Origin: Aerococcus urinaehominis
GTDB lineage: Bacteria; Bacillota; Bacilli; Lactobacillales; Aerococcaceae
Assembly: GCF_001543245.1 (NCBI RefSeq)
Contig: NZ_CP014163.1
Span: 1,718,387-1,782,386, forward strand
Length of the DNA stretch: 64,000 bases
Direction of reading: 5' to 3'
The translations under genes were made by a program, and so were the position numbers. Positions 1 to 64,000 of this stretch are shown here, one piece after another (within the stretch, counting starts at the first letter, position 1; every line of letters starts with the position of its first letter). The notes beneath the pieces are model-generated. The model was not told where the DNA came from. It saw only the letters and a list, made by a program, of their open reading frames with translations, and did not search any database.

Positions 1-1194
1 CATGGTGCTGTCCTAAATAATCGGATTGTGCAGCCACCTATGCTAACTAACTCAGGCGCCAATGACGGCTATGTGACTGAGGATACCATCAATTATTATG
101 CCGCCCGGTCGCAATCAGCGGGTATGGTTATTGTGGAATATTCCTACGTCAGCTTTGCTGGTGGGCCTTCCCGGTCTTGGGCGGATGACCGCGAACAAAC
201 TGGTTTTTATAATGATTCTTATATTGAAGGGATGTCTAAAGTTGCGGAAGTCCTTAAAAAAGATGGCAACAAGGCAATTATACAGCTAGCCCACTCAGGT
301 CGGGAGTCCAACTGGCGGGCTAAGCAAGGTGAAAAAGTTTATGCGCCTTCTAAATTTGACTTTGGCTTCTTGGATTATGAAGTGGAAGAAATGACAGAGG
401 CTGACATCCAAGCTGTCATTGATGATTTCGCTGCGGCAGCTGTCCGGGCGGTAAAATGTGGTTTTGATGGGATTGAAATCCACGGTGCCAACCACTACTT
501 GCTCCAACAATTCTTCTCTGCCTGGTCTAACCGCCGTGATGACCAATGGGGTGGGGACTTAGCTGGCCGGATGAAATTTATTTTAGAAATTTGCCGGGCG
601 GTCTTTAAGGCCTTGAAAGATGTGGCGCCAGATGACTTTATCATTGGTTACCGTTTGTCGCCAGAAGAAATCCATGGCGATAATGTCGGCTATTCTTACC
701 AAGAAGCCCAGGAATTAGTCAAAGCCTTGGTTGATGAATTTGAATTTGACTATATCCATCTATCCCTACCTAAGTATGATGTCAAACCTGAGGGTCAGGA
801 CCAAACTTATGCGGACTTGTTCAAGCCACTCTTAAGTGAACCGATGAAGTTAATTATTGTTGGCGATGTCATGACTGAAGAAGCGGCCCAAGATGCCTTG
901 AATTATACGGACCTAGTCGCTGTCGGTCGGGCCACCTTGATCGACCCAGAATTTGGTTTGAAAATTTCTGAGGGGCGCGGGGACGAGATTATTCATGAAA
1001 TTTCCCCAGACCAGGTTAAAAAATCTCATTTAACACCAGGTTTGATCAACCTCTTCTCTGATCCTAATATGTATCCATGCTTACCGGGTCGGGAATCCAT
1101 CTACCATCTCCATCAAGCAGGTTCTTTAGACAAATCTGTTTTAAAAGATGGTACGGGTTCAGCCTACAATTTAGATGAATTAGAAGACCTATAA
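1..1194 (+). CDS. Old-yellow-enzyme family NADH:flavin oxidoreductase (5' truncated by window edge)
   Basis: Predicted FMN-dependent ene-reductase or NADH oxidase of the OYE family, a cytosolic TIM barrel. The reading frame is open from base 1. The GTG at 28 is probably not the start, because in-frame residues upstream (LNNRIVQPPM) match the conserved N-terminal strand of the family, so the true start lies left of the window. Visible family features are the N-terminal TNSGAND stretch, the active-site segment IEIHGANHYLLQQFFS and the C-terminal phosphate-binding VAVGRATLIDPEF. At least 397 residues are present, a usual length for the barrel alone, so the C-terminal Fe-S/pyridine nucleotide domains of the longer dienoyl reductases are absent. 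The substrate cannot be told from sequence. A strong terminator follows, and a LysR regulator lies next in the same direction. Confidence 0.85.
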   Translation, partial: HGAVLNNRIVQPPMLTNSGANDGYVTEDTINYYAARSQSAGMVIVEYSYVSFAGGPSRSWADDREQTGFYNDSYIEGMSKVAEVLKKDGNKAIIQLAHSGRESNWRAKQGEKVYAPSKFDFGFLDYEVEEMTEADIQAVIDDFAAAAVRAVKCGFDGIEIHGANHYLLQQFFSAWSNRRDDQWGGDLAGRMKFILEICRAVFKALKDVAPDDFIIGYRLSPEEIHGDNVGYSYQEAQELVKALVDEFEFDYIHLSLPKYDVKPEGQDQTYADLFKPLLSEPMKLIIVGDVMTEEAAQDALNYTDLVAVGRATLIDPEFGLKISEGRGDEIIHEISPDQVKKSHLTPGLINLFSDPNMYPCLPGRESIYHLHQAGSLDKSVLKDGTGSAYNLDELEDL

Positions 1195-1204
1195 GCCTAG
1201 CTTT

Positions 1205-1238
1205 ACTCACCGTGATATAATCATGGTGAGTATTTTTT
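1205..1238 (+). terminator. Rho-independent terminator after the OYE gene
   Basis: A 12-bp stem (ACTCACCGTGAT pairing with ATCATGGTGAGT, one G-U) around a 3-nt ATA loop is followed by seven T. It ends just before the ribosome site of the LysR gene and rules out the upstream ATG at 1223 as the LysR start, because that codon lies inside the stem. Confidence 0.9.
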
Positions 1239-1252
1239 TATGGGAGGACATA

Positions 1253-2158
1253 ATGAATTTAGACCAGCTCTTTTATATTGTTGAGATTGCCCAAACCAGG
1301 TCGCTGACCCAGGCAGCTCGGAATATCCATGTGTCCCAAGCCGGCCTCAGCCAGTCACTAGCCCAACTTGAAGATGAATTGCAGGTGACTATTTTTAAAC
1401 GGACCGTCAAGGGGAGTGAGCTGACACCAGAGGGCGAGCGCATTGTTGACCAGGCCAGGCAGGTTTTGGCAGCAGTGGCTGACTTAAAGGCTGAGGCTGC
1501 CAGCATCAACAGCAATCAGCCGCTTTTGTTCAAGATGGGGGTTGCTAATGAGTTGATGGCCCAGTTTGCAACTGAGATCCAAATCTTTCAGGACCAACAC
1601 CCACATTTTCAACTGAGTCTGGCAGAAGGGTTGACTGATCAAATTGTTAGTGAGGTCAGGGCGGGAAATTTGGATCTAGGCTTTATTGTGGTCAACCGCC
1701 AGCGTTATGACCAGCTCCTGGACCTGCAGTTTAAGGCAGTTATGCCTGCCCAATTTAAAGTCTATATGGCCAGCGACCATCCGCTAGCCAAGCAGGATCA
1801 GCTCAGTGCCACTGATCTGAAGCAGGTCAAATTAGCTGTCTTCACTGATGAATATATTGAGGACTTTATTGCTGATTTTACCAACCAGCACGGTCCCTTA
1901 AATGTGGTCTTACGAACAACGGCCTTTAAGCTGGTTTACGATTATATGGTCAACCAGGGCGCTGTATCTATTATTCGTGACAGTCAATTTCACAATAAAC
2001 TCCACCAAGACCAAGGTTCACAAATTGTTGGCCGCGATCTCCAAACAGCTGACCGTCATCAATTTATGCTAGGCTGGCTTTACCGTGATGACCGTCATTT
2101 TAACCATCTGGAAAGGGCCTTTATCCAGGCTATGACCGCTAGCCTTCAAGTTGACTAA
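1253..2158 (+). CDS. LysR family transcriptional regulator
   Basis: A 301-residue LysR-type regulator. Residues 1-60 form the winged HTH (MNLDQLFYIVEIAQTRSLTQ, then AARNIHVSQAGLSQSLAQLE), followed by an effector-binding periplasmic-fold domain from about residue 90. The start at 1253 was chosen over the in-frame ATG at 1223 because GGGAGG lies 6-7 bases upstream and the earlier codon is inside a terminator stem. The target is unknown. LysR regulators often control a neighbour, so the reductase just upstream is a candidate, but that gene is co-directional and separated by a terminator, which weakens the case. A terminator follows the stop. Confidence 0.88.
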   Translation: MNLDQLFYIVEIAQTRSLTQAARNIHVSQAGLSQSLAQLEDELQVTIFKRTVKGSELTPEGERIVDQARQVLAAVADLKAEAASINSNQPLLFKMGVANELMAQFATEIQIFQDQHPHFQLSLAEGLTDQIVSEVRAGNLDLGFIVVNRQRYDQLLDLQFKAVMPAQFKVYMASDHPLAKQDQLSATDLKQVKLAVFTDEYIEDFIADFTNQHGPLNVVLRTTAFKLVYDYMVNQGAVSIIRDSQFHNKLHQDQGSQIVGRDLQTADRHQFMLGWLYRDDRHFNHLERAFIQAMTASLQVD

Positions 2159-2174
2159 TGTGATAAATATTACC

Positions 2175-2197
2175 GCCCCGATAAGCGGGGCTTTTTT
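2175..2197 (+). terminator. Terminator after lysR
   Basis: Stem GCCCCG/CGGGGC with a short ATAAG loop followed by TTTTTT. Confidence 0.85.
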
Positions 2198-2269
2198 GTA
2201 CTTATTTGCCTGAAAAAATGACAGTCAGGAATGAATTAGAACGATTTAGGAAATCAGCCTGGAATTCCT

Positions 2270-2298
2270 TTGACCTGGGGCTTGGTCTTGACTAAGAT
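2270..2298 (+). promoter_or_regulatory. Sigma-A type promoter of the 2330 lipoprotein gene
   Basis: TTGACC at 2270-2275 and TAAGAT at 2293-2298 are separated by exactly 17 bp. The start codon at 2330 follows about 25 bases after the expected transcription start, with a GAGGTG ribosome site. Confidence 0.6.
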
Positions 2299-2329
2299 GG
2301 GGGAAAAGATGGACTAAAGAGGTGACACT

Positions 2330-3409
2330 ATGAAGGTGAAATTATGCTTAACGATGGTAGTCGCGGCCTGTTTGCTGGGGGCCTGCGACTTGATTTATGA
2401 GGACACTGCGAGCCCAGATGGCGATATTAGTAATTATTACAAGCCAAATGACGGCAACAGCTCAGGTCAAGCTAACGATGATGGCCAAGAAAGCCTTGTA
2501 GCTGAACCAGCACCAGACAACCAGCCGGAGTTACGCTATGAAGACTTATTGGGGCGGTATTATTATACGGATGGCAATTTTGCTTCTTCGGGTGGACTGG
2601 TGCTTGAACCAAATCATTTCACACGTGATAGTGGTGGTCAGAGCGTGACAGGCGAGATTAGAGATATTATTATTAAGGGCAACCATGTTGTACTTGATAT
2701 AGAAAACTACCATATGTTTACGCAAGACTTGTCGGGAAAAATTAATCAGTATGATTTCTATGTTGAGGAAGTGTTGGGTCAAGAGATGTTACGTTGGGGA
2801 GATTCTTATTTAATGAAAGGTCCTGATCAACGGGTGATGAAAATTGATCAGGCCTTACAGGACGTACCTTTTGGCATATTTATTAGAGTATGGCGTGAGC
2901 GTATCAAAGATATTAAAGATGGGACCTCCTATACTGGCCCCAGTGGCTATGTAAATGATTTGGCAGCTCATATTGCGGCCCGCTATGACAAGATGGTAAT
3001 GTATACGCTTTATGATTTTACTGGTGACGGCGTTGATGAAGTTGTTTTTATGCTGTCGCCGGACAAAGTGTTTGAAATCTACCGACAAACACCAGACAGA
3101 GGATTTGAGCGCATCTTTAACGATGACACCCTAGCTGAGCGTAGCGGCCTGACCTGGCTGGCCAATAACCCATTCCTGGTCCATGGATCGGGTGGGGCGA
3201 ATACAGGTGGCTACCGCTTATATGAGTTCCAGGGTGAGGACCTAGTTGAAGTTGGTAGTTATGACTATGATTATGGCATCAAGCCAGATGGGGGACCAAT
3301 TAACCAATCTGGGGTCTTGGACCAGGCTTATTTGGAAGAACTAAAACAGGCACCAAAGTTCCCCATGGGTAGCCTGGAGTGGGGCGATGTCTCCCGACCT
3401 CGCTATTAA
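2330..3409 (+). CDS. Secreted lipoprotein of unknown function
   Basis: Predicted membrane-anchored extracellular lipoprotein of 359 residues. The N-terminus MKVKLCLTMVVAACLLGAC gives a signal peptide with lipobox LGAC and lipidated Cys19. An acidic, Ser/Asn/Gln-rich linker follows (to about residue 65), typical of surface lipoproteins. The C-terminal half has the segment YDFTGDGVDEVVFML, an Asp/Gly-rich DxTGDGxDE pattern like the calcium-binding FG-GAP or VCBS-like repeats, suggesting a beta-structured metal-binding domain. I do not recognise the family. The gene stands alone between its own promoter and terminator. Confidence 0.7.
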   Translation: MKVKLCLTMVVAACLLGACDLIYEDTASPDGDISNYYKPNDGNSSGQANDDGQESLVAEPAPDNQPELRYEDLLGRYYYTDGNFASSGGLVLEPNHFTRDSGGQSVTGEIRDIIIKGNHVVLDIENYHMFTQDLSGKINQYDFYVEEVLGQEMLRWGDSYLMKGPDQRVMKIDQALQDVPFGIFIRVWRERIKDIKDGTSYTGPSGYVNDLAAHIAARYDKMVMYTLYDFTGDGVDEVVFMLSPDKVFEIYRQTPDRGFERIFNDDTLAERSGLTWLANNPFLVHGSGGANTGGYRLYEFQGEDLVEVGSYDYDYGIKPDGGPINQSGVLDQAYLEELKQAPKFPMGSLEWGDVSRPRY

Positions 3410-3431
3410 AAGTGACATTTAAAATTAATCC

Positions 3432-3460
3432 AGCCCCTTTCCTTGTGAAGGGGCTTTTTT
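3432..3460 (+). terminator. Terminator after the 2330 lipoprotein gene
   Basis: AGCCCCTT and AAGGGGCT arms around an 8-nt loop, followed by a T run. Confidence 0.9.
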
Positions 3461-3523
3461 AAGGGTACAATATGCAATGCCTACTATAGAAAAATTAGCA
3501 ACATTTAATAAAAGGGGACAGCT

Positions 3524-5038
3524 ATGAAAGAAGTAATTGTAATTGGGGCCGGGATGGCTGGTTTAACGGCGGCTATTCACCTGCAACGCCAGGGCTACCA
3601 GGTCAGTATTTATGAACAACAAGCCATTCCGGGTGGTAAGATGCACCAGATCAAGGACCAGGGTTTTACCTTTGATGTGGGGCCGACTTTAGTCATGTGG
3701 CCGGAAGCCTATAAGGGGATCTATGAGGCTGCGGGTCGGGACTACCGCGACTATATTAAGCTGCGCCAGCTCGATCCCATGTATGATGTTTACTTTATGG
3801 GTGACGATTATGAACGCTATTCTGTGTCTAACGACCTGACCAAGCTGACTGCCATGGCGGAATCTTTGGGGCCGGGTAATGCCCAAGGGCTGCTGGATTA
3901 TATGAGCGAGATGTACCGGCGTTATGAGGTGGCGGTCAAATACTTTATCCGCCGGCCTTTCCGCAACAAGCGGGATATTTATAATCCCTTTATGCTGCGG
4001 CAGACGCTGAAACTAAAAACTTTTGACTCGGCTAAAAATATGATGGCCAAGTTTATTCCTTCGAAAAAGTTACAGGAAATGATGGCCTTCCAAACCCTCT
4101 ATATCGGGGTGTCGCCGGAGAATGGGCCTTCTCTTTACAATATTATTCCCCTCATCGAGCTTCTCTATGGGGTCTACTTTTTAGAGGGGGGCATGCATAG
4201 CCACGCCCAGGGCATGGCCCGGCTCTTTACCGAACTGGGGGGTCAGATCCACTACGCCAGCCCGGTTGAAAAAATTATCATTGATGACGGGGTGGCCAAG
4301 GGGGTTATCAGCCAAGGTCAGCGGATTTTTGCCGACTATGTGATTTCCAACGCCGACTTTCCTTACACCATGGTCAACCTGGTTCAAGATGACCAGGCCC
4401 GGGGCAAGTACACGCCTGATTATATCGACCAAATGGACTATTCCTGCTCCTGCCTGGTCTTTTACTGGGGAGTTGATGGGGAATATAATGACCTGGAGAC
4501 GCATTCCTTTATGATCTCTCCTGACCTAGATAAAAACCTCAAGCAGATTTTTGCTGGCGACCTGATTGACCAGCCCTCGATTTACTTGAGTATCCTGTCC
4601 AATGGTGACAAGGGCATGGCGCCGACCGGTAAATCGGCCTTCTATTGCTTGATCCCGGTGCCAGAACTGGGGGTGGCCAAGCATGATTACGATGAAGATA
4701 CCATCGCTTATTACCGCCAGTGGGCCCTGGATTGTTTGGAAAAGCTACCAGGTCTAGCTGACATCCGCCACAAGATTGAACTAGAGCATCTTTTTAGTCC
4801 TAAAGACTTTGAGCAGGCCTTTTCTGCCTACCGGGGGGCGACCTTTGGCTTGCAACCGACCTTGAAGCAGTCCAACCACTGGCGGCCCCAGTCCAAGGCT
4901 AAAAATTGTGAGGGCCTTTACTTTACCGGCTCGTCAACCCACCCAGGAGCGGGCGTCCCGACGGCCATGGAGGGGGGCCGGATTGCGGCTGACGAGCTAA
5001 TTTTGGATGATCGGGGGGCGGCCAACCATGACGCTTAA
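3524..5038 (+). CDS. crtN: 4,4'-diapophytoene desaturase (CrtN-type)
   Basis: FAD-dependent desaturase that introduces double bonds into C30 4,4'-diapophytoene to give the yellow diaponeurosporene or diapolycopene at the membrane. The 504-residue protein opens with the dinucleotide-binding fold (VIVIGAGMAGLTAA, GxGxxG at residues 8-13) and the following glutamate-bearing strand IYEQQAIPGGKM. The C-terminal FAD motif TGSSTHPGAGVPTAMEGG is near residue 470. Length and motifs match CrtN/CrtI desaturases. The stop overlaps the start of crtM by 11 bases, so the two are translationally coupled. The C30 assignment rests on this pairing in a Firmicute and on CrtN-like length; a C40 phytoene desaturase cannot be excluded from sequence alone. 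No crtO/P/Q genes are nearby, so the end product is probably an unmodified carotene. Confidence 0.88.
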   Translation: MKEVIVIGAGMAGLTAAIHLQRQGYQVSIYEQQAIPGGKMHQIKDQGFTFDVGPTLVMWPEAYKGIYEAAGRDYRDYIKLRQLDPMYDVYFMGDDYERYSVSNDLTKLTAMAESLGPGNAQGLLDYMSEMYRRYEVAVKYFIRRPFRNKRDIYNPFMLRQTLKLKTFDSAKNMMAKFIPSKKLQEMMAFQTLYIGVSPENGPSLYNIIPLIELLYGVYFLEGGMHSHAQGMARLFTELGGQIHYASPVEKIIIDDGVAKGVISQGQRIFADYVISNADFPYTMVNLVQDDQARGKYTPDYIDQMDYSCSCLVFYWGVDGEYNDLETHSFMISPDLDKNLKQIFAGDLIDQPSIYLSILSNGDKGMAPTGKSAFYCLIPVPELGVAKHDYDEDTIAYYRQWALDCLEKLPGLADIRHKIELEHLFSPKDFEQAFSAYRGATFGLQPTLKQSNHWRPQSKAKNCEGLYFTGSSTHPGAGVPTAMEGGRIAADELILDDRGAANHDA

Positions 5039-5972
5039 GCCGCCAGCAGACCTCAAGGCCTCCTTCGCCTACGCTGACCAGGTCATGGCCCAGGCCTCCA
5101 AGAGCTTCTACCAAGCCTTTTCCCTCTTGCCCAAGGACCGCTTTTTAGCGGTGACGGCCCTCTATGCCTTCAACCGTTATGTGGATGATGTGGTTGATGA
5201 AGATTTGGGTGCCAACCAACCGGCCGATATTGTCGGCCACTTAGAAGACCTGGCTGACAACCTAGATCGGCTAGAGACTGACCAGGCAGTGGCCCCGGTC
5301 TTCGCTGATTTGGCTTGGTGGCCGGCCTTTGCCTGGACGGTGAGAACTTATGGCATTGAAATTTCTGCCCTCAAGGCCCAGATCAAAGGGCAGCTGCTGG
5401 ACATGGCTGATTTTAAAGTGACTAGCCTAGCGGATTTGGTCTACTATAGCCAGCACGTGGCCGGGTCGGTGGGCTTGATGATGCTACCTATACTGGTGGC
5501 GGAGGGTCAGGATGCTAGGGATCCCGACTTGCGGGCGGCCTGCCAGGACTTAGGGGTGGGCATGCAGTTCACTAATATTTTGCGCGATGTCGGTGAAGAC
5601 TACCGCGACCGCGGGCGAATTTACCTGCCCCGTGACCTGATGGCCCAGTATGGGGTCGATGCAGCTATGATTAGCCAGCTGAGCCAGGAGGAGGGGGCTG
5701 ACCTTGCTGTGCCGCCAGCCTTTGCGGCCTTGTGGGAGGACCTAGCTGGTCATGCTGACCATTACTATCAAGGCATCTTTAACCACTTACCAGCCTTCCA
5801 CCCCCGGGCCCGCTTGCCGCTAGCGGCTTCGGCCCTGATTTATCACGGTATTCAGGATGCCGTGCGGGCAAACGGCTATAACTGCCTGACCCAGCGCAAT
5901 TACACCAGTAAGCTGGACCGCTTGCGCCTCATTAAAAAAGCCCAGACCAAGTTGAAGGGTCTGAGCTCCTAA
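5028..5972 (+). CDS. crtM: 4,4'-diapophytoene synthase (CrtM-type squalene/phytoene synthase)
   Basis: Condenses two farnesyl diphosphates head-to-head to give C30 4,4'-diapophytoene, the substrate of CrtN. The 314-residue protein has both Asp-rich Mg-diphosphate motifs: DDVVD at residues 53-57 and, near residue 180, QFTNILRDVGEDYRDRG. The in-frame codon at 5007 is a less likely start; the ATG at 5028 has a G-rich ribosome site inside crtN and gives the usual N-terminus. A terminator closes the two-gene operon. Both genes are GC-richer than the window average. Confidence 0.9.
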   Translation: MTLKPPADLKASFAYADQVMAQASKSFYQAFSLLPKDRFLAVTALYAFNRYVDDVVDEDLGANQPADIVGHLEDLADNLDRLETDQAVAPVFADLAWWPAFAWTVRTYGIEISALKAQIKGQLLDMADFKVTSLADLVYYSQHVAGSVGLMMLPILVAEGQDARDPDLRAACQDLGVGMQFTNILRDVGEDYRDRGRIYLPRDLMAQYGVDAAMISQLSQEEGADLAVPPAFAALWEDLAGHADHYYQGIFNHLPAFHPRARLPLAASALIYHGIQDAVRANGYNCLTQRNYTSKLDRLRLIKKAQTKLKGLSS

Positions 5973-5987
5973 ATAGAATTTTAAGCA

Positions 5988-6031
5988 ACCAGGCTGAGGG
6001 TAGTAGTCACTGCCCCAGCCTGGTTTTTCTT
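5988..6031 (+). terminator. Terminator of crtNM
   Basis: ACCAGGCTGAGGG pairs with CCCCAGCCTGGT across an 11-nt loop and is followed by TTTTTCTTTTT. The B1 repeat array begins about 40 bases later. Confidence 0.88.
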
Positions 6032-6067
6032 TTTGAATTGTACCTGAGCCGATAGGGGGAGGGCGGG

Positions 6068-6392
6068 GAAGTAGCTTAAGGTACCCAGTTAGGCTATTTC
6101 AGCGCAGCTTCAATGGCGAATTATCCATTTCTCGGGCGATGAAGTAGCTTAAGCCAGGCAGTTAAGCTATATCAGCTCGGTTTCGCTGTCATGTCGCCTT
6201 TTCCATGGGTGGTGAACTAGCTTAAGGTACCCAGTTAGGCTATTTCAGCGCAGCTTCAATGGCGAATCGTCCAGTTCTCGGGCGGCGAAATAGCTTAAGT
6301 CACCTAGTTAGGCTATATCAGCTCGGTTTCGCTGCTATTTCGCCTTTTTCTTGGTCCGCGAACTAGCTTAAGCCGCCTTGTTAAGCTAGTTC
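6068..6392 (+). repeat. Repeat array B1: five inverted repeats at an exact 73-bp period
   Basis: Units begin at 6068, 6141, 6214, 6287 and 6360, exactly 73 bp apart. Each unit has arms of the form GAAnTAGCTTAAG and GTTAAGCTAnTTC around 6-7 variable bases. In the last unit the fourth base pairs as C-G (GAACTAGC/GCTAGTTC). The roughly 40-bp spacers alternate between two types, one containing CGCAGCTTCAATGGCGAAT and one containing CTCGGTTTCGCTG. The array fills the gap between the converging crtM and the 6552 gene. No coding potential was seen. Confidence 0.85.
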
Positions 6393-6469
6393 ACTATGGG
6401 TTCAAGCTTGTGAGTTAGACTAAAGTCTAAAATTAAATGAGCTATTTTAAGCAATATCACTTGATTAAA

Positions 6470-6502
6470 GTAAAAAGAACTGCGACCGCGGTCACAGTTC
6501 TT
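6470..6502 (-). terminator. Terminator of the minus-strand 6552 gene
   Basis: A near-perfect hairpin (AGAACTG-GACC/GGTC-CAGTTCT with centre GC) is followed on the minus strand by TTTTTAC. It lies about 50 bases beyond the stop of the 6552-7355 gene. Confidence 0.8.
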
Positions 6503-6551
6503 CTGATTTAACCAGATAAGCTTAAGGTTTTATGGGAGTCGCAGACCTAGC

Positions 6552-7355
6552 CTAGTCGGCCATGAGTCCCTGGCCTTTTAAATACCGGTAGTGGTCCAGG
6601 GCGGTGACCAAGTGGATGGCGCCAGCTTGGGCTAACTGGTTGCTATAAAATGCGGCTTTTTCCGGGCCAAAAAGAGCTTCGGGTTGGGGGTCAGCCTTGA
6701 TGTCGGTGTGGCGAACCAGCCGCGACCAGTTTGGTAGGAGGGGCATGGGTAGGGGGGCAAAGTCGACCGCGGCCTGGAGGTCAAAGATTTGCTTGTAGAG
6801 CTGGTGGTTGGGGTCCAAGTAGTCAAGGACAATCACAAAATCAGCGTCTTTAAGTCGGGTCAGGCGCCGGTCCTTTCGCCAGTCCGTTTCCCTATCGAAG
6901 GGACCAGTGACCTGGCTTTCGATACCCAGGGCCACCAGTTGCTGGCTAAGGAAATGGGCGACCTGGGCTTGGCTGTCATCTTGGTAAATAATATCAACCA
7001 GGTTACTTTGTTCAAGCCAAATCCGGTAGTTTTCCAGCATGGTCTGGTTGTCATAGTAACCAATTAGGTCCTGACTCAGCAGGCGGTAGTGGTGGTAGGC
7101 CCAAGCAGCCGGGCTGGTGTCGGCTAGCAGGTCAGGGCGGTGGAATTTAAGATAATTCTGCAGGTCAGTGTATGTCAGCCCATCAATGGCATAGAGGTCG
7201 CCGCGCAAACTTTCTGGGTCCAAGCCCTGTTTCTGGGCAAAACTTTCTTCATCGAGCTTAACAATATCAGCTGCCTGGTCAAAGAGCCGGGCAAGTAGGT
7301 CGGCCTGGTCGTTGTCATAAGGACGTTCCGCATAGGCGCTAAATTGAGTGTGCAT
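6552..7355 (-). CDS. Hypothetical protein
   Basis: A 267-residue soluble protein with no recognised family. It lacks a signal peptide and membrane segments and is rich in Asp, Gln, Leu and Tyr. The start at 7355 (MHTQFSAYAERPYDNDQ) was preferred to the in-frame ATG at 7373 because GGAAGGGAGA lies just upstream of it. Mid-protein, the segment LKDADFVIVLDYLDPNHQLY resembles an alpha/beta strand-helix element, but no catalytic motif stands out. Its upstream region carries the first PhoP-box-like repeat (7461-7500), in the opposite orientation. A dedicated terminator follows. Confidence 0.6.
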   Translation of the reverse strand: MHTQFSAYAERPYDNDQADLLARLFDQAADIVKLDEESFAQKQGLDPESLRGDLYAIDGLTYTDLQNYLKFHRPDLLADTSPAAWAYHHYRLLSQDLIGYYDNQTMLENYRIWLEQSNLVDIIYQDDSQAQVAHFLSQQLVALGIESQVTGPFDRETDWRKDRRLTRLKDADFVIVLDYLDPNHQLYKQIFDLQAAVDFAPLPMPLLPNWSRLVRHTDIKADPQPEALFGPEKAAFYSNQLAQAGAIHLVTALDHYRYLKGQGLMAD

Positions 7356-7725
7356 GAAGTCTCCCTTCCGCATTAAGCAGTGGCTAAAGCAACAATTTTC
7401 TGTCTCTAATATAGCATGATTTGCGGCTAAAGGCTCGCCTGAAGCTAGGGAAAATGAAAATTTACAAAAGACTCACACTAAATTTACCGGAAGTTAACAA
7501 AGGAAGTTGAGGTGGTATTTAACTAGTTTGGTTTTTATTTTTCTGAAAACTATCTTCTTAAGAGCCAATATGAACCTCTAATCTTTGAATTTACCCATAA
7601 TAAAAGCTAATTATAATTTGGATAATTAAATACTTCGAAAGATTTCGCTTTATGAATTTTTAAAAACTAAAAAATTAAACTAGGAGTATAATTACTCTGT
7701 TATTTTTTGCAAGGAGATGGAATGA
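7356..7725. other. AT-rich intergenic region at the left edge of the urease island
   Basis: A 370-bp gap between divergent genes with no ORF of note. Base composition drops sharply toward AT from about 7490 onward. It holds the 40-bp PhoP-box-like repeat (7461-7500) and several TATAAT-like hexamers (for example 7687-7692) without a convincing -35 partner at 17 bp. I saw no NikR-type palindrome. Confidence 0.5.
7461..7500 (+). promoter_or_regulatory. PhoP-box-like operator, left copy of a 40-bp direct repeat flanking the urease island
   Basis: Four hexamers of the PhoP half-site type (TT[A/T/C]ACA) follow at an exact 11-bp period: TTTACA 7461, CTCACA 7472, TTTACC 7483, TTAACA 7494. The spacers are AAAGA, CTAAA and GGAAG. 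The 40 bases match 18552-18591 at 38 positions, including the spacers, so the two are copies. Here it lies 226 bp upstream of the transporter operon. Confidence 0.6.
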
Positions 7726-9264
7726 ATGAGAAAAAGGAATAAATTATATTTTGTTGGGCTAGCTAGTATACTTTCGTTATCGTTAGTAGCTTGCCAATCA
7801 AATATAAGTAGTGAGTCGGTTGCTGATGAATCTTTGGTCTATGTTGATCGGGATATTAATTCTACACTAGATCCAGATAAGCCGCTCACAGATTCCTATT
7901 TGAAAAGAGCTGGTGCAGCAGAAGCATTGTTCTGGGTTAACAGCAAAGGTGAGGTTGAAAATCAATTAGCTGATAAAGCTGAACAAATTGATGATACCCA
8001 CTGGAAAATTCATTTAAATCCTAAGGCTAAATATTGGTCAGGAGAGCCAGTAACTGCGGATAAGGTCATTGCTTCTTATGAACGTTCTAAAGCGGTTAAT
8101 CCCTCAGTTGAAAGTTTATTACGTGGGTTAACATTAACTGCAGATAGTGAAAAAGAGATTAGTGTTGTGAGTGATATCCCTGGTTTGGATGTGCCTTTGA
8201 ACCTATCTAAAATTACTATTCTAAACCCTGATAAATCCTTTGAAAGTGTTGATCAAGTTGATTTAACGGGACCATATAAGATTGAAAAATTTACCCCTAA
8301 ACAGTCTTTAGAACTAGTTAGAAATGACCAATACTACGGAGATTTAGCAAAAATTGAGCATGTTACGATGCAAGAAGTATCGGATTAACAGTCACGTCTG
8401 ATCGCTCTAAAATCAGGACAAGCTGATATTGTCGGCCATTTATCAACTGCCAATGCTAAAGAAGTTGAAGAAAATTCTAAGGAAGACCTAATTAATTCAA
8501 AATCTAGCTCAACGCTATCTGTTTATCTTAATCAACAACGCGGTCCATTATCTGATAAACAAGTACGTCAAGCTCTAGCTTGGGGAACAAATCGACAAGC
8601 TTTATGTGACAGTGCTTGGAATGGCTATGCTGCACCAAGTGCTACTTGGTTAGGTACTCATCCAAGCTTTAGTGAAGAAGCTACCGCTGTCTATCCTAAG
8701 TACGATAAGGCAAAGGCAGAGGCGTTATTAGATCAGGCTGGCTGGAAAAAAGAGGCAGATGGTATCCGCTATAAGGACGGTCAGCCCCTTGAATTGAAAT
8801 TAATGACTTGGGGTACTGATAAGCTGCTAGGTGAATCTTTGCAAGGTCAGTGGATTGAACTAGGTGTTAAAGTTAATTTAAACCATGTTGATTATAGCGT
8901 CATTGAACAGGCGCGTGAAAATGGTGATTGGGATGGTATCATCGAGGCTTGGGATACTTTTGGCGACTTATATACTGGTTTATCTCAAGAATTTTCAAAA
9001 GATGGCTCAATCAATTACGGTAAATACTATAATCCTGAAGTTGAATCACTATTGAATCAGTTATCTCAAGAAGGCGATAGTCAAAGACAAAATGAGATAG
9101 CCAAAGAAATAAATAGAATGACTGCTGAAGACGCACCGTTAATTGCACTTATGCCACGCCCTTCTTTATATGGTAAGCAAAAAGATGTAAAAGGCTTTGA
9201 GGCGCATTTTATGCAGTTTGAAAATGTCATCTCCAATAAATTAAGCGTTAATTCGGGCAATTAG
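7726..9264 (+). pseudogene. Oligopeptide/nickel-type ABC substrate-binding lipoprotein, interrupted by in-frame TAA
   Basis: SBP_bac_5 family binding lipoprotein. The N-terminus MRKRNKLYFVGLASILSLSLVAC supplies the lipobox (Cys23) and AAGGAG lies upstream. The frame stops at TAA 8386-8388 (…QEVSD, stop, QSRLIALKSGQAD…) and continues in the same frame without further stops to 9264, giving the expected total of about 510 codons. The downstream part begins with a typical family segment (SRLIALKSGQADI), so a single substitution, for example in a Gln or Glu codon, explains the stop. Position next to urease suggests nickel as the substrate, as with NikA/CntA-type proteins; peptide binding is the alternative. 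A sequencing error or stop readthrough cannot be excluded. Confidence 0.8.
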
Positions 9265-9280
9265 AGAGAAGGCTTGTTTA

Positions 9281-10234
9281 TTGAAATGGTTAATTAAACA
9301 CTTTATTGAGCTAATAGTCACATTGTTAGCAGCTTCTTTGATTATCTTTATGCTATTAAGACAGATTCCAGGAGACCCCCTAGTGCGACTTTATAGTCAA
9401 AGTGGTGGGTTAGCAATTGACCAAGTGATTCAAAGTCAAGCTTTACAAGAACATAAAGATGCTTTGGGCATGAATTTGCCTTTAATCACTCAGTATTGGC
9501 ATTGGCTTTATGATATTTTACATTTTGATTTTGGCTAGTCTATATTAACTGGAGAATCTATACTTGCTAATATAAAAATGTTTTTACCACAGTCACTATT
9601 ATTAGCAAGCGTTTCTACTATTTTTGTAGTGATTATTGCAGTTGCTGGAGCATGGATTGGTGTGTACTACGTTAATGAGTGGCCTGATAGAATCTTAAAA
9701 GTCCTAACTATATTGGTTCGCTCTCTTCCTTATTTTGCGGTCGCAATTGCTTGTTTAATACTGTTTACTGTAAAATGGCCGATTTACCAATTATTAACAG
9801 GCACTATTTGGCAACGCTTGTGGTTGCCGACGCTTGTGATTATGTTTACTTCAAGTCCTGTGATCATGCGCCAAATTTACCAACGTTTATTGGAAGAGAT
9901 GACTAAACCTTATATCACTAACTATATGATGATGGGTTTTTCAAGGAAACAAGTTATGTGGCGCGCCTTAATGAATGCTAGGTTACCTATATTAACATTA
10001 GTGGGTATATACTTTTCTCAGTCAATTGGGGGTATGGTTGTCACGGAAGAAATATTTGCGTGGTCTGGTTTAGCTAAATATGGTTTGGAAGGTATCATGG
10101 CTCAAGACTATCCGATTATCCAAGCTTATATGGTTGTCGTTCTTGCGATTGTAATTATTTTTAATCAAAGCTTAGAACTATTTTATCCTCTAATTAATCC
10201 AAGGCTTAAAGGGGGATTAAAGCATGCAGTGTAA
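9281..10234 (+). pseudogene. ABC permease (DppB/NikB-type), interrupted by in-frame TAG
   Basis: First inner-membrane permease of the transporter, with an N-terminal helix and RQIPGDPL, the conserved segment of DppB/NikB proteins. It starts at TTG 9281 behind GAGAAGG. The frame is cut by TAG at 9536-9538 (HFDFG, stop, SILTGESILANI) and continues in frame to 10234, through the EAA-like loop (YMMMGFSRKQVMWRALMNA). Together 317 codons plus a stop give the normal family length. DFGYS or DFGxS is common here in relatives, so the stop probably replaced a Tyr, Gln or similar codon. It overlaps the next permease by 11 bases. Confidence 0.8.
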
Positions 10235-11069
10235 AGGTAAATTATTAGCATTGCTAGGATTAGGTTTATTAGTAATTATGTGCTTATTGTTCACCATGGC
10301 TCCAATGATTACCCCTTACAACCCTTTATTGAATGATTCGAGTCAGGCATTTTTACCACCTAGCTGGCAACATTTATTTGGCACAGACCATTTTGGTCGT
10401 GATATTTTTTCACGAATTCTTTATGGAGGCAGACTAACAGTATTTTTAAGTTTCGTAAGCATGCTTTGTGCTGCCACAATTGGCGTTTTTTTTGGTGCCA
10501 TTAGCGCTTATTTTAGTGAACACTGGCCCGATCGCTTGATTATGAGGTTATCAGATATTTTACTAGCAATGCCTTATATTGTTTTAGCCATGTTAATTTC
10601 AACTGTTTTTGGTAGAGGTCTAACGCAATTACTAGTTTTGGCTATTGCAGTATGGTGGGCGCCCTTCGCTAGGCTCAGTCGTGAATTGATTTTAGAAGAC
10701 AGTATCGATGAACGTGTATTAGCTGCCAAAGTGTTAGGTGCTAATCCGTTACAGTTATTTTTTAAAGAGATCCTCCCCAACTTATTGACGCCTATCACTG
10801 TACAGATGACTTTTGAAATGGCAAGTATGATTGCTTCTTTAGCAACGGTGTCTTTTTTTGGCATGGGCGCACAACCACCACAGCCAGAATGGGGAGGCAT
10901 GCTAGCTGATGCTAGGCCTTACATGATGCAGGTGCCCCAACTTTTAATTTGGCCAATTTTAAGTATTTTTACCTTAATTGTTGCGCTTAATCTACTAGGA
11001 GAGGGGCTTAAAGCCCTTTATCAACCTTATCACCTTGTTTCTTTTGGTGAGGAGGTAAAAGATGACTGA
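10224..11069 (+). CDS. ABC permease (DppC/NikC-type)
   Basis: Second permease of the nickel/peptide-type importer, 281 residues, the only intact gene of this transporter. The N-terminal helix is followed by the DppC-family signature HLFGTDHFGRDIFSRILYGG, and the EAA loop (AAKVLGANPLQLFFKEILPN) contacts the ATPase. About six membrane segments are visible. The start overlaps the end of the upstream permease and the stop overlaps the ATPase start by 8 bases, the usual tight operon layout. Without its partners it is unlikely to form a working importer. Confidence 0.85.
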   Translation: MQCKGKLLALLGLGLLVIMCLLFTMAPMITPYNPLLNDSSQAFLPPSWQHLFGTDHFGRDIFSRILYGGRLTVFLSFVSMLCAATIGVFFGAISAYFSEHWPDRLIMRLSDILLAMPYIVLAMLISTVFGRGLTQLLVLAIAVWWAPFARLSRELILEDSIDERVLAAKVLGANPLQLFFKEILPNLLTPITVQMTFEMASMIASLATVSFFGMGAQPPQPEWGGMLADARPYMMQVPQLLIWPILSIFTLIVALNLLGEGLKALYQPYHLVSFGEEVKDD

Positions 11070-12554
11070 ACCAATTATAGAAGTAAAGAACTTGACAATT
11101 TCCTATATGTCTAATCAAAGCAAAGTTACTGTCTTTAAAAATATTAATTTCCAGGTTTATGCTGGGGAGCGAGTAGTCCTTCTCGGGCCTTCAGGAGAAG
11201 GTAAATCGACCTTAATAAATTTTTTGATGGGCGTTTTACCTGACAACATGATGATTGAAAGCGGCAGTTATTACTTTTTAAATGAAGCTGTATACGAATC
11301 AGGTAAGTATCAACCTATTATAAAGACGATGCGTGGTCGGGAAATCGGTCTAATTATGCAAGATGCAATGCTAACTCTAAATCCTAATCGAAAAGTAATA
11401 GATATTTTTAGGGAAGTAGCTAGGCAGCATGTTATATGTTCCGAATCACAGATTGAAAAAAAGTTAAGCGTTTATTATCATTTTTAAATATTAGTTCTCC
11501 AGATGATGTTTTAGCTTCCTATCCGTATCAGCTTAGTGGGGGGCTGTGCCAACGTGTTAGCATTGCTTTAACTTTATTTTGCCAGGTAAAAATGCTACTA
11601 GCTGATGAACCAACTTCTGCTTTAGACCCAACTAGCTGTCAACAAGTTATTGAATTGTTGAAGCAGTTATCAAATGATATGAGCCAGCTGATTATTACTC
11701 ATGATTTATTTTTTGCCCAGAAAATCGCTGACCGGATAATTGTTCTTGACAAAGCTATGCTGTCAACAGCGGACACAGATATATTTTTTAATCAGCAAAA
11801 AAATACTATAGGTCAATCAATGACAAATCATGCTAGTGAATTTAAGGCGACAGCATCAGTAGATGTTCCTGAAACTGAAATTATATTGAAAATATCAGAG
11901 CTAAATAAGTCCTATAATAATCGAAAAATTATAGATAATCTATCATTAAATATACACTATGGAGAAGTTATAGGATTAATAGGTGAATCTGGTTGTGGCA
12001 AATCAACTCTAGTTAAGTGTGTCATGGGCCTAGCTCATCATGTTACGGGGAATATTTACTTTGAAGGGCAGAATTTAAATGCTTTGTCATCTGGTGAACG
12101 CCGCCAATACGCTAGTAGTATGCAGATGATATTTCAAAATGCACGTGGTGTATTAAATCCAAAAAAACGCATCATTGATATAGTCTGTGAAGGTTTAAAT
12201 TATCAAAAAAAATATCGAAAGTCTGAACGTAATCATTATGCTAAAAAATATCTTAAGCTAGTTGGTTTAGCGCAAAAACATTGGCTAAAAAAACCGCCTC
12301 AATTAAGTACTGGTCAATGCCAAAGAGTTGCTTTGGCGCGGGCGTTAGCAGTTGAGCCGAAGTTCCTTATTTGTGATGAAGCAACCTCCGCACTTGATTT
12401 AAAAGAAGCCGTGAAACTACTAAATATATTAAAAAAATTATCGGAAGAAGAACAATTAACTGTTTTATTAGTAAGCCATGATTATTACCTCCTAAACAAT
12501 TATTGTCATCGTGTTGTTCAATTGAACGAAGGCACGATAAAGGAGGTGAGATAG
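11062..12554 (+). pseudogene. Fused tandem ABC ATPase (NikD-NikE/DppD-DppF type), frameshifted
   Basis: Single gene holding both ATPase subunits of the importer. Domain 1 has Walker A GPSGEGKST, signature LSGGLCQRVS and Walker B LLADEPTS. Domain 2, after a linker, has GESGCGKST, LSTGQCQRVA and FLICDEATS. Domain 1 is broken after IEKKLSVYYHF: the frame shifts at the run of five T at 11481-11485. Restoring one T gives a continuous reading through LNISSPDDVLASYPYQLSGG into the second half. A one-base slip in a homopolymer is the simplest cause. A fused NikDE/DppDF-like polypeptide is itself less common than two genes. It lies 54 bp upstream of ureA. Confidence 0.82.
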
Positions 12555-12608
12555 GCAAAAAATTAAATGCTTATTATATTTATCTATTAAAAGAAAGAAG
12601 GTATTCTT

Positions 12609-12911
12609 GTGAAGCTTACAAGTAGAGAACGCGACAAATTACTTATTGTAGTAGCAGCTGAAGTTGCTCGTAGAAGAAGAGCTAAGGGAATTAAATTAAA
12701 TTATCCTGAAACAATCGCATTGATTACTGACGAAGTAATGGAAGGCGCTAGGGAGGGTAAAACTGTGTCCGAACTAATGTCTTATGGCGCAACTATTTTA
12801 TCTGAAGACGATGTCATGGAAGGTATTGGATCGATGATTCCGGATATTCAAGTAGAATGTACTTTCCCTGATGGTACTAAGTTGGTAACAGTTCATCATC
12901 CAATAAGATAA
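12609..12911 (+). CDS. ureA: Urease gamma subunit
   Basis: Structural subunit of the nickel urease that hydrolyses urea to ammonia and carbamate in the cytoplasm. It has 100 residues, the standard UreA length, opening [20 protein letters not shown] with later [20 protein letters not shown], both family hallmarks. The start is GTG with GAAGG upstream. It is the first gene of an intact ureABCEFGD operon placed immediately behind the damaged transporter operon, and the whole stretch is AT-richer than its surroundings. Confidence 0.97.
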
Positions 12912-12924
12912 GGGGGGTTAACAG

Positions 12925-13260
12925 ATGATTCCAGGAGAATATTTTTATAGTGATACACCGATAACTTTGAATGAGGGGTGTCAAACCAAAACCATTAAAG
13001 TAATTAACACTGGTGATCGTCCTGTCCAAGTAGGATCACACTATCACTTTTTTGAAATTAATAGAGATATGAAATTCGATCGTCAAGCTGCCTTTGGCTA
13101 TCGTTTAAATGTGCCTGCTGGTACAGCGGTACGTTTTGAACCACAGGATGAAAAAGAGATCGAATTAGTTGAAATTCGAGGTAACCGTGAAGTATATGGC
13201 CTAAACAATAAGACCAACGGTAAGCTAGATATGATAGAATTGGGGGCCTATGATGAGTAG
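12925..13260 (+). CDS. ureB: Urease beta subunit
   Basis: Structural beta subunit, 111 residues, usual length. [18 protein letters not shown], then [19 protein letters not shown] and the [16 protein letters not shown] segment are typical of UreB. GGGGGG serves as ribosome site 8 bases upstream. The stop overlaps the ureC start by 11 bases. Confidence 0.97.
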
Positions 13261-14965
13261 AGAAATTTCTAGAAAACAGTATGTTGATCTCTACGGACCA
13301 ACAACTGGCGATAAGGTACGCTTAGGTGATACAGATATCATTATTGAAGTAGAGAAAGACTACACTAACTATGGCGATGAGTTAGTCTTTGGTGGAGGCA
13401 AGGTCGCCCGTGAAGGTATGGGGATGGATTCTCGTATTTTACGTTCAGACCAGGTACCTGATGTTGTGATTACTAATGCTTTAATCCTTGATTATACTGG
13501 TATTATTAAGGCTGATGTAGCCATTCGAGATGGAAAAATCCAAAAAATTGGTAAAGCTGGAAACCCGGGCACAATGGATAAAGTCGACATTGTTTGTGGG
13601 AATGCTACAGAAATTATCGCTGGTGAAGGACGAATTCTAACCGCAGGCGGTATTGATACTCATGTCCATTTTATCTCACCGGAACAAGCTGATGTCGCTC
13701 TTGAAAGTGGTGTAACTACTCTATTTGGTGGTGGGACTGGTCCAGCAGCTGGCACCAAAGCAACCACATGTACACCAGGTGCTTGGAATATTGAACGTAT
13801 GTTACAAGCTGTTGATGGATTACCTATTAATGTTGGTTTACTTGGAAAAGGTAATGGTGCGGTAACAGCCCCACTAGCTGAACAGATTGAGGCAGGTGCA
13901 GCTGGTCTGAAAGTCCATGAAGACTGGGGAGCAACCTTTGCTGCTATTGATAATTCGCTAAAAGTTGCAGATGAGTATGATATTCAAGTAGCGATTCATA
14001 CGGATACACTAAATGAAACAGGATTTGTAGAACGGACCGCTGAAGCTATCGGTGATCGTGTCATTCACACCTTCCATACTGAGGGTGCTGGGGGTGGTCA
14101 TGCGCCAGATATTATTAAATTAGCTAGCTTACCAAACGTTTTACCGGCATCAACTAACCCAACAATGCCATATACAACGAATACACTAGATGAGCACTTA
14201 GATATGTTAATGGTATGCCACCATTTAAATCCAGATATTCCAGAAGATGTCGCTTTTGCGGATTCTCGTATCCGTAAAGAAACGATTGCAGCCGAAGATA
14301 TTCTTCAAGATATGGGTATCTTTAGTATTATGAGTTCTGACTCTCAAGCAATGGGTCGTGTCGGTGAAGTTATTACCCGTACTTGGCAAGCAGCAAGTAA
14401 AATGAAAATGCAAAGGGGACCGTTACCAGAAGAAACTGGTGATAATGATAACTTCCGTGCTAAACGGTATATTTCAAAATACACTATTAATCCAGCATTG
14501 GCTCAAGGCATTGCGGACTATGTTGGCTCAGTTGAAGAAGGTAAATTTGCTGATCTCGTTTTATGGGAACCAGCTTTCTTTGGTGCCAAACCAGAATTAG
14601 TGATTAAAAGTGGTATGGTTGCAGTTTCAGAAATGGGAGATTCAAATGGTTCAATTCCTACGCCACAACCAGTTACTTATCGCCATATGTATGGCGCATA
14701 CGGTGAGGCTTTAGCTAAATCTTCCTTTACCTTTGTTTCTGAGGCAGCGCAACATAATAAAATTAAAGATAAATATAATTTAAGGAAAGAGACATTACCT
14801 GTCCACGGCATTCGTAATCTAACTAAAAAAGATATGAAATTTAATGATGCAACCCCAAGACTCGATGTTGATCCGCAAACCTATGAGGTCAAAGTAGACG
14901 GTAACCCTGTTACCTGTGAACCGGTTGATGTCTTACCGTTAGCTCAACGCTACTTCTTATTCTAA
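13250..14965 (+). CDS. ureC: Urease alpha subunit (catalytic)
   Basis: Catalytic subunit with the dinuclear nickel site, 571 residues. Visible metal ligands: the DTHVHF motif (His138, His140), the lysine that is carbamylated in [10 protein letters not shown] (Lys221), the histidines in IHTDTLNE and [15 protein letters not shown], and the aspartate in [12 protein letters not shown]. The active-site flap histidine lies in MVCHHL. All are intact, so the enzyme should be active if nickel and accessory proteins are supplied. Two in-frame ATGs (13250 and 13253) can both serve as start. Confidence 0.98.
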
Positions 14966-14982
14966 GCAATAAAGGAGGCACT

Positions 14983-15432
14983 ATGTTAATTACTGAAATC
15001 CAAGGGAACTTAAGAGATAAATCTGGTTCTGATCATAAACATCAAGAATTAGTTTATGTTGAAAACGAGAACCTAGCTAGACGTTTACATCATTTAACGA
15101 CTGATCACGGCAATGAGATAACTGTTAAGCTATCTCGTGGTGACCATCTCCATGTAGATGATATCTTATTCGAGGATGATAATAATCGAATCGTTGTTAA
15201 AGTACTTGAAGAAGACTGCATTGTGATTAGACCTACTAGTATTCATGATATGGGTATCATTGCTCACAATTTAGGAAATCGTCATCTACCAGCTCAATTT
15301 ATGGATGATGCGATGCTTGTTCAATATGACTACCTTGTAGCGGAGCTATTAGATAAAGAGGGTATTCCATTTACAAGGGAAAAAATTAATCTACCTGAAC
15401 CATTTAGACACGTGGATCATCGCCATGTCTAA
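14983..15432 (+). CDS. ureE: Urease accessory protein UreE (nickel chaperone)
   Basis: Nickel-binding metallochaperone that delivers Ni to the UreG/UreF/UreD-apourease complex. It has 149 residues with an N-terminal domain and a C-terminal metal-binding domain (NLGNRHLPAQF is the conserved GNRH-type segment), ending in a short His-containing tail RHVDHRHV rather than a long poly-His tail. AAAGGAGG precedes the ATG. It overlaps ureF by 8 bases. Confidence 0.93.
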   Translation: MLITEIQGNLRDKSGSDHKHQELVYVENENLARRLHHLTTDHGNEITVKLSRGDHLHVDDILFEDDNNRIVVKVLEEDCIVIRPTSIHDMGIIAHNLGNRHLPAQFMDDAMLVQYDYLVAELLDKEGIPFTREKINLPEPFRHVDHRHV

Positions 15433-16108
15433 TGCATTATTATTACTCCAAATGAGTGACTCAAATTTTCCAATTGGGTCTTTTAGTCACTCATTTGGAT
15501 TTGAAACGTATATGATGGCAGGTAAGATTAATAACGCAGATGAATTTGCCAAATGGTTGGATACTTATTTATATGATCAAGTTGTGTTAAGTGATGGTTA
15601 TGCTGTGGCCCGCGTAGTTGAAGCCTTAGACAATCATGATTTAGCATCTGTATGTGCGTACAATGAACAATTAAATGCTTTACTATCGCCAAAAGAAGTC
15701 CGAGATGCTAATTTACGCATGGGCAGGCAATTCTTAAAGCTAGCTAAACAACTACATAATGATGAGACGCTAGACGCTTATCAAAATCTTATTAAAGAAA
15801 AGCGAATATCACCGCATCAAGCTATTGTATATACTTTGCTAGCGCATAACATTGGTGTTGATCAGAAGACGACGATTGAGACCTATTTAATGAATATGCT
15901 TATTTCGATTGTACAAAATGCTGTTCGGGGTATTCCAATCGGACAAGTTGCAGGGCAACGCTTAATCTTCTCTTATCAAGATTTGATTTCTAAGTGGTCA
16001 TTAGAATTGATTGAAAATGTAAATGTACCTTTTGGTGTAGCAAGCCCTGGGTTAGAAATTGCTCAGATGCAGCATGAATTTTTACGAGCAAGAAACTTTA
16101 TGTCGTAA
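15425..16108 (+). CDS. ureF: Urease accessory protein UreF
   Basis: All-helical GTPase-regulating accessory protein for urease metallocentre assembly, 227 residues. The N-terminal segment LLLLQMSDSNFPIGSFSHS is the UreF hallmark, and SPGLEIAQMQHE at the C-terminus is also conserved. It is translationally coupled to ureE. Confidence 0.94.
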   Translation: MSNALLLLQMSDSNFPIGSFSHSFGFETYMMAGKINNADEFAKWLDTYLYDQVVLSDGYAVARVVEALDNHDLASVCAYNEQLNALLSPKEVRDANLRMGRQFLKLAKQLHNDETLDAYQNLIKEKRISPHQAIVYTLLAHNIGVDQKTTIETYLMNMLISIVQNAVRGIPIGQVAGQRLIFSYQDLISKWSLELIENVNVPFGVASPGLEIAQMQHEFLRARNFMS

Positions 16109-16130
16109 GTAAGAAATGGAGGCGTCTTAA

Positions 16131-16748
16131 ATGGATGCAATTCGTATTGGAGTAGGAGGACCAGTTGGTGCAGGAAAAACCTTTTTGATTGAACAACTGG
16201 TCAAAGAATTAAAAAATGATATTAGTATAGCTGTCGTTACTAATGATATATACACTAAAGAAGATGCTAATTATCTAATTAATACTGGTGTTTTAGAGGC
16301 GAATCGTATTGTTGGGGTTGAGACTGGTGGCTGTCCTCATACAGCAATACGTGAAGATCCTTCAATGAATGAAGCAGCCATTGAAGACTTAGAAGCAGCC
16401 TTTCCAGATGTCGAACTGATTTTTGTAGAGAGTGGTGGTGACAACTTAGCCGCTACTTTTAGCCCAGAATTAGTTGATTTAAGTATTTATATCATTGACG
16501 TTGCTCAAGGTGAAAAAATCCCACGTAAGGGTGGTCAAGGTATGATTAAATCTGATTTATTCATTATTAATAAAATTGATTTAGCGCCACATGTTCATGC
16601 TGACTTATCGATTATGGAGAGTGATGCTAAGAAATATCGTGGGGATAAGCCGACTATCTTTACAAATCTGCAAGATCATACTGGTTTAGAACAAGTAATT
16701 GATTGGGTGCGTAAGCATGCTGTGATTGGGGACAAAAATGGGGACTAA
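16131..16748 (+). CDS. ureG: Urease accessory GTPase UreG
   Basis: SIMIBI-class GTPase that drives nickel insertion into urease. It has 205 residues with P-loop GPVGAGKT at 10-17, the metal-binding Cys-Pro-His in [11 protein letters not shown], and the guanine-specificity NKID in the segment [18 protein letters not shown] is the ribosome site. Confidence 0.96.
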
Positions 16749-17562
16749 GGGAATCCTTAAGGTTAGTGTTAAGCAAAAAGGAGACCGAACGGTTCCTGAC
16801 TATACTTTTTCTCAAGGTCCATTACGTGTTGTTAGGCCCCACTACCTTGATAACCAAGGGACACTTACTTATTTTATGCTTAATCCAGGTGGTGGGTATT
16901 TAGATGGAGATGAATATCAGATTGAGGCCTTAGCAAAAAGAGGGACGCGATTCAATTTAACAACCCAATCAGCCACTAAAGTTTACAAAACGCCAAGTCA
17001 ACCTGTTTATCAAAAAACCCTTCTTCGTGCTGAAGAAAATAGTTTATTAATTAATATTAATGATCCGATTATTGTTTATAAAGATGGTTCATACATTCAG
17101 GAACAAGAAGTTCATTTACATGCTGGTGCCTCATTTATGAATTCGGAAATTATTACGCCTGGATGGGATCCTGAGCAGAAGGGGTTTAGTTATCAGCTTA
17201 TTGATTTAAAATCAAAAATTTATGTAGATAGCCAACTTATCAGTATGGATAGACTCTATTTATCACCTGGTCAAATGCAGGTGGGGAGCTTTGGACGACT
17301 GGAGGGACATAGTAAATTAGCTACTATTAGCCTAATAGCGCCGCCTTATGATACAGAACGTATTAGTCTTCTTCACGATTACCTGCAAAGAAAATTTCCT
17401 AATCTTTATTTTGGTATATCATTACTTCCTATTAATGGATATACCATTCGTGCTTTAGCTAACCAAACTCAAGATTTAGAAGCTTTAGTACGCACATGTT
17501 ATTTTGACTTATTGCAAGAAGAAGATCCTGGTGCTCATATTCCTCTATTTAGAAAGTATTAG
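16738..17562 (+). CDS. ureD: Urease accessory protein UreD (UreH)
   Basis: Scaffold protein that binds apo-urease and UreF. It has 274 residues from the ATG at 16738, preceded by GGGG. The upstream in-frame TTG at 16726 is less likely. Typical features are the [13 protein letters not shown] motif and [12 protein letters not shown]. It overlaps ureG by 11 bases and completes the accessory set EFGD. Confidence 0.93.
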
Positions 17563-17573
17563 TGGTGATTGAT

Positions 17574-18473
17574 ATGCATAGATCTTATAAAGCTAATCAA
17601 TATTTTGACTTTTTCAATAACTATAGTCAGGTACTATTAATTGAGAATTGGCTTACGGGAGCGCTAGTTTTTCTAGCTATCCTTATCAGTTCTCCCTTAT
17701 CTGCCTTTCTTAGTTTGGTAGCAGTATTAACTAGTCTATTAGTGGCGCTCAAGTGGTCTAGTATTCCTTCATCAGATATTAGTGCAGGTCTATTAGGTTA
17801 TTCCTCTGTACTGACTGCTATCTTTATTAGTCAACACTACGATTTTTGGCTAGGTATCATATTATCTATGGGTGTAGGAATTTTGAACGTAGTAATTTCT
17901 TACTATTTTGGAAATTATTTTGGCAAGAAAAATTTACCAATCTTAACGCTACCCTTTATATTGATGACATGGCTATTAGTTTTATGGTCTCAGCATAGTG
18001 GTGTAGACCATTGGACTAACCAAACACTTACAAGTAGTATTAACTATTTCAGTCTTTCCAACTTCTTCATTGGTGGCATAAAAGCTTTTGGAGAAATATT
18101 TTTACTGGATCATATTACTGCTAGTTTATTAATTTTAATTGGTATATTAATTGATCAAAAAATGCGCACAGTGAAAATGATTCTATCTCTTATATTAAGT
18201 CTTTTAGTGGCCTATATAGTAGGAGCTGATGCCAATAGTCTGACTTTGGGTTTGTATAGCTACAATACTATCTTAGTAGTGCTATCTTTAGAACAATTAG
18301 ACATGTTGCGGTCAGGTTGGACTTGGATAATATTGACACCCCTGGCTACTGTTTGTTTGGATTTTATGTTGGGCTATATTTTGAGTCTAGTTAATCTACC
18401 GCTTTTAACAATACCATTTGTAATCGCTTGTTATCTTTTCATATTTTTTCAGAAAAAGATAAGTAAAGAATAG
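17574..18473 (+). CDS. Urea transporter (UT family)
   Basis: Membrane channel of the bacterial/vertebrate UT family that lets urea enter for hydrolysis. It has about 299 residues with many hydrophobic segments; the paired UT signatures are visible as GYSSVLTAIF and NLPILTLPFILMTW, repeated in weaker form in the C-terminal half (LGLYSYNTILVVLSLE and LPLLTIPFVIACY). The ATG at 17574 was chosen over the GTG at 17562, which has no ribosome site. It closes the urease operon and is followed by a terminator. Confidence 0.88.
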   Translation: MHRSYKANQYFDFFNNYSQVLLIENWLTGALVFLAILISSPLSAFLSLVAVLTSLLVALKWSSIPSSDISAGLLGYSSVLTAIFISQHYDFWLGIILSMGVGILNVVISYYFGNYFGKKNLPILTLPFILMTWLLVLWSQHSGVDHWTNQTLTSSINYFSLSNFFIGGIKAFGEIFLLDHITASLLILIGILIDQKMRTVKMILSLILSLLVAYIVGADANSLTLGLYSYNTILVVLSLEQLDMLRSGWTWIILTPLATVCLDFMLGYILSLVNLPLLTIPFVIACYLFIFFQKKISKE

Positions 18474-18512
18474 TTAGTAGATAATTAAAAATATATATTG
18501 CTAGTAGGGTCT

Positions 18513-18540
18513 CCCCAACCAGATTTGGTTGGGGTTTTCT
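18513..18540 (+). terminator. Terminator of the urease operon
   Basis: CCCCAACC/GGTTGGGG stem with an AGATTT loop, followed by TTTTCTTG. It marks the end of the AT-rich segment. Confidence 0.92.
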
Positions 18541-18551
18541 TGTTGTAAAAT

Positions 18552-18605
18552 TTTACAAAAGACTCACACTAAATTTACTGGAAATTAACAATGGCTTCGT
18601 ATACT
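18552..18605 (+). promoter_or_regulatory. PhoP-box promoter of the cell-wall phosphatase gene, right copy of the 40-bp repeat
   Basis: Hexamers TTTACA 18552, CTCACA 18563, TTTACT 18574 and TTAACA 18585 are 11 bp apart, as in Bacillus PhoP tandem half-sites. A -10-like TATACT follows at 18600-18605, 9 bp after the last hexamer. In phosphate-starvation promoters PhoP replaces the -35 contact, which fits. The gene controlled encodes a secreted phosphatase. The 40-bp block is the near-identical partner of 7461-7500. Confidence 0.65.
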
Positions 18606-18669
18606 GGATTTAAACAAGAAATGACTCAAGGGCAACCTATAGCCCTGGTTTTTTAAAATGGAGGAAATG

Positions 18670-21621
18670 ATGAAAAAACGCCTTTTAGCTTCTACTTCGG
18701 CTGCGATTTTATTAGCCTTTATGACTAATCAAGTCCAAGCGGCTGAGCCCGTAACTGACGCGACCAAGGACCAGACGACTGATCAAGGGGCCGCCCCAAC
18801 TAATGATTTAGTGACGGAAACTGAGCCAGTTAATGAAACAGCAAATGACCAAGTGGCTCTAGCTAGCCAGGCCCATCAAGACTTGGGCAAGATTCCGATG
18901 CGAATCCAAAAGGGTAACCGCTACGAGGCCCAAGCGGAGGTTACTAATGCCAGTGACCAAGACGCCCAGATCACTTTTGGGGTTGGCCATGCTGGTAATC
19001 CTAACCATTTAATCTGGCAGGTAGAGGCCCAAGTGCCCGCCAGGACTAGTCAGGTCGTGACTGGCGTTGGTGTGCCTAATGATTCTTCTAATGACACCCA
19101 TCTTTTCTTATTTAACCAGTCTAATCAGGACTTGAAGATTAATCCAGCCACTGGCTTAATTGCTGAGAAACCTTACACAGCGGAAGAAATCGCGGCCAAG
19201 GAAGCGGCCTTGTATGCCCAGCTACCAAAGCCGAGCCAGGACCTACGAGTCTTACCTTATATCCAGTCACCAACGGCCAACAGCGTGGTCCTCAACTGGA
19301 TTTCTGAATTTGACCAACCTGGCCAGGTTGACCTGTATTTAGGTCAAGACCTAGTGGCTTCCCAAACTTCCAGCGTACAATACTTGGACCTGGCGGAATA
19401 TACGCCTAAGGAAATTGAAGAAACTATTTCTTTCAAGCCAGGTAATGGCAAGACTTTGACCTTACCACAAGGTTCTTGGTTAAATTCCAATTCAAATTAT
19501 AAAAATACCGTTAACTTCACAGGTCTAAAGGCCGATACCCAGTATAGCTACCAGGTAACTGTGGGTGATACGGTATACCGCAACCACTTTAAGACCTTCC
19601 CAACCAGTGAAGACTGGAGCCACCTGCGCTTGATTGCTTTTTCGGATACTGAAACCGAGCCTAAAGGTGCCCTAGAAAACCGGGAATGGGAACTTCATAC
19701 TGTGACGCCTTATGTGGCAGGGTCAGAAGAGCGACCAGGTGAAGGCTCAGCCTACCACCAAAAATTTGGTAATCAAAACCGTAATGGTGGTTTCCTCGTG
19801 CGTTATCCACTATCTCAACAAACGGCCCTAAATGAAAACCTGAAACATATTGAAGCGGCTAGCCCGGATGCCCTATTAATTGCTGGTGACCTGACCCAGG
19901 GTGCCGGCTATCAGCCTGCCTGGGATGAGTTCTTCCGTCATTTTGCGGGTGAATTTACCGACATTGCTTCAGGCACACCGATTCTACCTGCCTTGGGTAA
20001 CTGGGAGACCTATGCAGCTATCAATGGTGGTTACGGTACACCAGACGATCCAACGCCAGCGGTTATTTCCCGTAACAAGTACCATGACTATTTCACAACG
20101 CCGGGAGACATAAACAATCCCCAATACAAGGATTCTTACTACCGGACAGACATTGGTCCCGTGACCATTTTAACCCTAGATTCAACTAAGGGAATTCCTG
20201 ACGAAAAAGTCGGTGCCTACACCACTGGCAAAAGCTATAGTGGTGACGACAAAATCTTACAGCCAGACACTTGGGTGGCTGGTCAAGATCCTTATATGAC
20301 AACTGATACCCAGGGGAGCTTTACTCTAGCCGACTACAACAAGGGTTACCAGTCTTTATATCCTAACAGTCCTGCTGGAGAAACGGATATGCCGACCTTT
20401 AACCCAGGTACAGCCCAGTGGAACTGGGTAGTGGACCAATTAAATGATGCCCGCAGTAAGGGTCAGATTATCCTGGTTAAATTCCACCATGCCCCATATT
20501 CTTCTGGTGTTCATGGGACGCCGCCAAACCATACCCATCCGGACAACCAGTCTGGTGTGGCGATGCGGGTATTCTCACCCCTGTTTGAAGCTTACGGGGT
20601 TGCGGCTGTAATTGCCGGTCATGATGAAATGTTTGAACGCAGCTGGATTGATAGCGACCAAAACGGCCTTGGCTTCCAAGTCTTTGACGTGGGTGTCGCA
20701 GCGGACGGCCTGCGGGGTGAAAAGATGGTTAAGGATGAAAATGGCAACTATGTGCCCCTCAAATACAACAGCCATACCGCTTGGTCAGCCACTGCTAATG
20801 AGCCTGAATTATGGCAGACTAATGAAAATGGTGTGAAACATTTGATTGACGGTGGTCTCCACTATGGTCATTTGCAGATGGATTTAGTCAAGACGGATTA
20901 CGGTTCTAAATTGATTTTCCAACCAGTCTATATCTTCCCAGTTCTAGATGATAATTACGACTTGGTTAGGACCGAACGCCGGGTCTACAATGATGTCACC
21001 GTCATGCATTTTGACCATGAAGGCCGGCAAATTTTAGCAGAATCCTTGCCGCAACCAGGCGGTCAAGATCCGCAAGCCGGTCAAAATCAGTCGCATACAC
21101 CGGGTCAAAGCGATCAACTAGTCGGTAGTCAAGAAGATACTACAAAACCGACAGTTGACCAATCAACTCCTAGTGGGTCTGAATCAACACCAAGCGATAA
21201 GACCGATAAGGATCAAAATAATCCCCAGCAACCAGGTTCTGATCAAATTGCTGGCGATTCAGCCCAGGCTGACCAAACCGGTCAACTAGCAGATCCTGTA
21301 CTTAGTCAACCTGGTCAAGAGCAAGCTGTTAACCCAGGCCAAGTTGCCGATCAGCAACCAGTAGCTGACCAAGCTAACGGTCAGACCCAAGACCCAGCGT
21401 CAGCTGGTGGCAGGACGGCTAGCCAACAAGCGACCAAGCCTGCAGTGACATCGAGCCAGGCTAAAGCTAGCCAAGCAGCGAGCACAGCCAAGCAAGTCGC
21501 TGCCAGTGGTCAAGCGGCCTTACCAGTAACTGGTTCAGTTGCTGGCCTAGGGGCAACCAGCCTCAGCCTCGTGCTTCTAGCAGCCGGTTCTTGCCTAGTA
21601 ATGAGAAAAAAACAAGATTAA
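18670..21621 (+). CDS. LPXTG-anchored metallophosphoesterase (purple acid phosphatase-like)
   Basis: Surface phosphatase of 983 residues. The signal peptide MKKRLLASTSAAILLAFMTN ends near VQAA. A purple-acid-phosphatase-like N-terminal beta domain (PYIQSPTANSVVLNWIS) is near residue 195. The calcineurin-like domain shows LLIAGDLTQG, LGNWE, KFHHAPYSSGVHG and IAGHDEMFERS as metal-binding motifs. A Pro/Gln/Ser-rich wall-spanning tail precedes the sorting signal LPVTGS, a hydrophobic helix and RKKQD. The start at 18670 is 5 bases after GGAGG; the in-frame ATG at 18658 overlaps that site. Its role is probably phosphate scavenging from organic phosphates at the cell wall, supported by the PhoP-like promoter. 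The exact substrate is unknown. Confidence 0.88.
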   Translation: MKKRLLASTSAAILLAFMTNQVQAAEPVTDATKDQTTDQGAAPTNDLVTETEPVNETANDQVALASQAHQDLGKIPMRIQKGNRYEAQAEVTNASDQDAQITFGVGHAGNPNHLIWQVEAQVPARTSQVVTGVGVPNDSSNDTHLFLFNQSNQDLKINPATGLIAEKPYTAEEIAAKEAALYAQLPKPSQDLRVLPYIQSPTANSVVLNWISEFDQPGQVDLYLGQDLVASQTSSVQYLDLAEYTPKEIEETISFKPGNGKTLTLPQGSWLNSNSNYKNTVNFTGLKADTQYSYQVTVGDTVYRNHFKTFPTSEDWSHLRLIAFSDTETEPKGALENREWELHTVTPYVAGSEERPGEGSAYHQKFGNQNRNGGFLVRYPLSQQTALNENLKHIEAASPDALLIAGDLTQGAGYQPAWDEFFRHFAGEFTDIASGTPILPALGNWETYAAINGGYGTPDDPTPAVISRNKYHDYFTTPGDINNPQYKDSYYRTDIGPVTILTLDSTKGIPDEKVGAYTTGKSYSGDDKILQPDTWVAGQDPYMTTDTQGSFTLADYNKGYQSLYPNSPAGETDMPTFNPGTAQWNWVVDQLNDARSKGQIILVKFHHAPYSSGVHGTPPNHTHPDNQSGVAMRVFSPLFEAYGVAAVIAGHDEMFERSWIDSDQNGLGFQVFDVGVAADGLRGEKMVKDENGNYVPLKYNSHTAWSATANEPELWQTNENGVKHLIDGGLHYGHLQMDLVKTDYGSKLIFQPVYIFPVLDDNYDLVRTERRVYNDVTVMHFDHEGRQILAESLPQPGGQDPQAGQNQSHTPGQSDQLVGSQEDTTKPTVDQSTPSGSESTPSDKTDKDQNNPQQPGSDQIAGDSAQADQTGQLADPVLSQPGQEQAVNPGQVADQQPVADQANGQTQDPASAGGRTASQQATKPAVTSSQAKASQAASTAKQVAASGQAALPVTGSVAGLGATSLSLVLLAAGSCLVMRKKQD

Positions 21622-21641
21622 GGTCAGTTTAATAATTTGTT

Positions 21642-21669
21642 AGCGCCCAGCGTTGACTGGGCGCTTTTT
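21642..21669 (+). terminator. Terminator after the phosphatase gene
   Basis: AGCGCCCAG/CTGGGCGCT stem, 6-nt loop, TTTTT. Confidence 0.92.
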
Positions 21670-21772
21670 GGTGTCGCTGATTAAATGGTCATGTTAAGAC
21701 TTTCGTGATTGCACCCAATCTTGGTATAATTAAGTGGGAATTTAGCCAATTTATCAGCCGAGGAAGGTGGGT

Positions 21773-22708
21773 ATGATGAAAAAACTTTTAAGGGGTCTAG
21801 GGATTTTCCTGGTGGCCTTTATCCTAGTCGGGGCGCTAGGTTTGACCCTCTATGTGGGTAACCAGGTTTTTCAGGGCGCGACTAAGCTAGTTGACCGCCA
21901 GGAGACTTTGGCTAATGAAAAGCGCTATGACCAGGCCTACAATAATATCCTGGTGCCCTTGGGGGTGGAGGAAATCACCATTCCTGGTGGCCAACATGAC
22001 CAGGACATTCCGGCCATTTATATTGCCAACAATCAAGCCACGGGCGTGGTGGTCCTCTTGCATGGGCTCGGGGGGACCAAAAAGACTCTGGTCCAGCAGA
22101 TGAAGACCTTTTACGACTTGGGCTATAGTGTCTTGGCTTATGACCAAGCCAACTCTGGTGGCAACCAGGCGCCCTATAATACCTATGGGGTTTTAGAGAG
22201 TCAGGACTGCTTGGCGGTTTTAGATTACGTCCATAGCCAATACGCACCGGCCCAAACCATCCTCTGGGGGGAATCCTTTGGTGGGGCCACGGCCACCATG
22301 GCGGCTGGTCAAGCCGGCGACCAGCTTGATTACCTGATTTTGGATTGCCCCATGTCGGATGGTTTCCAAATGATTGAAAAAGTTTTCCAGCAAATTGAGG
22401 ACCAGACTGGCCTGCCTACTGCCTTTTTAACCTTTGCCGGTAATATCATGATGCGGGCCAAGTTGGGCACCAGTTTTGCAGAGTTAGCTAGCCAGCCTTA
22501 TGCGGCAAAAATCCAGGTCCCGGTATTAATTACGGTAGGGGCCGATGATGAAGTCTTGCGGCCAACCATGAGCCAGGACATTTACGATAGCATCAGCCAC
22601 GACAAAAAGGAACTGGTCAAATTGCCAGGCTACGGCCACTGCGAATTTCCCATCCGCCAACCTGACCAGTACCAGGATCTCATTGCCACATTTTTGAATG
22701 ACTATTAA
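21773..22708 (+). CDS. Membrane-anchored alpha/beta hydrolase
   Basis: Serine hydrolase of the alpha/beta fold tethered by an N-terminal hydrophobic helix (LLRGLGIFLVAFILVGALGL). The nucleophile elbow GESFGG holds the catalytic serine, the oxyanion segment is VVLLHGLGG, the acid is in VGADDEVL and the histidine in GYGHCEFP. About 311 residues. The family contains esterases and peptidases related to BAAT or YqkD-like proteins; the substrate is unknown. AGGAAGG is 5 bases before the chosen ATG, and a TATAAT lies at 21725-21730. It is monocistronic with its own terminator. Confidence 0.83.
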   Translation: MMKKLLRGLGIFLVAFILVGALGLTLYVGNQVFQGATKLVDRQETLANEKRYDQAYNNILVPLGVEEITIPGGQHDQDIPAIYIANNQATGVVVLLHGLGGTKKTLVQQMKTFYDLGYSVLAYDQANSGGNQAPYNTYGVLESQDCLAVLDYVHSQYAPAQTILWGESFGGATATMAAGQAGDQLDYLILDCPMSDGFQMIEKVFQQIEDQTGLPTAFLTFAGNIMMRAKLGTSFAELASQPYAAKIQVPVLITVGADDEVLRPTMSQDIYDSISHDKKELVKLPGYGHCEFPIRQPDQYQDLIATFLNDY

Positions 22709-22739
22709 GGCCGTGTGAACTTTTCAGATATGATTGCCA

Positions 22740-22773
22740 AGCGACCAGACGCAAGATGACCTGGTCGCTTTTT
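22740..22773 (+). terminator. Terminator after the hydrolase gene
   Basis: AGCGACCAG/CTGGTCGCT stem around a 12-nt loop, followed by TTTTTG. Confidence 0.9.
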
Positions 22774-22926
22774 GTTTGGCTAAATTATCTGGTGGGCTTA
22801 GGCCTTTGAATCAGCTTTGCTAGTATAGCCAGTGAAAAAGCCAGGCAGGTCTGTGCTATAATGAAAGCAATTACAAGCGACCTGGCTAGCTCAGGTCGGC
22901 TTAATCTAGACTGTGGGGGAATTTAT

Positions 22927-24753
22927 ATGCAAGAACCAATAACCAGCTTTAGTGATTACGTCCAGCTCAACCGCCAGGCCAAACTGGCCTACCTGGAGGA
23001 CCTGGGTCTAACCAAGAACAAGGATTTTATTTACCTGGCCCACTTTGGCGACACTAATCATTTTAAACTGCTTGCGACGGATATGTTCGATTTAAGGGAC
23101 TTAAGCAAAAAGGACTTCTCAAATGTGGTTGAGGCTGACCAATTGACCATTTTTGTCAGCCAGGATGACCAGGCGAAAATTCGCCAGCAGCCGGAGGCCT
23201 ACTTTATCGTGGTGGGTAGCTTCCGTACCAGTCAAGTTAGTAAAGGCCAGGCCCTTTTGCAGATTGACCAGGTTAGCCAGCCCATTTCCCAGGCTTTCGC
23301 TGACCGCCTTTTAGCCTATGACCAAGCTGATATCAACCATGTCTACCAGTCCTTGTCAGATAAGGGTGTCCTGGCCCAAGCTAGCCTGGCCGACCAAGGG
23401 CAAGTCGCGGCCCTCTTGGTTGATATTTTAGATGACTACCGCCACTTTATGGACCAGGTCCAAACTGAGGCTGACCAATTACAGGCCCAGATGACTGTGC
23501 TAGGCCGGGAGATGCAAACTTTGGCCCAGGAAGAGGCCAAGCTCCAGGACCTAGTCCAAGACTATACCCAGAGTAACTGGTACCTGCCCCAACAAATGTC
23601 TAGCCAGCTGGCTAGTAAATTCGCTACGGCTAACCAAGAACGGTTGGCAGTTGATGGCGATTTGATTGCTAAGTTGCAGGGCCAGTTATACGCCCAAGCT
23701 GGCTTGCTTTTTACTGAAGACAAGCTGGCCCAGGTGGTGACCAGCCTGCTAGCCAATGAACTGACTATTCTGGTGGGGCCGTCCGGGACGGGAAAAAGTG
23801 CCTTGGTTAAGGGGCTGGCCCAGGTCATGGGCGAGGCTTACTTAAATGTGCCAGTCCAGACCACTTGGGTTGACCGCCAAGACCTGTTAGGTTTTTATAA
23901 TCCCATTACCAATAACTATCAAAACTCAGCCCTGGTCGATTTTATTCTGGAGGCCGCCCAGCCGAAAAACAGTCATAAGTTTTACTTTGTCAATTTGGAT
24001 GAATTGAACTTATCACAGATAGAAAATTATTTTGCGGACTTCCTAAGTATCTGCGACCAGGACCAACCCACTATTTCCCTATATTCTAGGCAGGTCCAGC
24101 AGGGGCGCTTGACTTGGTTGGCCAATTTACTGGACCAGCTTGATCAAGCTAATTCAAGTCACCTATCCTTTAGTGACCAGGTCAGCCGCCAGCAACTGAT
24201 TGACCAGGTCCACAATCTGAAAACCTATAGTGCCGACTTAAAACTACCTAAAAATCTGCGTTTTTTCGGGACTATGAACACCGAGGGATATGTCCAGCCC
24301 CTGAGCCCCAAGGTGATTGACCGGGCCTATTTGATTAGTTTGGACCAGGTAGATTTCAGCCTGGCTGACCACTTAAGCCAGGTTCAGCCGGTAAACCTAG
24401 TCAGTCATGCCTTGATTGACTACCAGCCAGACGGGGGTGAAGGTGAGAGCCAGGATTATTTGCAGGCGGTAGCAGACTACTTTGAACAAAACCTCCAGTT
24501 GTCAATCAGCGCCCGTTTGGCCAAACACCGCGACAAGTATTGGACCATTGGCAGTCAATTAGACCGGTCGGCCCAAGACCTGCGCTATGATTTGGTGAGC
24601 TTGAAATTCCTGCCTAAAATCCATTTACCGAGCCAGGATCACCCACGCGCTGGCCAAGATTTACAGTCCCTACTGGGGGAAAGCCGGCCTGAATTAACTA
24701 GTAAGATTGACCAGATGGCTGCTGGCAATGGCCTCTTTACCTATTGGAGCTGA
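22927..24753 (+). CDS. McrB-like AAA+ ATPase of a type IV restriction-like defence system
   Basis: A 608-residue motor subunit. An N-terminal domain of unknown type (residues 1-180) is followed by a coiled coil (about 190-235, rich in Gln, Glu, Leu) and an AAA_5/McrB-like ATPase domain: Walker A GPSGTGKSA near 283-291, Walker B segment FYFVNLDELNLSQIENYF near 352-370, and sensor segment FFGTMNTEGYVQPLSP near 445. In classical McrB the last motif is MNTxD and supports GTP use; here the Asp is missing, so ATP is more likely. The start at 22927 (MQEPITSF) has GGGGGA upstream; the earlier in-frame ATG at 22861 lacks a site. It lies 4 bases upstream of a nuclease gene, the McrBC arrangement. Confidence 0.8.
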   Translation: MQEPITSFSDYVQLNRQAKLAYLEDLGLTKNKDFIYLAHFGDTNHFKLLATDMFDLRDLSKKDFSNVVEADQLTIFVSQDDQAKIRQQPEAYFIVVGSFRTSQVSKGQALLQIDQVSQPISQAFADRLLAYDQADINHVYQSLSDKGVLAQASLADQGQVAALLVDILDDYRHFMDQVQTEADQLQAQMTVLGREMQTLAQEEAKLQDLVQDYTQSNWYLPQQMSSQLASKFATANQERLAVDGDLIAKLQGQLYAQAGLLFTEDKLAQVVTSLLANELTILVGPSGTGKSALVKGLAQVMGEAYLNVPVQTTWVDRQDLLGFYNPITNNYQNSALVDFILEAAQPKNSHKFYFVNLDELNLSQIENYFADFLSICDQDQPTISLYSRQVQQGRLTWLANLLDQLDQANSSHLSFSDQVSRQQLIDQVHNLKTYSADLKLPKNLRFFGTMNTEGYVQPLSPKVIDRAYLISLDQVDFSLADHLSQVQPVNLVSHALIDYQPDGGEGESQDYLQAVADYFEQNLQLSISARLAKHRDKYWTIGSQLDRSAQDLRYDLVSLKFLPKIHLPSQDHPRAGQDLQSLLGESRPELTSKIDQMAAGNGLFTYWS

Positions 24754-24757
24754 TGAT

Positions 24758-27700
24758 ATGCAAGTATGCCAGATACCCTTTAAATACCAGCAAATTAATG
24801 ATTACCTCCTGGACCGCTACCAAATCCAGGCCGACCAGGATGTCTACCAGTTTTTGGAATATAGCCAGTCTTACCTGGCCCTCAAGCTGGACCAGCCAGC
24901 TGACCGGGTTGAGGTTAGCGGCAACGGTGCCCCGCGCCAGCTGGTGATAGCTGGTCCAGATCCAGCTAGCCGGTTAGTGTGGCGGGAGGATTTGGCTGAC
25001 AAGTCCCTCCTGCATAATACGGTGGGGGAGAGTCTCATTCAGATTTACTACCAGGATGGTAGCCAAGACCAGTGTCAGGTCCGTCTTTTGGCCAAGTTAT
25101 TAGACCAGCACCGGGTGGACCGGATGGTGGCTGACCTCTATCAAATCCAGGAAAAGTTCTTTATTAAGGACTTTCTCAGCTACCAAACCAGCCACCGCTA
25201 CCAGTGGCAGCCGACGCCGGGCCAGTCAGGACTAGCGAGTTATAGTCAGGCGCTGGTGGACCGGTTAGCCGAGCTCATGGCTGATTTAAAAGTGCACGTT
25301 AACCGACTGGTAGCTGAGCCCTTTGTCACTATGCAACCAGTGATGCGGCTGACCAAGGACCAAGATTTGGGCAAGTTTGACCTCAAACGTGAGCTGACCC
25401 GCTACCTGCAACCAGGCCGGGCTGCCTATCCCAGCCGCCACTTTGAAAATAACCTGTCCAGCTATGAAAACCAGGTCATCAAGCAGTCACTACTTGATCT
25501 TTTAGCCTTTGTCGACCAGCGTCAGACCCAGGAGGAAGCCCGGGACCAGGCCAGTCATGACCAAGCCCAGGGTGACCTCAGCCAAGAATTGGCTGGCTTG
25601 GGTCTGGGTCAGGTGGACCAGCTGGCCAATCTAAGTATGGACCAATTGGCTGGCTTAGTAGCGGAAAAAATACAGGCTAATCAAGCAGCTGACCAGGCCC
25701 AGGTCGACCAAATCCGTCAGACTCTGGCTAGGGCAGGTGGCCATGCCAAGCAGTCCGGCCGGCCCTGCTGGATTTATTTTGAAACGCGCGGCGTCCAAGA
25801 CCCAGTGTCTCTACCAGGTCCCAGTATCAGCGCCTGGCAGCGAGGCTTATCGCAAACTATCCATTACACGCTTAATAACCCTGGTTCAGGCCTAGATCAA
25901 TCCAATAATTTGGCCCTTGAACAGTTAGCTTACAAGGATAGTGGCCGTGACCAGGCTTGGCTTCTCCACCAAAGGTCCAGCCTGTGGCAAAAAAATTGGC
26001 AGGGATCCGGCCCTCGATTCACGGTTTTTAAGCCGCAGCTAGGTGCCAGGACTAGAACTAATAAGCATAGCGATAGCATGTACGGCTATTATGGCCAGTT
26101 CAATTTTAAGCTAAGCGACCCGACCAGCCTAAACCTCTACTACCAGCTCTGCCGTTTTCTAAATGGCAATCAAGCACCGGTAAAAATTTTAATTCAGGTT
26201 GACTTGGATGCGCCAGATGGTAATTATCCCTTAAGCGACCTGGTGATGCGTGAACACAAGGGCTATATCAAGCATAACTTTAATATTATGGCCATCAGGA
26301 CCATCAAAATTGGTGACCAGTTATTAAATGCCAGCCTAAGTCGTGACCAGCACCAAGCCCTGGTAGCCGACCTGGCTTTTCAGGCCCAGGCTAGCCAAGA
26401 CGGTCAGCTTAGGGGCAAGAAACGTTTGGCCAAGCTCAGCCAAGATATCGACCGGGTCCAAGGTCAAACTAGGAGTCAGGCGGTCCTGGCCCAGATTGGC
26501 GAGCAATTACGGGCCTTAATCGATCAACCTTTCTTTGATCAGGTCAATTTGCTTGACCGTCTCCAAGTACATTTGACGCCGACTTTTTCTTCCCACCCCC
26601 ATTACCTCAAGCTCTACCAACTGGTCCAAGAAATTAACCAGGTTCTCAAGCTGGGAGAGACTCTAGTAATGGACCCGGTGACCGTTAATGCCAAGGAGTC
26701 GCCCGTCCTCTTTGAGCAATGGCTGTATTTTAGCCTGGTTGACCGGTTGATTGCGGGGGGCTGGCAACTTGATGCTGGTCATTGGCAGCAGGTCAAAGAC
26801 CAGCTGGCTAGGACCATTGACCAGGCTGGTCAGGTGGATGCCAGCCAGCAGGCCTTCTACTGCGACTTGAGCTTGGGTGATTACCAGGCCCGCCTCCATT
26901 ACCAGGCCAAGATTTATGGGGACAAGTATAATCTGGCCAAGGAACGCTTTTATCACTACCTGACGCCAGATATTGTCCTGGAAATTTATAATCAGTCTCT
27001 GGGAGTGCATAAACTGGCCATCACTGATGCCAAGTACCAGGATTTTGGTATTCAGGCGGGCCAGGCCCTTAACCAGACCTATTACCAGACTGTGACTGAT
27101 GTGGCCATGGATAAGTATAATGGCCTCACGCCGACTGACGCCCAGGCTGACTTTCTCGTAGACCATTGGCAAAATAATGATGTGGTGTCGTCAGCTATTA
27201 TGTATCCGGGCCAAGTTGACCAAATGACTAACTTTGGTTCCTATCCTTATTACGACCTCAATTTTGACCAGCAAATTAACTTAAGTATGGCGGCCAAGGA
27301 GAGGCGTTATGAGAAGTTGGGGCAAGCGACCTATTATGAGGGCCACCAGCACCCGCTCGCCTTTCAAGCTATCCCGGTTGATCCCTTGCAAACGGCCAGC
27401 CTGACCAATTACTTGCGCATGCTGATGGAATACCACTTGGCTATGTTTGACCGCTGTTGGTATTGCGGGGCGGCCAGCGACCAGGTCCATCGGAGAAAGC
27501 TAGCAACCAAGCGGGGCAACAAAAAATACTACTTTACCTGCCGGTCGTGCGGAGAGTTTTGGGTCAAATCCCATTGTGAAAATAGTATCTACCATAGTCT
27601 AATCAAACACTTTGATAACTATATCCCGGACCAAGATTACGATAAATGGTACCTTCACTGTCCTGATTGCCAGGTTCTCGCCTTGGGTCAAAGCTCGCCA

Positions 27701-27772
27701 GCTGAGTTGCCGACTGGCCGTAATCAAGACCAGCGCCAGGTTAATCCGCACTGGGTATATCCATTGGGTTAG
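24758..27772 (+). CDS. DUF2357/McrC-like PD-(D/E)XK nuclease with C-terminal zinc ribbons
   Basis: A 1004-residue partner of the McrB-like ATPase. The candidate nuclease core is Pro737-Asp738 (TPDIVLEIYN), Glu742, and Asp757-Ala-Lys759 (ITDAKYQDFG), matching PD-(D/E)xK. Before it lies a long DUF2357-like region. C-terminal Cys clusters CWYCG (near 899) and CRSCGEFW, and the last HCPDCQ (968-971), look like zinc ribbons. The start at 24758 follows GGAG in the tail of the ATPase gene. McrBC-like pairs cut invading DNA that carries modified bases; the specificity here cannot be read. The N-terminal zone is Gln- and Asp-rich. Confidence 0.75.
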   Translation: MQVCQIPFKYQQINDYLLDRYQIQADQDVYQFLEYSQSYLALKLDQPADRVEVSGNGAPRQLVIAGPDPASRLVWREDLADKSLLHNTVGESLIQIYYQDGSQDQCQVRLLAKLLDQHRVDRMVADLYQIQEKFFIKDFLSYQTSHRYQWQPTPGQSGLASYSQALVDRLAELMADLKVHVNRLVAEPFVTMQPVMRLTKDQDLGKFDLKRELTRYLQPGRAAYPSRHFENNLSSYENQVIKQSLLDLLAFVDQRQTQEEARDQASHDQAQGDLSQELAGLGLGQVDQLANLSMDQLAGLVAEKIQANQAADQAQVDQIRQTLARAGGHAKQSGRPCWIYFETRGVQDPVSLPGPSISAWQRGLSQTIHYTLNNPGSGLDQSNNLALEQLAYKDSGRDQAWLLHQRSSLWQKNWQGSGPRFTVFKPQLGARTRTNKHSDSMYGYYGQFNFKLSDPTSLNLYYQLCRFLNGNQAPVKILIQVDLDAPDGNYPLSDLVMREHKGYIKHNFNIMAIRTIKIGDQLLNASLSRDQHQALVADLAFQAQASQDGQLRGKKRLAKLSQDIDRVQGQTRSQAVLAQIGEQLRALIDQPFFDQVNLLDRLQVHLTPTFSSHPHYLKLYQLVQEINQVLKLGETLVMDPVTVNAKESPVLFEQWLYFSLVDRLIAGGWQLDAGHWQQVKDQLARTIDQAGQVDASQQAFYCDLSLGDYQARLHYQAKIYGDKYNLAKERFYHYLTPDIVLEIYNQSLGVHKLAITDAKYQDFGIQAGQALNQTYYQTVTDVAMDKYNGLTPTDAQADFLVDHWQNNDVVSSAIMYPGQVDQMTNFGSYPYYDLNFDQQINLSMAAKERRYEKLGQATYYEGHQHPLAFQAIPVDPLQTASLTNYLRMLMEYHLAMFDRCWYCGAASDQVHRRKLATKRGNKKYYFTCRSCGEFWVKSHCENSIYHSLIKHFDNYIPDQDYDKWYLHCPDCQVLALGQSSPAELPTGRNQDQRQVNPHWVYPLG

Positions 27773-27792
27773 CAGCAAATTTCTAGTATAAT
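27764..27792 (+). promoter_or_regulatory. Promoter of the 27818 membrane protein gene
   Basis: TTGGGT 27764-27769 and TATAAT 27787-27792 are 17 bp apart. It lies across the 3' end of the nuclease gene, so the membrane protein is probably expressed independently. Confidence 0.6.
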
Positions 27793-27817
27793 AGACCCAA
27801 AGAAAGGATGTGGGCTC

Positions 27818-28516
27818 ATGTTTAAACGCGCACGTGAAATCTTCCACCAACACTGGAAAATTATTTTAGGTTTAACCATATTATCTGGTATGTTTTCTGG
27901 TTCTGCCCAATTTGATAACCTTCAAGACCGGCCCGGCCTTATCATTAGCCTGACTCTGGGGGGCTGGGTGATTACCACCTTGATCAGCAATTATTTGACC
28001 CGCTATGTCATCGCTGCTGCCCAAGATCCTGAGGCCGACTTTAGCCGGGTGGTCCTCAACCACTTGTCCTGGCGGCAGGCTTGGCAGATTCTGTGGAAGT
28101 CTTCTGTAGCTTCGCTAATTGTTATTCTGCCTCTAACGATCTTAGTGCTTATCGGACTGGGTCTGACAATTCTGCTGGCTCTGAGCCTGGATAGTGGTAT
28201 CCTGTTCTGGCTTTTGGCCTTTATTCCTTTCCTGGTCTTGACTATTGGTTTGGTGCCTTTTGGCGGTAGTATTGATTACTTTATCGCTCAAGATGAAACC
28301 ATGCCTCTGGGTGATTTAATCAAGCGGGTTTGGCGGTTCACCACTAGATATTATTGGACCTTGCTGAAGGTCACCCTGATTGCCGGCCTGCAAATTTTGG
28401 TGGGCATCCTGCTCTTAGGGATTGGCCTCCTTTACTTTGCTCCGGTGGCCAATGTTTATACCACCATTAACTGGTTGGCTCTGGACCAGGCTGAACAAGC
28501 TTGGCAGACCCATTAG
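27818..28516 (+). CDS. Integral membrane protein of unknown function
   Basis: A 232-residue protein with about five to six hydrophobic segments (for example IIVILPLTILVLIGLGLTIL approximately mid-protein and a strong C-terminal helix). An N-terminal basic stretch FKRAREIFHQHWKIILG resembles the DUF975-type or glycerophosphodiester-like membrane proteins, but I cannot assign a family. GAAAGGA precedes the ATG. It has its own promoter and terminator, so a role in the McrBC-like system is not implied. Confidence 0.65.
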   Translation: MFKRAREIFHQHWKIILGLTILSGMFSGSAQFDNLQDRPGLIISLTLGGWVITTLISNYLTRYVIAAAQDPEADFSRVVLNHLSWRQAWQILWKSSVASLIVILPLTILVLIGLGLTILLALSLDSGILFWLLAFIPFLVLTIGLVPFGGSIDYFIAQDETMPLGDLIKRVWRFTTRYYWTLLKVTLIAGLQILVGILLLGIGLLYFAPVANVYTTINWLALDQAEQAWQTH

Positions 28517-28556
28517 CTGGCGGTTAAAGTTATAAATAAAAAGCTTTTGCGGTAGC

Positions 28557-28585
28557 AGGGTGTGGCCGAGGTCACACCCTTTTTT
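28557..28585 (+). terminator. Terminator after the membrane protein gene
   Basis: AGGGTGTG/CACACCCT stem, 8-nt loop, TTTTT. The arms are the same 8-mers that link family A repeat units. Confidence 0.88.
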
Positions 28586-28681
28586 GATAACGTGAGGATA
28601 CTAGGGGCTATTAACTAAAAAGTCAAATTCACGGACTATACTTAGCTGATTTGTGTTTTTTAAGCTAGGAAAAACTTTGAG

Positions 28682-28710
28682 TTGGTTATTGGTCTGGCTT
28701 GCCGTATAAT
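28682..28710 (+). promoter_or_regulatory. Promoter of the ROK kinase gene
   Basis: TTGGTT 28682-28687 and TATAAT 28705-28710 with a 17-bp spacer, about 35 bp upstream of the GTG start. Confidence 0.65.
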
Positions 28711-28744
28711 AAGATAAAAGAGCGCTTTCAGAGGAGGTAGTGGC

Positions 28745-29650
28745 GTGAAGGAATATTTAGCCATTGATGTGGGTGGGACTTTTATTAAGTATGCCCTGGT
28801 CAGTCATGACGGCCAGGTGCTCCAGAGTGGTCAACGGCCGACCCCGCAGCATTTGCCAGCTTTCAAGCAAACCCTGGTGGATATTTATCAGGGAGCCCCG
28901 CATGAAGTGGGCGGCATTGCGCTGTCGATTCCTGGTCGGGTCGACACCCGGGTGGGGGTGGTCCACTTCGGTGGTAATTTGACTTTTTTAGATGGCTTTG
29001 CAGCTAAGGCCTTTTTAACAAGGGCCACGGGCTTGCCGGTCGCGGTGATTAACGACGGCAAGGCGGCTGCCCTAGCTGAACAGTGGCAGGGTTCCTTAAA
29101 GGGTATCGACCAGGGCCTGGCCCTGATTTTAGGAACGGGCCTGGGTGGCGGTATCATTGCGGCTGGCCACTTATTGCAAGGGGCTCACTTCCAGGCTGGT
29201 GAAGTTAGCTTTATGATGACGGACTACCAGCAGCCGAGTGAGGATAAGGCAGTCGGTAAGGTCTTCTCCCCGGTGGCGACAGTGACCGCCATGGGCCAGA
29301 AATTAGGGTTAGCTGATCCTAGTGATGGCCAGGCCGTTTTTGCGGCCATTAATGAAGGCGATGACCGGGTTTGGGCTGACTTCCAGGCCTTTTGCCACGG
29401 CCTGGCGGTGGTGATTTTTAATTGCCAGGCTATTATCGACTTGGACCGGGTGGTGATTGGTGGCGGCATCAGCCAACAGCCGATTGTGGCTGAGGAAATT
29501 GCCCGCCAGTACCAGCTTGTTTGCGACCAGGCGGGGATTTTTGGCCAAATGATTGCCCAGCCAGAAATCCAAGCCTGCCAATTTGTCGGCCAGTCCAACC
29601 TCTTAGGGGCAGTCTACCAACTCTTTCTGGATCTGGATGCGGTCAGCTAA
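28745..29650 (+). CDS. ROK family sugar/glucoside kinase
   Basis: Cytosolic sugar kinase of 301 residues. The phosphate-binding segment AIDVGGTFIKYALV is at the N-terminus, LILGTGLGGGIIAAG holds the second phosphate loop, and VAVINDGKAAALAE has the catalytic Asp of the ND motif. The CxCGxxGC zinc motif of classical ROK repressors and glucokinases is absent, as in BglK-type beta-glucoside kinases. It starts at GTG behind GAGGAGG. It may prepare sugars together with the two EIIA proteins that follow, but the gap of about 90 bases suggests separate control. Confidence 0.85.
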   Translation: MKEYLAIDVGGTFIKYALVSHDGQVLQSGQRPTPQHLPAFKQTLVDIYQGAPHEVGGIALSIPGRVDTRVGVVHFGGNLTFLDGFAAKAFLTRATGLPVAVINDGKAAALAEQWQGSLKGIDQGLALILGTGLGGGIIAAGHLLQGAHFQAGEVSFMMTDYQQPSEDKAVGKVFSPVATVTAMGQKLGLADPSDGQAVFAAINEGDDRVWADFQAFCHGLAVVIFNCQAIIDLDRVVIGGGISQQPIVAEEIARQYQLVCDQAGIFGQMIAQPEIQACQFVGQSNLLGAVYQLFLDLDAVS

Positions 29651-29740
29651 TGATTGCCAAATTGTTAGAAAAAGGTTAAGATGACATGTAAGTATATGAA
29701 AACGATTGACCTTCACAGGATTTAGAAAAAGAGGTGCATG

Positions 29741-30151
29741 ATGCGAGTCGTTATTTGTAGCCACGGACCAGCTGCCCAAGGTATGTTTGCCTCGGTTGAA
29801 TTAATTGCCGGGCCCCAGGAAGATGTGGCCGTTATTACCCATGAAGAAGCTGTTATCCCGGAAGAACTGGGCCAAGAAATGTATCAAAAATTACAAGACA
29901 TGGGCCGGCAGAGTGATGAGCCAGCGATTATTTTTGTTGACCAACCTTATGGCCTGCCTTATGAAGCAGCCATGACCTGCAAGGCCATCCATCCGTCCAT
30001 TATGGTGGCTACTGGTTATAATATGACCATGCTAGTGGAATTCTTTATTAAGCGTGGCCAAATGGCTCCTGCAGAATTGGTTAACCACCTGAAAATGGTT
30101 GGCCGGGATGCCATTGATATTGCCGACTTTAAGCAAGAAATCGTCCACTAG
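29741..30151 (+). CDS. PTS mannose-family EIIA component (first of two)
   Basis: Cytosolic phosphocarrier domain of a mannose/fructose/sorbose-type phosphotransferase, 136 residues. The phospho-accepting histidine is His8 in CSHGPAAQG. There is no EIIB, EIIC or EIID nearby, so the partners must be elsewhere in the genome. GAGGTG lies 4 bases before the ATG at 29741; the in-frame ATG at 29738 is too close. A weak CcpA-like site (TGAAAACGATT) lies at about 29698. It is followed after 8 bases by a second EIIA. Confidence 0.85.
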   Translation: MRVVICSHGPAAQGMFASVELIAGPQEDVAVITHEEAVIPEELGQEMYQKLQDMGRQSDEPAIIFVDQPYGLPYEAAMTCKAIHPSIMVATGYNMTMLVEFFIKRGQMAPAELVNHLKMVGRDAIDIADFKQEIVH

Positions 30152-30159
30152 GAGGCCCT

Positions 30160-30561
30160 ATGATTCAATTAATTATTGCTACCCACGGTCCCGCCGGCCA
30201 AGCCTTGGCCCAAAGTGTTGAAATGATTATGGGCCCCCAGCCACAGCTCCAGGCCCTGGCCTATGGGGTCAGTGACGGGATTCCCGAATTGACTAGTAAG
30301 TTACAAGCGGCTTTAAAAGACGCTGACCAAGGGGCGGTTATTTTTACTGATTTAGCCGAGGGGACACCAGGCCGTGTCAGTCGTGACCTAGCCAGCCAGG
30401 ATGACAAGATTGCCGTGGTCACTGGCGTCAATATTGCCATGTTGCTAACGGCTTGCCAGCAGGCTTCCTGGGTCCGCTTTGATGACCTAGTGGCCAATGC
30501 CATTAACCAGGGCCAGGCCGCTATTGGCCAGCTGGTAAAGGCTGAGGATGAAGCGGACTAA
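30160..30561 (+). CDS. PTS mannose-family EIIA component (second of two)
   Basis: A 133-residue paralogue of the previous gene, His9 in ATHGPAGQA. The remainder differs considerably, so this is not a recent duplication. The tandem EIIA pair might serve two PTS complexes or act as regulators, for example through protein phosphorylation. GGAGG is the ribosome site. Confidence 0.85.
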   Translation: MIQLIIATHGPAGQALAQSVEMIMGPQPQLQALAYGVSDGIPELTSKLQAALKDADQGAVIFTDLAEGTPGRVSRDLASQDDKIAVVTGVNIAMLLTACQQASWVRFDDLVANAINQGQAAIGQLVKAEDEAD

Positions 30562-30599
30562 GGCTAGTTAGCAGTTGATTGGCCGCGGGGGTGGTCTGA

Positions 30600-30760
30600 G
30601 CGCTAAAGCTCACACCCTGATTAGTCGGGTTCCGAGTAGCTGAACTGAAGTCCTTTCATAAAATCCGCCACAATATCTGCGATATTGGTCGTCTTTTATT
30701 CCAAGGATTCAGTTCAAAGCGCTACTCGTCACACCCTGATTCAGTTCAGGGCGCTTTTTA
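30600..30760. repeat. Family A hairpin repeat, single unit (A1)
   Basis: Outer arms GAGTAGC 30634-30640 and GCTACTC 30721-30727 enclose TGAACTGAA/TTCAGTTC and an apical CAATATC-TGC-GATATTG. The flanks TCACACCCTGATTAGTCGGG and GTCACACCCTG match the linkers in the larger arrays. The last 27 bases form a terminator-like hairpin (CCCTGA/TTCAGGG, then CTTTTT). No coding potential. Confidence 0.8.
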
Positions 30761-30776
30761 GTTAGCCCACCCGGAT

Positions 30777-30805
30777 TTGACAAAATCTTGTGTCAAGCTT
30801 ATAAT
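30777..30805 (+). promoter_or_regulatory. Promoter of serS leader
   Basis: TTGACA 30777-30782 and TATAAT 30800-30805, 17 bp apart: consensus sigma-A promoter. Confidence 0.9.
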
Positions 30806-30811
30806 GATGGC

Positions 30812-31072
30812 AGATATAAACCTAAATTGATTGGGACTAGTAGCTTCTTGCTTGCTTACAGAAAGACCATGGTTGCTGTGAATGGTTAGTAACAAGAGGG
30901 GAATCCACCCATGTAGTGACTAGGAGGCTTTGCCGAACTAGCTCCGGGACTCGCCGTTATGAGCAAGCGTGCCAACTTGGTTGGCATAGTAGGGTGGTAC
31001 CGCGCAAATAGATCTGATAACTATTCCGTCCCTAAAACTGATTGTTTTAGGAATGGGATAGTTTTTTTATTT
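30812..31072 (+). promoter_or_regulatory. T-box leader (serine type by context)
   Basis: Long structured leader of about 260 bases ending in the conserved T-box sequence AGGGTGGTACCGCG at 30991-31004. This is followed by a terminator whose stem is ACTATTCC with GGATAGT extended through CCTAAAAC/GTTTTAGG, then TTTTTTT. Uncharged tRNA pairing with the T-box favours the antiterminator. Serine specificity is inferred only from the gene it controls, serS; I did not locate the specifier codon with certainty. Confidence 0.9.
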
Positions 31073-31096
31073 GGATTTTAAGAAAGGAAACCAGTC

Positions 31097-32401
31097 ATGA
31101 TTGATATTAAACAGTTAAAACAAAACTTTGCAGCTTACAGTGAGAACCTAGCTACACGTGGGGCGGATGTTGACCAACTCAAAGAGGCCGTTGCACTTTA
31201 TGATGCCCGTAACCAACGCATCCAAGCGGTGGAAGCCATGAAGCAAACCCGTAACCAAGCTTCAGAAGAAATTGGTCAAAAGAAACGCAATGGTGAGGAC
31301 GCTGAAGCAGAAATCGCTAAAATGCGGGAAATTGGTGAAGAGATTGCTAAATTAGACCAAGAAATTCGTGATTTAGAGGCCAAACAATACGATATTATGG
31401 CGGGCGTACCTAACTTGGCTACTGAAGGTATCCCAGTGGGCGACGATGAAGATGCCAATGAAGAAATCCACCGTGAGGGTGAGCCTAAGCAATTTGACTT
31501 TGCAGTCAAGGCTCACTATGAATTGGGTGAAGACCTGAATATCCTAGACTTTGAAGCCGGTGCCCGGGTAGCTGGGGCGCGTTTCCTTTACTACCGCGGT
31601 ATGGGCGCACGTTTAGAGCGGGCGGTTTATAACTTTATGCTGGACCAGCAGCATGAAAATGGCTATATGGAAATGATTACCCCTTATTTAGTCAATGACC
31701 GGGCTATGTTTGGTACTGGTCAATACCCTAAATTTAAGGAAGATGTTTATGCCGTTAACGAGGTTGACGACAAGCACATGACCCTAATTCCAACTTCAGA
31801 AGTGCCGCTGACCAACTACTTTGGCGACCAAATCCATGATGAGGCTGACCTGCCTTACAAGGTCACTGCTTTGTCACCATGTTTCCGGTCTGAAGCCGGC
31901 TCTGCTGGCCGTGACACCCGTGGCTTGATCCGCCTCCACCAATTCCAAAAGGTGGAAATGGTGAAAATTGCCCACCCAGACCATTCTTATGAAGAGTTAG
32001 AGTCAATGACTGAAAATGGTGAAGACATCCTGCGCAAATTAGGACTGCCATTCCGCCGCATTGTCCTATCAACTGGCGATATGGGCTTCTCAGCTACTAA
32101 AACCTATGACCTAGAAGTTTGGATGCCAGCCCAAGATACCTACCGGGAAATTTCTTCATGCTCTAACTGTGGCGACTTCCAAGCCCGTCGTGCCCAAATT
32201 CGCTACCGGGATGCTGACGGTAATGTCCACCTGGCCCACACCCTAAACGGTTCAGGCCTAGCAGTTGGTCGGACAGTGGCTGCCATTTTGGAAAACTACC
32301 AAAACGAAGACGGCTCTATTACTATCCCAGAAGTCCTAGTCCCATACATGGCCGGCGAAACTGTTATCACTAAAGAAAACGCCGACTTCTTGAAAAAATA
32401 A
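31097..32401 (+). CDS. serS: Seryl-tRNA synthetase
   Basis: Class II synthetase charging tRNA-Ser, 434 residues. The N-terminal coiled-coil arm spans about residues 25-105 (Lys/Glu/Gln-rich). Motif 2 is [20 protein letters not shown] and motif 3 is [29 protein letters not shown] precedes the ATG. It is controlled by the T-box leader just upstream. The stop overlaps the start of a family A repeat array. Confidence 0.98.
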
Positions 32402-32935
32402 CAGGGTGTGAGGGCTGGCGTTTAGAACTGAATCCTTGGAATAAAAGACAATCAATATCGACAGATATTGTATTGGATTTTATGAAAGGACTTCAGTTCT
32501 GCCAGACCGAGCCCGACTAAATAGGGTGTGAGAAAAAGGGTGTGAGGAGAAGCGTTCTGAACTGAATCGTTGGAACAAGGCGGACCAATAGCTAAAGGCT
32601 ATTGAGTCAGCCTAGTGAAACGACTTCAGTTCAGCTTCTCCGAACCCGACTAAAAAGGGTGTGAGACTTGGCGCTCAGACCAGGATCCTTGGAACCTCAG
32701 ACAAGCAATATCTTAGATATTGTCTTGACTGGGTGAAAGGACTGCTGGTCTGTCAAAGCGAACCCGACTAAACAGGGTGTGACGACCAGCGCCCTGAACT
32801 GGTGCACTGGAGTAAACTAGGACCATTATCTGCAAGATAATGCGTCCAAGTTTGCGAAGTGACAGCCAGTTCAGCTGGTCGGAACCCGACTAAACAGGGT
32901 GCGATCTTTGGCGCTCTAAACCAATCCCCACCAAT
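32401..32935. repeat. Family A hairpin array A2, four full units and one partial
   Basis: Tandem units about 120 bp apart, each linked by AACCCGACTAAA and AGGGTGTGA. Outer arms differ but stay paired: CTGGC/GCCAG, GGAGAAGC/GCTTCTCC, GACCAGC/GCTGGTC. Inner arms GAACTGAA/TTCAGTTC become GAACTGG/CCAGTTC in the fourth unit. The apical stems likewise change in pairs: CAATATC/GATATTG, CAATAGC/GCTATTG, ATTATC/GATAAT. The third unit has weaker outer pairing. No ORF. Confidence 0.85.
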
Positions 32936-33010
32936 CAACCAACTAATACATTAACCAAGGGCTGGCAGTCGTTTATCTGCCAGCTTTTGGCGCTTTTACA
33001 GGAGGATGCC

Positions 33011-34168
33011 ATGTATATTTACGCCAAGTCTTTTATTATGGCTGACCAGACCCATCCAGCTGGCTATTTAGCCATTGATGACCAAGGCCGTTTTGGTGAC
33101 TGGCAGGCTGATTGGCCAGCTGACGCCAAGCCCCAGGATATTATCGACTACGGGGACTTTATTTTGGGACCCGGCCTGGTCGATGTCCATATCCATGGCT
33201 ATCTGGGCCATGATGTCATGGACAATGAGCCAGCGGGGATTTTGGCTATGAGTCAAGCCCTCCTGACCTGTGGGGTCACGTCCTGGCTACCGACGACCTT
33301 GACGGCTAGTTTTGCCGATTTAAAGGCCGTTTGCCAGACCATAGCTGGCTGCCAGGACCAGGTTACTAGGGCTAAAATCCTGGGCATCTTTTTAGAAGGT
33401 CCCTTCTTTACCCCGACCCATGCCGGCGCCCAGGAGACCCAGTATATGTTGGCGCCGCGTCTGGATTATCTAGCTGCCTGGCAGGAAGCTGCCCAGGGGC
33501 TAGTGAAGAAGATTGCCCTGGCTCCGGAATATCCGGGGGCGGTTGCCTTTATCCGCCAGGCCAATCAAATGGGCATCCAGGTGGCCCAGGCCCATTCTAA
33601 TGCCACTTATGATCAGGCTCGTGAGGCCGAGCTGGCAGGGGCCAAGACCTATATCCATACTTATAACGGTATGCGGGGTCTCCACCACCGCGAGCCCGGG
33701 ATTTTAGGGGCAGCCCTAACTTCTGATGCAGCTTATCTAGAAATGATTGCCGATGGCCACCATGTCCATCCCGCTGCCATCAAGTTAGCCCTGCAGGCAG
33801 CCGGCCCTGACCGCTTGGTCTTAATCTCAGACTGCATGCGGGCCGGGGGCATGCCGGAGGGCTTGTCCAGCCTGGGCGGCTACCAGGTTATGGTTAAGGA
33901 CGGCCAGGCTAAGATTGTGGGCCGGGATAATTTAGCGGGCTCGATTTTAAAGCTCAGCCAGGCGATTGAAAACCTGGTGGCTTGGGGGCTGGCCCCCTTG
34001 GACCAGGCGGTGCGCATGGCGGCTACCAATCCGGCTGCTTCCATAGGCCTGGCTGACCAGGTCGGGGTGGTTAAGCCCGGTTTAGCCGCTGACTTTATTA
34101 TTTTAAATGACCAAGGCCAGCTTCAAGCGACTTATTTAGCCGGTCAACTGGCCTACCAGGTCGATTAG
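33011..34168 (+). CDS. nagA: N-acetylglucosamine-6-phosphate deacetylase
   Basis: Amidohydrolase that removes the acetyl group from GlcNAc-6-P, feeding amino-sugar and cell-wall recycling. About 385 residues. The metal-binding motif LVDVHIHGYLGHD is near residue 60, followed by a metal-ligand glutamate in LEGPFF, HSNATYDQA and HTYNGMRGLHHREPG, then the catalytic Asp in LISDCMRAGG. The start at 33011 (MYIYAKSF) follows GGAGG; the in-frame ATG at 32987 has none. It is not accompanied by nagB. Confidence 0.93.
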   Translation: MYIYAKSFIMADQTHPAGYLAIDDQGRFGDWQADWPADAKPQDIIDYGDFILGPGLVDVHIHGYLGHDVMDNEPAGILAMSQALLTCGVTSWLPTTLTASFADLKAVCQTIAGCQDQVTRAKILGIFLEGPFFTPTHAGAQETQYMLAPRLDYLAAWQEAAQGLVKKIALAPEYPGAVAFIRQANQMGIQVAQAHSNATYDQAREAELAGAKTYIHTYNGMRGLHHREPGILGAALTSDAAYLEMIADGHHVHPAAIKLALQAAGPDRLVLISDCMRAGGMPEGLSSLGGYQVMVKDGQAKIVGRDNLAGSILKLSQAIENLVAWGLAPLDQAVRMAATNPAASIGLADQVGVVKPGLAADFIILNDQGQLQATYLAGQLAYQVD

Positions 34169-34197
34169 TGATAATGATTTATAAGGAGTGTTACTGT

Positions 34198-35118
34198 ATG
34201 CATAAAGAAAAAGCCAGCTGGCAGGGCTATCTCTGGATCATGCTGGCGGGTATTTCCTGGGGGACGGGTGGCTTCTTTGTCACCAAACTGGCCCAGGCCG
34301 GGGTGTCCTCATCCTTCACCGCCTTCTCGGGCCACTTTTTAGCTATTTGGCCCTTAGCCTTGGTGCTGTTAGCACGGGGTGGTTGGTCGGCCCTAAAGAT
34401 TTCTAAGCGTGGCTTGATTTTTGCCATTTTGATGGGGATTGTTGGCAAGGGGCTGTTTTTGGTCTCTTACAACCGGACGATTCAGCTAGCTGGGGTGTCA
34501 ACAGCCTCCATCCTACTTTATACCTCGCCACTTTTTACCAGCCTGCTGTCGGTCTTAATTTTTAAAAGTCGTTTGACCAAGCAACAAATCCTGGCTTTGG
34601 CCCTGAACCTGGTGGCTGCCTTCTTGGTGGTAACGGGTGGCCAGGTCAACCAGCTCAATATTTCAGCCCTGGCCCTGGTTTTGGGCATTACCGCGGCTGG
34701 CCTCTACGCCCTTAATACTATTTTGGGCAAGTTTGCCACCCAGGGCGATGATCCCCTGGTTATGACCTTTTATATGCTGGTCTTTTCTTGTTTGACCATT
34801 GCCAATTTCGCTGACCCCGTGAACCAGGTCCGCTTGCTGGATTCCTGGCCCTTATGGGGACTGGTTATCGTCAATTCCATCATTGCTTCGGTAGTTGCCA
34901 ACACGGCCTATCTGCGGGGCTTGTCGCTGCCGGTCGACCCAGCCCGGGTGTCGATTGTGGCTTCAATTGAGCTAGTGGTGGCCAACTTAATCGGGGTCCT
35001 GGTCTTCAAGGAAGCCTTTAACCTGACCAAGGGAGTGGGCATCTGTTTATTGGTCGGGTCTATTTTGCTGATGAACTGGGTGCCCAAGGCTAAAGATTTG
35101 GACGAGGCCCAGTCATAA
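34198..35118 (+). CDS. DMT superfamily (EamA) transporter
   Basis: Ten-helix drug/metabolite transporter of 306 residues made of two EamA repeats, each of about 140 residues (GISWGTGGFFVTKLAQAG begins the first, and ALVLGITAAGLYALNTILGK the second). The substrate is unknown. The start at 34198 lies about 10 bases after AAGGAG, within the intercistronic gap; an in-frame ATG at 34168 overlaps the nagA stop and has weaker support. It is probably co-transcribed with nagA. Confidence 0.82.
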   Translation: MHKEKASWQGYLWIMLAGISWGTGGFFVTKLAQAGVSSSFTAFSGHFLAIWPLALVLLARGGWSALKISKRGLIFAILMGIVGKGLFLVSYNRTIQLAGVSTASILLYTSPLFTSLLSVLIFKSRLTKQQILALALNLVAAFLVVTGGQVNQLNISALALVLGITAAGLYALNTILGKFATQGDDPLVMTFYMLVFSCLTIANFADPVNQVRLLDSWPLWGLVIVNSIIASVVANTAYLRGLSLPVDPARVSIVASIELVVANLIGVLVFKEAFNLTKGVGICLLVGSILLMNWVPKAKDLDEAQS

Positions 35119-35131
35119 TTAATTAAAAGTT

Positions 35132-35168
35132 TTAGTCGTCAGTGCGCTAAGCGAGCTGGCGGCTTTTT
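35132..35168 (+). terminator. Terminator after the DMT gene
   Basis: GTCGTCAGT pairs with GCTGGCGGC using several G-U pairs, followed by TTTTTTC. Confidence 0.7.
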
Positions 35169-35218
35169 TCTTGAATTGGCTTTCGCTTGGTTATGTTGAA
35201 AAGCAGTTAGGGTCTTAA

Positions 35219-35247
35219 TTGTTCCCTGCCAGCTTACGGGTTATAAT
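35219..35247 (+). promoter_or_regulatory. Promoter of the acetyltransferase gene
   Basis: TTGTTC 35219-35224 and TATAAT 35242-35247 with 17 bp between. Confidence 0.6.
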
Positions 35248-35284
35248 GGGGAAAAGTAGCTAGAAAGGTAAGGAGATGGTAGCG

Positions 35285-35878
35285 ATGGACCACAAGGAGA
35301 GAATGTTAGCGGGGCTCTGGTATGATGCCAATTATGACCCAGACCTCTTGGCCATGCGGGAGCGGGCTGATGACCTCTGTTTTCAGTTTAACCAGACCAG
35401 CCCCAAAAACCAGGCAGCCAGGGCTGAGATTTTACAAGCCTTGATGCCTGGCTTAGCTGAGGATGTGACCATCCTAGCGCCCTTGTATATGGACTATGGC
35501 AGCCTGACCCAGATTGGCGCCGGCTCCTTTGTCAACCACAATGCCTACTTTATGGATGGCGGGACCATTAGCCTGGGCCGTAACTGCTTTATTGGGCCTA
35601 ACTGTGGCTTTTACACGGCCGACCATCCCTTGGTCGCTGCTGAACGTAACCAAGGCCTGGAAATGGCCCGGCCCATTAAGCTAGGTGATAATGTCTGGTT
35701 GGGGGCGGATGTGACGGTTTTACCGGGCGTGACCATTGGCGCCGGTAGTGTTATCGGGGCTAAAAGTGTGGTGACCAAGGATATCCCAGCCGGGGTCCTG
35801 GCCCTGGGCAATCCCTGCCGGGTCGTCCGTGAAATCACCGACCAGGACAGCATCGGCGACTGGCAGGCGGAAGCATAA
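35285..35878 (+). CDS. Maltose/galactoside O-acetyltransferase family protein
   Basis: Left-handed beta-helix acyltransferase using acetyl-CoA, about 197 residues. The N-terminal maltose-acetyltransferase segment is MLAGLWYDANYDPDLLAMRE. Hexapeptide repeats run through GAGSFVNHNAYFMDGGTISL and GDNVWLGADVTVLPGVTIGA, and the catalytic His is in YTADHPL. The sugar substrate is unknown. AAGGAG lies 10 bases before the ATG at 35285; the in-frame ATG at 35276 overlaps the site. Confidence 0.88.
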   Translation: MDHKERMLAGLWYDANYDPDLLAMRERADDLCFQFNQTSPKNQAARAEILQALMPGLAEDVTILAPLYMDYGSLTQIGAGSFVNHNAYFMDGGTISLGRNCFIGPNCGFYTADHPLVAAERNQGLEMARPIKLGDNVWLGADVTVLPGVTIGAGSVIGAKSVVTKDIPAGVLALGNPCRVVREITDQDSIGDWQAEA

Positions 35879-36047
35879 TTGCGGGGTTAAAAAAGAGGCT
35901 GTGACAAAGGTCCTTTAGTGCTGAAGTCTTGGACCAAAAGTTGAATGATATTTGCAAGATAAGGATGGATTTTGAGAAACAACGCCAAGCTAGGGCGTTA
36001 GCCGTGGATCAGCCCTGGCTAGATTGATAATAGGCGAATAATAGCGA

Positions 36048-36080
36048 GAGCCTGGGATTTATCCCAGGCTCTTCTATTTT
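36048..36080 (+). terminator. T hairpin at the left border of array B2
   Basis: GAGCCTGGGA/TCCCAGGCTC stem with a short loop, then TTCTATTTT. It is preceded by ATAGCGA and followed by a conserved flank shared with the T hairpins of arrays B3 and B4. It may terminate the acetyltransferase transcript. Confidence 0.75.
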
Positions 36081-36117
36081 GACTGTTAGGTGGGCAACAG
36101 GTGGAGTTGCCACTAGG

Positions 36118-36590
36118 GAAATAGCTTAGCTAGTGGGATTAAGCTATTTGGAATCGCAGTCGGTAGTCAACCTCATGGCATTTCATCTCTGAAGTAGCTT
36201 AAGTGGTGGAGTTAAGCTACTTGGAAGCTGAGTCAAAAGCTAATTTAACTAAATCTCGACGTTGAAGTAGCTTAAGTGGCGGAGTTAAGCTACTTGAAAC
36301 TGTGCTCGGTAGCCAATCTCGAGGCATTCTATCTCTGAAATAGCTTAAGTGAAGGTGTTTAGCTACTTGGAAGCGGGGTCAAAAGCTAATTTAACTAAAT
36401 CTCGACGTTGAAGTAGCTTAACTAGTGGAGTTATGCTATTTGGATACAAGCTCAACAGCTAGTTTCATAAATTTCCTGTTTTGAAGTAGCTTAAGTGGTG
36501 GTGTTAAGCTATTTGAACCTGTGTCAAAAGTTAATTTGATTAAATCCCGATGTTGAAGTAGCTTAAGTGGTGGAGTTAAGCTACTTGGAA
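36118..36590 (+). repeat. Repeat array B2: seven inverted repeats at a 73-bp period
   Basis: Units start at 36118, 36191, 36264, 36337, 36410, 36483 and 36555, giving steps of 73, 73, 73, 73, 73 and 72. The arms are GAAGTAGCTTAAG and GTTAAGCTACTTG; one or two bases differ among units. Two spacer types alternate, one with GGTAGTCAACCTC-like and one with AAAAGCTAATTTAACTAAAT. The array lies between the converging acetyltransferase and aldo-keto reductase genes. Confidence 0.85.
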
Positions 36591-36624
36591 CCTGGCTATG
36601 TTTCTAAAATGCGGATAATAGCAA

Positions 36625-36655
36625 GAGCCTGGGATTTATCCCAGGCTCTTTTGAT
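36625..36655 (+). terminator. T hairpin at the right border of array B2
   Basis: GAGCCTGGGA/TCCCAGGCTC stem, then TTTTGATTT. It is a direct-orientation copy of the left-border hairpin 577 bp upstream. Confidence 0.75.
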
Positions 36656-36677
36656 TTATTTACTTGTTTCTAGTGCC

Positions 36678-37183
36678 CCAGTTCAAAGCGCTGGTCGTCG
36701 CACCCTTTAGTCGGGTTCGGTCTGGCAGAACTGAAGTCCTTTCATAAAATCCAATACAATATCTGCGATATTGATTGTCTTTTATTCCAAGGATTCAGTT
36801 CTAAGCGCCAGCCCTCACACCCTGTTTTAGTCGGGTTCGGCTTGGCAGGACTGAAGCCACTTCAGAAACTAGTCTCAATAGCTTGCAGCTATTGGCCTAA
36901 TTCCTTCCAGTGGTTCATTCCTGAACGCCAAGCCTCACACCCTGTTTTAGTCGGGTTCGAAAAAGCAGACCTGGCGCTACTTCATAAAATCCGGCACATT
37001 ATCTTTTAGATAATGACCGTATTTTATTCCAGTAGTCCATTTCTGAGCGCTTTTTCTCACACCCTGGTTAGTCGGGCTCCAAGAAGCTGAACTGAAGTCC
37101 TTTCACTAGGCAGACTCAATATCTTTTAGATATTGGTCTGCCTAGCTCCAAGGATCCAGTTCAGATCGCTTCTTGTCGCACCC
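36678..37183. repeat. Family A hairpin array A3, four units plus a partial one, 120-bp period
   Basis: The linker TTTAGTCGGGTTCG recurs at steps of exactly 120 (ending 36720, 36840, 36960; the fourth, TTAGTCGGGCTCC, near 37080). Hairpins carry different outer arms that stay paired: TTGGC/GCCAAG, AAAAGC/GCTTTTT and AAGAAGC/GCTTCTT. Apical stems are CAATATC/GATATTG, CAATAGC/GCTATTG and ATTATC/GATAAT. Compared with array A2 the array is in the opposite orientation. It ends 4 bases before the stop of the converging aldo-keto reductase gene. Confidence 0.85.
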
Positions 37184-37187
37184 TGGT

Positions 37188-38030
37188 TTAAAATGGTTTG
37201 GTGTTTGGGTCTGGGCACTCGACGTCGATGTCTAAGTTGTCGAGGGTGGCCATGTCTTCTGGGCTGATGGTCAGGTCAGGCAGGTCAAAGTTGGCTTTAA
37301 TATTATCAGGATTGGATGACCGGGGTAGGACGATAAAGTCGTGCTGGAGGGCCCAAGTTAGGGCCAGCTGGGCCACGCCAGTCTGGTACTTGTCAGCCAG
37401 GGTTTTAATCTCTTCATTAGCGAATAGGTCGCCGGAACCAAAAGGACTGTAGGCTTCTAGGGCCATTCCATGTGCTTTGGAGAAATCAACCAAGTCCTTT
37501 TGCAGGAGGCCTGGGGTCAGCTTGATTTGGTTGACCATGGGCTTGATGCGGGCTGTTTCTGCCAGGGCTTGATAATGTTCTTGGTGGAAGTTAGAAATGC
37601 CAATGGACTTGGCTAAACCTTGGTCGTAGAGGTCTTCCAGGGCCCGCCAAACCTCAGCATTACGGGCTTGGTAGCCCGGTTCTTCCCGGTAGGCTTGGGG
37701 GTTAGGCCAGTGGACTAGTAAGAGGTCGACATAGTCGGTTTGGAGTTTTTTTAAGGATTCCTCAAATGAAGCAATTGTCCCTTCATAAGTAGCCTGGTCA
37801 TTCCAAATTTTGGTGGTTAGAAAAATATCGGCGCGATCAACGTGCGAATCTTTAATAGCCTGGCCGACACCGGCTTCATTCTTGTAGGTTTGGGCCGTAT
37901 CGATATGACGGTAGCCAGCTTCTAGGGCAGCGGTGACCGCCTGGATAACTTCCTCGCCATCGGCCAAACGCCAGGTGCCAAAGCCAAGGGCCGGTACTTG
38001 CAAACCATTTGCTAATTCAACTGTTTTCAT
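37188..38030 (-). CDS. Aldo/keto reductase
   Basis: NADPH-dependent carbonyl reductase of the AKR superfamily, 280 residues. The catalytic tetrad is visible: Asp44 and Tyr49 (YRHIDTAQTYKNE), Lys74 (LTTKIW) and His107 (LLVHWP). The C-terminal part includes LPRSSNPDNIKANFD, the cofactor-binding segment. Relatives include 2,5-diketo-D-gluconate and methylglyoxal reductases. AGGAGGTATAAA precedes the ATG on the minus strand. It runs directly into array A3, which may act as its terminator. Confidence 0.9.
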   Translation of the reverse strand: MKTVELANGLQVPALGFGTWRLADGEEVIQAVTAALEAGYRHIDTAQTYKNEAGVGQAIKDSHVDRADIFLTTKIWNDQATYEGTIASFEESLKKLQTDYVDLLLVHWPNPQAYREEPGYQARNAEVWRALEDLYDQGLAKSIGISNFHQEHYQALAETARIKPMVNQIKLTPGLLQKDLVDFSKAHGMALEAYSPFGSGDLFANEEIKTLADKYQTGVAQLALTWALQHDFIVLPRSSNPDNIKANFDLPDLTISPEDMATLDNLDIDVECPDPNTKPF

Positions 38031-38241
38031 TTTATACCTCCTAAAATAGCGGTTACATGTTACTTTAAGTTTACCATAGTGGCTTGAAAAATAAAGGATC
38101 TTGCTGGTTGTGGTTTGGTAAAGGCTAGCTGACCCGGCTGGTCAAGCGGGCGATCAAGCCTGATCGTTAAGAGAGGGCTTACATAATGGGCTGGCTTTCT
38201 CTATACTAGGAGTAGAATTGATTAGACTAGGAGTGGTGAAT

Positions 38242-39114
38242 ATGAAACCGTTGAAATATCTTTTGGCAGTGACGGCAAGTTTATTTTTAGTCGCCTGTGG
38301 TGGGGAACAGGGCGCTGACAAAAACCAGGCCAGCCAGTCAGGTGACTTAACCGAAATTACCATCGCCTCTAAGGGGTCGGATGCAGAAGTTTGGCGTCAT
38401 ATTGCTGACTTAGATGAAACCAAAGAAGCTGGATTCAAACTTAAAGTGGAAGACTTTGTTGAGGGACCACAAATTAACCAGGCAACTGCTGAGGGAGAGG
38501 TTGATGTCAATGCTTTCCAAAACTTCGGTTATGTCAATGCCTATAATGAAGAAGCTGCTGATGATTTGAAGTTAGCGACAATTGGCACAACTTATCTTGA
38601 GCCTATGGGACTCTACTCTAAAAAGCATCAAGTCTTATCTGACTTGCCTGACGGTGCGACTATCGGCTTACCAGAGTATCCTTCTGACCAATCTCGAGCA
38701 GTCAAACTATTAGCGGCAGCAGGGTTGGTAAAATTAGATACCAATCAGGGTCTGTTGACAACAGCTAATATTATCGACAATCCGAAAAATCTAACATTCA
38801 ATCTTATTAATGAAAATACTTTACCGCGTGTTTTAGATGACTTGGATGCGGCTGCTATCGGTAATACGATTTCCTTAGAAGCTGGATTAAAAGTTAACCA
38901 GGATACCATTTACAAAGAAGAAGTTTCTGAAGAAAATGCACCGTCTGTTAACATCTTGGTGACAGCAGCTGGTCGAGAAAATGAGGATGCACTTAAAAAA
39001 TTAGTTGACCTCTATCATTTACCAGTAGTTCAAGATTATGTGAATGAAAAATTTGAGGGTACTAAAATTCCCGTTCATTTTGACGACCAACAAGTTAAAA
39101 GTGCTATGAATTAA
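38242..39114 (+). CDS. MetQ/NlpA-family substrate-binding lipoprotein
   Basis: Binding protein of a methionine-type ABC importer, about 290 residues. The signal MKPLKYLLAVTASLFLVAC gives Cys19. The NlpA domain begins ITIASKGSDAEVWRHIA and includes VDVNAFQNFGYVNAYNEE and IGLPEYPSDQSRAVKLL. No metN or metI lies adjacent and no SAM riboswitch is visible, so it probably shares a transporter encoded elsewhere. The start at 38242 was preferred to the in-frame codon at 38218 because the signal peptide begins there. Confidence 0.86.
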   Translation: MKPLKYLLAVTASLFLVACGGEQGADKNQASQSGDLTEITIASKGSDAEVWRHIADLDETKEAGFKLKVEDFVEGPQINQATAEGEVDVNAFQNFGYVNAYNEEAADDLKLATIGTTYLEPMGLYSKKHQVLSDLPDGATIGLPEYPSDQSRAVKLLAAAGLVKLDTNQGLLTTANIIDNPKNLTFNLINENTLPRVLDDLDAAAIGNTISLEAGLKVNQDTIYKEEVSEENAPSVNILVTAAGRENEDALKKLVDLYHLPVVQDYVNEKFEGTKIPVHFDDQQVKSAMN

Positions 39115-39130
39115 ACTTACTACCGATTTT

Positions 39131-39155
39131 GAGCTAGCCAGCGCTAGCTCTTTTT
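39131..39155 (+). terminator. Terminator of the MetQ-like gene
   Basis: GAGCTAGC/GCTAGCTC stem with a 4-nt loop, TTTTT. Confidence 0.92.
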
Positions 39156-39306
39156 AATAGCTTAATTTAGACCAGTTTTATAGATGATATGCTCTAAGTG
39201 CAAACTTGAGGAATTTGATTAAGGCTGTCATGGTAATAATCATATGCTAAAGTTCACTTAACGAGAGAAGAAATCAACCAGGCTGAAGCTAAATAATAAG
39301 CAGTTG

Positions 39307-39335
39307 AAAGATTGGCATTTAGGCCAATCTTTTTT
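39307..39335 (+). terminator. Second terminator hairpin, without an obvious gene
   Basis: AAGATTGGC with GGCCAATCTT and TTTTTT lies about 150 bp after the first one. The sequence between encodes no clear gene (a short frame reading VHLTREEINQAEAK is preceded by stops). Confidence 0.7.
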
Positions 39336-39528
39336 ACTTATTTAAGGTCTATTTGCGATTCTAGGCATTGAGCGCTTAAAATCAGATATTTACTACACTA
39401 ACTAGGGAGAAGGTGTAGAGAAATATGATCAAGTCCATTTTTCTTTTCAATTCAGCGTGATTCACTACACTATTTGGGTGAGAAAGTGCAGAGAATCATT
39501 CCAGAGCACTTAACCAGGATGAGACTAG

Positions 39529-40853
39529 TGTCAAGTCCACAATCTTGTGTAAATTATAGAATGTAATTGGTGGGTATAAATATTTAGACTATGTTATTAA
39601 AGAATTTATGAGGACATGTCTCCCAATATTCATGCAAATCAAGCAATACACTTCCTATAAGTCGCTCCGCAGCCTCTATATTAGGAAAGAGGCCGACAAC
39701 TTTCTCTCTTCTTCTAATTTCTCGATTTAGCCTTTCTAGACTGTTAGTTGTTTTCAGTGAAACGCGATAAGGTGTGGGTTCTAATAAGTATGGGATAGCA
39801 TCTTCGAAGCCTTCCTCTAGCGTATTAACAGCTTTGTCATATTTCTCATTGCCACTAACGTATTCTACAAATTCAAATTTTAACTCTCGCGCTCTTTGTT
39901 GACTATCAGCATTAAATATTCTCTTTAGAAGACTTCTCTCATGACTGCAATCCTTTTTTGGAAAATGAGCTAAAATATTACGTAGAAAATGAACCGTACA
40001 CCGTTGCCAGGTAGTGCCTAAAAATTGATTACTAATCGCTGATTTTAGTCCCTTGTGGGCGTCAGATATAATTAATGTTGGTTTAGTTAGGCCTCTGGCC
40101 TTTAAATCAAGGAAGAAGTTCTTCCAGTTTTCTTCTGATTCATTATCAGCAATCATAAAGCCGATAATTTCGCGACGATTATCATCGTTAATACCCTGAG
40201 CAATATAAACACCTTTAGAGACAGAACGATGGTTTTCGCGAACTTTAATATACATGGCATCGACATAAACATATCGAAAATTCGTATGTGTTAGGGAACG
40301 CCCTTTAAATTCGAAAACAGCAGGGTCCAAGTTTTTATTTACTGAAGAGACAAATGATTTAGAAACACCTTCGCCACAGAGTGTTTCAACAACCTTCTTA
40401 ATACGGCGTGTTGAGACCCCATTAATATACATTTCGGTTAAAACAGCCACAAAGGCCTTGTCCATACGTTGATATTTATCGAATAGCTTGGTATCAAATT
40501 CTCCTGATCGTGTCCGAGGGACATCCAGTTCAACAGTCCCTACCTTTGTTTTAAAGTTTCTTTTATAGGAGCCATTACGATAATCTTTCCGGTCATCTGT
40601 GCGCTCATAGCGCTTAGCATTAATAAATTCCTCACGCTCTGCTTGCATATAGGCATTAAAGATGGTTACAGTTAGGGACTTCATCATCTGATCCATATCA
40701 CTGTTTAGAACTGCCTCTGTAATTTCTTCTAAGTTTAGGGTAATATTTAGTTGAGCCATAATAATCTTCCTTTCAATGTGTTTTAGCCAATTACATTGTA
40801 ACCAAAAAAGATTATTATGGTTTTTCTTTTTACACAATTATATGGACTTAATC
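39529..40853 (-). mobile_element. Complete IS256-family insertion sequence (1325 bp)
   Basis: The left end reads TGTCAAGTCC and the right end, on the complementary strand, GATTAAGTCC, followed by similar inner bases (TTGTGTAAA in both), as in IS256-family terminal repeats. The target duplication GAGACTAG is present at 39521-39528 and 40854-40861. It carries one intact transposase on the minus strand and sits inside a spacer of array C. Confidence 0.92.
39584..40759 (-). CDS. IS256-family (mutator-type) transposase
   Basis: DDE transposase of 391 residues, intact. The start at 40759 (MAQLNITLNLEEITEAVLNS) is preceded by GGAAG; the frame upstream is open but lacks a site. Family features are RNGSYKRNFKTKVGTVELDV, the Asp-containing YVDAMYIKVRE, the second Asp region LIISDAHKGLKSAI, the CTVHFLRN segment and, at the C-terminus, TNSLERLNREIRRREKVVG with the catalytic Glu. 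Terminal repeats and target duplication agree with a functional element. Confidence 0.95.
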   Translation of the reverse strand: MAQLNITLNLEEITEAVLNSDMDQMMKSLTVTIFNAYMQAEREEFINAKRYERTDDRKDYRNGSYKRNFKTKVGTVELDVPRTRSGEFDTKLFDKYQRMDKAFVAVLTEMYINGVSTRRIKKVVETLCGEGVSKSFVSSVNKNLDPAVFEFKGRSLTHTNFRYVYVDAMYIKVRENHRSVSKGVYIAQGINDDNRREIIGFMIADNESEENWKNFFLDLKARGLTKPTLIISDAHKGLKSAISNQFLGTTWQRCTVHFLRNILAHFPKKDCSHERSLLKRIFNADSQQRARELKFEFVEYVSGNEKYDKAVNTLEEGFEDAIPYLLEPTPYRVSLKTTNSLERLNREIRRREKVVGLFPNIEAAERLIGSVLLDLHEYWETCPHKFFNNIV

Positions 40854-41596
40854 GAGACTAGGGGGATTCACTACCCTAATTAGAGAAAAACGTGTAGAGA
40901 ATTGAGCTCTCTCGCCAGTCTGCCTACAGTTTACTAGTATTCACTACCCTAACTAGGCGATAAGGTGTAGTGAATCATTCTAGACAACTTAATCAGGATG
41001 AGGCTAGGAGAATTCACTACCCTAACTAGACGAAAAAGTGTAGAGAATTTCTCCCGCTAGCCAGTCTGCCAACAGATTACTAACATTCACTACCCTAACT
41101 CAGGGAGAAGGTGTAGTGAATCATTCCAGAGCACTTAACCAGGATGAGGCTAGGGGGATTCACTACCCTAATTAGAGAAAAACGTGTAGAGAATTGAGCC
41201 CTCTAGCCAGTCTGCCTACAGTTTACTAGTATTCACTGCACTAACTCAGGGAGAAGGTGTAGAGAATCATTCCAGAAAACTTAATCAGGATGAGGCCAGG
41301 GCAATTCACTACCCGAACTAGACGAAAAAGTGTAGAGAATTGTTCCCGCTAGCCAGTCCGCCTATAGTTTACTAGCATTCACTACCTAAACTGAGCGAGT
41401 TGGTGTAGTGAACCACCTAGTCTAGGAAGCAAAAAGTTAAAAATCGATATAGGATAAGGGACTATTTTAGCTAGAAAGCCGGTTGCAACCTCCGTATCCC
41501 CATCATGCCGCTGATTAGCTAGCTTGGTTAATATGTCATGAATAGCTGGACAAAAACAGAACGTATGTTCTATAATATCCATAAGGAGGGACTATC

Positions 41597-41905
41597 ATGC
41601 ATTTAATCCAGCGGGCCAAGATCAAACGCCAGCCTTATGATATTGTCGCCTGGTTGACCAGCAAGGGCTATGTCTTCCACGATACCTTTATTAAAATTGG
41701 CGACTACAAGTTAGGGCGGGACTGGTGTGAGGCCTGGTCGGTCCATAAGCCGGCCGAGAATTTTATGTTTGAGAACTATGTTTTATTATTTACGGCTGAC
41801 TATCTTTATGTGGTGGCGCCTGGCAAGGTGCTCATCAGCCCAGATAGTGTGGGGGAATACATTGACCAAGTTCTAGCCCCCAAGTTAGCCCAAGCGACTA
41901 GCTAG
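41597..41905 (+). CDS. Small hypothetical protein
   Basis: A 102-residue soluble protein without a recognised domain: MHLIQRAKIKRQPYDIVAWL, then a Tyr/Phe/Val-rich mid-section and GEYIDQVLAPKL. It has a near-perfect ribosome site (AAGGAGGGA). Isolated between array C and a bidirectional terminator. Confidence 0.65.
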   Translation: MHLIQRAKIKRQPYDIVAWLTSKGYVFHDTFIKIGDYKLGRDWCEAWSVHKPAENFMFENYVLLFTADYLYVVAPGKVLISPDSVGEYIDQVLAPKLAQATS

Positions 41906-41997
41906 CCAGGGGAGTCCAGGCCGGGTGTGGCTGAGTCCATAAGTTACATAGTTGATTTAGCCCAGTTTACTTGGCCCAATAAATATGGTCAGCAGAC

Positions 41998-42033
41998 AAA
42001 AAAAGCAAGCCCCACCATGAGGCTTGCTTTTTT
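41998..42033. terminator. Bidirectional terminator between converging genes
   Basis: AAAAAAGCAAGCC pairs with GGCTTGCTTTTTT across a 9-nt loop; A run and T run make it work on both strands. Confidence 0.92.
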
Positions 42034-42053
42034 AAGGCAAATTTTTATCTTAA

Positions 42054-43094
42054 TTAGGCTTGGTTTTCTGGATCGTGAGTTAATTTCACACCAGCGTAAC
42101 CAGAACCAGCAGCGATGATAGCTGATAATAGTAAACCAACGAAGGCCCATACTGAACCAGCTGCACCTGTGTTAGTAGCTTGGGTTGCAGATTGTTCAAC
42201 TTGGTCAACAGTTTGGTCAACTTGAACTTTAGCATCTTGGATGGCTTGAGAAGCGTTGTTTAAAGCAACAGTTGCTTGGTCAGAAGCTTCTTGTAAACCA
42301 TTGTAGATGTTGTTAACAGCTTGGTCAGCTTCAGCAGGTGTTAATTCAGTGTTTGTAGCAACAGCTGAAGAAATCGCATCGCGGTCAGCAGCGTTTGAGA
42401 TTGTTTCAACGCGGTTAGCTAAGCTATCAGTGGTATTTTGGATGATCGCATCAGCGTTTTCTGGGTTAACCACAATTTCGCGACCAGCAGCAACGATTTC
42501 ATCGCGGGCTGCTTGTAATTGATTGTTGATGTATTCAGGTTGTAACTCAGGTACATCAGTATCGCGTAAGATTTGGTTAACGTCGGCTTGTAATTGTTGG
42601 TCGTCAACGTTTTGGATATCGTTAGCGATATTGTTGTAAGCTGATTCAACAGCGTTACCAGCTGAGTTAGCAGCTTGAGATACGGCATTGCCAGCTACGT
42701 TAGCAGCTGAAGAAGCCACGTTACCAGCTAGGGTAGCAACTGAGCTTAACAACATACCAAGTAATACGAAGATAATGGTAATTGATGAAGCCCAAGTAAC
42801 GAAACCATGTAAAGCACCCACACGACGGGCAGCAATACCTGATACAAAACCAGCACCAGCAAATGATAAAATCAATACAATGACTGACCAAATGCCCATG
42901 CCAGTACCAACACCAGAGAATGGGTTAGCAGTAGTGAAATCAACCACACCTAAGCCGATAGCGGCAGAGATAGTTGATAGGGTAACAAAAATGGCAAAGA
43001 ATGATACAACACCAGCGAAGATTGAACCCCAAGAGATATTGTAACCAGCTTCCTTGTCATAATCGCTTAAATAGCGAGTGACACGAGTTTTCAT
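42054..43094 (-). CDS. Membrane protein with long Ala/Asn/Gln-rich helical middle region
   Basis: A 346-residue protein. Residues 20-130 contain three hydrophobic segments (for example IFAGVVSFFAIFVTLSTISA and TIIFVLLGMLLSSVATLAG). The middle, about 135-310, is highly repetitive and amphipathic (AANVAGNAV, SQAANSAGNAVESAYN, later QATVALNNASQAIQD), like extended coiled or apolipoprotein-like helices. A C-terminal membrane segment (WAFVGLLLSAIIAAGSGYAG) anchors the end. The family is not recognised, though the N-terminal layout recalls YrzE-type membrane proteins. GGAGGAG lies before the ATG. Possibly stress- or surface-related; this is a guess. Confidence 0.6.
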   Translation of the reverse strand: MKTRVTRYLSDYDKEAGYNISWGSIFAGVVSFFAIFVTLSTISAAIGLGVVDFTTANPFSGVGTGMGIWSVIVLILSFAGAGFVSGIAARRVGALHGFVTWASSITIIFVLLGMLLSSVATLAGNVASSAANVAGNAVSQAANSAGNAVESAYNNIANDIQNVDDQQLQADVNQILRDTDVPELQPEYINNQLQAARDEIVAAGREIVVNPENADAIIQNTTDSLANRVETISNAADRDAISSAVATNTELTPAEADQAVNNIYNGLQEASDQATVALNNASQAIQDAKVQVDQTVDQVEQSATQATNTGAAGSVWAFVGLLLSAIIAAGSGYAGVKLTHDPENQA

Positions 43095-43470
43095 AATGTG
43101 AAACTCCTCCTTCTTATTATTTTATAATTGCCTATAATATAACTGTAACAATTAAGTCGCTAAGAAGCAATTGATAAGGTCCGCAAACCTTTCTACACCA
43201 AGTTTTCAGGCGGTTATCATATTTTTATAAAAGCCCAAAAACGCGCACTGTTAACAAAGAAAGCGATTGCTGGTCCAGGTCAAAATAGAAACAAAAATTG
43301 TATTTTGCTTCTAGGCTAGGATTATTAAAAACTTCAGTCAGCTTTTAAAAAAAGTCTGGATAATCCTTAAAGGCTTATTAAAGATTTACTTTTAGCGGTC
43401 AGCGACTGCCATCTTATGTTACAATGTTTTGGATAGATATGATTACTGAAGTAAGAGAGGTATTATAATC
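43095..43470. other. Divergent intergenic region, no gene seen
   Basis: Holds the 5' regions of two divergent genes. It contains a GC-poor stretch and a possible -10 (TACAAT at 43420-43425) for the rightward gene without a clear -35. No repeats of families A-C and no ORF of interest. Confidence 0.4.
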
Positions 43471-44058
43471 ATGAATTATAAAAAAGGCATGGTCCTTTTA
43501 GCCGGAGTGGCTTTACTAGCAGCTTGCGGTCAGAGTAAGGAAGATACAGCTTATAATGAATCAAGCTCTTCAGGTACGACCCAAGCCCAGGTTAAGCACA
43601 ACGCCCGTAGTAATAAGAAAACCAGCAAGGCATCAAGCCAGTCTAAGTCACAATCTGTTGCAACCAATAGCCAAGCGCCAGCTAGCCAGCCAGCGCCAGC
43701 TACTAGCGGCAGTGTAGCGGAAAGCCAGCCAGCAGCCAGCGCTGGCATCGTGGATAATAATCCCGGTGTGACCAGCGACCAAGCAGCTAATGTGACAGCC
43801 AACGATGACTTGATTCGTCAGTATTTGGATGAGGCTGTGCCCCTAATTAACCAAGTCTCTAACGGTATGTTCCAGTCAAGCGAGTACTTCTTCATGCCTT
43901 ATTTAGAAGAGGATGGTACTTTGACAATTGAAGTCCGTCGTCAGTCACCTGGTGACCAAGCGCAAACCAATTTGATTACTATCTATAGCTATGACCATGA
44001 ACATGGCCACTTGATGGAATTTAATGCCGCCACTGGTGACATGCAACAAGTAAATTAA
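43471..44058 (+). CDS. Secreted lipoprotein of unknown function
   Basis: A 195-residue lipoprotein. The signal MNYKKGMVLLAGVALLAAC gives Cys19. A long low-complexity linker rich in Ser, Lys, Ala, Gln and Pro (about residues 25-100) is followed by a compact C-terminal domain of about 85 residues (DDLIRQYLDEAVPLINQVSN through NAATGDMQQVN). No family was recognised. AGAGAGG is the ribosome site. Confidence 0.7.
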   Translation: MNYKKGMVLLAGVALLAACGQSKEDTAYNESSSSGTTQAQVKHNARSNKKTSKASSQSKSQSVATNSQAPASQPAPATSGSVAESQPAASAGIVDNNPGVTSDQAANVTANDDLIRQYLDEAVPLINQVSNGMFQSSEYFFMPYLEEDGTLTIEVRRQSPGDQAQTNLITIYSYDHEHGHLMEFNAATGDMQQVN

Positions 44059-44061
44059 AGT

Positions 44062-44110
44062 AAGCAGGGTGTGAGAAAAAGCGCTCTGAACCCGACTAAA
44101 AAGGTGTGAC
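44062..44110. repeat. Family A remnant
   Basis: Contains AGGGTGTGAGAAAAAGCGCTCTGAAC and CCCGACTAAAAAGGTGTGAC with no hairpin between, a unit deleted to its linkers. Confidence 0.5.
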
Positions 44111-44165
44111 AACCAGTTCGGCTACTTCGAAGCTGACTATACTGATATTACACCTAAAATAGCGA

Positions 44166-44200
44166 GATCCTGGGGGATAAGCCCCCAGGATCTTTTCTTT
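44166..44200 (+). terminator. T hairpin at the left border of array B3
   Basis: GATCCTGGGGG/CCCCCAGGATC with a short loop, followed by TTTTCTTTT; preceded by ATAGCGA. A covarying version of the hairpin at 36048. Confidence 0.8.
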
Positions 44201-44237
44201 TGACTGTCAGGTGGGCAACAAGTGGAATTCCGACGCT

Positions 44238-44637
44238 GAAGTAGCCTAAGTGGTGAAGTTAGGCTATTTGGCACCTAGGTCAAAAGCTAATTTGACTAAA
44301 ACTAAATGCTGAAGTAGTTTAACTGTTGGTGTTAGGCTACTTGGGGCCAAGCTCAAAAGCTAATCTCATTCAATACATGCCTTGAAGTAGCTTAAGTGGT
44401 GGTGCTAAGCTACTTGGGGCCGAGCTCGAGAGCTGATTCCACGCAATATCTGTTCTGAAGTAGCTTAAGTGGTGGAGTTAGGCTATTTGGCACCTAGGCC
44501 AAAAGCTAATTTGACTAAATTTAAACGCTGAAGTAGCTTAACTGTTAATGTTAAGCTATTTGGGGCCGAGCTCAAAAGCTGATTCCACGCAATTTCTGCT
44601 CTGAAGTAGCTTAACTGTTAATGTTAAGCTACTTGGG
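44238..44637 (+). repeat. Repeat array B3: six inverted repeats at an exact 73-bp period
   Basis: Units start at 44238, 44311, 44384, 44457, 44530 and 44603, all 73 bp apart. Arms are GAAGTAGCTTAAG and GTTAAGCTACTTG with changes in both arms in several units (GCCTAAG with TTAGGC). The alternating spacer types include AAAAGCTAATTTGACTAAA and CGAGCTCAAAAGCTGATTCC. Confidence 0.85.
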
Positions 44638-44722
44638 GCCAAGCTAGACTTGACTGTTGCGAAAAGCGGTCAGGTCTGCCGAGTCGAACCCAACTATACT
44701 AATCCTACACCTACAATAGCGA

Positions 44723-44755
44723 GATCCTGGGGGCTTATCCCCCAGGCTCTTTTTG
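44723..44755 (+). terminator. T hairpin at the right border of array B3
   Basis: GATCCTGGGGG with CCCCCAGGCTC, then TTTTTGC; in direct orientation with the left-border copy. Confidence 0.75.
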
Positions 44756-44784
44756 CTTGCGAAAAAAATAAATAAGCTAATACT

Positions 44785-44813
44785 TTGCGCTGAAATCGTT
44801 TACAATATATAAT
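44785..44813 (+). promoter_or_regulatory. Promoter of the trehalose operon with a CcpA (cre) site
   Basis: TTGCGC 44785-44790 and TATAAT 44808-44813 are 17 bp apart. TGAAATCGTTTACA at 44791-44804 matches the cre consensus TGWNANCGNTNWCA at every defined position and fills the spacer, so CcpA should repress when preferred sugars are present. Confidence 0.8.
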
Positions 44814-44880
44814 GGAATTGCTTTCAAATGGGACCTGGTCAACCAGGCCAAATGCATGATTTGTCAGCTAGAGGAGGTTT

Positions 44881-46386
44881 ATGATGAGCGCATTTAGACA
44901 AGATGCGGGTGATTTATTAAAGCATATTGGGGGCCGGGATAATATCCAAGCGATGACCCACTGTGCCACCCGGATGCGGTTTGTCCTCAATGATCCGGAC
45001 GCCGCCGATGTCGAGGCCATCGAGGAAATTCCATCGGTCAAGGGGACCTTTACCCAATCCGGCCAATTCCAGGTCATTATTGGGAACAAGGTGGCTGATT
45101 TCTACAATGATTTTGAAGCCCTTTCCGGGGTAACCGGGACGACTAAAGAGGCCGTTAAGCAGGAGGCAGCCAAGCACCAGCAAAATAAATTGCAACAGGC
45201 TATGACCTTCTTAGCTGAAGTCTTTGCGCCAATTATTCCCGCTATTATCTGTGGTGGTTTGATTCTTGGCTTCCGTAATGTCTTGGAAGGAGTGCCCATG
45301 GAAATGCTGGGGCAAAAGATTGTCGATGGGGTGGCCCAAACCGCAGCCGATGGGTCAGCTGTCTACAATACCATTGTTGATGTCTCACCTTTCTGGGCTG
45401 GGGTTAACAGCTTCCTCTGGCTACCAGGTGAAGCCATCTTCCACTTTCTACCTGTTGGCATTACCTGGTCAGTCACCCGCAAGATGGGCACGACCCAAAT
45501 TTTAGGGATTATCTTGGGGATTACCCTGGTATCACCGCAATTGCTGAATGCCTATGCAGCTCCCGAAGCCATTGCCAGCGGGGCGGTGCCACAATGGGAT
45601 TTTGGTTTCTTCCAATTAGACATGATTGGCTACCAGGCCCAAGTCTTACCGGCCATGTTTGCAGGCTTAGCCCTGGCTTGGCTGGAACGATTCTGGCGTA
45701 AGCATGTGCCAGAGACGGTGGCCATGATTTTCGTGCCTTTCCTATCCCTACTACCAGCCATTGTTCTGGCCCACACTATTTTAGGGCCTTTAGGCTGGCA
45801 AATTGGCACTTGGATTGGCCAAGTGGTCTATGCGGGCTTGACTGGTCCAGTTTCTTGGCTCTTTGGCCTGATTTTTGGGGCCCTTTATTCACCGCTAGTA
45901 ATTACTGGTCTTCATCATATGACCAACGCCATCGACTCGCAATTAGTAGCTGACTTTGGCGGTACCGGCTTGTGGCCAATGATTGCCTTGTCTAATATTG
46001 CCCAGGCCTCAGCGGTAATGGGGGTTTGGTGGATGACTCGCAAGGATGAAAAAGAAAACCAAATTACCTTACCTTCAGCTATTTCTGCCTATTTAGGGGT
46101 CACTGAACCAGCCATGTTTGGGGTGACCATCAAGTATGTTTACCCATTTGTGGCTGCCATGATTGGTTCAGGCCTAGCTGGTTTAATTTCAACCCTATCC
46201 GGCATCACCGCCAACTCCATTGGGGTAGGGGGCCTGCCAGGTATCCTGGTTATCCAACAACCTTACTGGGTCTGGTTCCTAATCGCCATGGCGGTAGCCA
46301 TCGTGGTCCCATTTGTTTTGACCCTAACCTTCAAGAAGCTTGGCTTTTTAACCAAGAGCAAGTTGGACTTCAATATTAAATTTTAA
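44881..46386 (+). CDS. treP: PTS trehalose-specific EIIBC component
   Basis: Membrane permease that takes up trehalose and delivers trehalose-6-phosphate. The 501-residue protein starts with an EIIB domain (phospho-accepting Cys28 in MTHCATRMRFVLNDP) followed from about residue 105 by the glucose-superfamily EIIC domain with about ten membrane segments. It includes the substrate-loop segment ITGLHHMTNAID and SAYLGVTEPAMFGV. No EIIA is fused, so phosphoryl groups come from another EIIA. The assignment to trehalose rests mainly on treC next to it. Two ATGs (44881, 44884) follow GAGGAGG. Confidence 0.92.
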   Translation: MMSAFRQDAGDLLKHIGGRDNIQAMTHCATRMRFVLNDPDAADVEAIEEIPSVKGTFTQSGQFQVIIGNKVADFYNDFEALSGVTGTTKEAVKQEAAKHQQNKLQQAMTFLAEVFAPIIPAIICGGLILGFRNVLEGVPMEMLGQKIVDGVAQTAADGSAVYNTIVDVSPFWAGVNSFLWLPGEAIFHFLPVGITWSVTRKMGTTQILGIILGITLVSPQLLNAYAAPEAIASGAVPQWDFGFFQLDMIGYQAQVLPAMFAGLALAWLERFWRKHVPETVAMIFVPFLSLLPAIVLAHTILGPLGWQIGTWIGQVVYAGLTGPVSWLFGLIFGALYSPLVITGLHHMTNAIDSQLVADFGGTGLWPMIALSNIAQASAVMGVWWMTRKDEKENQITLPSAISAYLGVTEPAMFGVTIKYVYPFVAAMIGSGLAGLISTLSGITANSIGVGGLPGILVIQQPYWVWFLIAMAVAIVVPFVLTLTFKKLGFLTKSKLDFNIKF

Positions 46387-46402
46387 TTGCTAGGCTACTC
46401 AT

Positions 46403-46436
46403 GAAAAGGTCGAGGCTGGTTGGCCTGGACCTTTTC
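46403..46436 (+). terminator. Hairpin between treP and treC, possible attenuator or processing site
   Basis: GAAAAGGTC and GACCTTTTC arms with inner AGGC/GCCT. The bases after it are CTAGTAG rather than a T run, so it may reduce expression or stabilise the treP mRNA instead of ending transcription. Confidence 0.5.
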
Positions 46437-46473
46437 TAGTAGTTTGACCCGAATTTTTAACAAGGAGGCACTT

Positions 46474-48168
46474 ATGACAAAAGCACTCGGCCAGTATGTA
46501 ATCTACCAAGTTTATCCTAAATCCTTTAAAGATAGTGACGGCGACGGACATGGTGATCTACGCGGGGTGATTGAAAAGCTGGACTACCTGGCTCAGTTAG
46601 GGATTGATATGATCTGGCTCAATCCCTTTTATCCTTCGCCGCAAAAGGACAATGGCTATGATATTTCTGACTATACTGCTATCGACCCCCGTTACGGGAC
46701 CATGACTGATTTTGAAGACCTGGTTGACCAGGCTGGTCAGCGGGGCATTGGCCTGATGCTGGACATGCCCCTCAACCATTCGTCTATTGACCATGACTGG
46801 TTCCAGGCAGCCCTTTCAGGGGATGAATATTACCAGGACTACTACTATATTCGGCCTGCCAAGGCGGACGGGTCTCTGCCCACCAACTGGGCATCTAAAT
46901 TTGGGGGACCGGCCTGGGCACCCTTTGCTGGTGAGGAGGGGGAATATTACCTCCACCTCTATGACCGGACCCAAGCCGACCTCAACTGGCACAATCCTGC
47001 TGTTCGCCACGATCTCTACGATATTTTACGCTTTTGGCTGGCCAAGGGGGTCAAGGGCTTCCGCTTTGATGTTATGAACGTGATTGGTAAGGACGAGGTC
47101 CTGGTTGACTCGACCGGGGGACCGGGCTCCAGCCAGGAAAAACGCCTGTATACGGATACCGAAAATGCCCACCGCTGGGTCCATGAAATGAACCGGGCAA
47201 GCTTTGGCCAAAACCCTGACATTATTACCGTTGGCGAAATGTCGTCAACGACTATTGCTGATGGCATCCGCTATACCCAGCCCGACCAAGAAAAATTGGA
47301 TATGATCTTCTCCTTCCACCATTTGAAGGTAGACTACCAGGACGGGGACAAGTGGACCACCATGCCTTTTGATTTTATGGCCCTCAAGCAAATCCTCAAC
47401 GACTGGCAAAGGGGGATGGCGGCCGGCCAGGGTTGGAATGCTCTGTTTTTTAACAACCATGACCAACCCCGGGCTAATTCGCGCTTTGGCGACCCGGACA
47501 ACTATCCTTATGAAACAGCCACCATGCTGGCCCAGACCATCCATTTGATGCGGGGGACGCCTTATATTTTCCAAGGGGAGGAGATTGGCATGACCAATCC
47601 CGGCTTTGACCACTTGGCGGACTACCGCGATGTTGAGAGCCTTAATTACTACCAAATTTTACGCGACCAGGGCTTAGATGACCGCCAAGCCATGGCCATT
47701 ATTAAGGAAAAATCGCGGGATAATTCACGGACCCCCATGCAGTGGGACGATTCCGACCAGGCCGGCTTTACCACCGGCCAGCCCTGGATTAAGCTAGCTG
47801 ATAACTATGAGCGGATTAATGTTGCTCGAGAAGTCGCCCAGGGTAAAATTTTCCCTTACTACCAAGCGCTAATTAAGCTGCGCCATGACTTAGAAATTAT
47901 CCAGCTAGGGGACTATGAAGGCCTATTACTGGACCATCCTCAAGTCCTGGCCTACCGCCGTCGCTTGGACGACCAGGAGCTCGTAGTCTTTAGCCATTTC
48001 TACCCGGGTCAAGCTGAAGTCAACCTTAACCAGACTGATCTAAACCTAAACCAGGCTTGGACTAAGTTAATCGGCAACGGTGAATTAAATGAACTCACCA
48101 GCCAATTCCAGTTGGGACCATATGAAACCGTCGCTTTTATTAGTGGTGGGCCAGCAGTCGGCAGCTAG
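46474..48168 (+). CDS. treC: Alpha,alpha-phosphotrehalase (trehalose-6-phosphate hydrolase)
   Basis: GH13 enzyme that splits trehalose-6-phosphate to glucose and glucose-6-phosphate. 564 residues. The start at 46474 (MTKALGQYVIYQVYPKSF) follows AAGGAGG. GH13 regions visible are DMPLNHSSIDH (I), GFRFDVMNVIGK with the nucleophile Asp (II), TVGEMSS with the acid/base Glu (III) and FFNNHDQPR with the stabilising Asp (IV). It forms an operon with treP. Confidence 0.95.
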   Translation: MTKALGQYVIYQVYPKSFKDSDGDGHGDLRGVIEKLDYLAQLGIDMIWLNPFYPSPQKDNGYDISDYTAIDPRYGTMTDFEDLVDQAGQRGIGLMLDMPLNHSSIDHDWFQAALSGDEYYQDYYYIRPAKADGSLPTNWASKFGGPAWAPFAGEEGEYYLHLYDRTQADLNWHNPAVRHDLYDILRFWLAKGVKGFRFDVMNVIGKDEVLVDSTGGPGSSQEKRLYTDTENAHRWVHEMNRASFGQNPDIITVGEMSSTTIADGIRYTQPDQEKLDMIFSFHHLKVDYQDGDKWTTMPFDFMALKQILNDWQRGMAAGQGWNALFFNNHDQPRANSRFGDPDNYPYETATMLAQTIHLMRGTPYIFQGEEIGMTNPGFDHLADYRDVESLNYYQILRDQGLDDRQAMAIIKEKSRDNSRTPMQWDDSDQAGFTTGQPWIKLADNYERINVAREVAQGKIFPYYQALIKLRHDLEIIQLGDYEGLLLDHPQVLAYRRRLDDQELVVFSHFYPGQAEVNLNQTDLNLNQAWTKLIGNGELNELTSQFQLGPYETVAFISGGPAVGS

Positions 48169-48174
48169 CCTGAC

Positions 48175-48235
48175 GCCCAAGGATTCTGGACTGAACGGCA
48201 AGTCTCACACCCTTTTTAGTCGGGTTCCGAGCACC
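48175..48235. repeat. Family A remnant (right half of a unit) next to treC
   Basis: Contains the half-unit CCAAGGATTCTGGACTGAAC and linker CTCACACCCTTTTTAGTCGG. Its left half is missing, as at the left edge of array A3. Confidence 0.55.
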
Positions 48236-48239
48236 TTTT

Positions 48240-48704
48240 TCAGCTATGCCATCATCTAAGCTACTTCAGTGCTAGGATTTAGTTGAATTAGCTTTTGCCC
48301 CAGGCTCCTAATAGCTTAACACCGCCAGTTAAGCTACTTCAGACATGTATTGAATGAGATTAGCTGTTGAGCTCGGCCCCAAGTAGCTTAACGCCATTAC
48401 TTGAGCTACTTCAGCGTTTAGATTTAGTCAAATTAGCTTTTGCCCCAGGCTCCAAATGGCTTAACACCGCTACTTAAGCTATTTCAGAGATAGCATTTCA
48501 CGAGATCTGCTATCGAGCGCGATTCCAAGTAGCTTAACGCCATCACTTAAGCTAGTTCAGCATCGACATTCCTTGGGATTTATTGTTTAGCTTGGACCCA
48601 AATAGCTTAAGACCCTCACTTAAGCTATTTCAGAGAGGGGATTACACGAGATTGCCTGTTGAGATTGGGCCCAAATGGCTTAAGACCGCCACTTAAGCTA
48701 GTTC
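48240..48704 (-). repeat. Repeat array B4: seven inverted repeats at a 73-bp period, inverted relative to B2 and B3
   Basis: The 3' arms end at 48267, 48340, 48412, 48485, 48558, 48631 and 48704: steps of 73, 72, 73, 73, 73 and 73. The first unit is partial. Units read AAGTAGCTTAA and TTAAGCTACTTC on the plus strand. Spacer types again alternate, one with GTCAAATTAGCTTTTGCCCC, one with AGATCTGCTATCGAGCGCG. Confidence 0.82.
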
Positions 48705-48734
48705 AGCGTCGAAATTCTACCTGTTGCCACCTAA

Positions 48735-48774
48735 TAGTTAAAATAAAAGAACCCGGGACATTTGTCCCGGGTTC
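48735..48774 (-). terminator. T hairpin at the border of array B4 (reverse orientation)
   Basis: On the minus strand, GAACCCGGGAC/GTCCCGGGTTC follows ATAGCGA and is followed by TTTTATTTT. The base pairs differ from those of the other T hairpins but stay complementary. Confidence 0.75.
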
Positions 48775-48794
48775 TCGCTATTGTACGAATATTA

Positions 48795-49300
48795 TCAGCC
48801 AAAGCTCACATCCTTTTAGTCGGGTTCGGTCTGGCAGAACTGAAGTCCTTTCATAAAATTCGACACAATATCTGCGACATTGGTCGTCTTTTATTCCAAG
48901 GATTCAGTTCTAAACGCCAGCCCTCACACCCTGTTTTAGTCGGGTTCCGAGCAGCTGAACTGGCTGTCACTTCGCAAGCTTGGACACATTATCTTGCAGA
49001 TAATGGTCCAAGTTTACTCCAGTGCACCAGTTCAAAGCGCTGCTCGTCGCACCCTGTTTTAGTTGAGTTCGAAAAGCTGAACTGAAGTCGTTTCACTAGG
49101 CTGACTCAATATCTTTTAGATATTGGCCCGCCTAGCTCCAACGATGCAGTTCAGAACGCTTTCTCTCACATCCTTTTTAGTCGGGTTCGACTTGGCAGAA
49201 ATGACGTCACTTCAGAAATTAGTCTCAATAGCTTGCAGCTATTGGCCTAATTCCTTCCAGTGATTCATTCCTGAACGCCAAGTCTCACACCCTTTTTTTT
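48795..49300. repeat. Family A hairpin array A5, four units at a 120-bp period
   Basis: Linkers TAGTCGGGTTCG end near 48830, 48950, 49070 and 49190, at steps of 120. The hairpins have different but still complementary arms (for example GAGCAGC/GCTGCTC and CTTGGC/GCCAAG). The array ends TCTCACACCCTTTTTTTT. A few frames of up to 107 codons run through it in different phases and are not credible genes. Confidence 0.83.
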
Positions 49301-49394
49301 ACTGGCTAAGCGTGCTAGAATTAGTTATAATGCTTAATCAGTAATAATTTAAGCCGGTCAGGACAAGCTGACCTGGCCTTGAAAGGGTTTAGTC

Positions 49395-50375
49395 ATGAAA
49401 AAATTTAAAGAAGAGTACTTGCCGATTTTTCAGCACAGTATTCAAGCCGCCGATATTGGTGGTTCGGCCGCCCAAATGGCCTATTATATGTTGCTGGCGC
49501 TGTTTCCAGTTTTGTTATTGGTCGCCAATATCATTCCCTTGTTGCCCTTTAACCGGGGAGAAGTCTTGGGCATGATTACCATGGTCTTGCCCCAGGAAAT
49601 CCAGCCGATTATTATGCCGATTTTATTGGATTTTTTAACCAATCCATCAGCTGGGGCGATATCAATTACCTTCATCGTATCGATTTGGTCAGCCTCCAAG
49701 GCCTTTAACTCGGCCCAGAAGATTATGAACAAGGTCTACGATGTTGAAGATGCCCCTAATGTGATTTTAAACCGGTTGATTTCTTTCTTGCTGACCATCG
49801 CCTTGGTGGTGGCAGTTGGTTTACTATCGATTATCTTTGTTTTTGGTGGCACCATTATCGATGGTTTAAGTAACGTCCTACCGATTATGGCCGAATTCCG
49901 CAGCCTGGTGACTACTTGGACATGGCCTCTCTTACTTTTATTGGTGGGAATTACCTTCATCTATATCTACCAATTTGTGCCCCGCCACCACATGGCGGTC
50001 AAATATCAATTACCAGGCGCACTCCTGGCTTCGCTAGGCATGTTGGCCCTGAGTGGTTTGTTCTCTATCTATATGACCTATTTTGGTGGCTCTTTTGGGT
50101 CGGGGACCATTGGCACTTTTATTATCCTGATGTTCTACCTCTACCTGATCAGTATTCTCTTTATTGTCGGTGGGGTGGCCAATGTGATTGGCTACCGTTT
50201 AAGTAACCGCCAGGAGTTTTATGACCAGCTGCCGACCTACCGCCAGAGTCGGTCAGCTAACTTCCCTAATTTAAGGGATTTAACCGTGGCTGAAGCCGGC
50301 CTGACCCGCCAGTCAGCAGACGTGCGTTTTACCACTAACCGTCAATTTAGTCGTGAAGAAAGAGGGGATTATTAA
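49395..50375 (+). CDS. YihY/BrkB family membrane protein
   Basis: Integral membrane protein of 326 residues with about six helices; the family (YihY, BrkB, RNase BN-like misnamed) has no agreed function. Characteristic segments are AAQMAYYMLLALFPVLLLVA near residue 25 and GSFGSGTIGTFIILMFYLYL near 245. GAAAGGG is upstream. The stop overlaps the rodA ATG by one base, suggesting co-translation. Confidence 0.87.
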   Translation: MKKFKEEYLPIFQHSIQAADIGGSAAQMAYYMLLALFPVLLLVANIIPLLPFNRGEVLGMITMVLPQEIQPIIMPILLDFLTNPSAGAISITFIVSIWSASKAFNSAQKIMNKVYDVEDAPNVILNRLISFLLTIALVVAVGLLSIIFVFGGTIIDGLSNVLPIMAEFRSLVTTWTWPLLLLLVGITFIYIYQFVPRHHMAVKYQLPGALLASLGMLALSGLFSIYMTYFGGSFGSGTIGTFIILMFYLYLISILFIVGGVANVIGYRLSNRQEFYDQLPTYRQSRSANFPNLRDLTVAEAGLTRQSADVRFTTNRQFSREERGDY

Positions 50376-51682
50376 TGCCAGCTATGCGTAGTAGCCACAG
50401 CCGGCTGCAACGGTCCACCCGGCGTTTGACCGGCCAGGCCAGTCGCTTGGACCTGGTTTTAGTGCTAGTGGTTTTAGCCCTGGCCTGTATTTCTATTACG
50501 GCCGTCTATGCCACCACCTACCACCAATTTGATGGCGCCACCATTTTGCCTACCATGATGCACACCATCTGGTATGTGGTGGGGATTATGCTGGCCCTGG
50601 TTGTGGTCCAGCTTGACCGCCAGACCCTCTACCAGGTTACCCCAGCCCTCTACTGGTTTGGTATTCTTCTATTAATTTTAGTCCTCCTGTTCTATGACCG
50701 CGATTTGGCCCTATCAACCGGGGCTCGGTCCTGGTTCAAGGTTGGTCCTGTGACTTTTCAACCCTCAGAATTTATGAAGCTGGCCTATATCCTACAAATG
50801 GGCCGCTTGGTTGACCAGTACAGTCGCCGCTATTCAGCGGATATTGTCGTCAATATGAACCGCCGCCAGCGGATTCGGGTCGATAGCCGCTTCCTGATGC
50901 GGATGCTGACCTGGTCCTTGCTACCATTCAGCTTGGTCCTCTTACAAAATGACTTTGGGACCATGCTGGTCTTTCTGGTGATTTTTGTTGGGACTGTCTT
51001 TGTATCTGGCATTACCTGGGCCATTATCCTGCCAGCCTTTATCGGTCTGGTTGCGGTTTTTGCATTCCTGCTCTTTATGGTGATCTATAACCGCGATTTA
51101 TTGCTTAACCTCGGCTTTAAAAATTACCAGTTTGCCCGGATCGATTCCTGGTTAGAGCCCTTTGGTAGCACGGCTAATGAGTCCTACCAGCTGGCCCAGT
51201 CGATTAAAGCCATTGGGTCAGGGGGCTTCTTTGGTAAAGGTTTTGGTGAATTTGAGGTTTACGTGCCGGTGCGGGAGTCCGATATGATTTTCGCTACTAT
51301 CGGAGAAAATTTTGGCTTCCTGGGATCAGTGGTGACCATTCTCTTACTATTTTTATTGATTTACCAGATGGTCAGCATTGCCTTTAAGACCCATGATGCC
51401 TTCTATATTGGCAGTGTGAGTGGGATTGTGTCCATGCTGACCTTCCACGTGATTGAAAATATCGGCATGTCAATCGGCCTTCTGCCTCTGACCGGGATTC
51501 CGCTGCCCTTTATCTCCATGGGGGGATCGGCTCTGGTGATGAACTTGCTGTGTGTGGGCTTTGTCCTGTCGATAAAATATCAAGCCAAGACCCCAGAAAC
51601 GGAATTGTTGCAGAATCCGATTGTCCGCTTGGGGCGTAAAATTGGAGGTGCCTTTGAAAATGTTAAGTTTTTACGGTCTTAA
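50375..51682 (+). CDS. rodA: Rod-shape/elongation SEDS glycosyltransferase (RodA/FtsW family)
   Basis: SEDS family peptidoglycan polymerase with about ten membrane segments, 435 residues. Conserved segments are WFKVGPVTFQPSEFMKLAYI, RIDSWLEPFG, SYQLAQSIKAIGSGGFFGKG, VPVRESDMIFATIGENFGFL and PLTGIPLPFISMGGSALVMN. The VPVRESDMIFxxIxENFGF segment is typical of RodA in lactic acid bacteria, but FtsW is a close alternative. It overlaps the next gene by 23 bases. Confidence 0.88.
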   Translation: MPAMRSSHSRLQRSTRRLTGQASRLDLVLVLVVLALACISITAVYATTYHQFDGATILPTMMHTIWYVVGIMLALVVVQLDRQTLYQVTPALYWFGILLLILVLLFYDRDLALSTGARSWFKVGPVTFQPSEFMKLAYILQMGRLVDQYSRRYSADIVVNMNRRQRIRVDSRFLMRMLTWSLLPFSLVLLQNDFGTMLVFLVIFVGTVFVSGITWAIILPAFIGLVAVFAFLLFMVIYNRDLLLNLGFKNYQFARIDSWLEPFGSTANESYQLAQSIKAIGSGGFFGKGFGEFEVYVPVRESDMIFATIGENFGFLGSVVTILLLFLLIYQMVSIAFKTHDAFYIGSVSGIVSMLTFHVIENIGMSIGLLPLTGIPLPFISMGGSALVMNLLCVGFVLSIKYQAKTPETELLQNPIVRLGRKIGGAFENVKFLRS

Positions 51683-52019
51683 AAATTGTTCCACCTGCAA
51701 AAAGGTCCTAAAGCACTTTGAAGCAGTCGGACTAGCAGTAGAGACAATCGATATCCGTGAGCATCCACCGGCTAGTGATTTGATTGACCTGGCCCTGGAC
51801 CGCTACGGTAACCCGCGCAAGGTGATTAACACCTCGGGTCAAGCCTACCGCCAGTCTGGCCTCAAAGACCAACTAGCTGGCATGACCAACCAGGAAATCA
51901 GCCAATTATTGGCAGCGGATGGCATGCTGGTCAAACGACCATTTATCACTGACGGCCAGACTGCCTCAGCAGGGGCCAAATTAGACGAATTAGACCAGGT
52001 CTGGTTGGATCAAGAATAA
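51660..52019 (+). CDS. ArsC/Spx-family protein
   Basis: Small thioredoxin-fold protein of about 119 residues. MLSFYGLKNCSTCKKVLKHF has the CxxC motif (NCSTC) near the N-terminus, as in Spx, MgsR and YffB-like proteins. ADGMLVKRPFITDG is the conserved C-terminal strand of the family. Glutathione-type arsenate reductase activity is unlikely in this group; a stress regulator or reductase is possible. GGAGGTG precedes the ATG at 51660, inside the tail of rodA. Confidence 0.82.
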   Translation: MLSFYGLKNCSTCKKVLKHFEAVGLAVETIDIREHPPASDLIDLALDRYGNPRKVINTSGQAYRQSGLKDQLAGMTNQEISQLLAADGMLVKRPFITDGQTASAGAKLDELDQVWLDQE

Positions 52020-52030
52020 GTATATTGTAT

Positions 52031-52062
52031 GGGGCTGGGAGTTTTCCCAGCCCCTTTAATTA
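52031..52062 (+). terminator. Terminator after the arsC-like gene
   Basis: GGGGCTGGGA/TCCCAGCCCC stem with a short loop, then TTTAATT. Confidence 0.85.
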
Positions 52063-52084
52063 TGGCCAAAATTTCTGGCCTAAA

Positions 52085-52345
52085 CACCAAAGCTCACACC
52101 CTTAGTCGGGCTCCGAGCAGCTGAACTGGGTGTCACTTCGCAAACTTGGACGCATTATCTTACAGATAATGGTCCTAGTTTACTCCAGTGCACCAGTTCA
52201 GGACGCTGCTCGTCACACCCTGTTTAGTCGGGTTCGACTTGGCAGACCAGGCGTCCTTTCACAGAATTCAAGACAATATCTGACGATATTGCTTGCCTTC
52301 TGCTCCAAGGATCCTGGCCTAAGCGCCAAGTCTCACACCCTGATA
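52085..52345. repeat. Family A hairpin array A6, two units
   Basis: Two hairpins, outer arms GAGCAGC/GCTGCTC and CTTGGC/GCCAAG. The apical stems are CATTATC/GATAATG and CAATATC/GATATTG. Linkers are TCACACCCTGTTTAGTCGGG, and the array is spaced about 120 bp. It lies between the terminator of the arsC-like gene and the suf promoter. Confidence 0.8.
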
Positions 52346-52399
52346 AAATATAATGATTCTAATTTTATTTCTTTTTTTACCCTGATTGGTGGGCGCTAT

Positions 52400-52428
52400 T
52401 TGAAATTCATTCTCAAATAGCATACAAT
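52400..52428 (+). promoter_or_regulatory. suf operon promoter with Fur-like 7-1-7 operator
   Basis: TTGAAA 52400-52405 and TACAAT 52423-52428 are 17 bp apart. TGAAATTCATTCTCA at 52401-52415 is a 7-1-7 inverted repeat resembling the Fur consensus TGATAATnATTATCA and overlaps the -35, so iron-dependent repression is plausible. PerR is a related alternative. Confidence 0.6.
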
Positions 52429-52462
52429 GTAAACCATAAGAAAAGTTTAAATGGAGGGTATT

Positions 52463-53230
52463 ATGTCAACACTTGAAATTAAAAACCTACATGTGTCAAT
52501 TGAAGATAATGAGATCTTAAAAGGGGTTAATTTAACCATTAATACCGATGAGGTCCATGCCATTATGGGACCTAACGGGACAGGTAAATCAACGCTTTCG
52601 GCGGCGATTATGGGCCACCCAGCCTATGAAGTGACTGAGGGTGAAATCCTTTTGGATGGCGAAAATATCCTGGAACTAGAAACAGACGAACGGGCCCGGG
52701 CTGGTCTTTTCCTCGCCATGCAATACCCATCTGAAATTCCTGGTATTACCAATGCGGAATTTATGCGGGCAGCCATCAATGCGCGTCGCGATGAGGATGA
52801 CCAAATCTCAGTTATGGACTTTATCAACAAGTTAGATGAGAAAATGGCAGTCCTAGAAATGCATGAAGACATGGCTGAGCGTTACCTCAACGAAGGTTTC
52901 TCCGGTGGGGAAAAGAAACGTAACGAAATCCTCCAATTAATGATGATCGAACCTACCTTTGCCATCCTAGATGAGATTGACTCTGGTTTGGATATTGATG
53001 CCCTGCAAGTGGTGGCCAATGGGGTCAACGCCATGCGCGGCGACAATTTTGGTTGCTTAATCATTACCCACTACCAACGGCTCTTGAACTATATTGTGCC
53101 AGACCATGTCCATATTATGATGGACGGCCGGGTAGTCAAATCTGGAGACGCTGAACTAGGCAAACAATTAGAGGCTGAAGGTTACAAGGGAATTGCCGAC
53201 GAACTAGGCCTATCACTGGACAAGGAATAG
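52463..53230 (+). CDS. sufC: Fe-S cluster assembly ATPase SufC
   Basis: ABC-type ATPase of the SufBCD scaffold that builds Fe-S clusters in the cytosol, 255 residues. Walker A GPNGTGKST at 36-44, signature LNEGFSGGEKKRNEILQLMM and Walker B FAILDEIDSGLDIDAL are all intact. The start at 52463 follows GGAGGG. It is the first gene of sufCDSUB. Confidence 0.97.
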   Translation: MSTLEIKNLHVSIEDNEILKGVNLTINTDEVHAIMGPNGTGKSTLSAAIMGHPAYEVTEGEILLDGENILELETDERARAGLFLAMQYPSEIPGITNAEFMRAAINARRDEDDQISVMDFINKLDEKMAVLEMHEDMAERYLNEGFSGGEKKRNEILQLMMIEPTFAILDEIDSGLDIDALQVVANGVNAMRGDNFGCLIITHYQRLLNYIVPDHVHIMMDGRVVKSGDAELGKQLEAEGYKGIADELGLSLDKE

Positions 53231-53242
53231 GGGGCAATCGCC

Positions 53243-54529
53243 ATGACAAATAACGATAAACAAGCCATCTGGCAAAGCATCCAGGACTTCTCTGTCATGC
53301 ATGAGGAGCCGCAGTTTATGCTGGACCTGCGCCAGGCTGGCTTTGAAACTTATGAAGATTTAGAACTACCACGGATTGACAAGGTCAAGTACCACCGCTG
53401 GCCCCTGATTGACACCACCATTGATGCCGGTGTCCAAGGGGAGATGCTGGCGGAAGACTTTAGTCAAGGGGCAGCCAAGGCCCGCCTGGTCCAAGTAGGT
53501 AGCCAAACTTTGCTGGAACAAGTGCCCCAAGACCTGGTTGACCAGGGTGTGATTTTCACCGACATCTTCTCGGCCATGCGGGACTATCCAGAATTAGTGC
53601 AGGCCAACTACTTTACCAAGGCCATCAAGGCTGACGAGTCTAAAATGACGGCCCACCATGCTGCCTTTATGAACAACGGGATCTTTGTTTATGTGCCCGA
53701 TAATGTCCAGATTGACCAGCCCCTAGAGGCGAAAATCTTCCAGGATTCCCGGGTTAAGCAAGGTTTCAACCACCATGTTCTGATTGTTGGGGGCCAAAAT
53801 GCCCACTTCTCTTATGTAGAGAACTACCAGACCCTAGGTGATGAAAAAAATCCAGCCTCAATTATGACGGAAATCATTGCCGCTGATGGGGCGGTTATCA
53901 AGTATGCGGCCATTGATGAGCTGGGTGAAAACACGCATGCCTTCTTTAACCGCCGGGGTGACTTCGGCCGGGATGCCCAAATTGACTGGGCCATCGGGAT
54001 GGTTAACGACGGTAATATCGTTGGTGACTTCGATACCGACCTAACTGGCGTGGGGTCACACTCAGAAATTAAGGTGGTCGGCCTATCTGCTGGTCGCCAA
54101 GTTCAAGCGGTCAACTCGCGGGTAACCAACTATGCCGACCATTCTATCGGTCATATCCTGCAAAAGGGGGTTATCCTGGACAGGGCCACTCTGACCTTTA
54201 ATGGGATTGGCCATATTATCAAGGGAGCCAAGGGGGCCGATGCCCAACAAGAAAGCCGCCTCCTAATGTTTTCTGACCAGGCCCGCGGTGATGCCAACCC
54301 AATTCTCTTAATCGATGAAAATGATGTCACGGCTGGCCACGCCGCTTCAGTGGGCCGGGTAGACCCAGATGAACTCTACTATCTACTCAGCCGGGGGATT
54401 CCTTTGAAACAGGCCCAACGCCTGGTAATCCGGGGCTTCCTAGGTTCTGTGATTACGGCCATTCCATCAAAAGAAATGCGTGACCTCTTAGTTGATACCA
54501 TAGAAACGAAGTTGATGTCTCTTGACTAA
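53243..54529 (+). CDS. sufD: Fe-S cluster assembly protein SufD
   Basis: Scaffold partner of SufB and SufC, 428 residues. Beta-helical core with GNIVGDFDTDLTGVGSHSEI and the C-terminal segment AGHAASVGRVDPDELYYLLS, GIPLKQAQRLVIRGFL typical of SufB/SufD. GGGGGCAAT lies before the ATG. It overlaps sufS by 8 bases. Confidence 0.95.
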   Translation: MTNNDKQAIWQSIQDFSVMHEEPQFMLDLRQAGFETYEDLELPRIDKVKYHRWPLIDTTIDAGVQGEMLAEDFSQGAAKARLVQVGSQTLLEQVPQDLVDQGVIFTDIFSAMRDYPELVQANYFTKAIKADESKMTAHHAAFMNNGIFVYVPDNVQIDQPLEAKIFQDSRVKQGFNHHVLIVGGQNAHFSYVENYQTLGDEKNPASIMTEIIAADGAVIKYAAIDELGENTHAFFNRRGDFGRDAQIDWAIGMVNDGNIVGDFDTDLTGVGSHSEIKVVGLSAGRQVQAVNSRVTNYADHSIGHILQKGVILDRATLTFNGIGHIIKGAKGADAQQESRLLMFSDQARGDANPILLIDENDVTAGHAASVGRVDPDELYYLLSRGIPLKQAQRLVIRGFLGSVITAIPSKEMRDLLVDTIETKLMSLD

Positions 54530-55754
54530 TCCATACCGGGCTGACTTTCCCATTTTGGACCAGAAAGTTAATGACGAGCCCCTGATTTATTTTGACAATG
54601 CGGCCACCAGCCAGACACCCAAGCTGGTTCTGGACCGCCTCTATGATTATTACACCAAGGATAATGCCAACATCCACCGGGGGGTCCACAGCCTAGCTGA
54701 GCGGGCTACCCAGGCCTATGAAGCCGCCCGGATCAAGCTGGCAGGCTTTATCAATGCTCAGTCGCCTAAAGAAGTCATTTTCACTTCCGGGACCACCCAG
54801 GGACTCAACTGGCTATCTCGCAGTTTAGCCGACTTTGCCCTAGCACCAGGGGATGAAATTGTCCTCACCCAGATGGAGCACCACTCCAATCTGGTCCCTT
54901 GGCAGGAAGCGGCCCGACGCCACCAGGCCAAGCTGGTCTTTTTACCCTACCGACCGGATGGCAGCCTGACTGCCGATGATCTGGCCCAGGTGATGACCGA
55001 CCGGACTAAGATTGTGGCCGTCACCCATGTCTCTAACGTCTTAGGCAGCCTAGTCCCGGTTAAAGACTTTGCTCAAATTGCCCACCAAGCCGGGGCCTAT
55101 CTGGTTGTGGACGGGGCCCAAGCGGTGCCACATTTGCCAGTCGATGTCCAAGACCTGGACGCTGACTTTTATGCCTTTTCCGGCCATAAAATGTACGGGC
55201 CAACTGGGACCGGTGTCTTATACGGTAAGGCCGATTTACTGAAACAAATCGACCCCATCCAGTTTGGCGGCGAGATGATTTCCCTAGTGGAACCGACACG
55301 AGCGACTTGGGCCGACTTGCCTTACAAGTTTGAGGCCGGCACCCAAAATATCGCCGGTCAAATCGGCTTGGCCGCTGCCGTTGACTATATTGAGTCAGTT
55401 GGCGGCATGGCGGCCCTGGCCCAGCATGAAGCGGACCTAGTGTCCTATGCCATGGACCAACTGCAAAAGCTAGACTTTGTTGACATTTATGGGTCTCAGC
55501 AGGCCAGCGACCACCACGGGGTGATTGCCTTTAATGTGCAGGGTGTCCACCCCCATGACCTCGCCACTGGCCTCGATCTGGAAGGCATTGCCGTTAGGGC
55601 CGGCCACCACTGTGCCCAGCCTCTAATGGCCTGTCTCCAGGCCTCATCAACGGCCCGGATTTCTTTTGCCCTCTACAATACGCGGGCTGAAATTGACCAA
55701 TTTATCCAGTCACTGACTGCTGTAAAGGAGTTTTTCACCAATGGCCTTATCTAG
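54522..55754 (+). CDS. sufS: Cysteine desulfurase SufS
   Basis: PLP-dependent group II desulfurase that takes sulfur from cysteine and passes it to SufU, 410 residues. The PLP-lysine is in FSGHKMYGPTGTGVLYGK and the active cysteine in AVRAGHHCAQPLM. The start is TTG at 54522 within the end of sufD. Its stop overlaps sufU by 14 bases. Confidence 0.96.
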   Translation: MTNPYRADFPILDQKVNDEPLIYFDNAATSQTPKLVLDRLYDYYTKDNANIHRGVHSLAERATQAYEAARIKLAGFINAQSPKEVIFTSGTTQGLNWLSRSLADFALAPGDEIVLTQMEHHSNLVPWQEAARRHQAKLVFLPYRPDGSLTADDLAQVMTDRTKIVAVTHVSNVLGSLVPVKDFAQIAHQAGAYLVVDGAQAVPHLPVDVQDLDADFYAFSGHKMYGPTGTGVLYGKADLLKQIDPIQFGGEMISLVEPTRATWADLPYKFEAGTQNIAGQIGLAAAVDYIESVGGMAALAQHEADLVSYAMDQLQKLDFVDIYGSQQASDHHGVIAFNVQGVHPHDLATGLDLEGIAVRAGHHCAQPLMACLQASSTARISFALYNTRAEIDQFIQSLTAVKEFFTNGLI

Positions 55755-56226
55755 ACTAGACCAACTATACCGGGCAGTAATCGTTGACCACTATAACAAG
55801 CCCCACCATTACGGCAGTTTGGCCAATGCCAGCAATTCCATTGAACTGCGCAACCCCACCTGTGGGGATGTCATTATTCTTTATTTAGATATCCAAGATG
55901 ATGTCATCCAAGACGTGGCCTTTGCTGGGGAAGGCTGTGCCATCTCAACTGCCTCAGCCTCTATGATGTCGGACCTGATTATCGGGAAAACATTGGCTGA
56001 GGCCCAAGATTTGGCCCATACCTTCTACGATATGGTGACTGCTAAAAATGAAGACCAAAAGCAACTACAAAAAGACCTGGGCGAAGCAGCCCTGTTAGCC
56101 GGCGTTAAGAAGTTTCCTGCCCGGATTAAATGTGCCACTTTGGGCTGGAAGGCCATGGAAGGCGCCTTAGACGACCGCTACGGACAAGATACCAGCCTTG
56201 ATATCGAAGACCTGGAAGGAGAATAA
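55741..56226 (+). CDS. sufU: Zinc-dependent sulfurtransferase SufU
   Basis: Accepts persulfide from SufS, 161 residues. The Zn/active-site cysteines sit in NPTCGDV, GEGCAISTAS and IKCATLGWKAME. The Firmicute sufCDSUB order supports the SufU rather than IscU assignment. Confidence 0.95.
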   Translation: MALSRLDQLYRAVIVDHYNKPHHYGSLANASNSIELRNPTCGDVIILYLDIQDDVIQDVAFAGEGCAISTASASMMSDLIIGKTLAEAQDLAHTFYDMVTAKNEDQKQLQKDLGEAALLAGVKKFPARIKCATLGWKAMEGALDDRYGQDTSLDIEDLEGE

Positions 56227-56229
56227 ACA

Positions 56230-57627
56230 ATGAGTGAAGTACCAGTAATTGATGATTACAAATTTGGCTTCCACGATGATATTGAATCTGAAGTGGAAAT
56301 TGGTACCGATGGCCTTAATGAACAGGTCATTCGTGATATCTCAGCCGAAAAAGAGGAGCCAGAGTGGATGCTCCAATTCCGTTTGGATGCCTACGACCGC
56401 TACAAGCAATCCCATTTTCCTAAGTGGGGTCCAGACCTATCCCATTTAGATTTTGATGACATCACCTATTACAAGCGTAAGGCCGGTACCAAGGCCCGGA
56501 CCTGGGATGATGTCCCTGATAAGATTAAGGAAACCTTTGAACGGATTGGGATTCCTGAAGCTGAACGAGCCCAATTAGCTGGGGTCGTAACCCAGTACGA
56601 GTCTGAAGTGGTCTACCAAAACATGAAAAAAGTCTACGAAGACCAGGGCATTATCTTTACCGACTGTGATTCAGGCTTGCGCGAGCACCCAGAAATCTTT
56701 AAAAAATATTTCGGAAAACTCGTCCCACCTTCAGACAACTTCCAGGCTGCCTTGAACTCTTCAGTTTGGTCAGGGGGGACCTTTATCTATGTGCCTAAGG
56801 GCGTGAAGGTTGACCTGCCCCTACAAACCTACTTCCGCATGAACGATGACCGCATGGGCCAATTTGAACGGACCCTGATTGTAGTTGATGAAGGGGCCTC
56901 AGTCGAATACATTGAAGGCTGTACCGCCCCAACTTATTCTGATTCCTCGCTCCACTGCGCCGTGGTAGAAATCTTCGTGGAAGAAGGGGGCTACTGCCGC
57001 TATTCCACCATCCAAAACTGGTCAGAATCAGTTTATAACCTGGTGACCAAACGGGCCTGGGTGGGCAAGAACGCGACCATGGAATGGGTCGACGGTAACC
57101 TGGGGGCCGATGTCACCATGAAATACCCATCTTGCTACCTGGAAGGTGAGGGTGCGCGTGGTACCATGCTATCAGTGGCCTTCGCCAATGGTGACCGAAT
57201 CCAAGATACTGGGGCCAAGATGATTCACAATGCCCCAAATACCTCTAGCTCCATTATTTCTAAGTCCATCGCCCGCGATGGCGGTGCCGTTAACTACCGG
57301 GGTGACGTGGTCTTTGCCAAGAACTCCCAAGGGTCCAAGTCCCATATCGAGTGTGATACCATTCTGATGGATGACAAGTCCAAGTCAGATACCATCCCTT
57401 TTAACGAAATCCGCAACGGTAAGGTGGACCTGGAACATGAGGCCAAGGTTTCTAAGATTTCAGAAGACCAACTCTACTACCTCATGAGCCGCGGCCTATC
57501 AGAAGGTGATGCCACTGAGATGATTATCCTCGGTTTCGTTGAGCCATTCTCTAAGGAATTACCACTAGAGTACGCCGTTGAGCTCAACCGCTTGATCGCT
57601 TATGAGATGGAAGGGTCTGTGGGATAG
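56230..57627 (+). CDS. sufB: Fe-S cluster assembly protein SufB
   Basis: Main scaffold on which clusters form, 465 residues. The conserved segments [40 protein letters not shown]-like ([18 protein letters not shown]) and [20 protein letters not shown] are intact, including the cysteine in GCTAP. Last gene of the operon, followed by a terminator. Confidence 0.96.
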
Positions 57628-57704
57628 GCCTGAAAAAGCCTTATGTAGCAAGGACTAGCCGAACAAATTGATGATTTTTGCCTGGTTTCATGCCCATATT
57701 TTTT

Positions 57705-57732
57705 AAAGCCCTAGCGTTGCTAGGGCTTTTTT
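57705..57732 (+). terminator. Terminator of sufCDSUB
   Basis: AAAGCCCTAG/CTAGGGCTTTTTT hairpin with a 5-nt loop. Confidence 0.92.
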
Positions 57733-57766
57733 AATTCTGCTATTTCTTAGAATGGCTGCATAACTA

Positions 57767-57795
57767 TTGAAAAAATATTTAAGTCCATGTATGAT
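57767..57795 (+). promoter_or_regulatory. Promoter of the orphan structured RNA
   Basis: TTGAAA 57767-57772 and TATGAT 57790-57795, 17 bp apart, upstream of a region with no ORF. Confidence 0.7.
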
Positions 57796-57801
57796 TCAAA
57801 A

Positions 57802-57996
57802 TGAATAGCCGCTAAATCTGCTATTCCGTTTAGCGTATACGCTGTTGTCGTCAAACTGTCTGCTCATAAACGGCAGAGGCATAACTGGGGGAAGTTATGT
57901 TGCCTGACAGAGGCCTAAATCTGATCGTTGGTCAAGAGTATGGACAACTCATACTCCTTCCCTAATAGCGCCTACCAAGTGGGCGCTATTTTTTTA
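57802..57996 (+). ncRNA. Candidate small RNA or attenuator leader (about 195 nt)
   Basis: Between a good promoter and a strong terminator (57964-57996, AATAGCGCC/GGGCGCTATT then T7) lie several hairpins: GCTAAA/TTTAGC, AGCGTATACGCT (palindrome), CTGTC/GACAG enclosing CATAAC/GTTATG, and GAGTATG/CATACTC. AATAGC occurs at the 5' end and again in the terminator, and GCTATT occurs at 57820 and in the terminator's 3' arm, so alternative pairings typical of attenuators are possible. I did not recognise it as 6S, SRP, tmRNA, RNase P or a T-box. Confidence 0.5.
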
Positions 57997-58035
57997 ACCA
58001 ATGTAAATCATTATTAGGGTGGTGCCTAAATCATA

Positions 58036-58578
58036 TTGAATACAAAATATTCTAATAATTTAATTGATATTTTAGATTTTTATCGAAAATATTTTTGTTA
58101 TCAAAATTGTATCATCGAGACTAGATATAAAAAAATTAATCCAATCCAGATATCATTTGAAGAGAACCAGCTCCCACACTTACTAGGATTAGGCAAAGTA
58201 GGTTGTCCAGAAGGGGCTAGGGGAGTTTATAATATTGAAAAGTGAAAGCTTACTGAATCTGATATAAAAAGGCACCATAACTATAAGCTTATTAAACCAA
58301 GAATATCCGGGTTCTATCATCTGCATGATATGTTTTTTGGTAAAAATACTGTAAAAACCTGTTTGTTAAAGAAAGACAACTTGGTAAAGACTAAAATGAA
58401 TAGAGAGCTAGATATTTTGGTTTTTGATAATAACCCTAGAGAAAGTAGAGTTTATGTATTAGGATTAAAACTTGATGAGAAGCGAAAAATTTATTATCCA
58501 GCTACATTCCATCAAGCTAAAAAATCCAAATGTAAAGGGCTCAGAAGAACAGAAATAATTAGAATGACCTGGATTTAA
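58036..58578 (+). pseudogene. PBECR4-like toxin/nuclease-domain protein, interrupted by in-frame TGA
   Basis: An AT-rich frame of 181 codons starting at TTG 58036. The segment IQISFEENQLPHLLGL recalls the PBECR4 family (phage Barnase-EndoU-ColicinE5/D-RelE-like nucleases), an uncertain match. TGA at 58243-58245 (VYNIEK, stop, KLTESDIKRHH) interrupts it; the rest continues in frame to FHQAKKSKCKGLRRTE, which also looks family-like. Only one lesion is present. No convincing ribosome site precedes the start. The candidate attenuator lies just upstream. Confidence 0.5.
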
Positions 58579-58612
58579 AAAAGGTAGCCAGCTAATGCTC
58601 GCTACCTTTTTT
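58577..58612. terminator. Bidirectional terminator between converging genes
   Basis: AAAAAAGGTAGC pairs with GCTACCTTTTTT across a 12-nt loop. Confidence 0.9.
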
Positions 58613-58786
58613 CCTTGCATAAGTATAGAGTTGTTTGATGGTCTTAAATCGCACCATGTCATAAGTAAGTTTCTCTGATAAATCATGGACAGTTGAGTAA
58701 GATACACCAGATCCTTTAGAAATGCTATACAAACTCTCACCGCTAGTTAATAATTCGGTAATGGTTTCTTCTATCTCTTTAAACAT
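58592..58786 (-). CDS. Small helix-turn-helix protein
   Basis: A 64-residue protein: MFKEIEETITELLTSGESLY, then SISKGSGVSYSTVHDLSEKL, a possible HTH, and a basic C-terminus. AAGGACTG precedes the ATG. The stop lies inside the shared terminator. It faces the toxin-like pseudogene and could be its regulator or antitoxin, but convergent orientation is unusual for that. Confidence 0.55.
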   Translation of the reverse strand: MFKEIEETITELLTSGESLYSISKGSGVSYSTVHDLSEKLTYDMVRFKTIKQLYTYARKKGSEH

Positions 58787-58885
58787 ACAATCAGTCCTTT
58801 TTAGAAATTAAATCGGATATAATCATTTTTTTATAAAAAGCTAGCTACTGGATTTGCTTATACTTACGGTAGATTACAAGCTATA

Positions 58886-59908
58886 TCACTCTGAACGAAA
58901 TTTGACCCCATTTTCTTTCAATCGTTTCAAAGTTGCTGGGCCAATCCCGTCTATTTGTAGTAATTCTTTTTCAGTAATTTTAGCAAAGTCATCAAGTGCT
59001 TCTAAATTATTCTGGAGCAGGGGATGGACAAAACGAGCACCAATATTCGCGAAGATGCCTTGGTTTTCGAGCTCTCTTGCTTTTGCGTGGTTTACAAATA
59101 GACGTTCCGTTGCAGTGATTTGTTTAGGATCAAGTTTATATAGGTACGCTCTAATATACTGATACAAGTAGTCTGATTCAGTGAATAAGGACATGACATC
59201 TAAAAAGGTGACGGCTAGTGATTCGGCTGAGTTGACGGCATAGGTGTCCAAATCATTTGCGTAATATAGGACGCTGTATTGATTAAACTCCTCAGTCGAT
59301 TGAAAAAATTTGGTAATAGCTGGATTTATTTCCCACAAATGCTTAATCAATCGGTTTGCTTGGTCGAAATCTTGATTAAGCACATAAGCCATAATCATAG
59401 GTAACAGCAGACGGTCATCGTCAAAGCCATCATATTTTTTAAAGAGGGTGCGGCTTTGTTTGATGTTGCCAGTCTTAGCGTAAAGGGCCATTAACTGGTA
59501 GCGAACCCCTAAGTTATCATGAGGCACTAAATTTAAAAAGGCTTTAGCATGAGCTTCGGCTTTTGCATACATTAATTGATTAAAATAGTAATCAATCAAT
59601 TCAGCTTTTAGCCGGAAGTATGGCCGGTTATCAATATCGGCATAGCCACCATCTTTTAATTGCTTACGGTGGGATTGAAAATATTTAGCTTCCAATTCAG
59701 CTAACTTGCGATAATTTTGATGGTAATCTTCACCCATTAGGATAAGTAAGGTCTGGATATCTAAATTATCAGGATCTAGCTTAGCCACCTCTTGAAGCAG
59801 CTCTCTCTGGTTCTCTGTATTTTCTTCATTTAAGGCTCTTTCTAATAGACTAGGCACCTCAAAAAAGGCATTAGCCTCACTTAGTAAATCTTCAATATCT
59901 TTACTCAT
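58886..59908 (-). CDS. Helical-repeat (TPR-like) protein with C-terminal helix-hairpin-helix
   Basis: A 340-residue soluble protein. Most of it consists of TPR-like helical pairs (for example YAKAEAHAKAFLNLVPHDNL and LMALYAKTGNIKQSRTLFKK). The last about 35 residues form an HhH-like element (DDFAKITEKELLQIDGIGPA, TLKRLKENGVKF) as found in DNA-repair proteins, where it binds DNA backbones. I do not know a named family with this combination. GGAGTTGC lies before the ATG on the minus strand. Confidence 0.65.
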   Translation of the reverse strand: MSKDIEDLLSEANAFFEVPSLLERALNEENTENQRELLQEVAKLDPDNLDIQTLLILMGEDYHQNYRKLAELEAKYFQSHRKQLKDGGYADIDNRPYFRLKAELIDYYFNQLMYAKAEAHAKAFLNLVPHDNLGVRYQLMALYAKTGNIKQSRTLFKKYDGFDDDRLLLPMIMAYVLNQDFDQANRLIKHLWEINPAITKFFQSTEEFNQYSVLYYANDLDTYAVNSAESLAVTFLDVMSLFTESDYLYQYIRAYLYKLDPKQITATERLFVNHAKARELENQGIFANIGARFVHPLLQNNLEALDDFAKITEKELLQIDGIGPATLKRLKENGVKFRSE

Positions 59909-60162
59909 GATCGCAACTCCTTATATTTTTTATTGACTGTTACAAACTTGCCTATATCAAACAGCTTAGGTTAAATATTACTATATGTTAAGCATTTTAT
60001 GGAAAAATGCTTAATAAAATAGCTCGATCAGTGGCTAGGGCATCCGATTTAAGTACAATATAGGAAGTAATTAAAATAATGAACGAAGAGTATATTAGCA
60101 AGAATTGTTAAGGGCTATCAAATATATTACAGTATAGATGTAAAAAAGGAAGGGGGATTATT

Positions 60163-60390
60163 ATGTCAGTAGTATCTCTTAGATTAAATGAAGAAGAGGA
60201 AAAGCTTTTTAAAGGGTATTCTCAGCAGACGGGTAAAACGCTCTCAGAACTTTTTAAAACTGCACTGGCAGAAGAAATTGAAACGGAGCTAGATTATGAA
60301 ATAGGCGTGCAGGCACTAGAAGCTTATCGCCAAGATCCTGTTTCTAGCTCAATAGGTGAGTTTATTAAGGAATTGGAAAACGACCTATAG
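60163..60390 (+). CDS. RelB/DinJ-like ribbon-helix-helix antitoxin
   Basis: A 75-residue antitoxin: MSVVSLRLNEEEEKLFKGYS followed by TGKTLSELFKTALAEEIE (RHH fold) and an acidic C-terminal tail (EAYRQDPVSSS, GEFIKELENDL) that would wrap the toxin. GGAAGGGGG is the ribosome site. Intact, unlike the toxin that follows. Confidence 0.8.
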   Translation: MSVVSLRLNEEEEKLFKGYSQQTGKTLSELFKTALAEEIETELDYEIGVQALEAYRQDPVSSSIGEFIKELENDL

Positions 60391-60646
60391 CTTAGAATTA
60401 TCTAAAACTGCAATAAAGCAACTTCGTAAGATGAACCAGCATATTTCAATTATGTTAGTGAAAGCAAGGGTGAAGGAATTAGATGGTTTAGAGGACCCGC
60501 GTTCAAAAGGTAAGGCACTGTCTAGTCAGTTAAAAGGATTATGGCGCTATCGCGTTGGTCAATATCGTATTATCTGTGAGATATAGGATGATAAACTTAT
60601 TGTGTTAGCCCTATCGGTCGGTCATCGGAAAAATATTTATGAATGA
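60380..60646 (+). pseudogene. RelE-family mRNA interferase toxin, damaged at start and by in-frame TAG
   Basis: RelE/StbE-type fold: TYSLELSKTAIKQLRKM, DPRSKGKALSSQLKGLWRYR and VGQYRIICEI. TAG at 60584-60586 follows CEI, and the same frame continues DDKLIVLALSVGHRKNIYE to 60646, the normal C-terminus; the missing codon is probably CAG (CEIQDDKLIV is usual). The expected ATG before TYSLE is ACG at 60380; the only upstream start is GTG 60356. Both lesions suggest an inactive toxin. Confidence 0.78.
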
Positions 60647-60668
60647 GCTTGTTAGCTGGTATGATATG

Positions 60669-60716
60669 CCTCATAAGTAGTTACTTGTTTAAGTGTCTGC
60701 TTATGGGGGATTTTTT
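60669..60716 (+). terminator. Terminator after relBE
   Basis: CCTCATAAGTAG pairs with CTGCTTATGGGG (two G-U pairs), followed by GATTTTTT. Confidence 0.8.
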
Positions 60717-60943
60717 ATATTAATATTAGATTAAATATTTAAATTTATTTTTTCAATACCCCAGTTTAATGACTTTAGGTGGTTTTGAGCTTGTTGCATT
60801 AAGTAATTTCTGGAGAAAGTAATATTACAGTTAGTTAAATATTTTAAATAATGTCAAAATTATTTGATAGTAATTTTTCGTTTTATGAATTATAGTTAAT
60901 TTAATATTTGTTATAATGATTTTAGAAGGCTAGGAGGAATGAC
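60717..60943. other. AT-rich intergenic region
   Basis: No ORF seen. TTGTTATAATGAT near 60911 contains a TATAAT -10 of the following HTH gene; no clear -35. Confidence 0.4.
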
Positions 60944-61111
60944 ATGCATTTAGGCGACAAGCTGAGATCGCTCAGAAAGTCAAATGGATATAGCCAGGAG
61001 GAAATAGCAGAAAAGTTAAATGTTTCCAGGCAAACAGTTTCTAATTGGGAGAATTTTAAATCCCAACCTAGGGCTAATCAACTTTATGAATTTATCAAGT
61101 TGAAAGCGTGA
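60944..61111 (+). CDS. Short XRE-family HTH protein
   Basis: A 55-residue protein carrying a full HTH_3 fold: MHLGDKLRSLRKSNGYSQEE, then IAEKLNVSRQTVSNWENFKS. It ends (QPRANQLYEFIKLKA) where relatives continue into a helix and sensor domain, so it may be a truncated regulator or a very small DNA-binding protein. AGGAGG lies upstream. It lies 138 bp before cas3 and might regulate the CRISPR locus. Confidence 0.65.
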   Translation: MHLGDKLRSLRKSNGYSQEEIAEKLNVSRQTVSNWENFKSQPRANQLYEFIKLKA

Positions 61112-61149
61112 CCAGTTGTTGAGATAATAGATATGTAAGAAATATTTTA

Positions 61150-61228
61150 TTTATGCCCGCGCTAGCGGGCGTGATCCTTTAATTTTTGTGATAGAAGGAT
61201 TTCATACCTGCGTTAGCAGGGGTTTTCC
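61150..61228 (+). CRISPR. Degenerate two-repeat mini-CRISPR in the cas3 leader
   Basis: Two type I-E-like repeats of 28 nt lie at 61150-61177 and 61201-61228 with 23 nt between. The stem is CCCGC-gcta-GCGGG in the first and CCTGC-gtta-GCAGG in the second, a compensating pair change. The first ends GTGATCC as in type I-E repeats. The spacer is shorter than the 32-33 nt usual for I-E. The second repeat ends 21 bases before the cas3 ATG. Confidence 0.65.
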
Positions 61229-61249
61229 AAGCTTGATGAGAAGGGGGAG

Positions 61250-64000
61250 ATGGTTATTTATACAGTAGCGCAGCCTTTTTGGGCAAAAAAACAGGATAGT
61301 GATGGTATATACCAATGGTTACCACTGGGACAACATCTTGAAGATGCTAGGCAGGTCAGCGGCCTATTATGGGAGCACTGGCTTTCCAAGGGGCAGAGAC
61401 AGGTCATCATATCAAATTTATCACCAGCGGATGCAGGTACTGGCAGGTGTCTAGCCGAATTTCTCGGCGCAGTCCACGACTTGGCCAAGGCAACTCCTGC
61501 CTTCCAAGTGAAAAGGGGCTATACTAACACGCCAGATTTAGACAGTTTTTTAATTGAGGAACTAGAACACTTTGGTTACAAAGGCTTGTCTTTAAAAGAC
61601 CTACCGAGCGCTTCAAAGTCACCTCATGCCAAAGCAGGTCAAGTCCTGCTTGAAGTTTTTGGGGTTAACAGAGATATTGCTTCAATTATTGGCGGACACC
61701 ATGGTCGCCCTCTTGATAATGAGAATGAGATAAAGGACCAAAAAGCCTACGACAGTAACTATTTTCAGGAAAGTAAGGGTAATATCCATGAACTCTGGCA
61801 AGACCAGCAAAAAAAGATTTTAGACCGTGCCTTAGAACTGTCAGGTTTTGCTTCGGTAGATGAGTTGCCTACTATTAGGCAGCAAGGCCAAGTGCTTTTA
61901 TCAGGATTACTGATTATGGCAGACTGGATTGCCAGTAACCCTAGCTATTTCCCCTTGCTAGAAATTGATCAAAGCCAGGAAATTGATCAAAGTGAACGTG
62001 CACAAAATGGTTTTCAGAAATGGTTTGCCACCTATCCTATAGAATTTGAAACAAAGACCAGTGAATACCTTTTTAGAGAGCGGTTTAAATTTAAACAAGC
62101 GCGAGAAGTTCAAGAAAAGTTTGTTGAAACCATTGCCTCATGTGAAGAACCGGGTATCTTTATTTTAGAAGCCCCCATGGGACTCGGTAAGACTGAGGCT
62201 GCCCTGGCTGGAGCTGAATTACTAGCAGCTAAAACTGGTCGGAGTGGTGTCTTCTTCGGTCTCCCAACCCAGGCAACCTCAGATGGGATTTTCCCCCGCA
62301 TTGAAGATTGGTTAGAAAAGATTAGTGCGGACTATGATGATAAGGTATCCCTTCAGTTAGTTCACGGAAAATCCGCTCTAAATCCAAACTTCCAAAATTT
62401 AGCCAAACAAGTTGATATCGATAATGAAGAAAGCTTGGTGGCATCGGTCCAGGTAAATCAATGGTTCAGGGGACGGAAAACTTCCAATTTAGATGACTTT
62501 GTCGTCGGTACCGTCGACCAATTTTTGATGCTGGCCCTAAAGCAAAAACACCTGGCCTTAAGGCACCTGGGTTTTAGTAAAAAAGTGGTTATCATTGATG
62601 AAGTTCATGCCTATGATGCTTATATGAATCAGTATTTACATCGGGCTTTGGAGTGGATGGGAACCTATCAAGTGCCAGTCATTATTTTATCGGCTACCCT
62701 GCCAGCTAAAAGTCGCTGGCAACTAGCCCATGCCTATCTCAAGGGTAAAGGTATTAATAGAAAAGAAGTTAAAAGACTGAAAGAGTATTTGCTATATGAC
62801 GATTACCCATTAATTACTTATACGGACGGTAAGCAACTGGTACAAGAGGCTGACTTTAAACCAGCAAAAAAAATTACAAATGTAGTGGTTAATCAGATTC
62901 AGGATGAAGAATTGCTACTATTATTAGATAGTTGGATGGAGGGGTCGGGTAACATTGGGATTATTGTCAATACCGTCCGCCGGGCCCAAGAATTAGGTAA
63001 GCAATGTGTCGAACGCTATGGTGAGGATATGGTTGATATTCTCCATTCATCATTTATAGCGACCGACCGAAAAGCTAAAGAACAACAACTGATGGCAAGC
63101 ATCGGTAAAGAAGGTAATCGGCCTGATCGCCATATTTATATCGGCACACAGGTTATGGAGCAGTCACTGGATATCGATTTTGATGTTCTGGTAACCGATT
63201 TAGCTCCAATGGATCTTTTAATTCAAAGGATTGGCCGCTTACACCGCCATGACCGACCAGACAGACCAGCAGCTCATAAATTGCCGTGTGTTTATGTATT
63301 GGGTACTAGCCCAGACTTTGAATTTGAACCAGGTAGTGCCGCTGTTTATAGAGACTACCTACTAATTAGAACCCAGGCATGTTTACCTGAAAAGATTAAC
63401 CTGCCGACTGATATTTCACCCCTAGTGCAAAAGGTCTACGATGAATCGCTAGTATTTGAATTTGAAAATAATCAAGACCACTACGATAAAGCTAGTACAG
63501 ACTACCAACAATTATTAACTAGAAAAGAAAAAGGGGCACAAACCTATCGATTGAGTCCGCCGCCAAGTAAGCATAGAAATATCATTGGTTGGCTGAGCGG
63601 CACTAACCCCAATACAAGTGAAGAATATGGTTATGCCCAGGTCAGAGATAGTGATGAAAGTATTGAGGTGATTTTGCTGAAAAGACATGGTCAAGGATAC
63701 AGTCTTTTCAATGAAGATGAAGATATTTCCGCAGCAATTGAAGATGCTGGTATTGCTAAAGCCATGGCACAGGAAACCATCAAATTACCTGGTGCTTTGA
63801 GTCGGAATTATAATATCGATACTACCATCAAGCAATTGGAGGAGGATTATAATAAATATTTATCTAATTGGGACAAGCAACCCTGGCTTAAGGGTCAACT
63901 GGGACTAATTCTTGACGAGCAAGGTTACTATCGCTTAGGAGAATTTATATTAAGTTACACCAAAAAATACGGTTTAGAGATGAGAAAGGAAGGGACAGAT
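61250..64000 (+). CDS. cas3: CRISPR-associated helicase-nuclease Cas3 (type I-E), 3' truncated by window edge
   Basis: Nuclease-helicase recruited by Cascade to degrade target DNA; 917 codons are present with no stop before the window ends. The N-terminal segment FWAKKQDSDGIYQWLPL precedes the HD domain: His76-Asp77 (GAVHDLAKATPAFQ), PHAKAG and GGHHGRP. The helicase core has Walker A with Lys314 (APMGLGKTEAAL), DEVH box at 450-453 (IDEVHAYD), ILSATLP and the arginine motif QRIGRLHRH. The ATG at 61250 closely follows GGGGGAG. Type I-E is supported by the fused HD-helicase, the length and the nearby repeats. The Cascade genes would lie to the right. Confidence 0.92.
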   Translation, partial: MVIYTVAQPFWAKKQDSDGIYQWLPLGQHLEDARQVSGLLWEHWLSKGQRQVIISNLSPADAGTGRCLAEFLGAVHDLAKATPAFQVKRGYTNTPDLDSFLIEELEHFGYKGLSLKDLPSASKSPHAKAGQVLLEVFGVNRDIASIIGGHHGRPLDNENEIKDQKAYDSNYFQESKGNIHELWQDQQKKILDRALELSGFASVDELPTIRQQGQVLLSGLLIMADWIASNPSYFPLLEIDQSQEIDQSERAQNGFQKWFATYPIEFETKTSEYLFRERFKFKQAREVQEKFVETIASCEEPGIFILEAPMGLGKTEAALAGAELLAAKTGRSGVFFGLPTQATSDGIFPRIEDWLEKISADYDDKVSLQLVHGKSALNPNFQNLAKQVDIDNEESLVASVQVNQWFRGRKTSNLDDFVVGTVDQFLMLALKQKHLALRHLGFSKKVVIIDEVHAYDAYMNQYLHRALEWMGTYQVPVIILSATLPAKSRWQLAHAYLKGKGINRKEVKRLKEYLLYDDYPLITYTDGKQLVQEADFKPAKKITNVVVNQIQDEELLLLLDSWMEGSGNIGIIVNTVRRAQELGKQCVERYGEDMVDILHSSFIATDRKAKEQQLMASIGKEGNRPDRHIYIGTQVMEQSLDIDFDVLVTDLAPMDLLIQRIGRLHRHDRPDRPAAHKLPCVYVLGTSPDFEFEPGSAAVYRDYLLIRTQACLPEKINLPTDISPLVQKVYDESLVFEFENNQDHYDKASTDYQQLLTRKEKGAQTYRLSPPPSKHRNIIGWLSGTNPNTSEEYGYAQVRDSDESIEVILLKRHGQGYSLFNEDEDISAAIEDAGIAKAMAQETIKLPGALSRNYNIDTTIKQLEEDYNKYLSNWDKQPWLKGQLGLILDEQGYYRLGEFILSYTKKYGLEMRKEGTD

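Follow-up and report, generated by a model that had tools for sequence, protein, structure and literature searches.

Palindrome arrays in the window

The window, a stretch of 64,000 nucleotides from a 1.83-Mb Aerococcus genome, carries four arrays of a palindromic repeat that we refer to as family B, as well as one array built from another palindrome, family C, into which an IS256-family element has been inserted (Table 1). The B unit is a 37-bp dyad consisting of two inverted half-sites (about GAAnTAGCYTAA, with GTAG found within the arm) whose centres are 21 bp apart. Array B3 is located upstream of a trehalose PTS gene, and B4, in reverse orientation, downstream of treC. Since score-based palindrome detection was too noisy, B units were called by core matching. 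In this way 24 units were recovered with at most four mismatches (5, 7, 6 and 6 in B1 to B4) which, together with a degenerate unit seen by eye at the start of B4, confirms the original prediction of four arrays with 25 units. The predicted near-constant step was also confirmed, with 18 of the 20 steps between the core-matched units being 73 bp and the other two 72 bp. By scanning the window for self-matches at lags of 20–400 bp (cut-off 55% identity over 200 bp) we obtained 73, 145, 146, 219, 291, 292, 365 and 119/120 bp. The two alternating spacer types that had been described are real as well: lag 146 gives a better match than lag 73 in all four arrays (0.87 versus 0.69, 0.84 versus 0.65, 0.81 versus 0.75 and 0.73 versus 0.70 for B1 to B4), and in B3 the best match is at lag 219 (0.85).

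While the inventory of B arrays was right, the family C array, which has a different palindrome but the same 73-bp period, had been missed. Genome-wide, family C steps are 73 or 72 bp, and also 115 and 61–63 bp. The IS256 copy in the C array is flanked by an 8-bp target duplication, GAGACTAG, and the next palindrome lies 4 bp away from this duplication. Eight of the 12 full-length IS256 copies in the genome lie inside palindrome arrays, and each of the five copies in 72/73-type arrays sits 3–4 bp outside a palindrome as judged by eye. A terminator-like module, also identified by eye, precedes six of the 12 B-type arrays of the genome (B2, B3 and B4 plus those at 1819, 674 and 732 kb). Since at least six B arrays have this flanking module in common, part of their shared period reflects common descent.

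Table 1. Positions of repeat arrays and associated elements in the window
Feature	Coordinates	Strand	Description
Array B1	6061..6392	-	5 dyads at four 73-bp steps, with two spacer types in alternation; flanking ORFs convergent
Module upstream of B2	36040..36117	+	Terminator-like hairpin, then GACTGTTAGGTGGGCAACAGGTGG; edges approximate, by eye
Array B2	36118..36592	+	7 dyad units, five steps of 73 bp and one of 72 bp; between convergent ORFs
C array remainder beyond IS256 copy	39390..39528	+	Two palindromes, by eye
IS256-family element	39529..40853	-	Transposase ORF 39584-40837; inserted in C array
Family C array	40854..41412	+	ATTCACTAC..GTAGTGAAT, 37 bp; period 73 bp, 146/292-bp higher order
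Terminator-like module upstream of B3	44145..44234	+	By eye
Array B3	44235..44645	+	6 dyads at five 73-bp steps; flanking ORFs co-directional
Array B4	48257..48717	-	6 clear units and a degenerate end unit; steps 72 bp, then four of 73 bp
Terminator-like module upstream of B4 (array orientation)	48718..48790	-	By eye

Spacing and placement of the arrays in the genome

Family B amounts to 100 units in 12 arrays genome-wide. Core matching yielded 68 steps of 73 bp, four of 72 bp and three double steps of 145 bp, a count that leaves out a variant array at 1595 kb in which steps of 73 and 53 bp alternate. When six weak units placed by hand are included, the other eleven arrays have 81 steps, of which 74 are 73 bp, seven are 72 bp and none is of any other length; the spacers are correspondingly 36 bp (74/81) or 35 bp (7/81), the 1595-kb array being the exception. 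Within clear spacer types we counted about 203 substitutions (382 if all spacers of one array are treated as homologous) versus seven one-base length changes. Thus, spacing in the B arrays is strict and independent of spacer sequence, and the length of the B unit looks constrained while the spacers diverge. When a single method was applied to 72/73 arrays of this genome (B and C), 57 of 67 steps were 73 bp, nine were 72 bp and one was 76 bp, whereas only 8 of 22 steps were at the mode in hairpin arrays of 118–123 bp, whose length varies (Fisher p = 3e-5); this control has longer units and pools four genomes, with 4 of its 22 steps coming from the genome studied here. Other fixed lengths exist too, as shown by the 73/53 array and by family C with its steps of 115 bp. 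We considered compensated indels in the spacers of the 1710-kb array, where a shift of +2 gave a match of 0.33 compared to 0.24 in register, and dropped them because this value is no stronger than the off-register values of B1 (0.32). Block duplication was evident from matches of up to 1.0 at lags 146 and 292 in the 1642- and 732-kb arrays, corresponding to blocks of two and four units, and the 732-kb array is almost homogeneous. An 84-bp run was also seen at about 868 kb.

The 21 arrays of this genome with scored flanks lie between convergent (9) or co-directional (12) ORFs, and never between divergent ones. None is inside an ORF, with overlap at the edges of at most 14 bp, in this set without the 1595-kb array. 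The 27 loci of families B, C and D detected by our searches, two of which are side by side at 1651 kb, all map to 562–733 kb or to a region that starts at 1585 kb and continues across the contig end as far as 17 kb. With dnaA at 1035 kb these blocks are asymmetric about it, and we therefore claim no role in replication.

Arm pairing in family B

The original prediction held that the B arms change with pairing kept. To examine this we used 78 distinct units from the 12 arrays and dealt the 3′ letters of 11 arm pairs randomly among units; the choice of units by core limits variation at the inner positions in this test. Watson-Crick pairs numbered 704 of 858, compared to 704.7 ± 4.8 after shuffling, and the claim therefore fails. 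The most variable arm pair was paired in 32 of 77 cases versus 31.7 expected, and a 3 × 3 test of this pair gave p = 0.04 in a direction not towards pairing. G.T and A.C mismatches were found 41 and 38 times, respectively, indicating no wobble preference and no strand bias. Hairpin arms kept by pairing, which are a trait of REP/BIME elements, are not seen in B. Other REP/BIME traits are a GTAG/CGTC tag and an associated RAYT transposase; of these, GTAG is present in the B arm. Taken together, the half-sites are conserved without selection for pairing, which favours recognition of half-sites in double-stranded DNA and argues against a hairpin.

Helical phasing and arrays in other genomes

That 73 bp is close to seven helical turns, so that successive palindromes would face one side of the helix, is suggestive only. 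The Aerococcus spacing classes (41, 53, 62, 73 and 115 bp; six classes in the test), chosen post hoc, lie near whole turns (simulated p = 0.0004), and the signal weakens to p = 0.04 once the 120-bp family is added. Over seven species-level periods (73, 41, 62, 52, 51, 55 and 57 bp) phasing is not significant (p = 0.17), although two further arrays that would have favoured it, of 52 bp in L137 and 62 bp in L139, were omitted. A sequence-blind scan was run over 4.0 Mb, comprising 80 TreC loci plus 120 stretches and including parts of the genome studied here. It detected palindromic arrays outside Aerococcus at 51, 52, 55 and 57 bp, which weakens the helical argument, and did not pick up the L137 and L139 arrays; a 100-bp run was observed in G039.

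The exact B arm pattern was absent from 75 other genomes of the family. A longer exact core pattern was likewise absent from 394 other members of the order, a sample of a larger set; diverged forms would escape such exact patterns. Searches with C and D array DNA among 15 genomes of the genus gave matches in the source genome alone. In another Aerococcus, G007, 15 sampled arrays contain other palindromes, with 48 of 50 steps being 41 bp and two being 40 bp. In the lag spectrum of 400 kb, 41 bp accounts for 21 runs, with a single run at 40 and another at 42. A period of 73 bp here and of 41 bp in a related species suggests that something reads or enforces the spacing. Pairing in G007 exceeds shuffles (190/276 versus 160.7 ± 5.1 and 338/540 versus 288.7 ± 8.4) in units that were preselected for pairing and mix several families. 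A hairpin would give the same excess, and the hairpin reading may hold for G007.

Discussion

Discussions of intergenic palindrome arrays often treat them as hairpins. In iterons and phased operator arrays, protein sites recur at regular intervals and ideally face the same side of the helix; the arrays described here are likewise regularly spaced, and differ in being scattered over the chromosome, at about 27 places and with three families of palindrome, next to the 3′ ends of unrelated genes. In layout they are close to the neisserial intergenic mosaic elements, NIMEs (dRS3 plus RS), which PMC3898611 describes as intergenic arrays of 200–2700 bp in which short inverted repeats, ATTCCC(N8)GGGAAT in dRS3, alternate with spacers, RS elements of 30–160 bp, and which are targets of mobile DNA. 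Our arrays are also intergenic inverted-repeat/spacer arrays within that size range, but the dRS3 sequence as given there is absent, the arms being of the B type or ATTCACTAC, and the B spacers have two lengths differing by one base where RS length varies. Similarly, REP/BIME elements are presented in PMC1525189 as clustered, multicopy extragenic palindromes of 21–65 bases that are targeted by insertion sequences including the IS256 family. Family B shares the short extragenic palindrome, the many copies and the IS256-family insertions. PMC3733652 places REP dimers 1–5 or 20–100 bp apart and reports variable-length flanks in large clusters, unlike the arrays here, whose period is almost exactly 73 (or 41) bp. 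The statement that such an arrangement is not expected for ordinary REP elements was too strong, since NIME and BIME arrays are close kin in layout. Judged by title, no paper found for Aerococcus in the open-licence PMC literature deals with such arrays.

The apparent length constraint and the double-stranded signal partly support the cooperative protein that had been proposed. In our best reading, to which we assign a probability of roughly 0.4, the arrays are spacing-constrained rows of dyad sites of the BIME/NIME kind, recognised as double-stranded DNA and probably bound cooperatively by a putative protein. A putative dimeric or oligomerising DNA-binding protein would fill successive units cooperatively, and units out of register would be lost as a consequence. 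Tandem duplication, of single units or of several at once, would supply new units, the arrays would have spread by copying, six times along with the terminator-like module, and IS256 would treat the sites as landing marks. With the protein bound, the array could play an architectural or insulating role at the 3′ ends of genes.

Nearly as likely is a neutral or selfish origin, in which REP/BIME/NIME-like intergenic palindromes grew by tandem duplication, the period is the ancestral unit length maintained by descent and homogenisation, and no protein reads it. This is consistent with the two- and four-unit blocks, the near-homogeneity at 732 kb, the module common to six arrays, the similar geometry of B and C, which may share ancestry, and the avoidance of divergent ORFs, as expected for promoter-avoiding repeats. 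It accounts less well for spacers that accumulate substitutions while barely changing in length, and for the greater drift of the 118–123-bp arrays. Inverted half-sites around a 9-bp centre, as found in the B dyad, resemble recombinase sites, and the dyads might therefore bind a recombinase or transposase, either site-specific or a REP-type partner enzyme, with the arrays as its products. We consider this unlikely: although IS256 insertion is tied to palindromes as it is for REPs (PMC1525189), the IS256 termini are unlike the arms by eye, four of the 12 copies lie outside arrays, and G007, rich in 41-bp arrays, yielded one short IS256 match only.

Hairpins in RNA or single-stranded DNA, acting as terminators or RNA stabilisers, are disfavoured for B and very improbable overall. 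The units are able to pair, the arrays adjoin gene 3′ ends and pairing is elevated in the preselected, mixed units of G007; however, B lacks an excess both of pairing and of G.T over A.C, six B arrays are already preceded, in array orientation and as judged by eye, by a terminator-like hairpin, and the window's arrays have no Rfam match reaching the gathering score. The chance that these are a CRISPR array or its relic is negligible. Regular 37-bp palindromic repeats with 36-bp spacers do look CRISPR-like, but the repeats are degenerate rather than near-identical and the spacers recur and diverge by mutation rather than being unique, which refutes this reading; an ordinary CRISPR array (29-bp repeat, 61-bp period) is present separately at 1788.9–1790.5 kb.

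Family B separates two readings of such arrays, with pairing being unselected and spacing apparently selected. A broader, rather doubtful proposal is that some Aerococcus species each have their own set of helically phased dyad arrays, with a unit length that is characteristic of the species, 73 bp here and 41 bp in G007, and is read by a putative oligomerising protein, the arrays forming nucleoprotein bodies at gene 3′ ends. If true, palindrome families of different sequence would have a species-specific unit length in common. The fixed offset of IS256 may represent an independent in vivo footprint, and the species pair with unit lengths of 73 and 41 bp provides a direct binding assay.

Spacing of the palindrome arrays in the window and across the genome

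The regular 73-bp spacing proposed for the four intergenic arrays of the 37-bp family B dyad (B1-B4) was confirmed by a core matcher, which located 5, 7, 6 and 6 units separated by 18 steps of 73 bp and two of 72 bp. A self-match scan of the window over lags of 20-400 returned 73 and 119/120, together with multiples of 73, some of which fall short by one base. The window covers bases 1718387-1782386 of the A. urinaehominis genome, a single contig of 1,831,400 bp whose TreC protein has its best matches, records of its own genome possibly being excluded, at 71% in Aerococcus agrisoli and at 70% in another Aerococcus.

Further B arrays lie at about 674, 732, 1595, 1642, 1710, 1799, 1814 and 1819 kb. 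Leaving out the 1595-kb array, which alternates 73 and 53 bp, core matching alone gave 68 steps of 73 bp, four of 72 bp and three double steps of 145 bp genome-wide. Manual placement of six weak units, of which the 1799- and 674-kb arrays received two apiece and the 1819- and 732-kb arrays one apiece, brought the tally to 81 steps, 74 being 73 bp and seven 72 bp. Steps of family C, a second 37-bp palindrome, were 73, 72 and 115 bp, and 61-63 bp at 17 kb; in these tallies overlapping loci lead to some arrays being counted twice, and a few chance matches are included. Family D, the third palindrome family, has 62-bp units.

Arrays and other features of the window and genome
Feature	Position	Period	Remarks
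B1	window 6061-6388	73 bp	Tandem Repeats Finder
B2	window 36118-36592	73 bp	Tandem Repeats Finder
B3	window 44235-44645	73 bp	Tandem Repeats Finder
B4	window 48257-48717	73 bp	Tandem Repeats Finder
Family C array	window 40854-41412	73 bp	37-bp palindrome ATTCACTAC..GTAGTGAAT, differing from B
Separate hairpin arrays	window 36650-37190, 48800-49320	~120 bp	long imperfect hairpins (CACACCCTGTTTTAGTCGGGTTCGG)
T-box leader	window 30816-31036		97.3 bits
5' ureB sRNA match	window 13431-13688, minus strand		87.4 bits
Family D arrays	genome 1647404-1648325, 698.6 kb, 628.4 kb	62 bp	CTAA..TTAG cores; IS256 copy in each
B-type array (L039)	genome 1595539-1597628	73/53 bp alternating	split by IS256 copy
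C array beside D stretch	genome 1651590-1651811		two short IS256 end fragments
Weak run	genome ~868 kb	83/84 bp	outside the two array blocks
CRISPR array	genome 1788916-1790477 (L023 about 6530-8090)	61 bp	29-bp repeat, ordinary; presumably type I-E-like
IS256 transposase gene (L192)	genome 1708166-1709416		in-frame stop

The 27 array loci found in this genome are confined to two blocks totalling ~435 kb of 1,831 kb. Outside these blocks, 18 sampled 20-kb stretches showed no 62- or 73-bp arrays, only 118-bp hairpins and weak runs. By simple ORF calling, 21 of 22 arrays examined have an ORF on both sides, in convergent (9), co-directional (12) or divergent (0) arrangement; an IS256 transposase is one neighbour in two of the co-directional cases (1710 and 1633 kb).

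Conservation of half-sites in family B

Each B dyad holds two facing 12-bp half-sites with 9 bp between them (8 in rare units) and centres 21 bp apart. The TAGC/GCTA part of the half-site is nearly invariant, while two positions are most variable. The original prediction that in several units the arms change with pairing kept was not borne out: over 78 distinct units, 704 of 858 arm pairs were Watson-Crick, the shuffled mean being 704.7 (s.d. 4.8), and G.T numbered 41 versus 38 for A.C; selection of units by core match restricts variation at inner positions. The most variable pair was matched in 32 of 77 units (31.7 expected) and the next in 54 of 76 (55.7 expected); for the former, a 3 x 3 test gave p = 0.04, in a direction not towards pairing. 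Such variation in the B arms would be left by a protein that recognises every half-site while tolerating change at one position, and not by a hairpin. When family B is compared with C and with the families of G007, another Aerococcus, both arms change together, indicating that the symmetry itself is kept. Pairing in the G007 arrays exceeded that of shuffles; a hairpin would produce such an excess, but so would the mixing of families and the preselection of units in its absence.

Arrays in other species

Self-match runs in a 400-kb sample of G007 numbered 21 at lag 41 and one each at 40 and 42, and fifteen arrays gave 48 steps of 41 bp and two of 40 bp. Thirteen of the fifteen lie wholly outside 90-codon ORFs (the others overlap one by 16% and 65%), and the arrays carry several palindromes, for example AACTTTCAAA/TTTGAAAGTT and CAACCCACA/TGTGGGTTG. 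Another sampled aerococcus, G017, has 62-63-bp arrays. Samples of G005, G006, G014, G015, G016 and G018 and a single G008 stretch yielded no clear short-period array other than a CRISPR (G005) and one doubtful run (G006). In these samples, unit length therefore varies from species to species, yet is common to several palindromes of one species. Beyond Aerococcus, intergenic palindromic arrays of 52, 51, 57 and 55 bp occur in L133, L071, L094 and L099 (Bacillus, Marinilactibacillus and Streptococcus loci), and tandem repeats with palindromic-looking arms in Paenibacillus tengchongensis (L137, 52 bp) and Lactococcus termiticola (L139, 62 bp), neither of which was picked up by the scan that yielded the first four.

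IS256 insertions

The genome holds 12 full-length, near-identical IS256-family copies, plus two short fragments at one place. Eight lie inside tandem palindrome arrays (L029, L031, L032, L033, L034, L037, L038 and L039) and four outside (L030, L035, L036 and L040). With estimated array shares, the chance of this is <1e-11 if arrays make up 0.9-1.5% of the genome and 4e-7 to 1e-5 if they make up 7.5-12% of intergenic DNA, the 628-kb array having been located through its own IS copy. In all five insertions into 72/73-type arrays the 8-bp target duplication, read by eye, ends 3-4 bp from a 37-bp dyad. A script placed the duplication centre 25.5-26.5 bp, about 2.5 turns, from a dyad centre in L029, L032, L037 and L039 (in L039 using the third-best palindrome); for L038 it gave only a far dyad, at 47.5, and the near one, which is degenerate, was identified by eye. 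Placement was more irregular in 62-bp arrays. A clean target duplication is missing from L030, L033, L034 and L036, four of the 12 copies. Ten IS256 loci were examined in other aerococci: a 62-bp array adjoins one of the eight IS256-family copies in G017, a 127-bp run adjoins the only copy in G010, and the remaining eight loci show no such neighbour. REP palindromes are known targets of IS elements, among them members of the IS256 family (PMC1525189).

Apparent constraint on unit length and its proposed cause

The original prediction also placed all palindromes on one face of the helix. Lengths of 41, 53, 62, 73 and 115 bp are near whole multiples of 10.5 bp, and six Aerococcus classes (62 twice) gave a mean resultant of 0.95 (simulated p = 0.0004), the classes having been picked after the data were seen. 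We regard phasing as suggestive because of this post hoc choice and because p weakened to 0.04 when the 120-bp family was added and to 0.17 for seven species-level periods (73, 41, 62, 52, 51, 55 and 57).

The main rival, an ancestral unit length inherited with few indels, is nearly as likely as the reading we prefer. Six of 12 B arrays (B2, B3, B4 and the 1819-, 674- and 732-kb ones) are directly preceded, in array orientation and as judged by eye, by a similar terminator-like hairpin together with a sequence resembling GACTGTTAGGTGGGCAACAGGTGG, so at least these six share descent. Among B spacers, 7 of 81 are one base short; substitutions number 203 by a spanning-tree count restricted to clear spacer types belonging to the same array, or 382 by neighbour-joining trees of all spacers per array, which assume homology even between alternating spacers that may be unrelated. 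The ~120-bp hairpins served as a control; their units range from 118 to 123 bp without strict length, and 15 of 76 Aerococcaceae genomes, A. urinaehominis among them, carry related copies (E <= 0.001). Pooled over four genomes (own 4, G007 6, G037 9 and G006 3 steps), the commonest length accounted for 8 of 22 hairpin steps, versus 57 of 67 at 73 bp in our B and C arrays by the same method (nine at 72, one at 76; Fisher p = 3e-5, with arrays admitted by lag and steps needing >=50% identity).

As intergenic palindrome mosaics, the Aerococcus arrays resemble REP/BIME and NIME elements in layout, but they differ in their strict unit length and, in family B, in conserving half-sites rather than pairing. 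The most economical reading is that the arrays are caused by a predicted cooperative DNA-binding protein.
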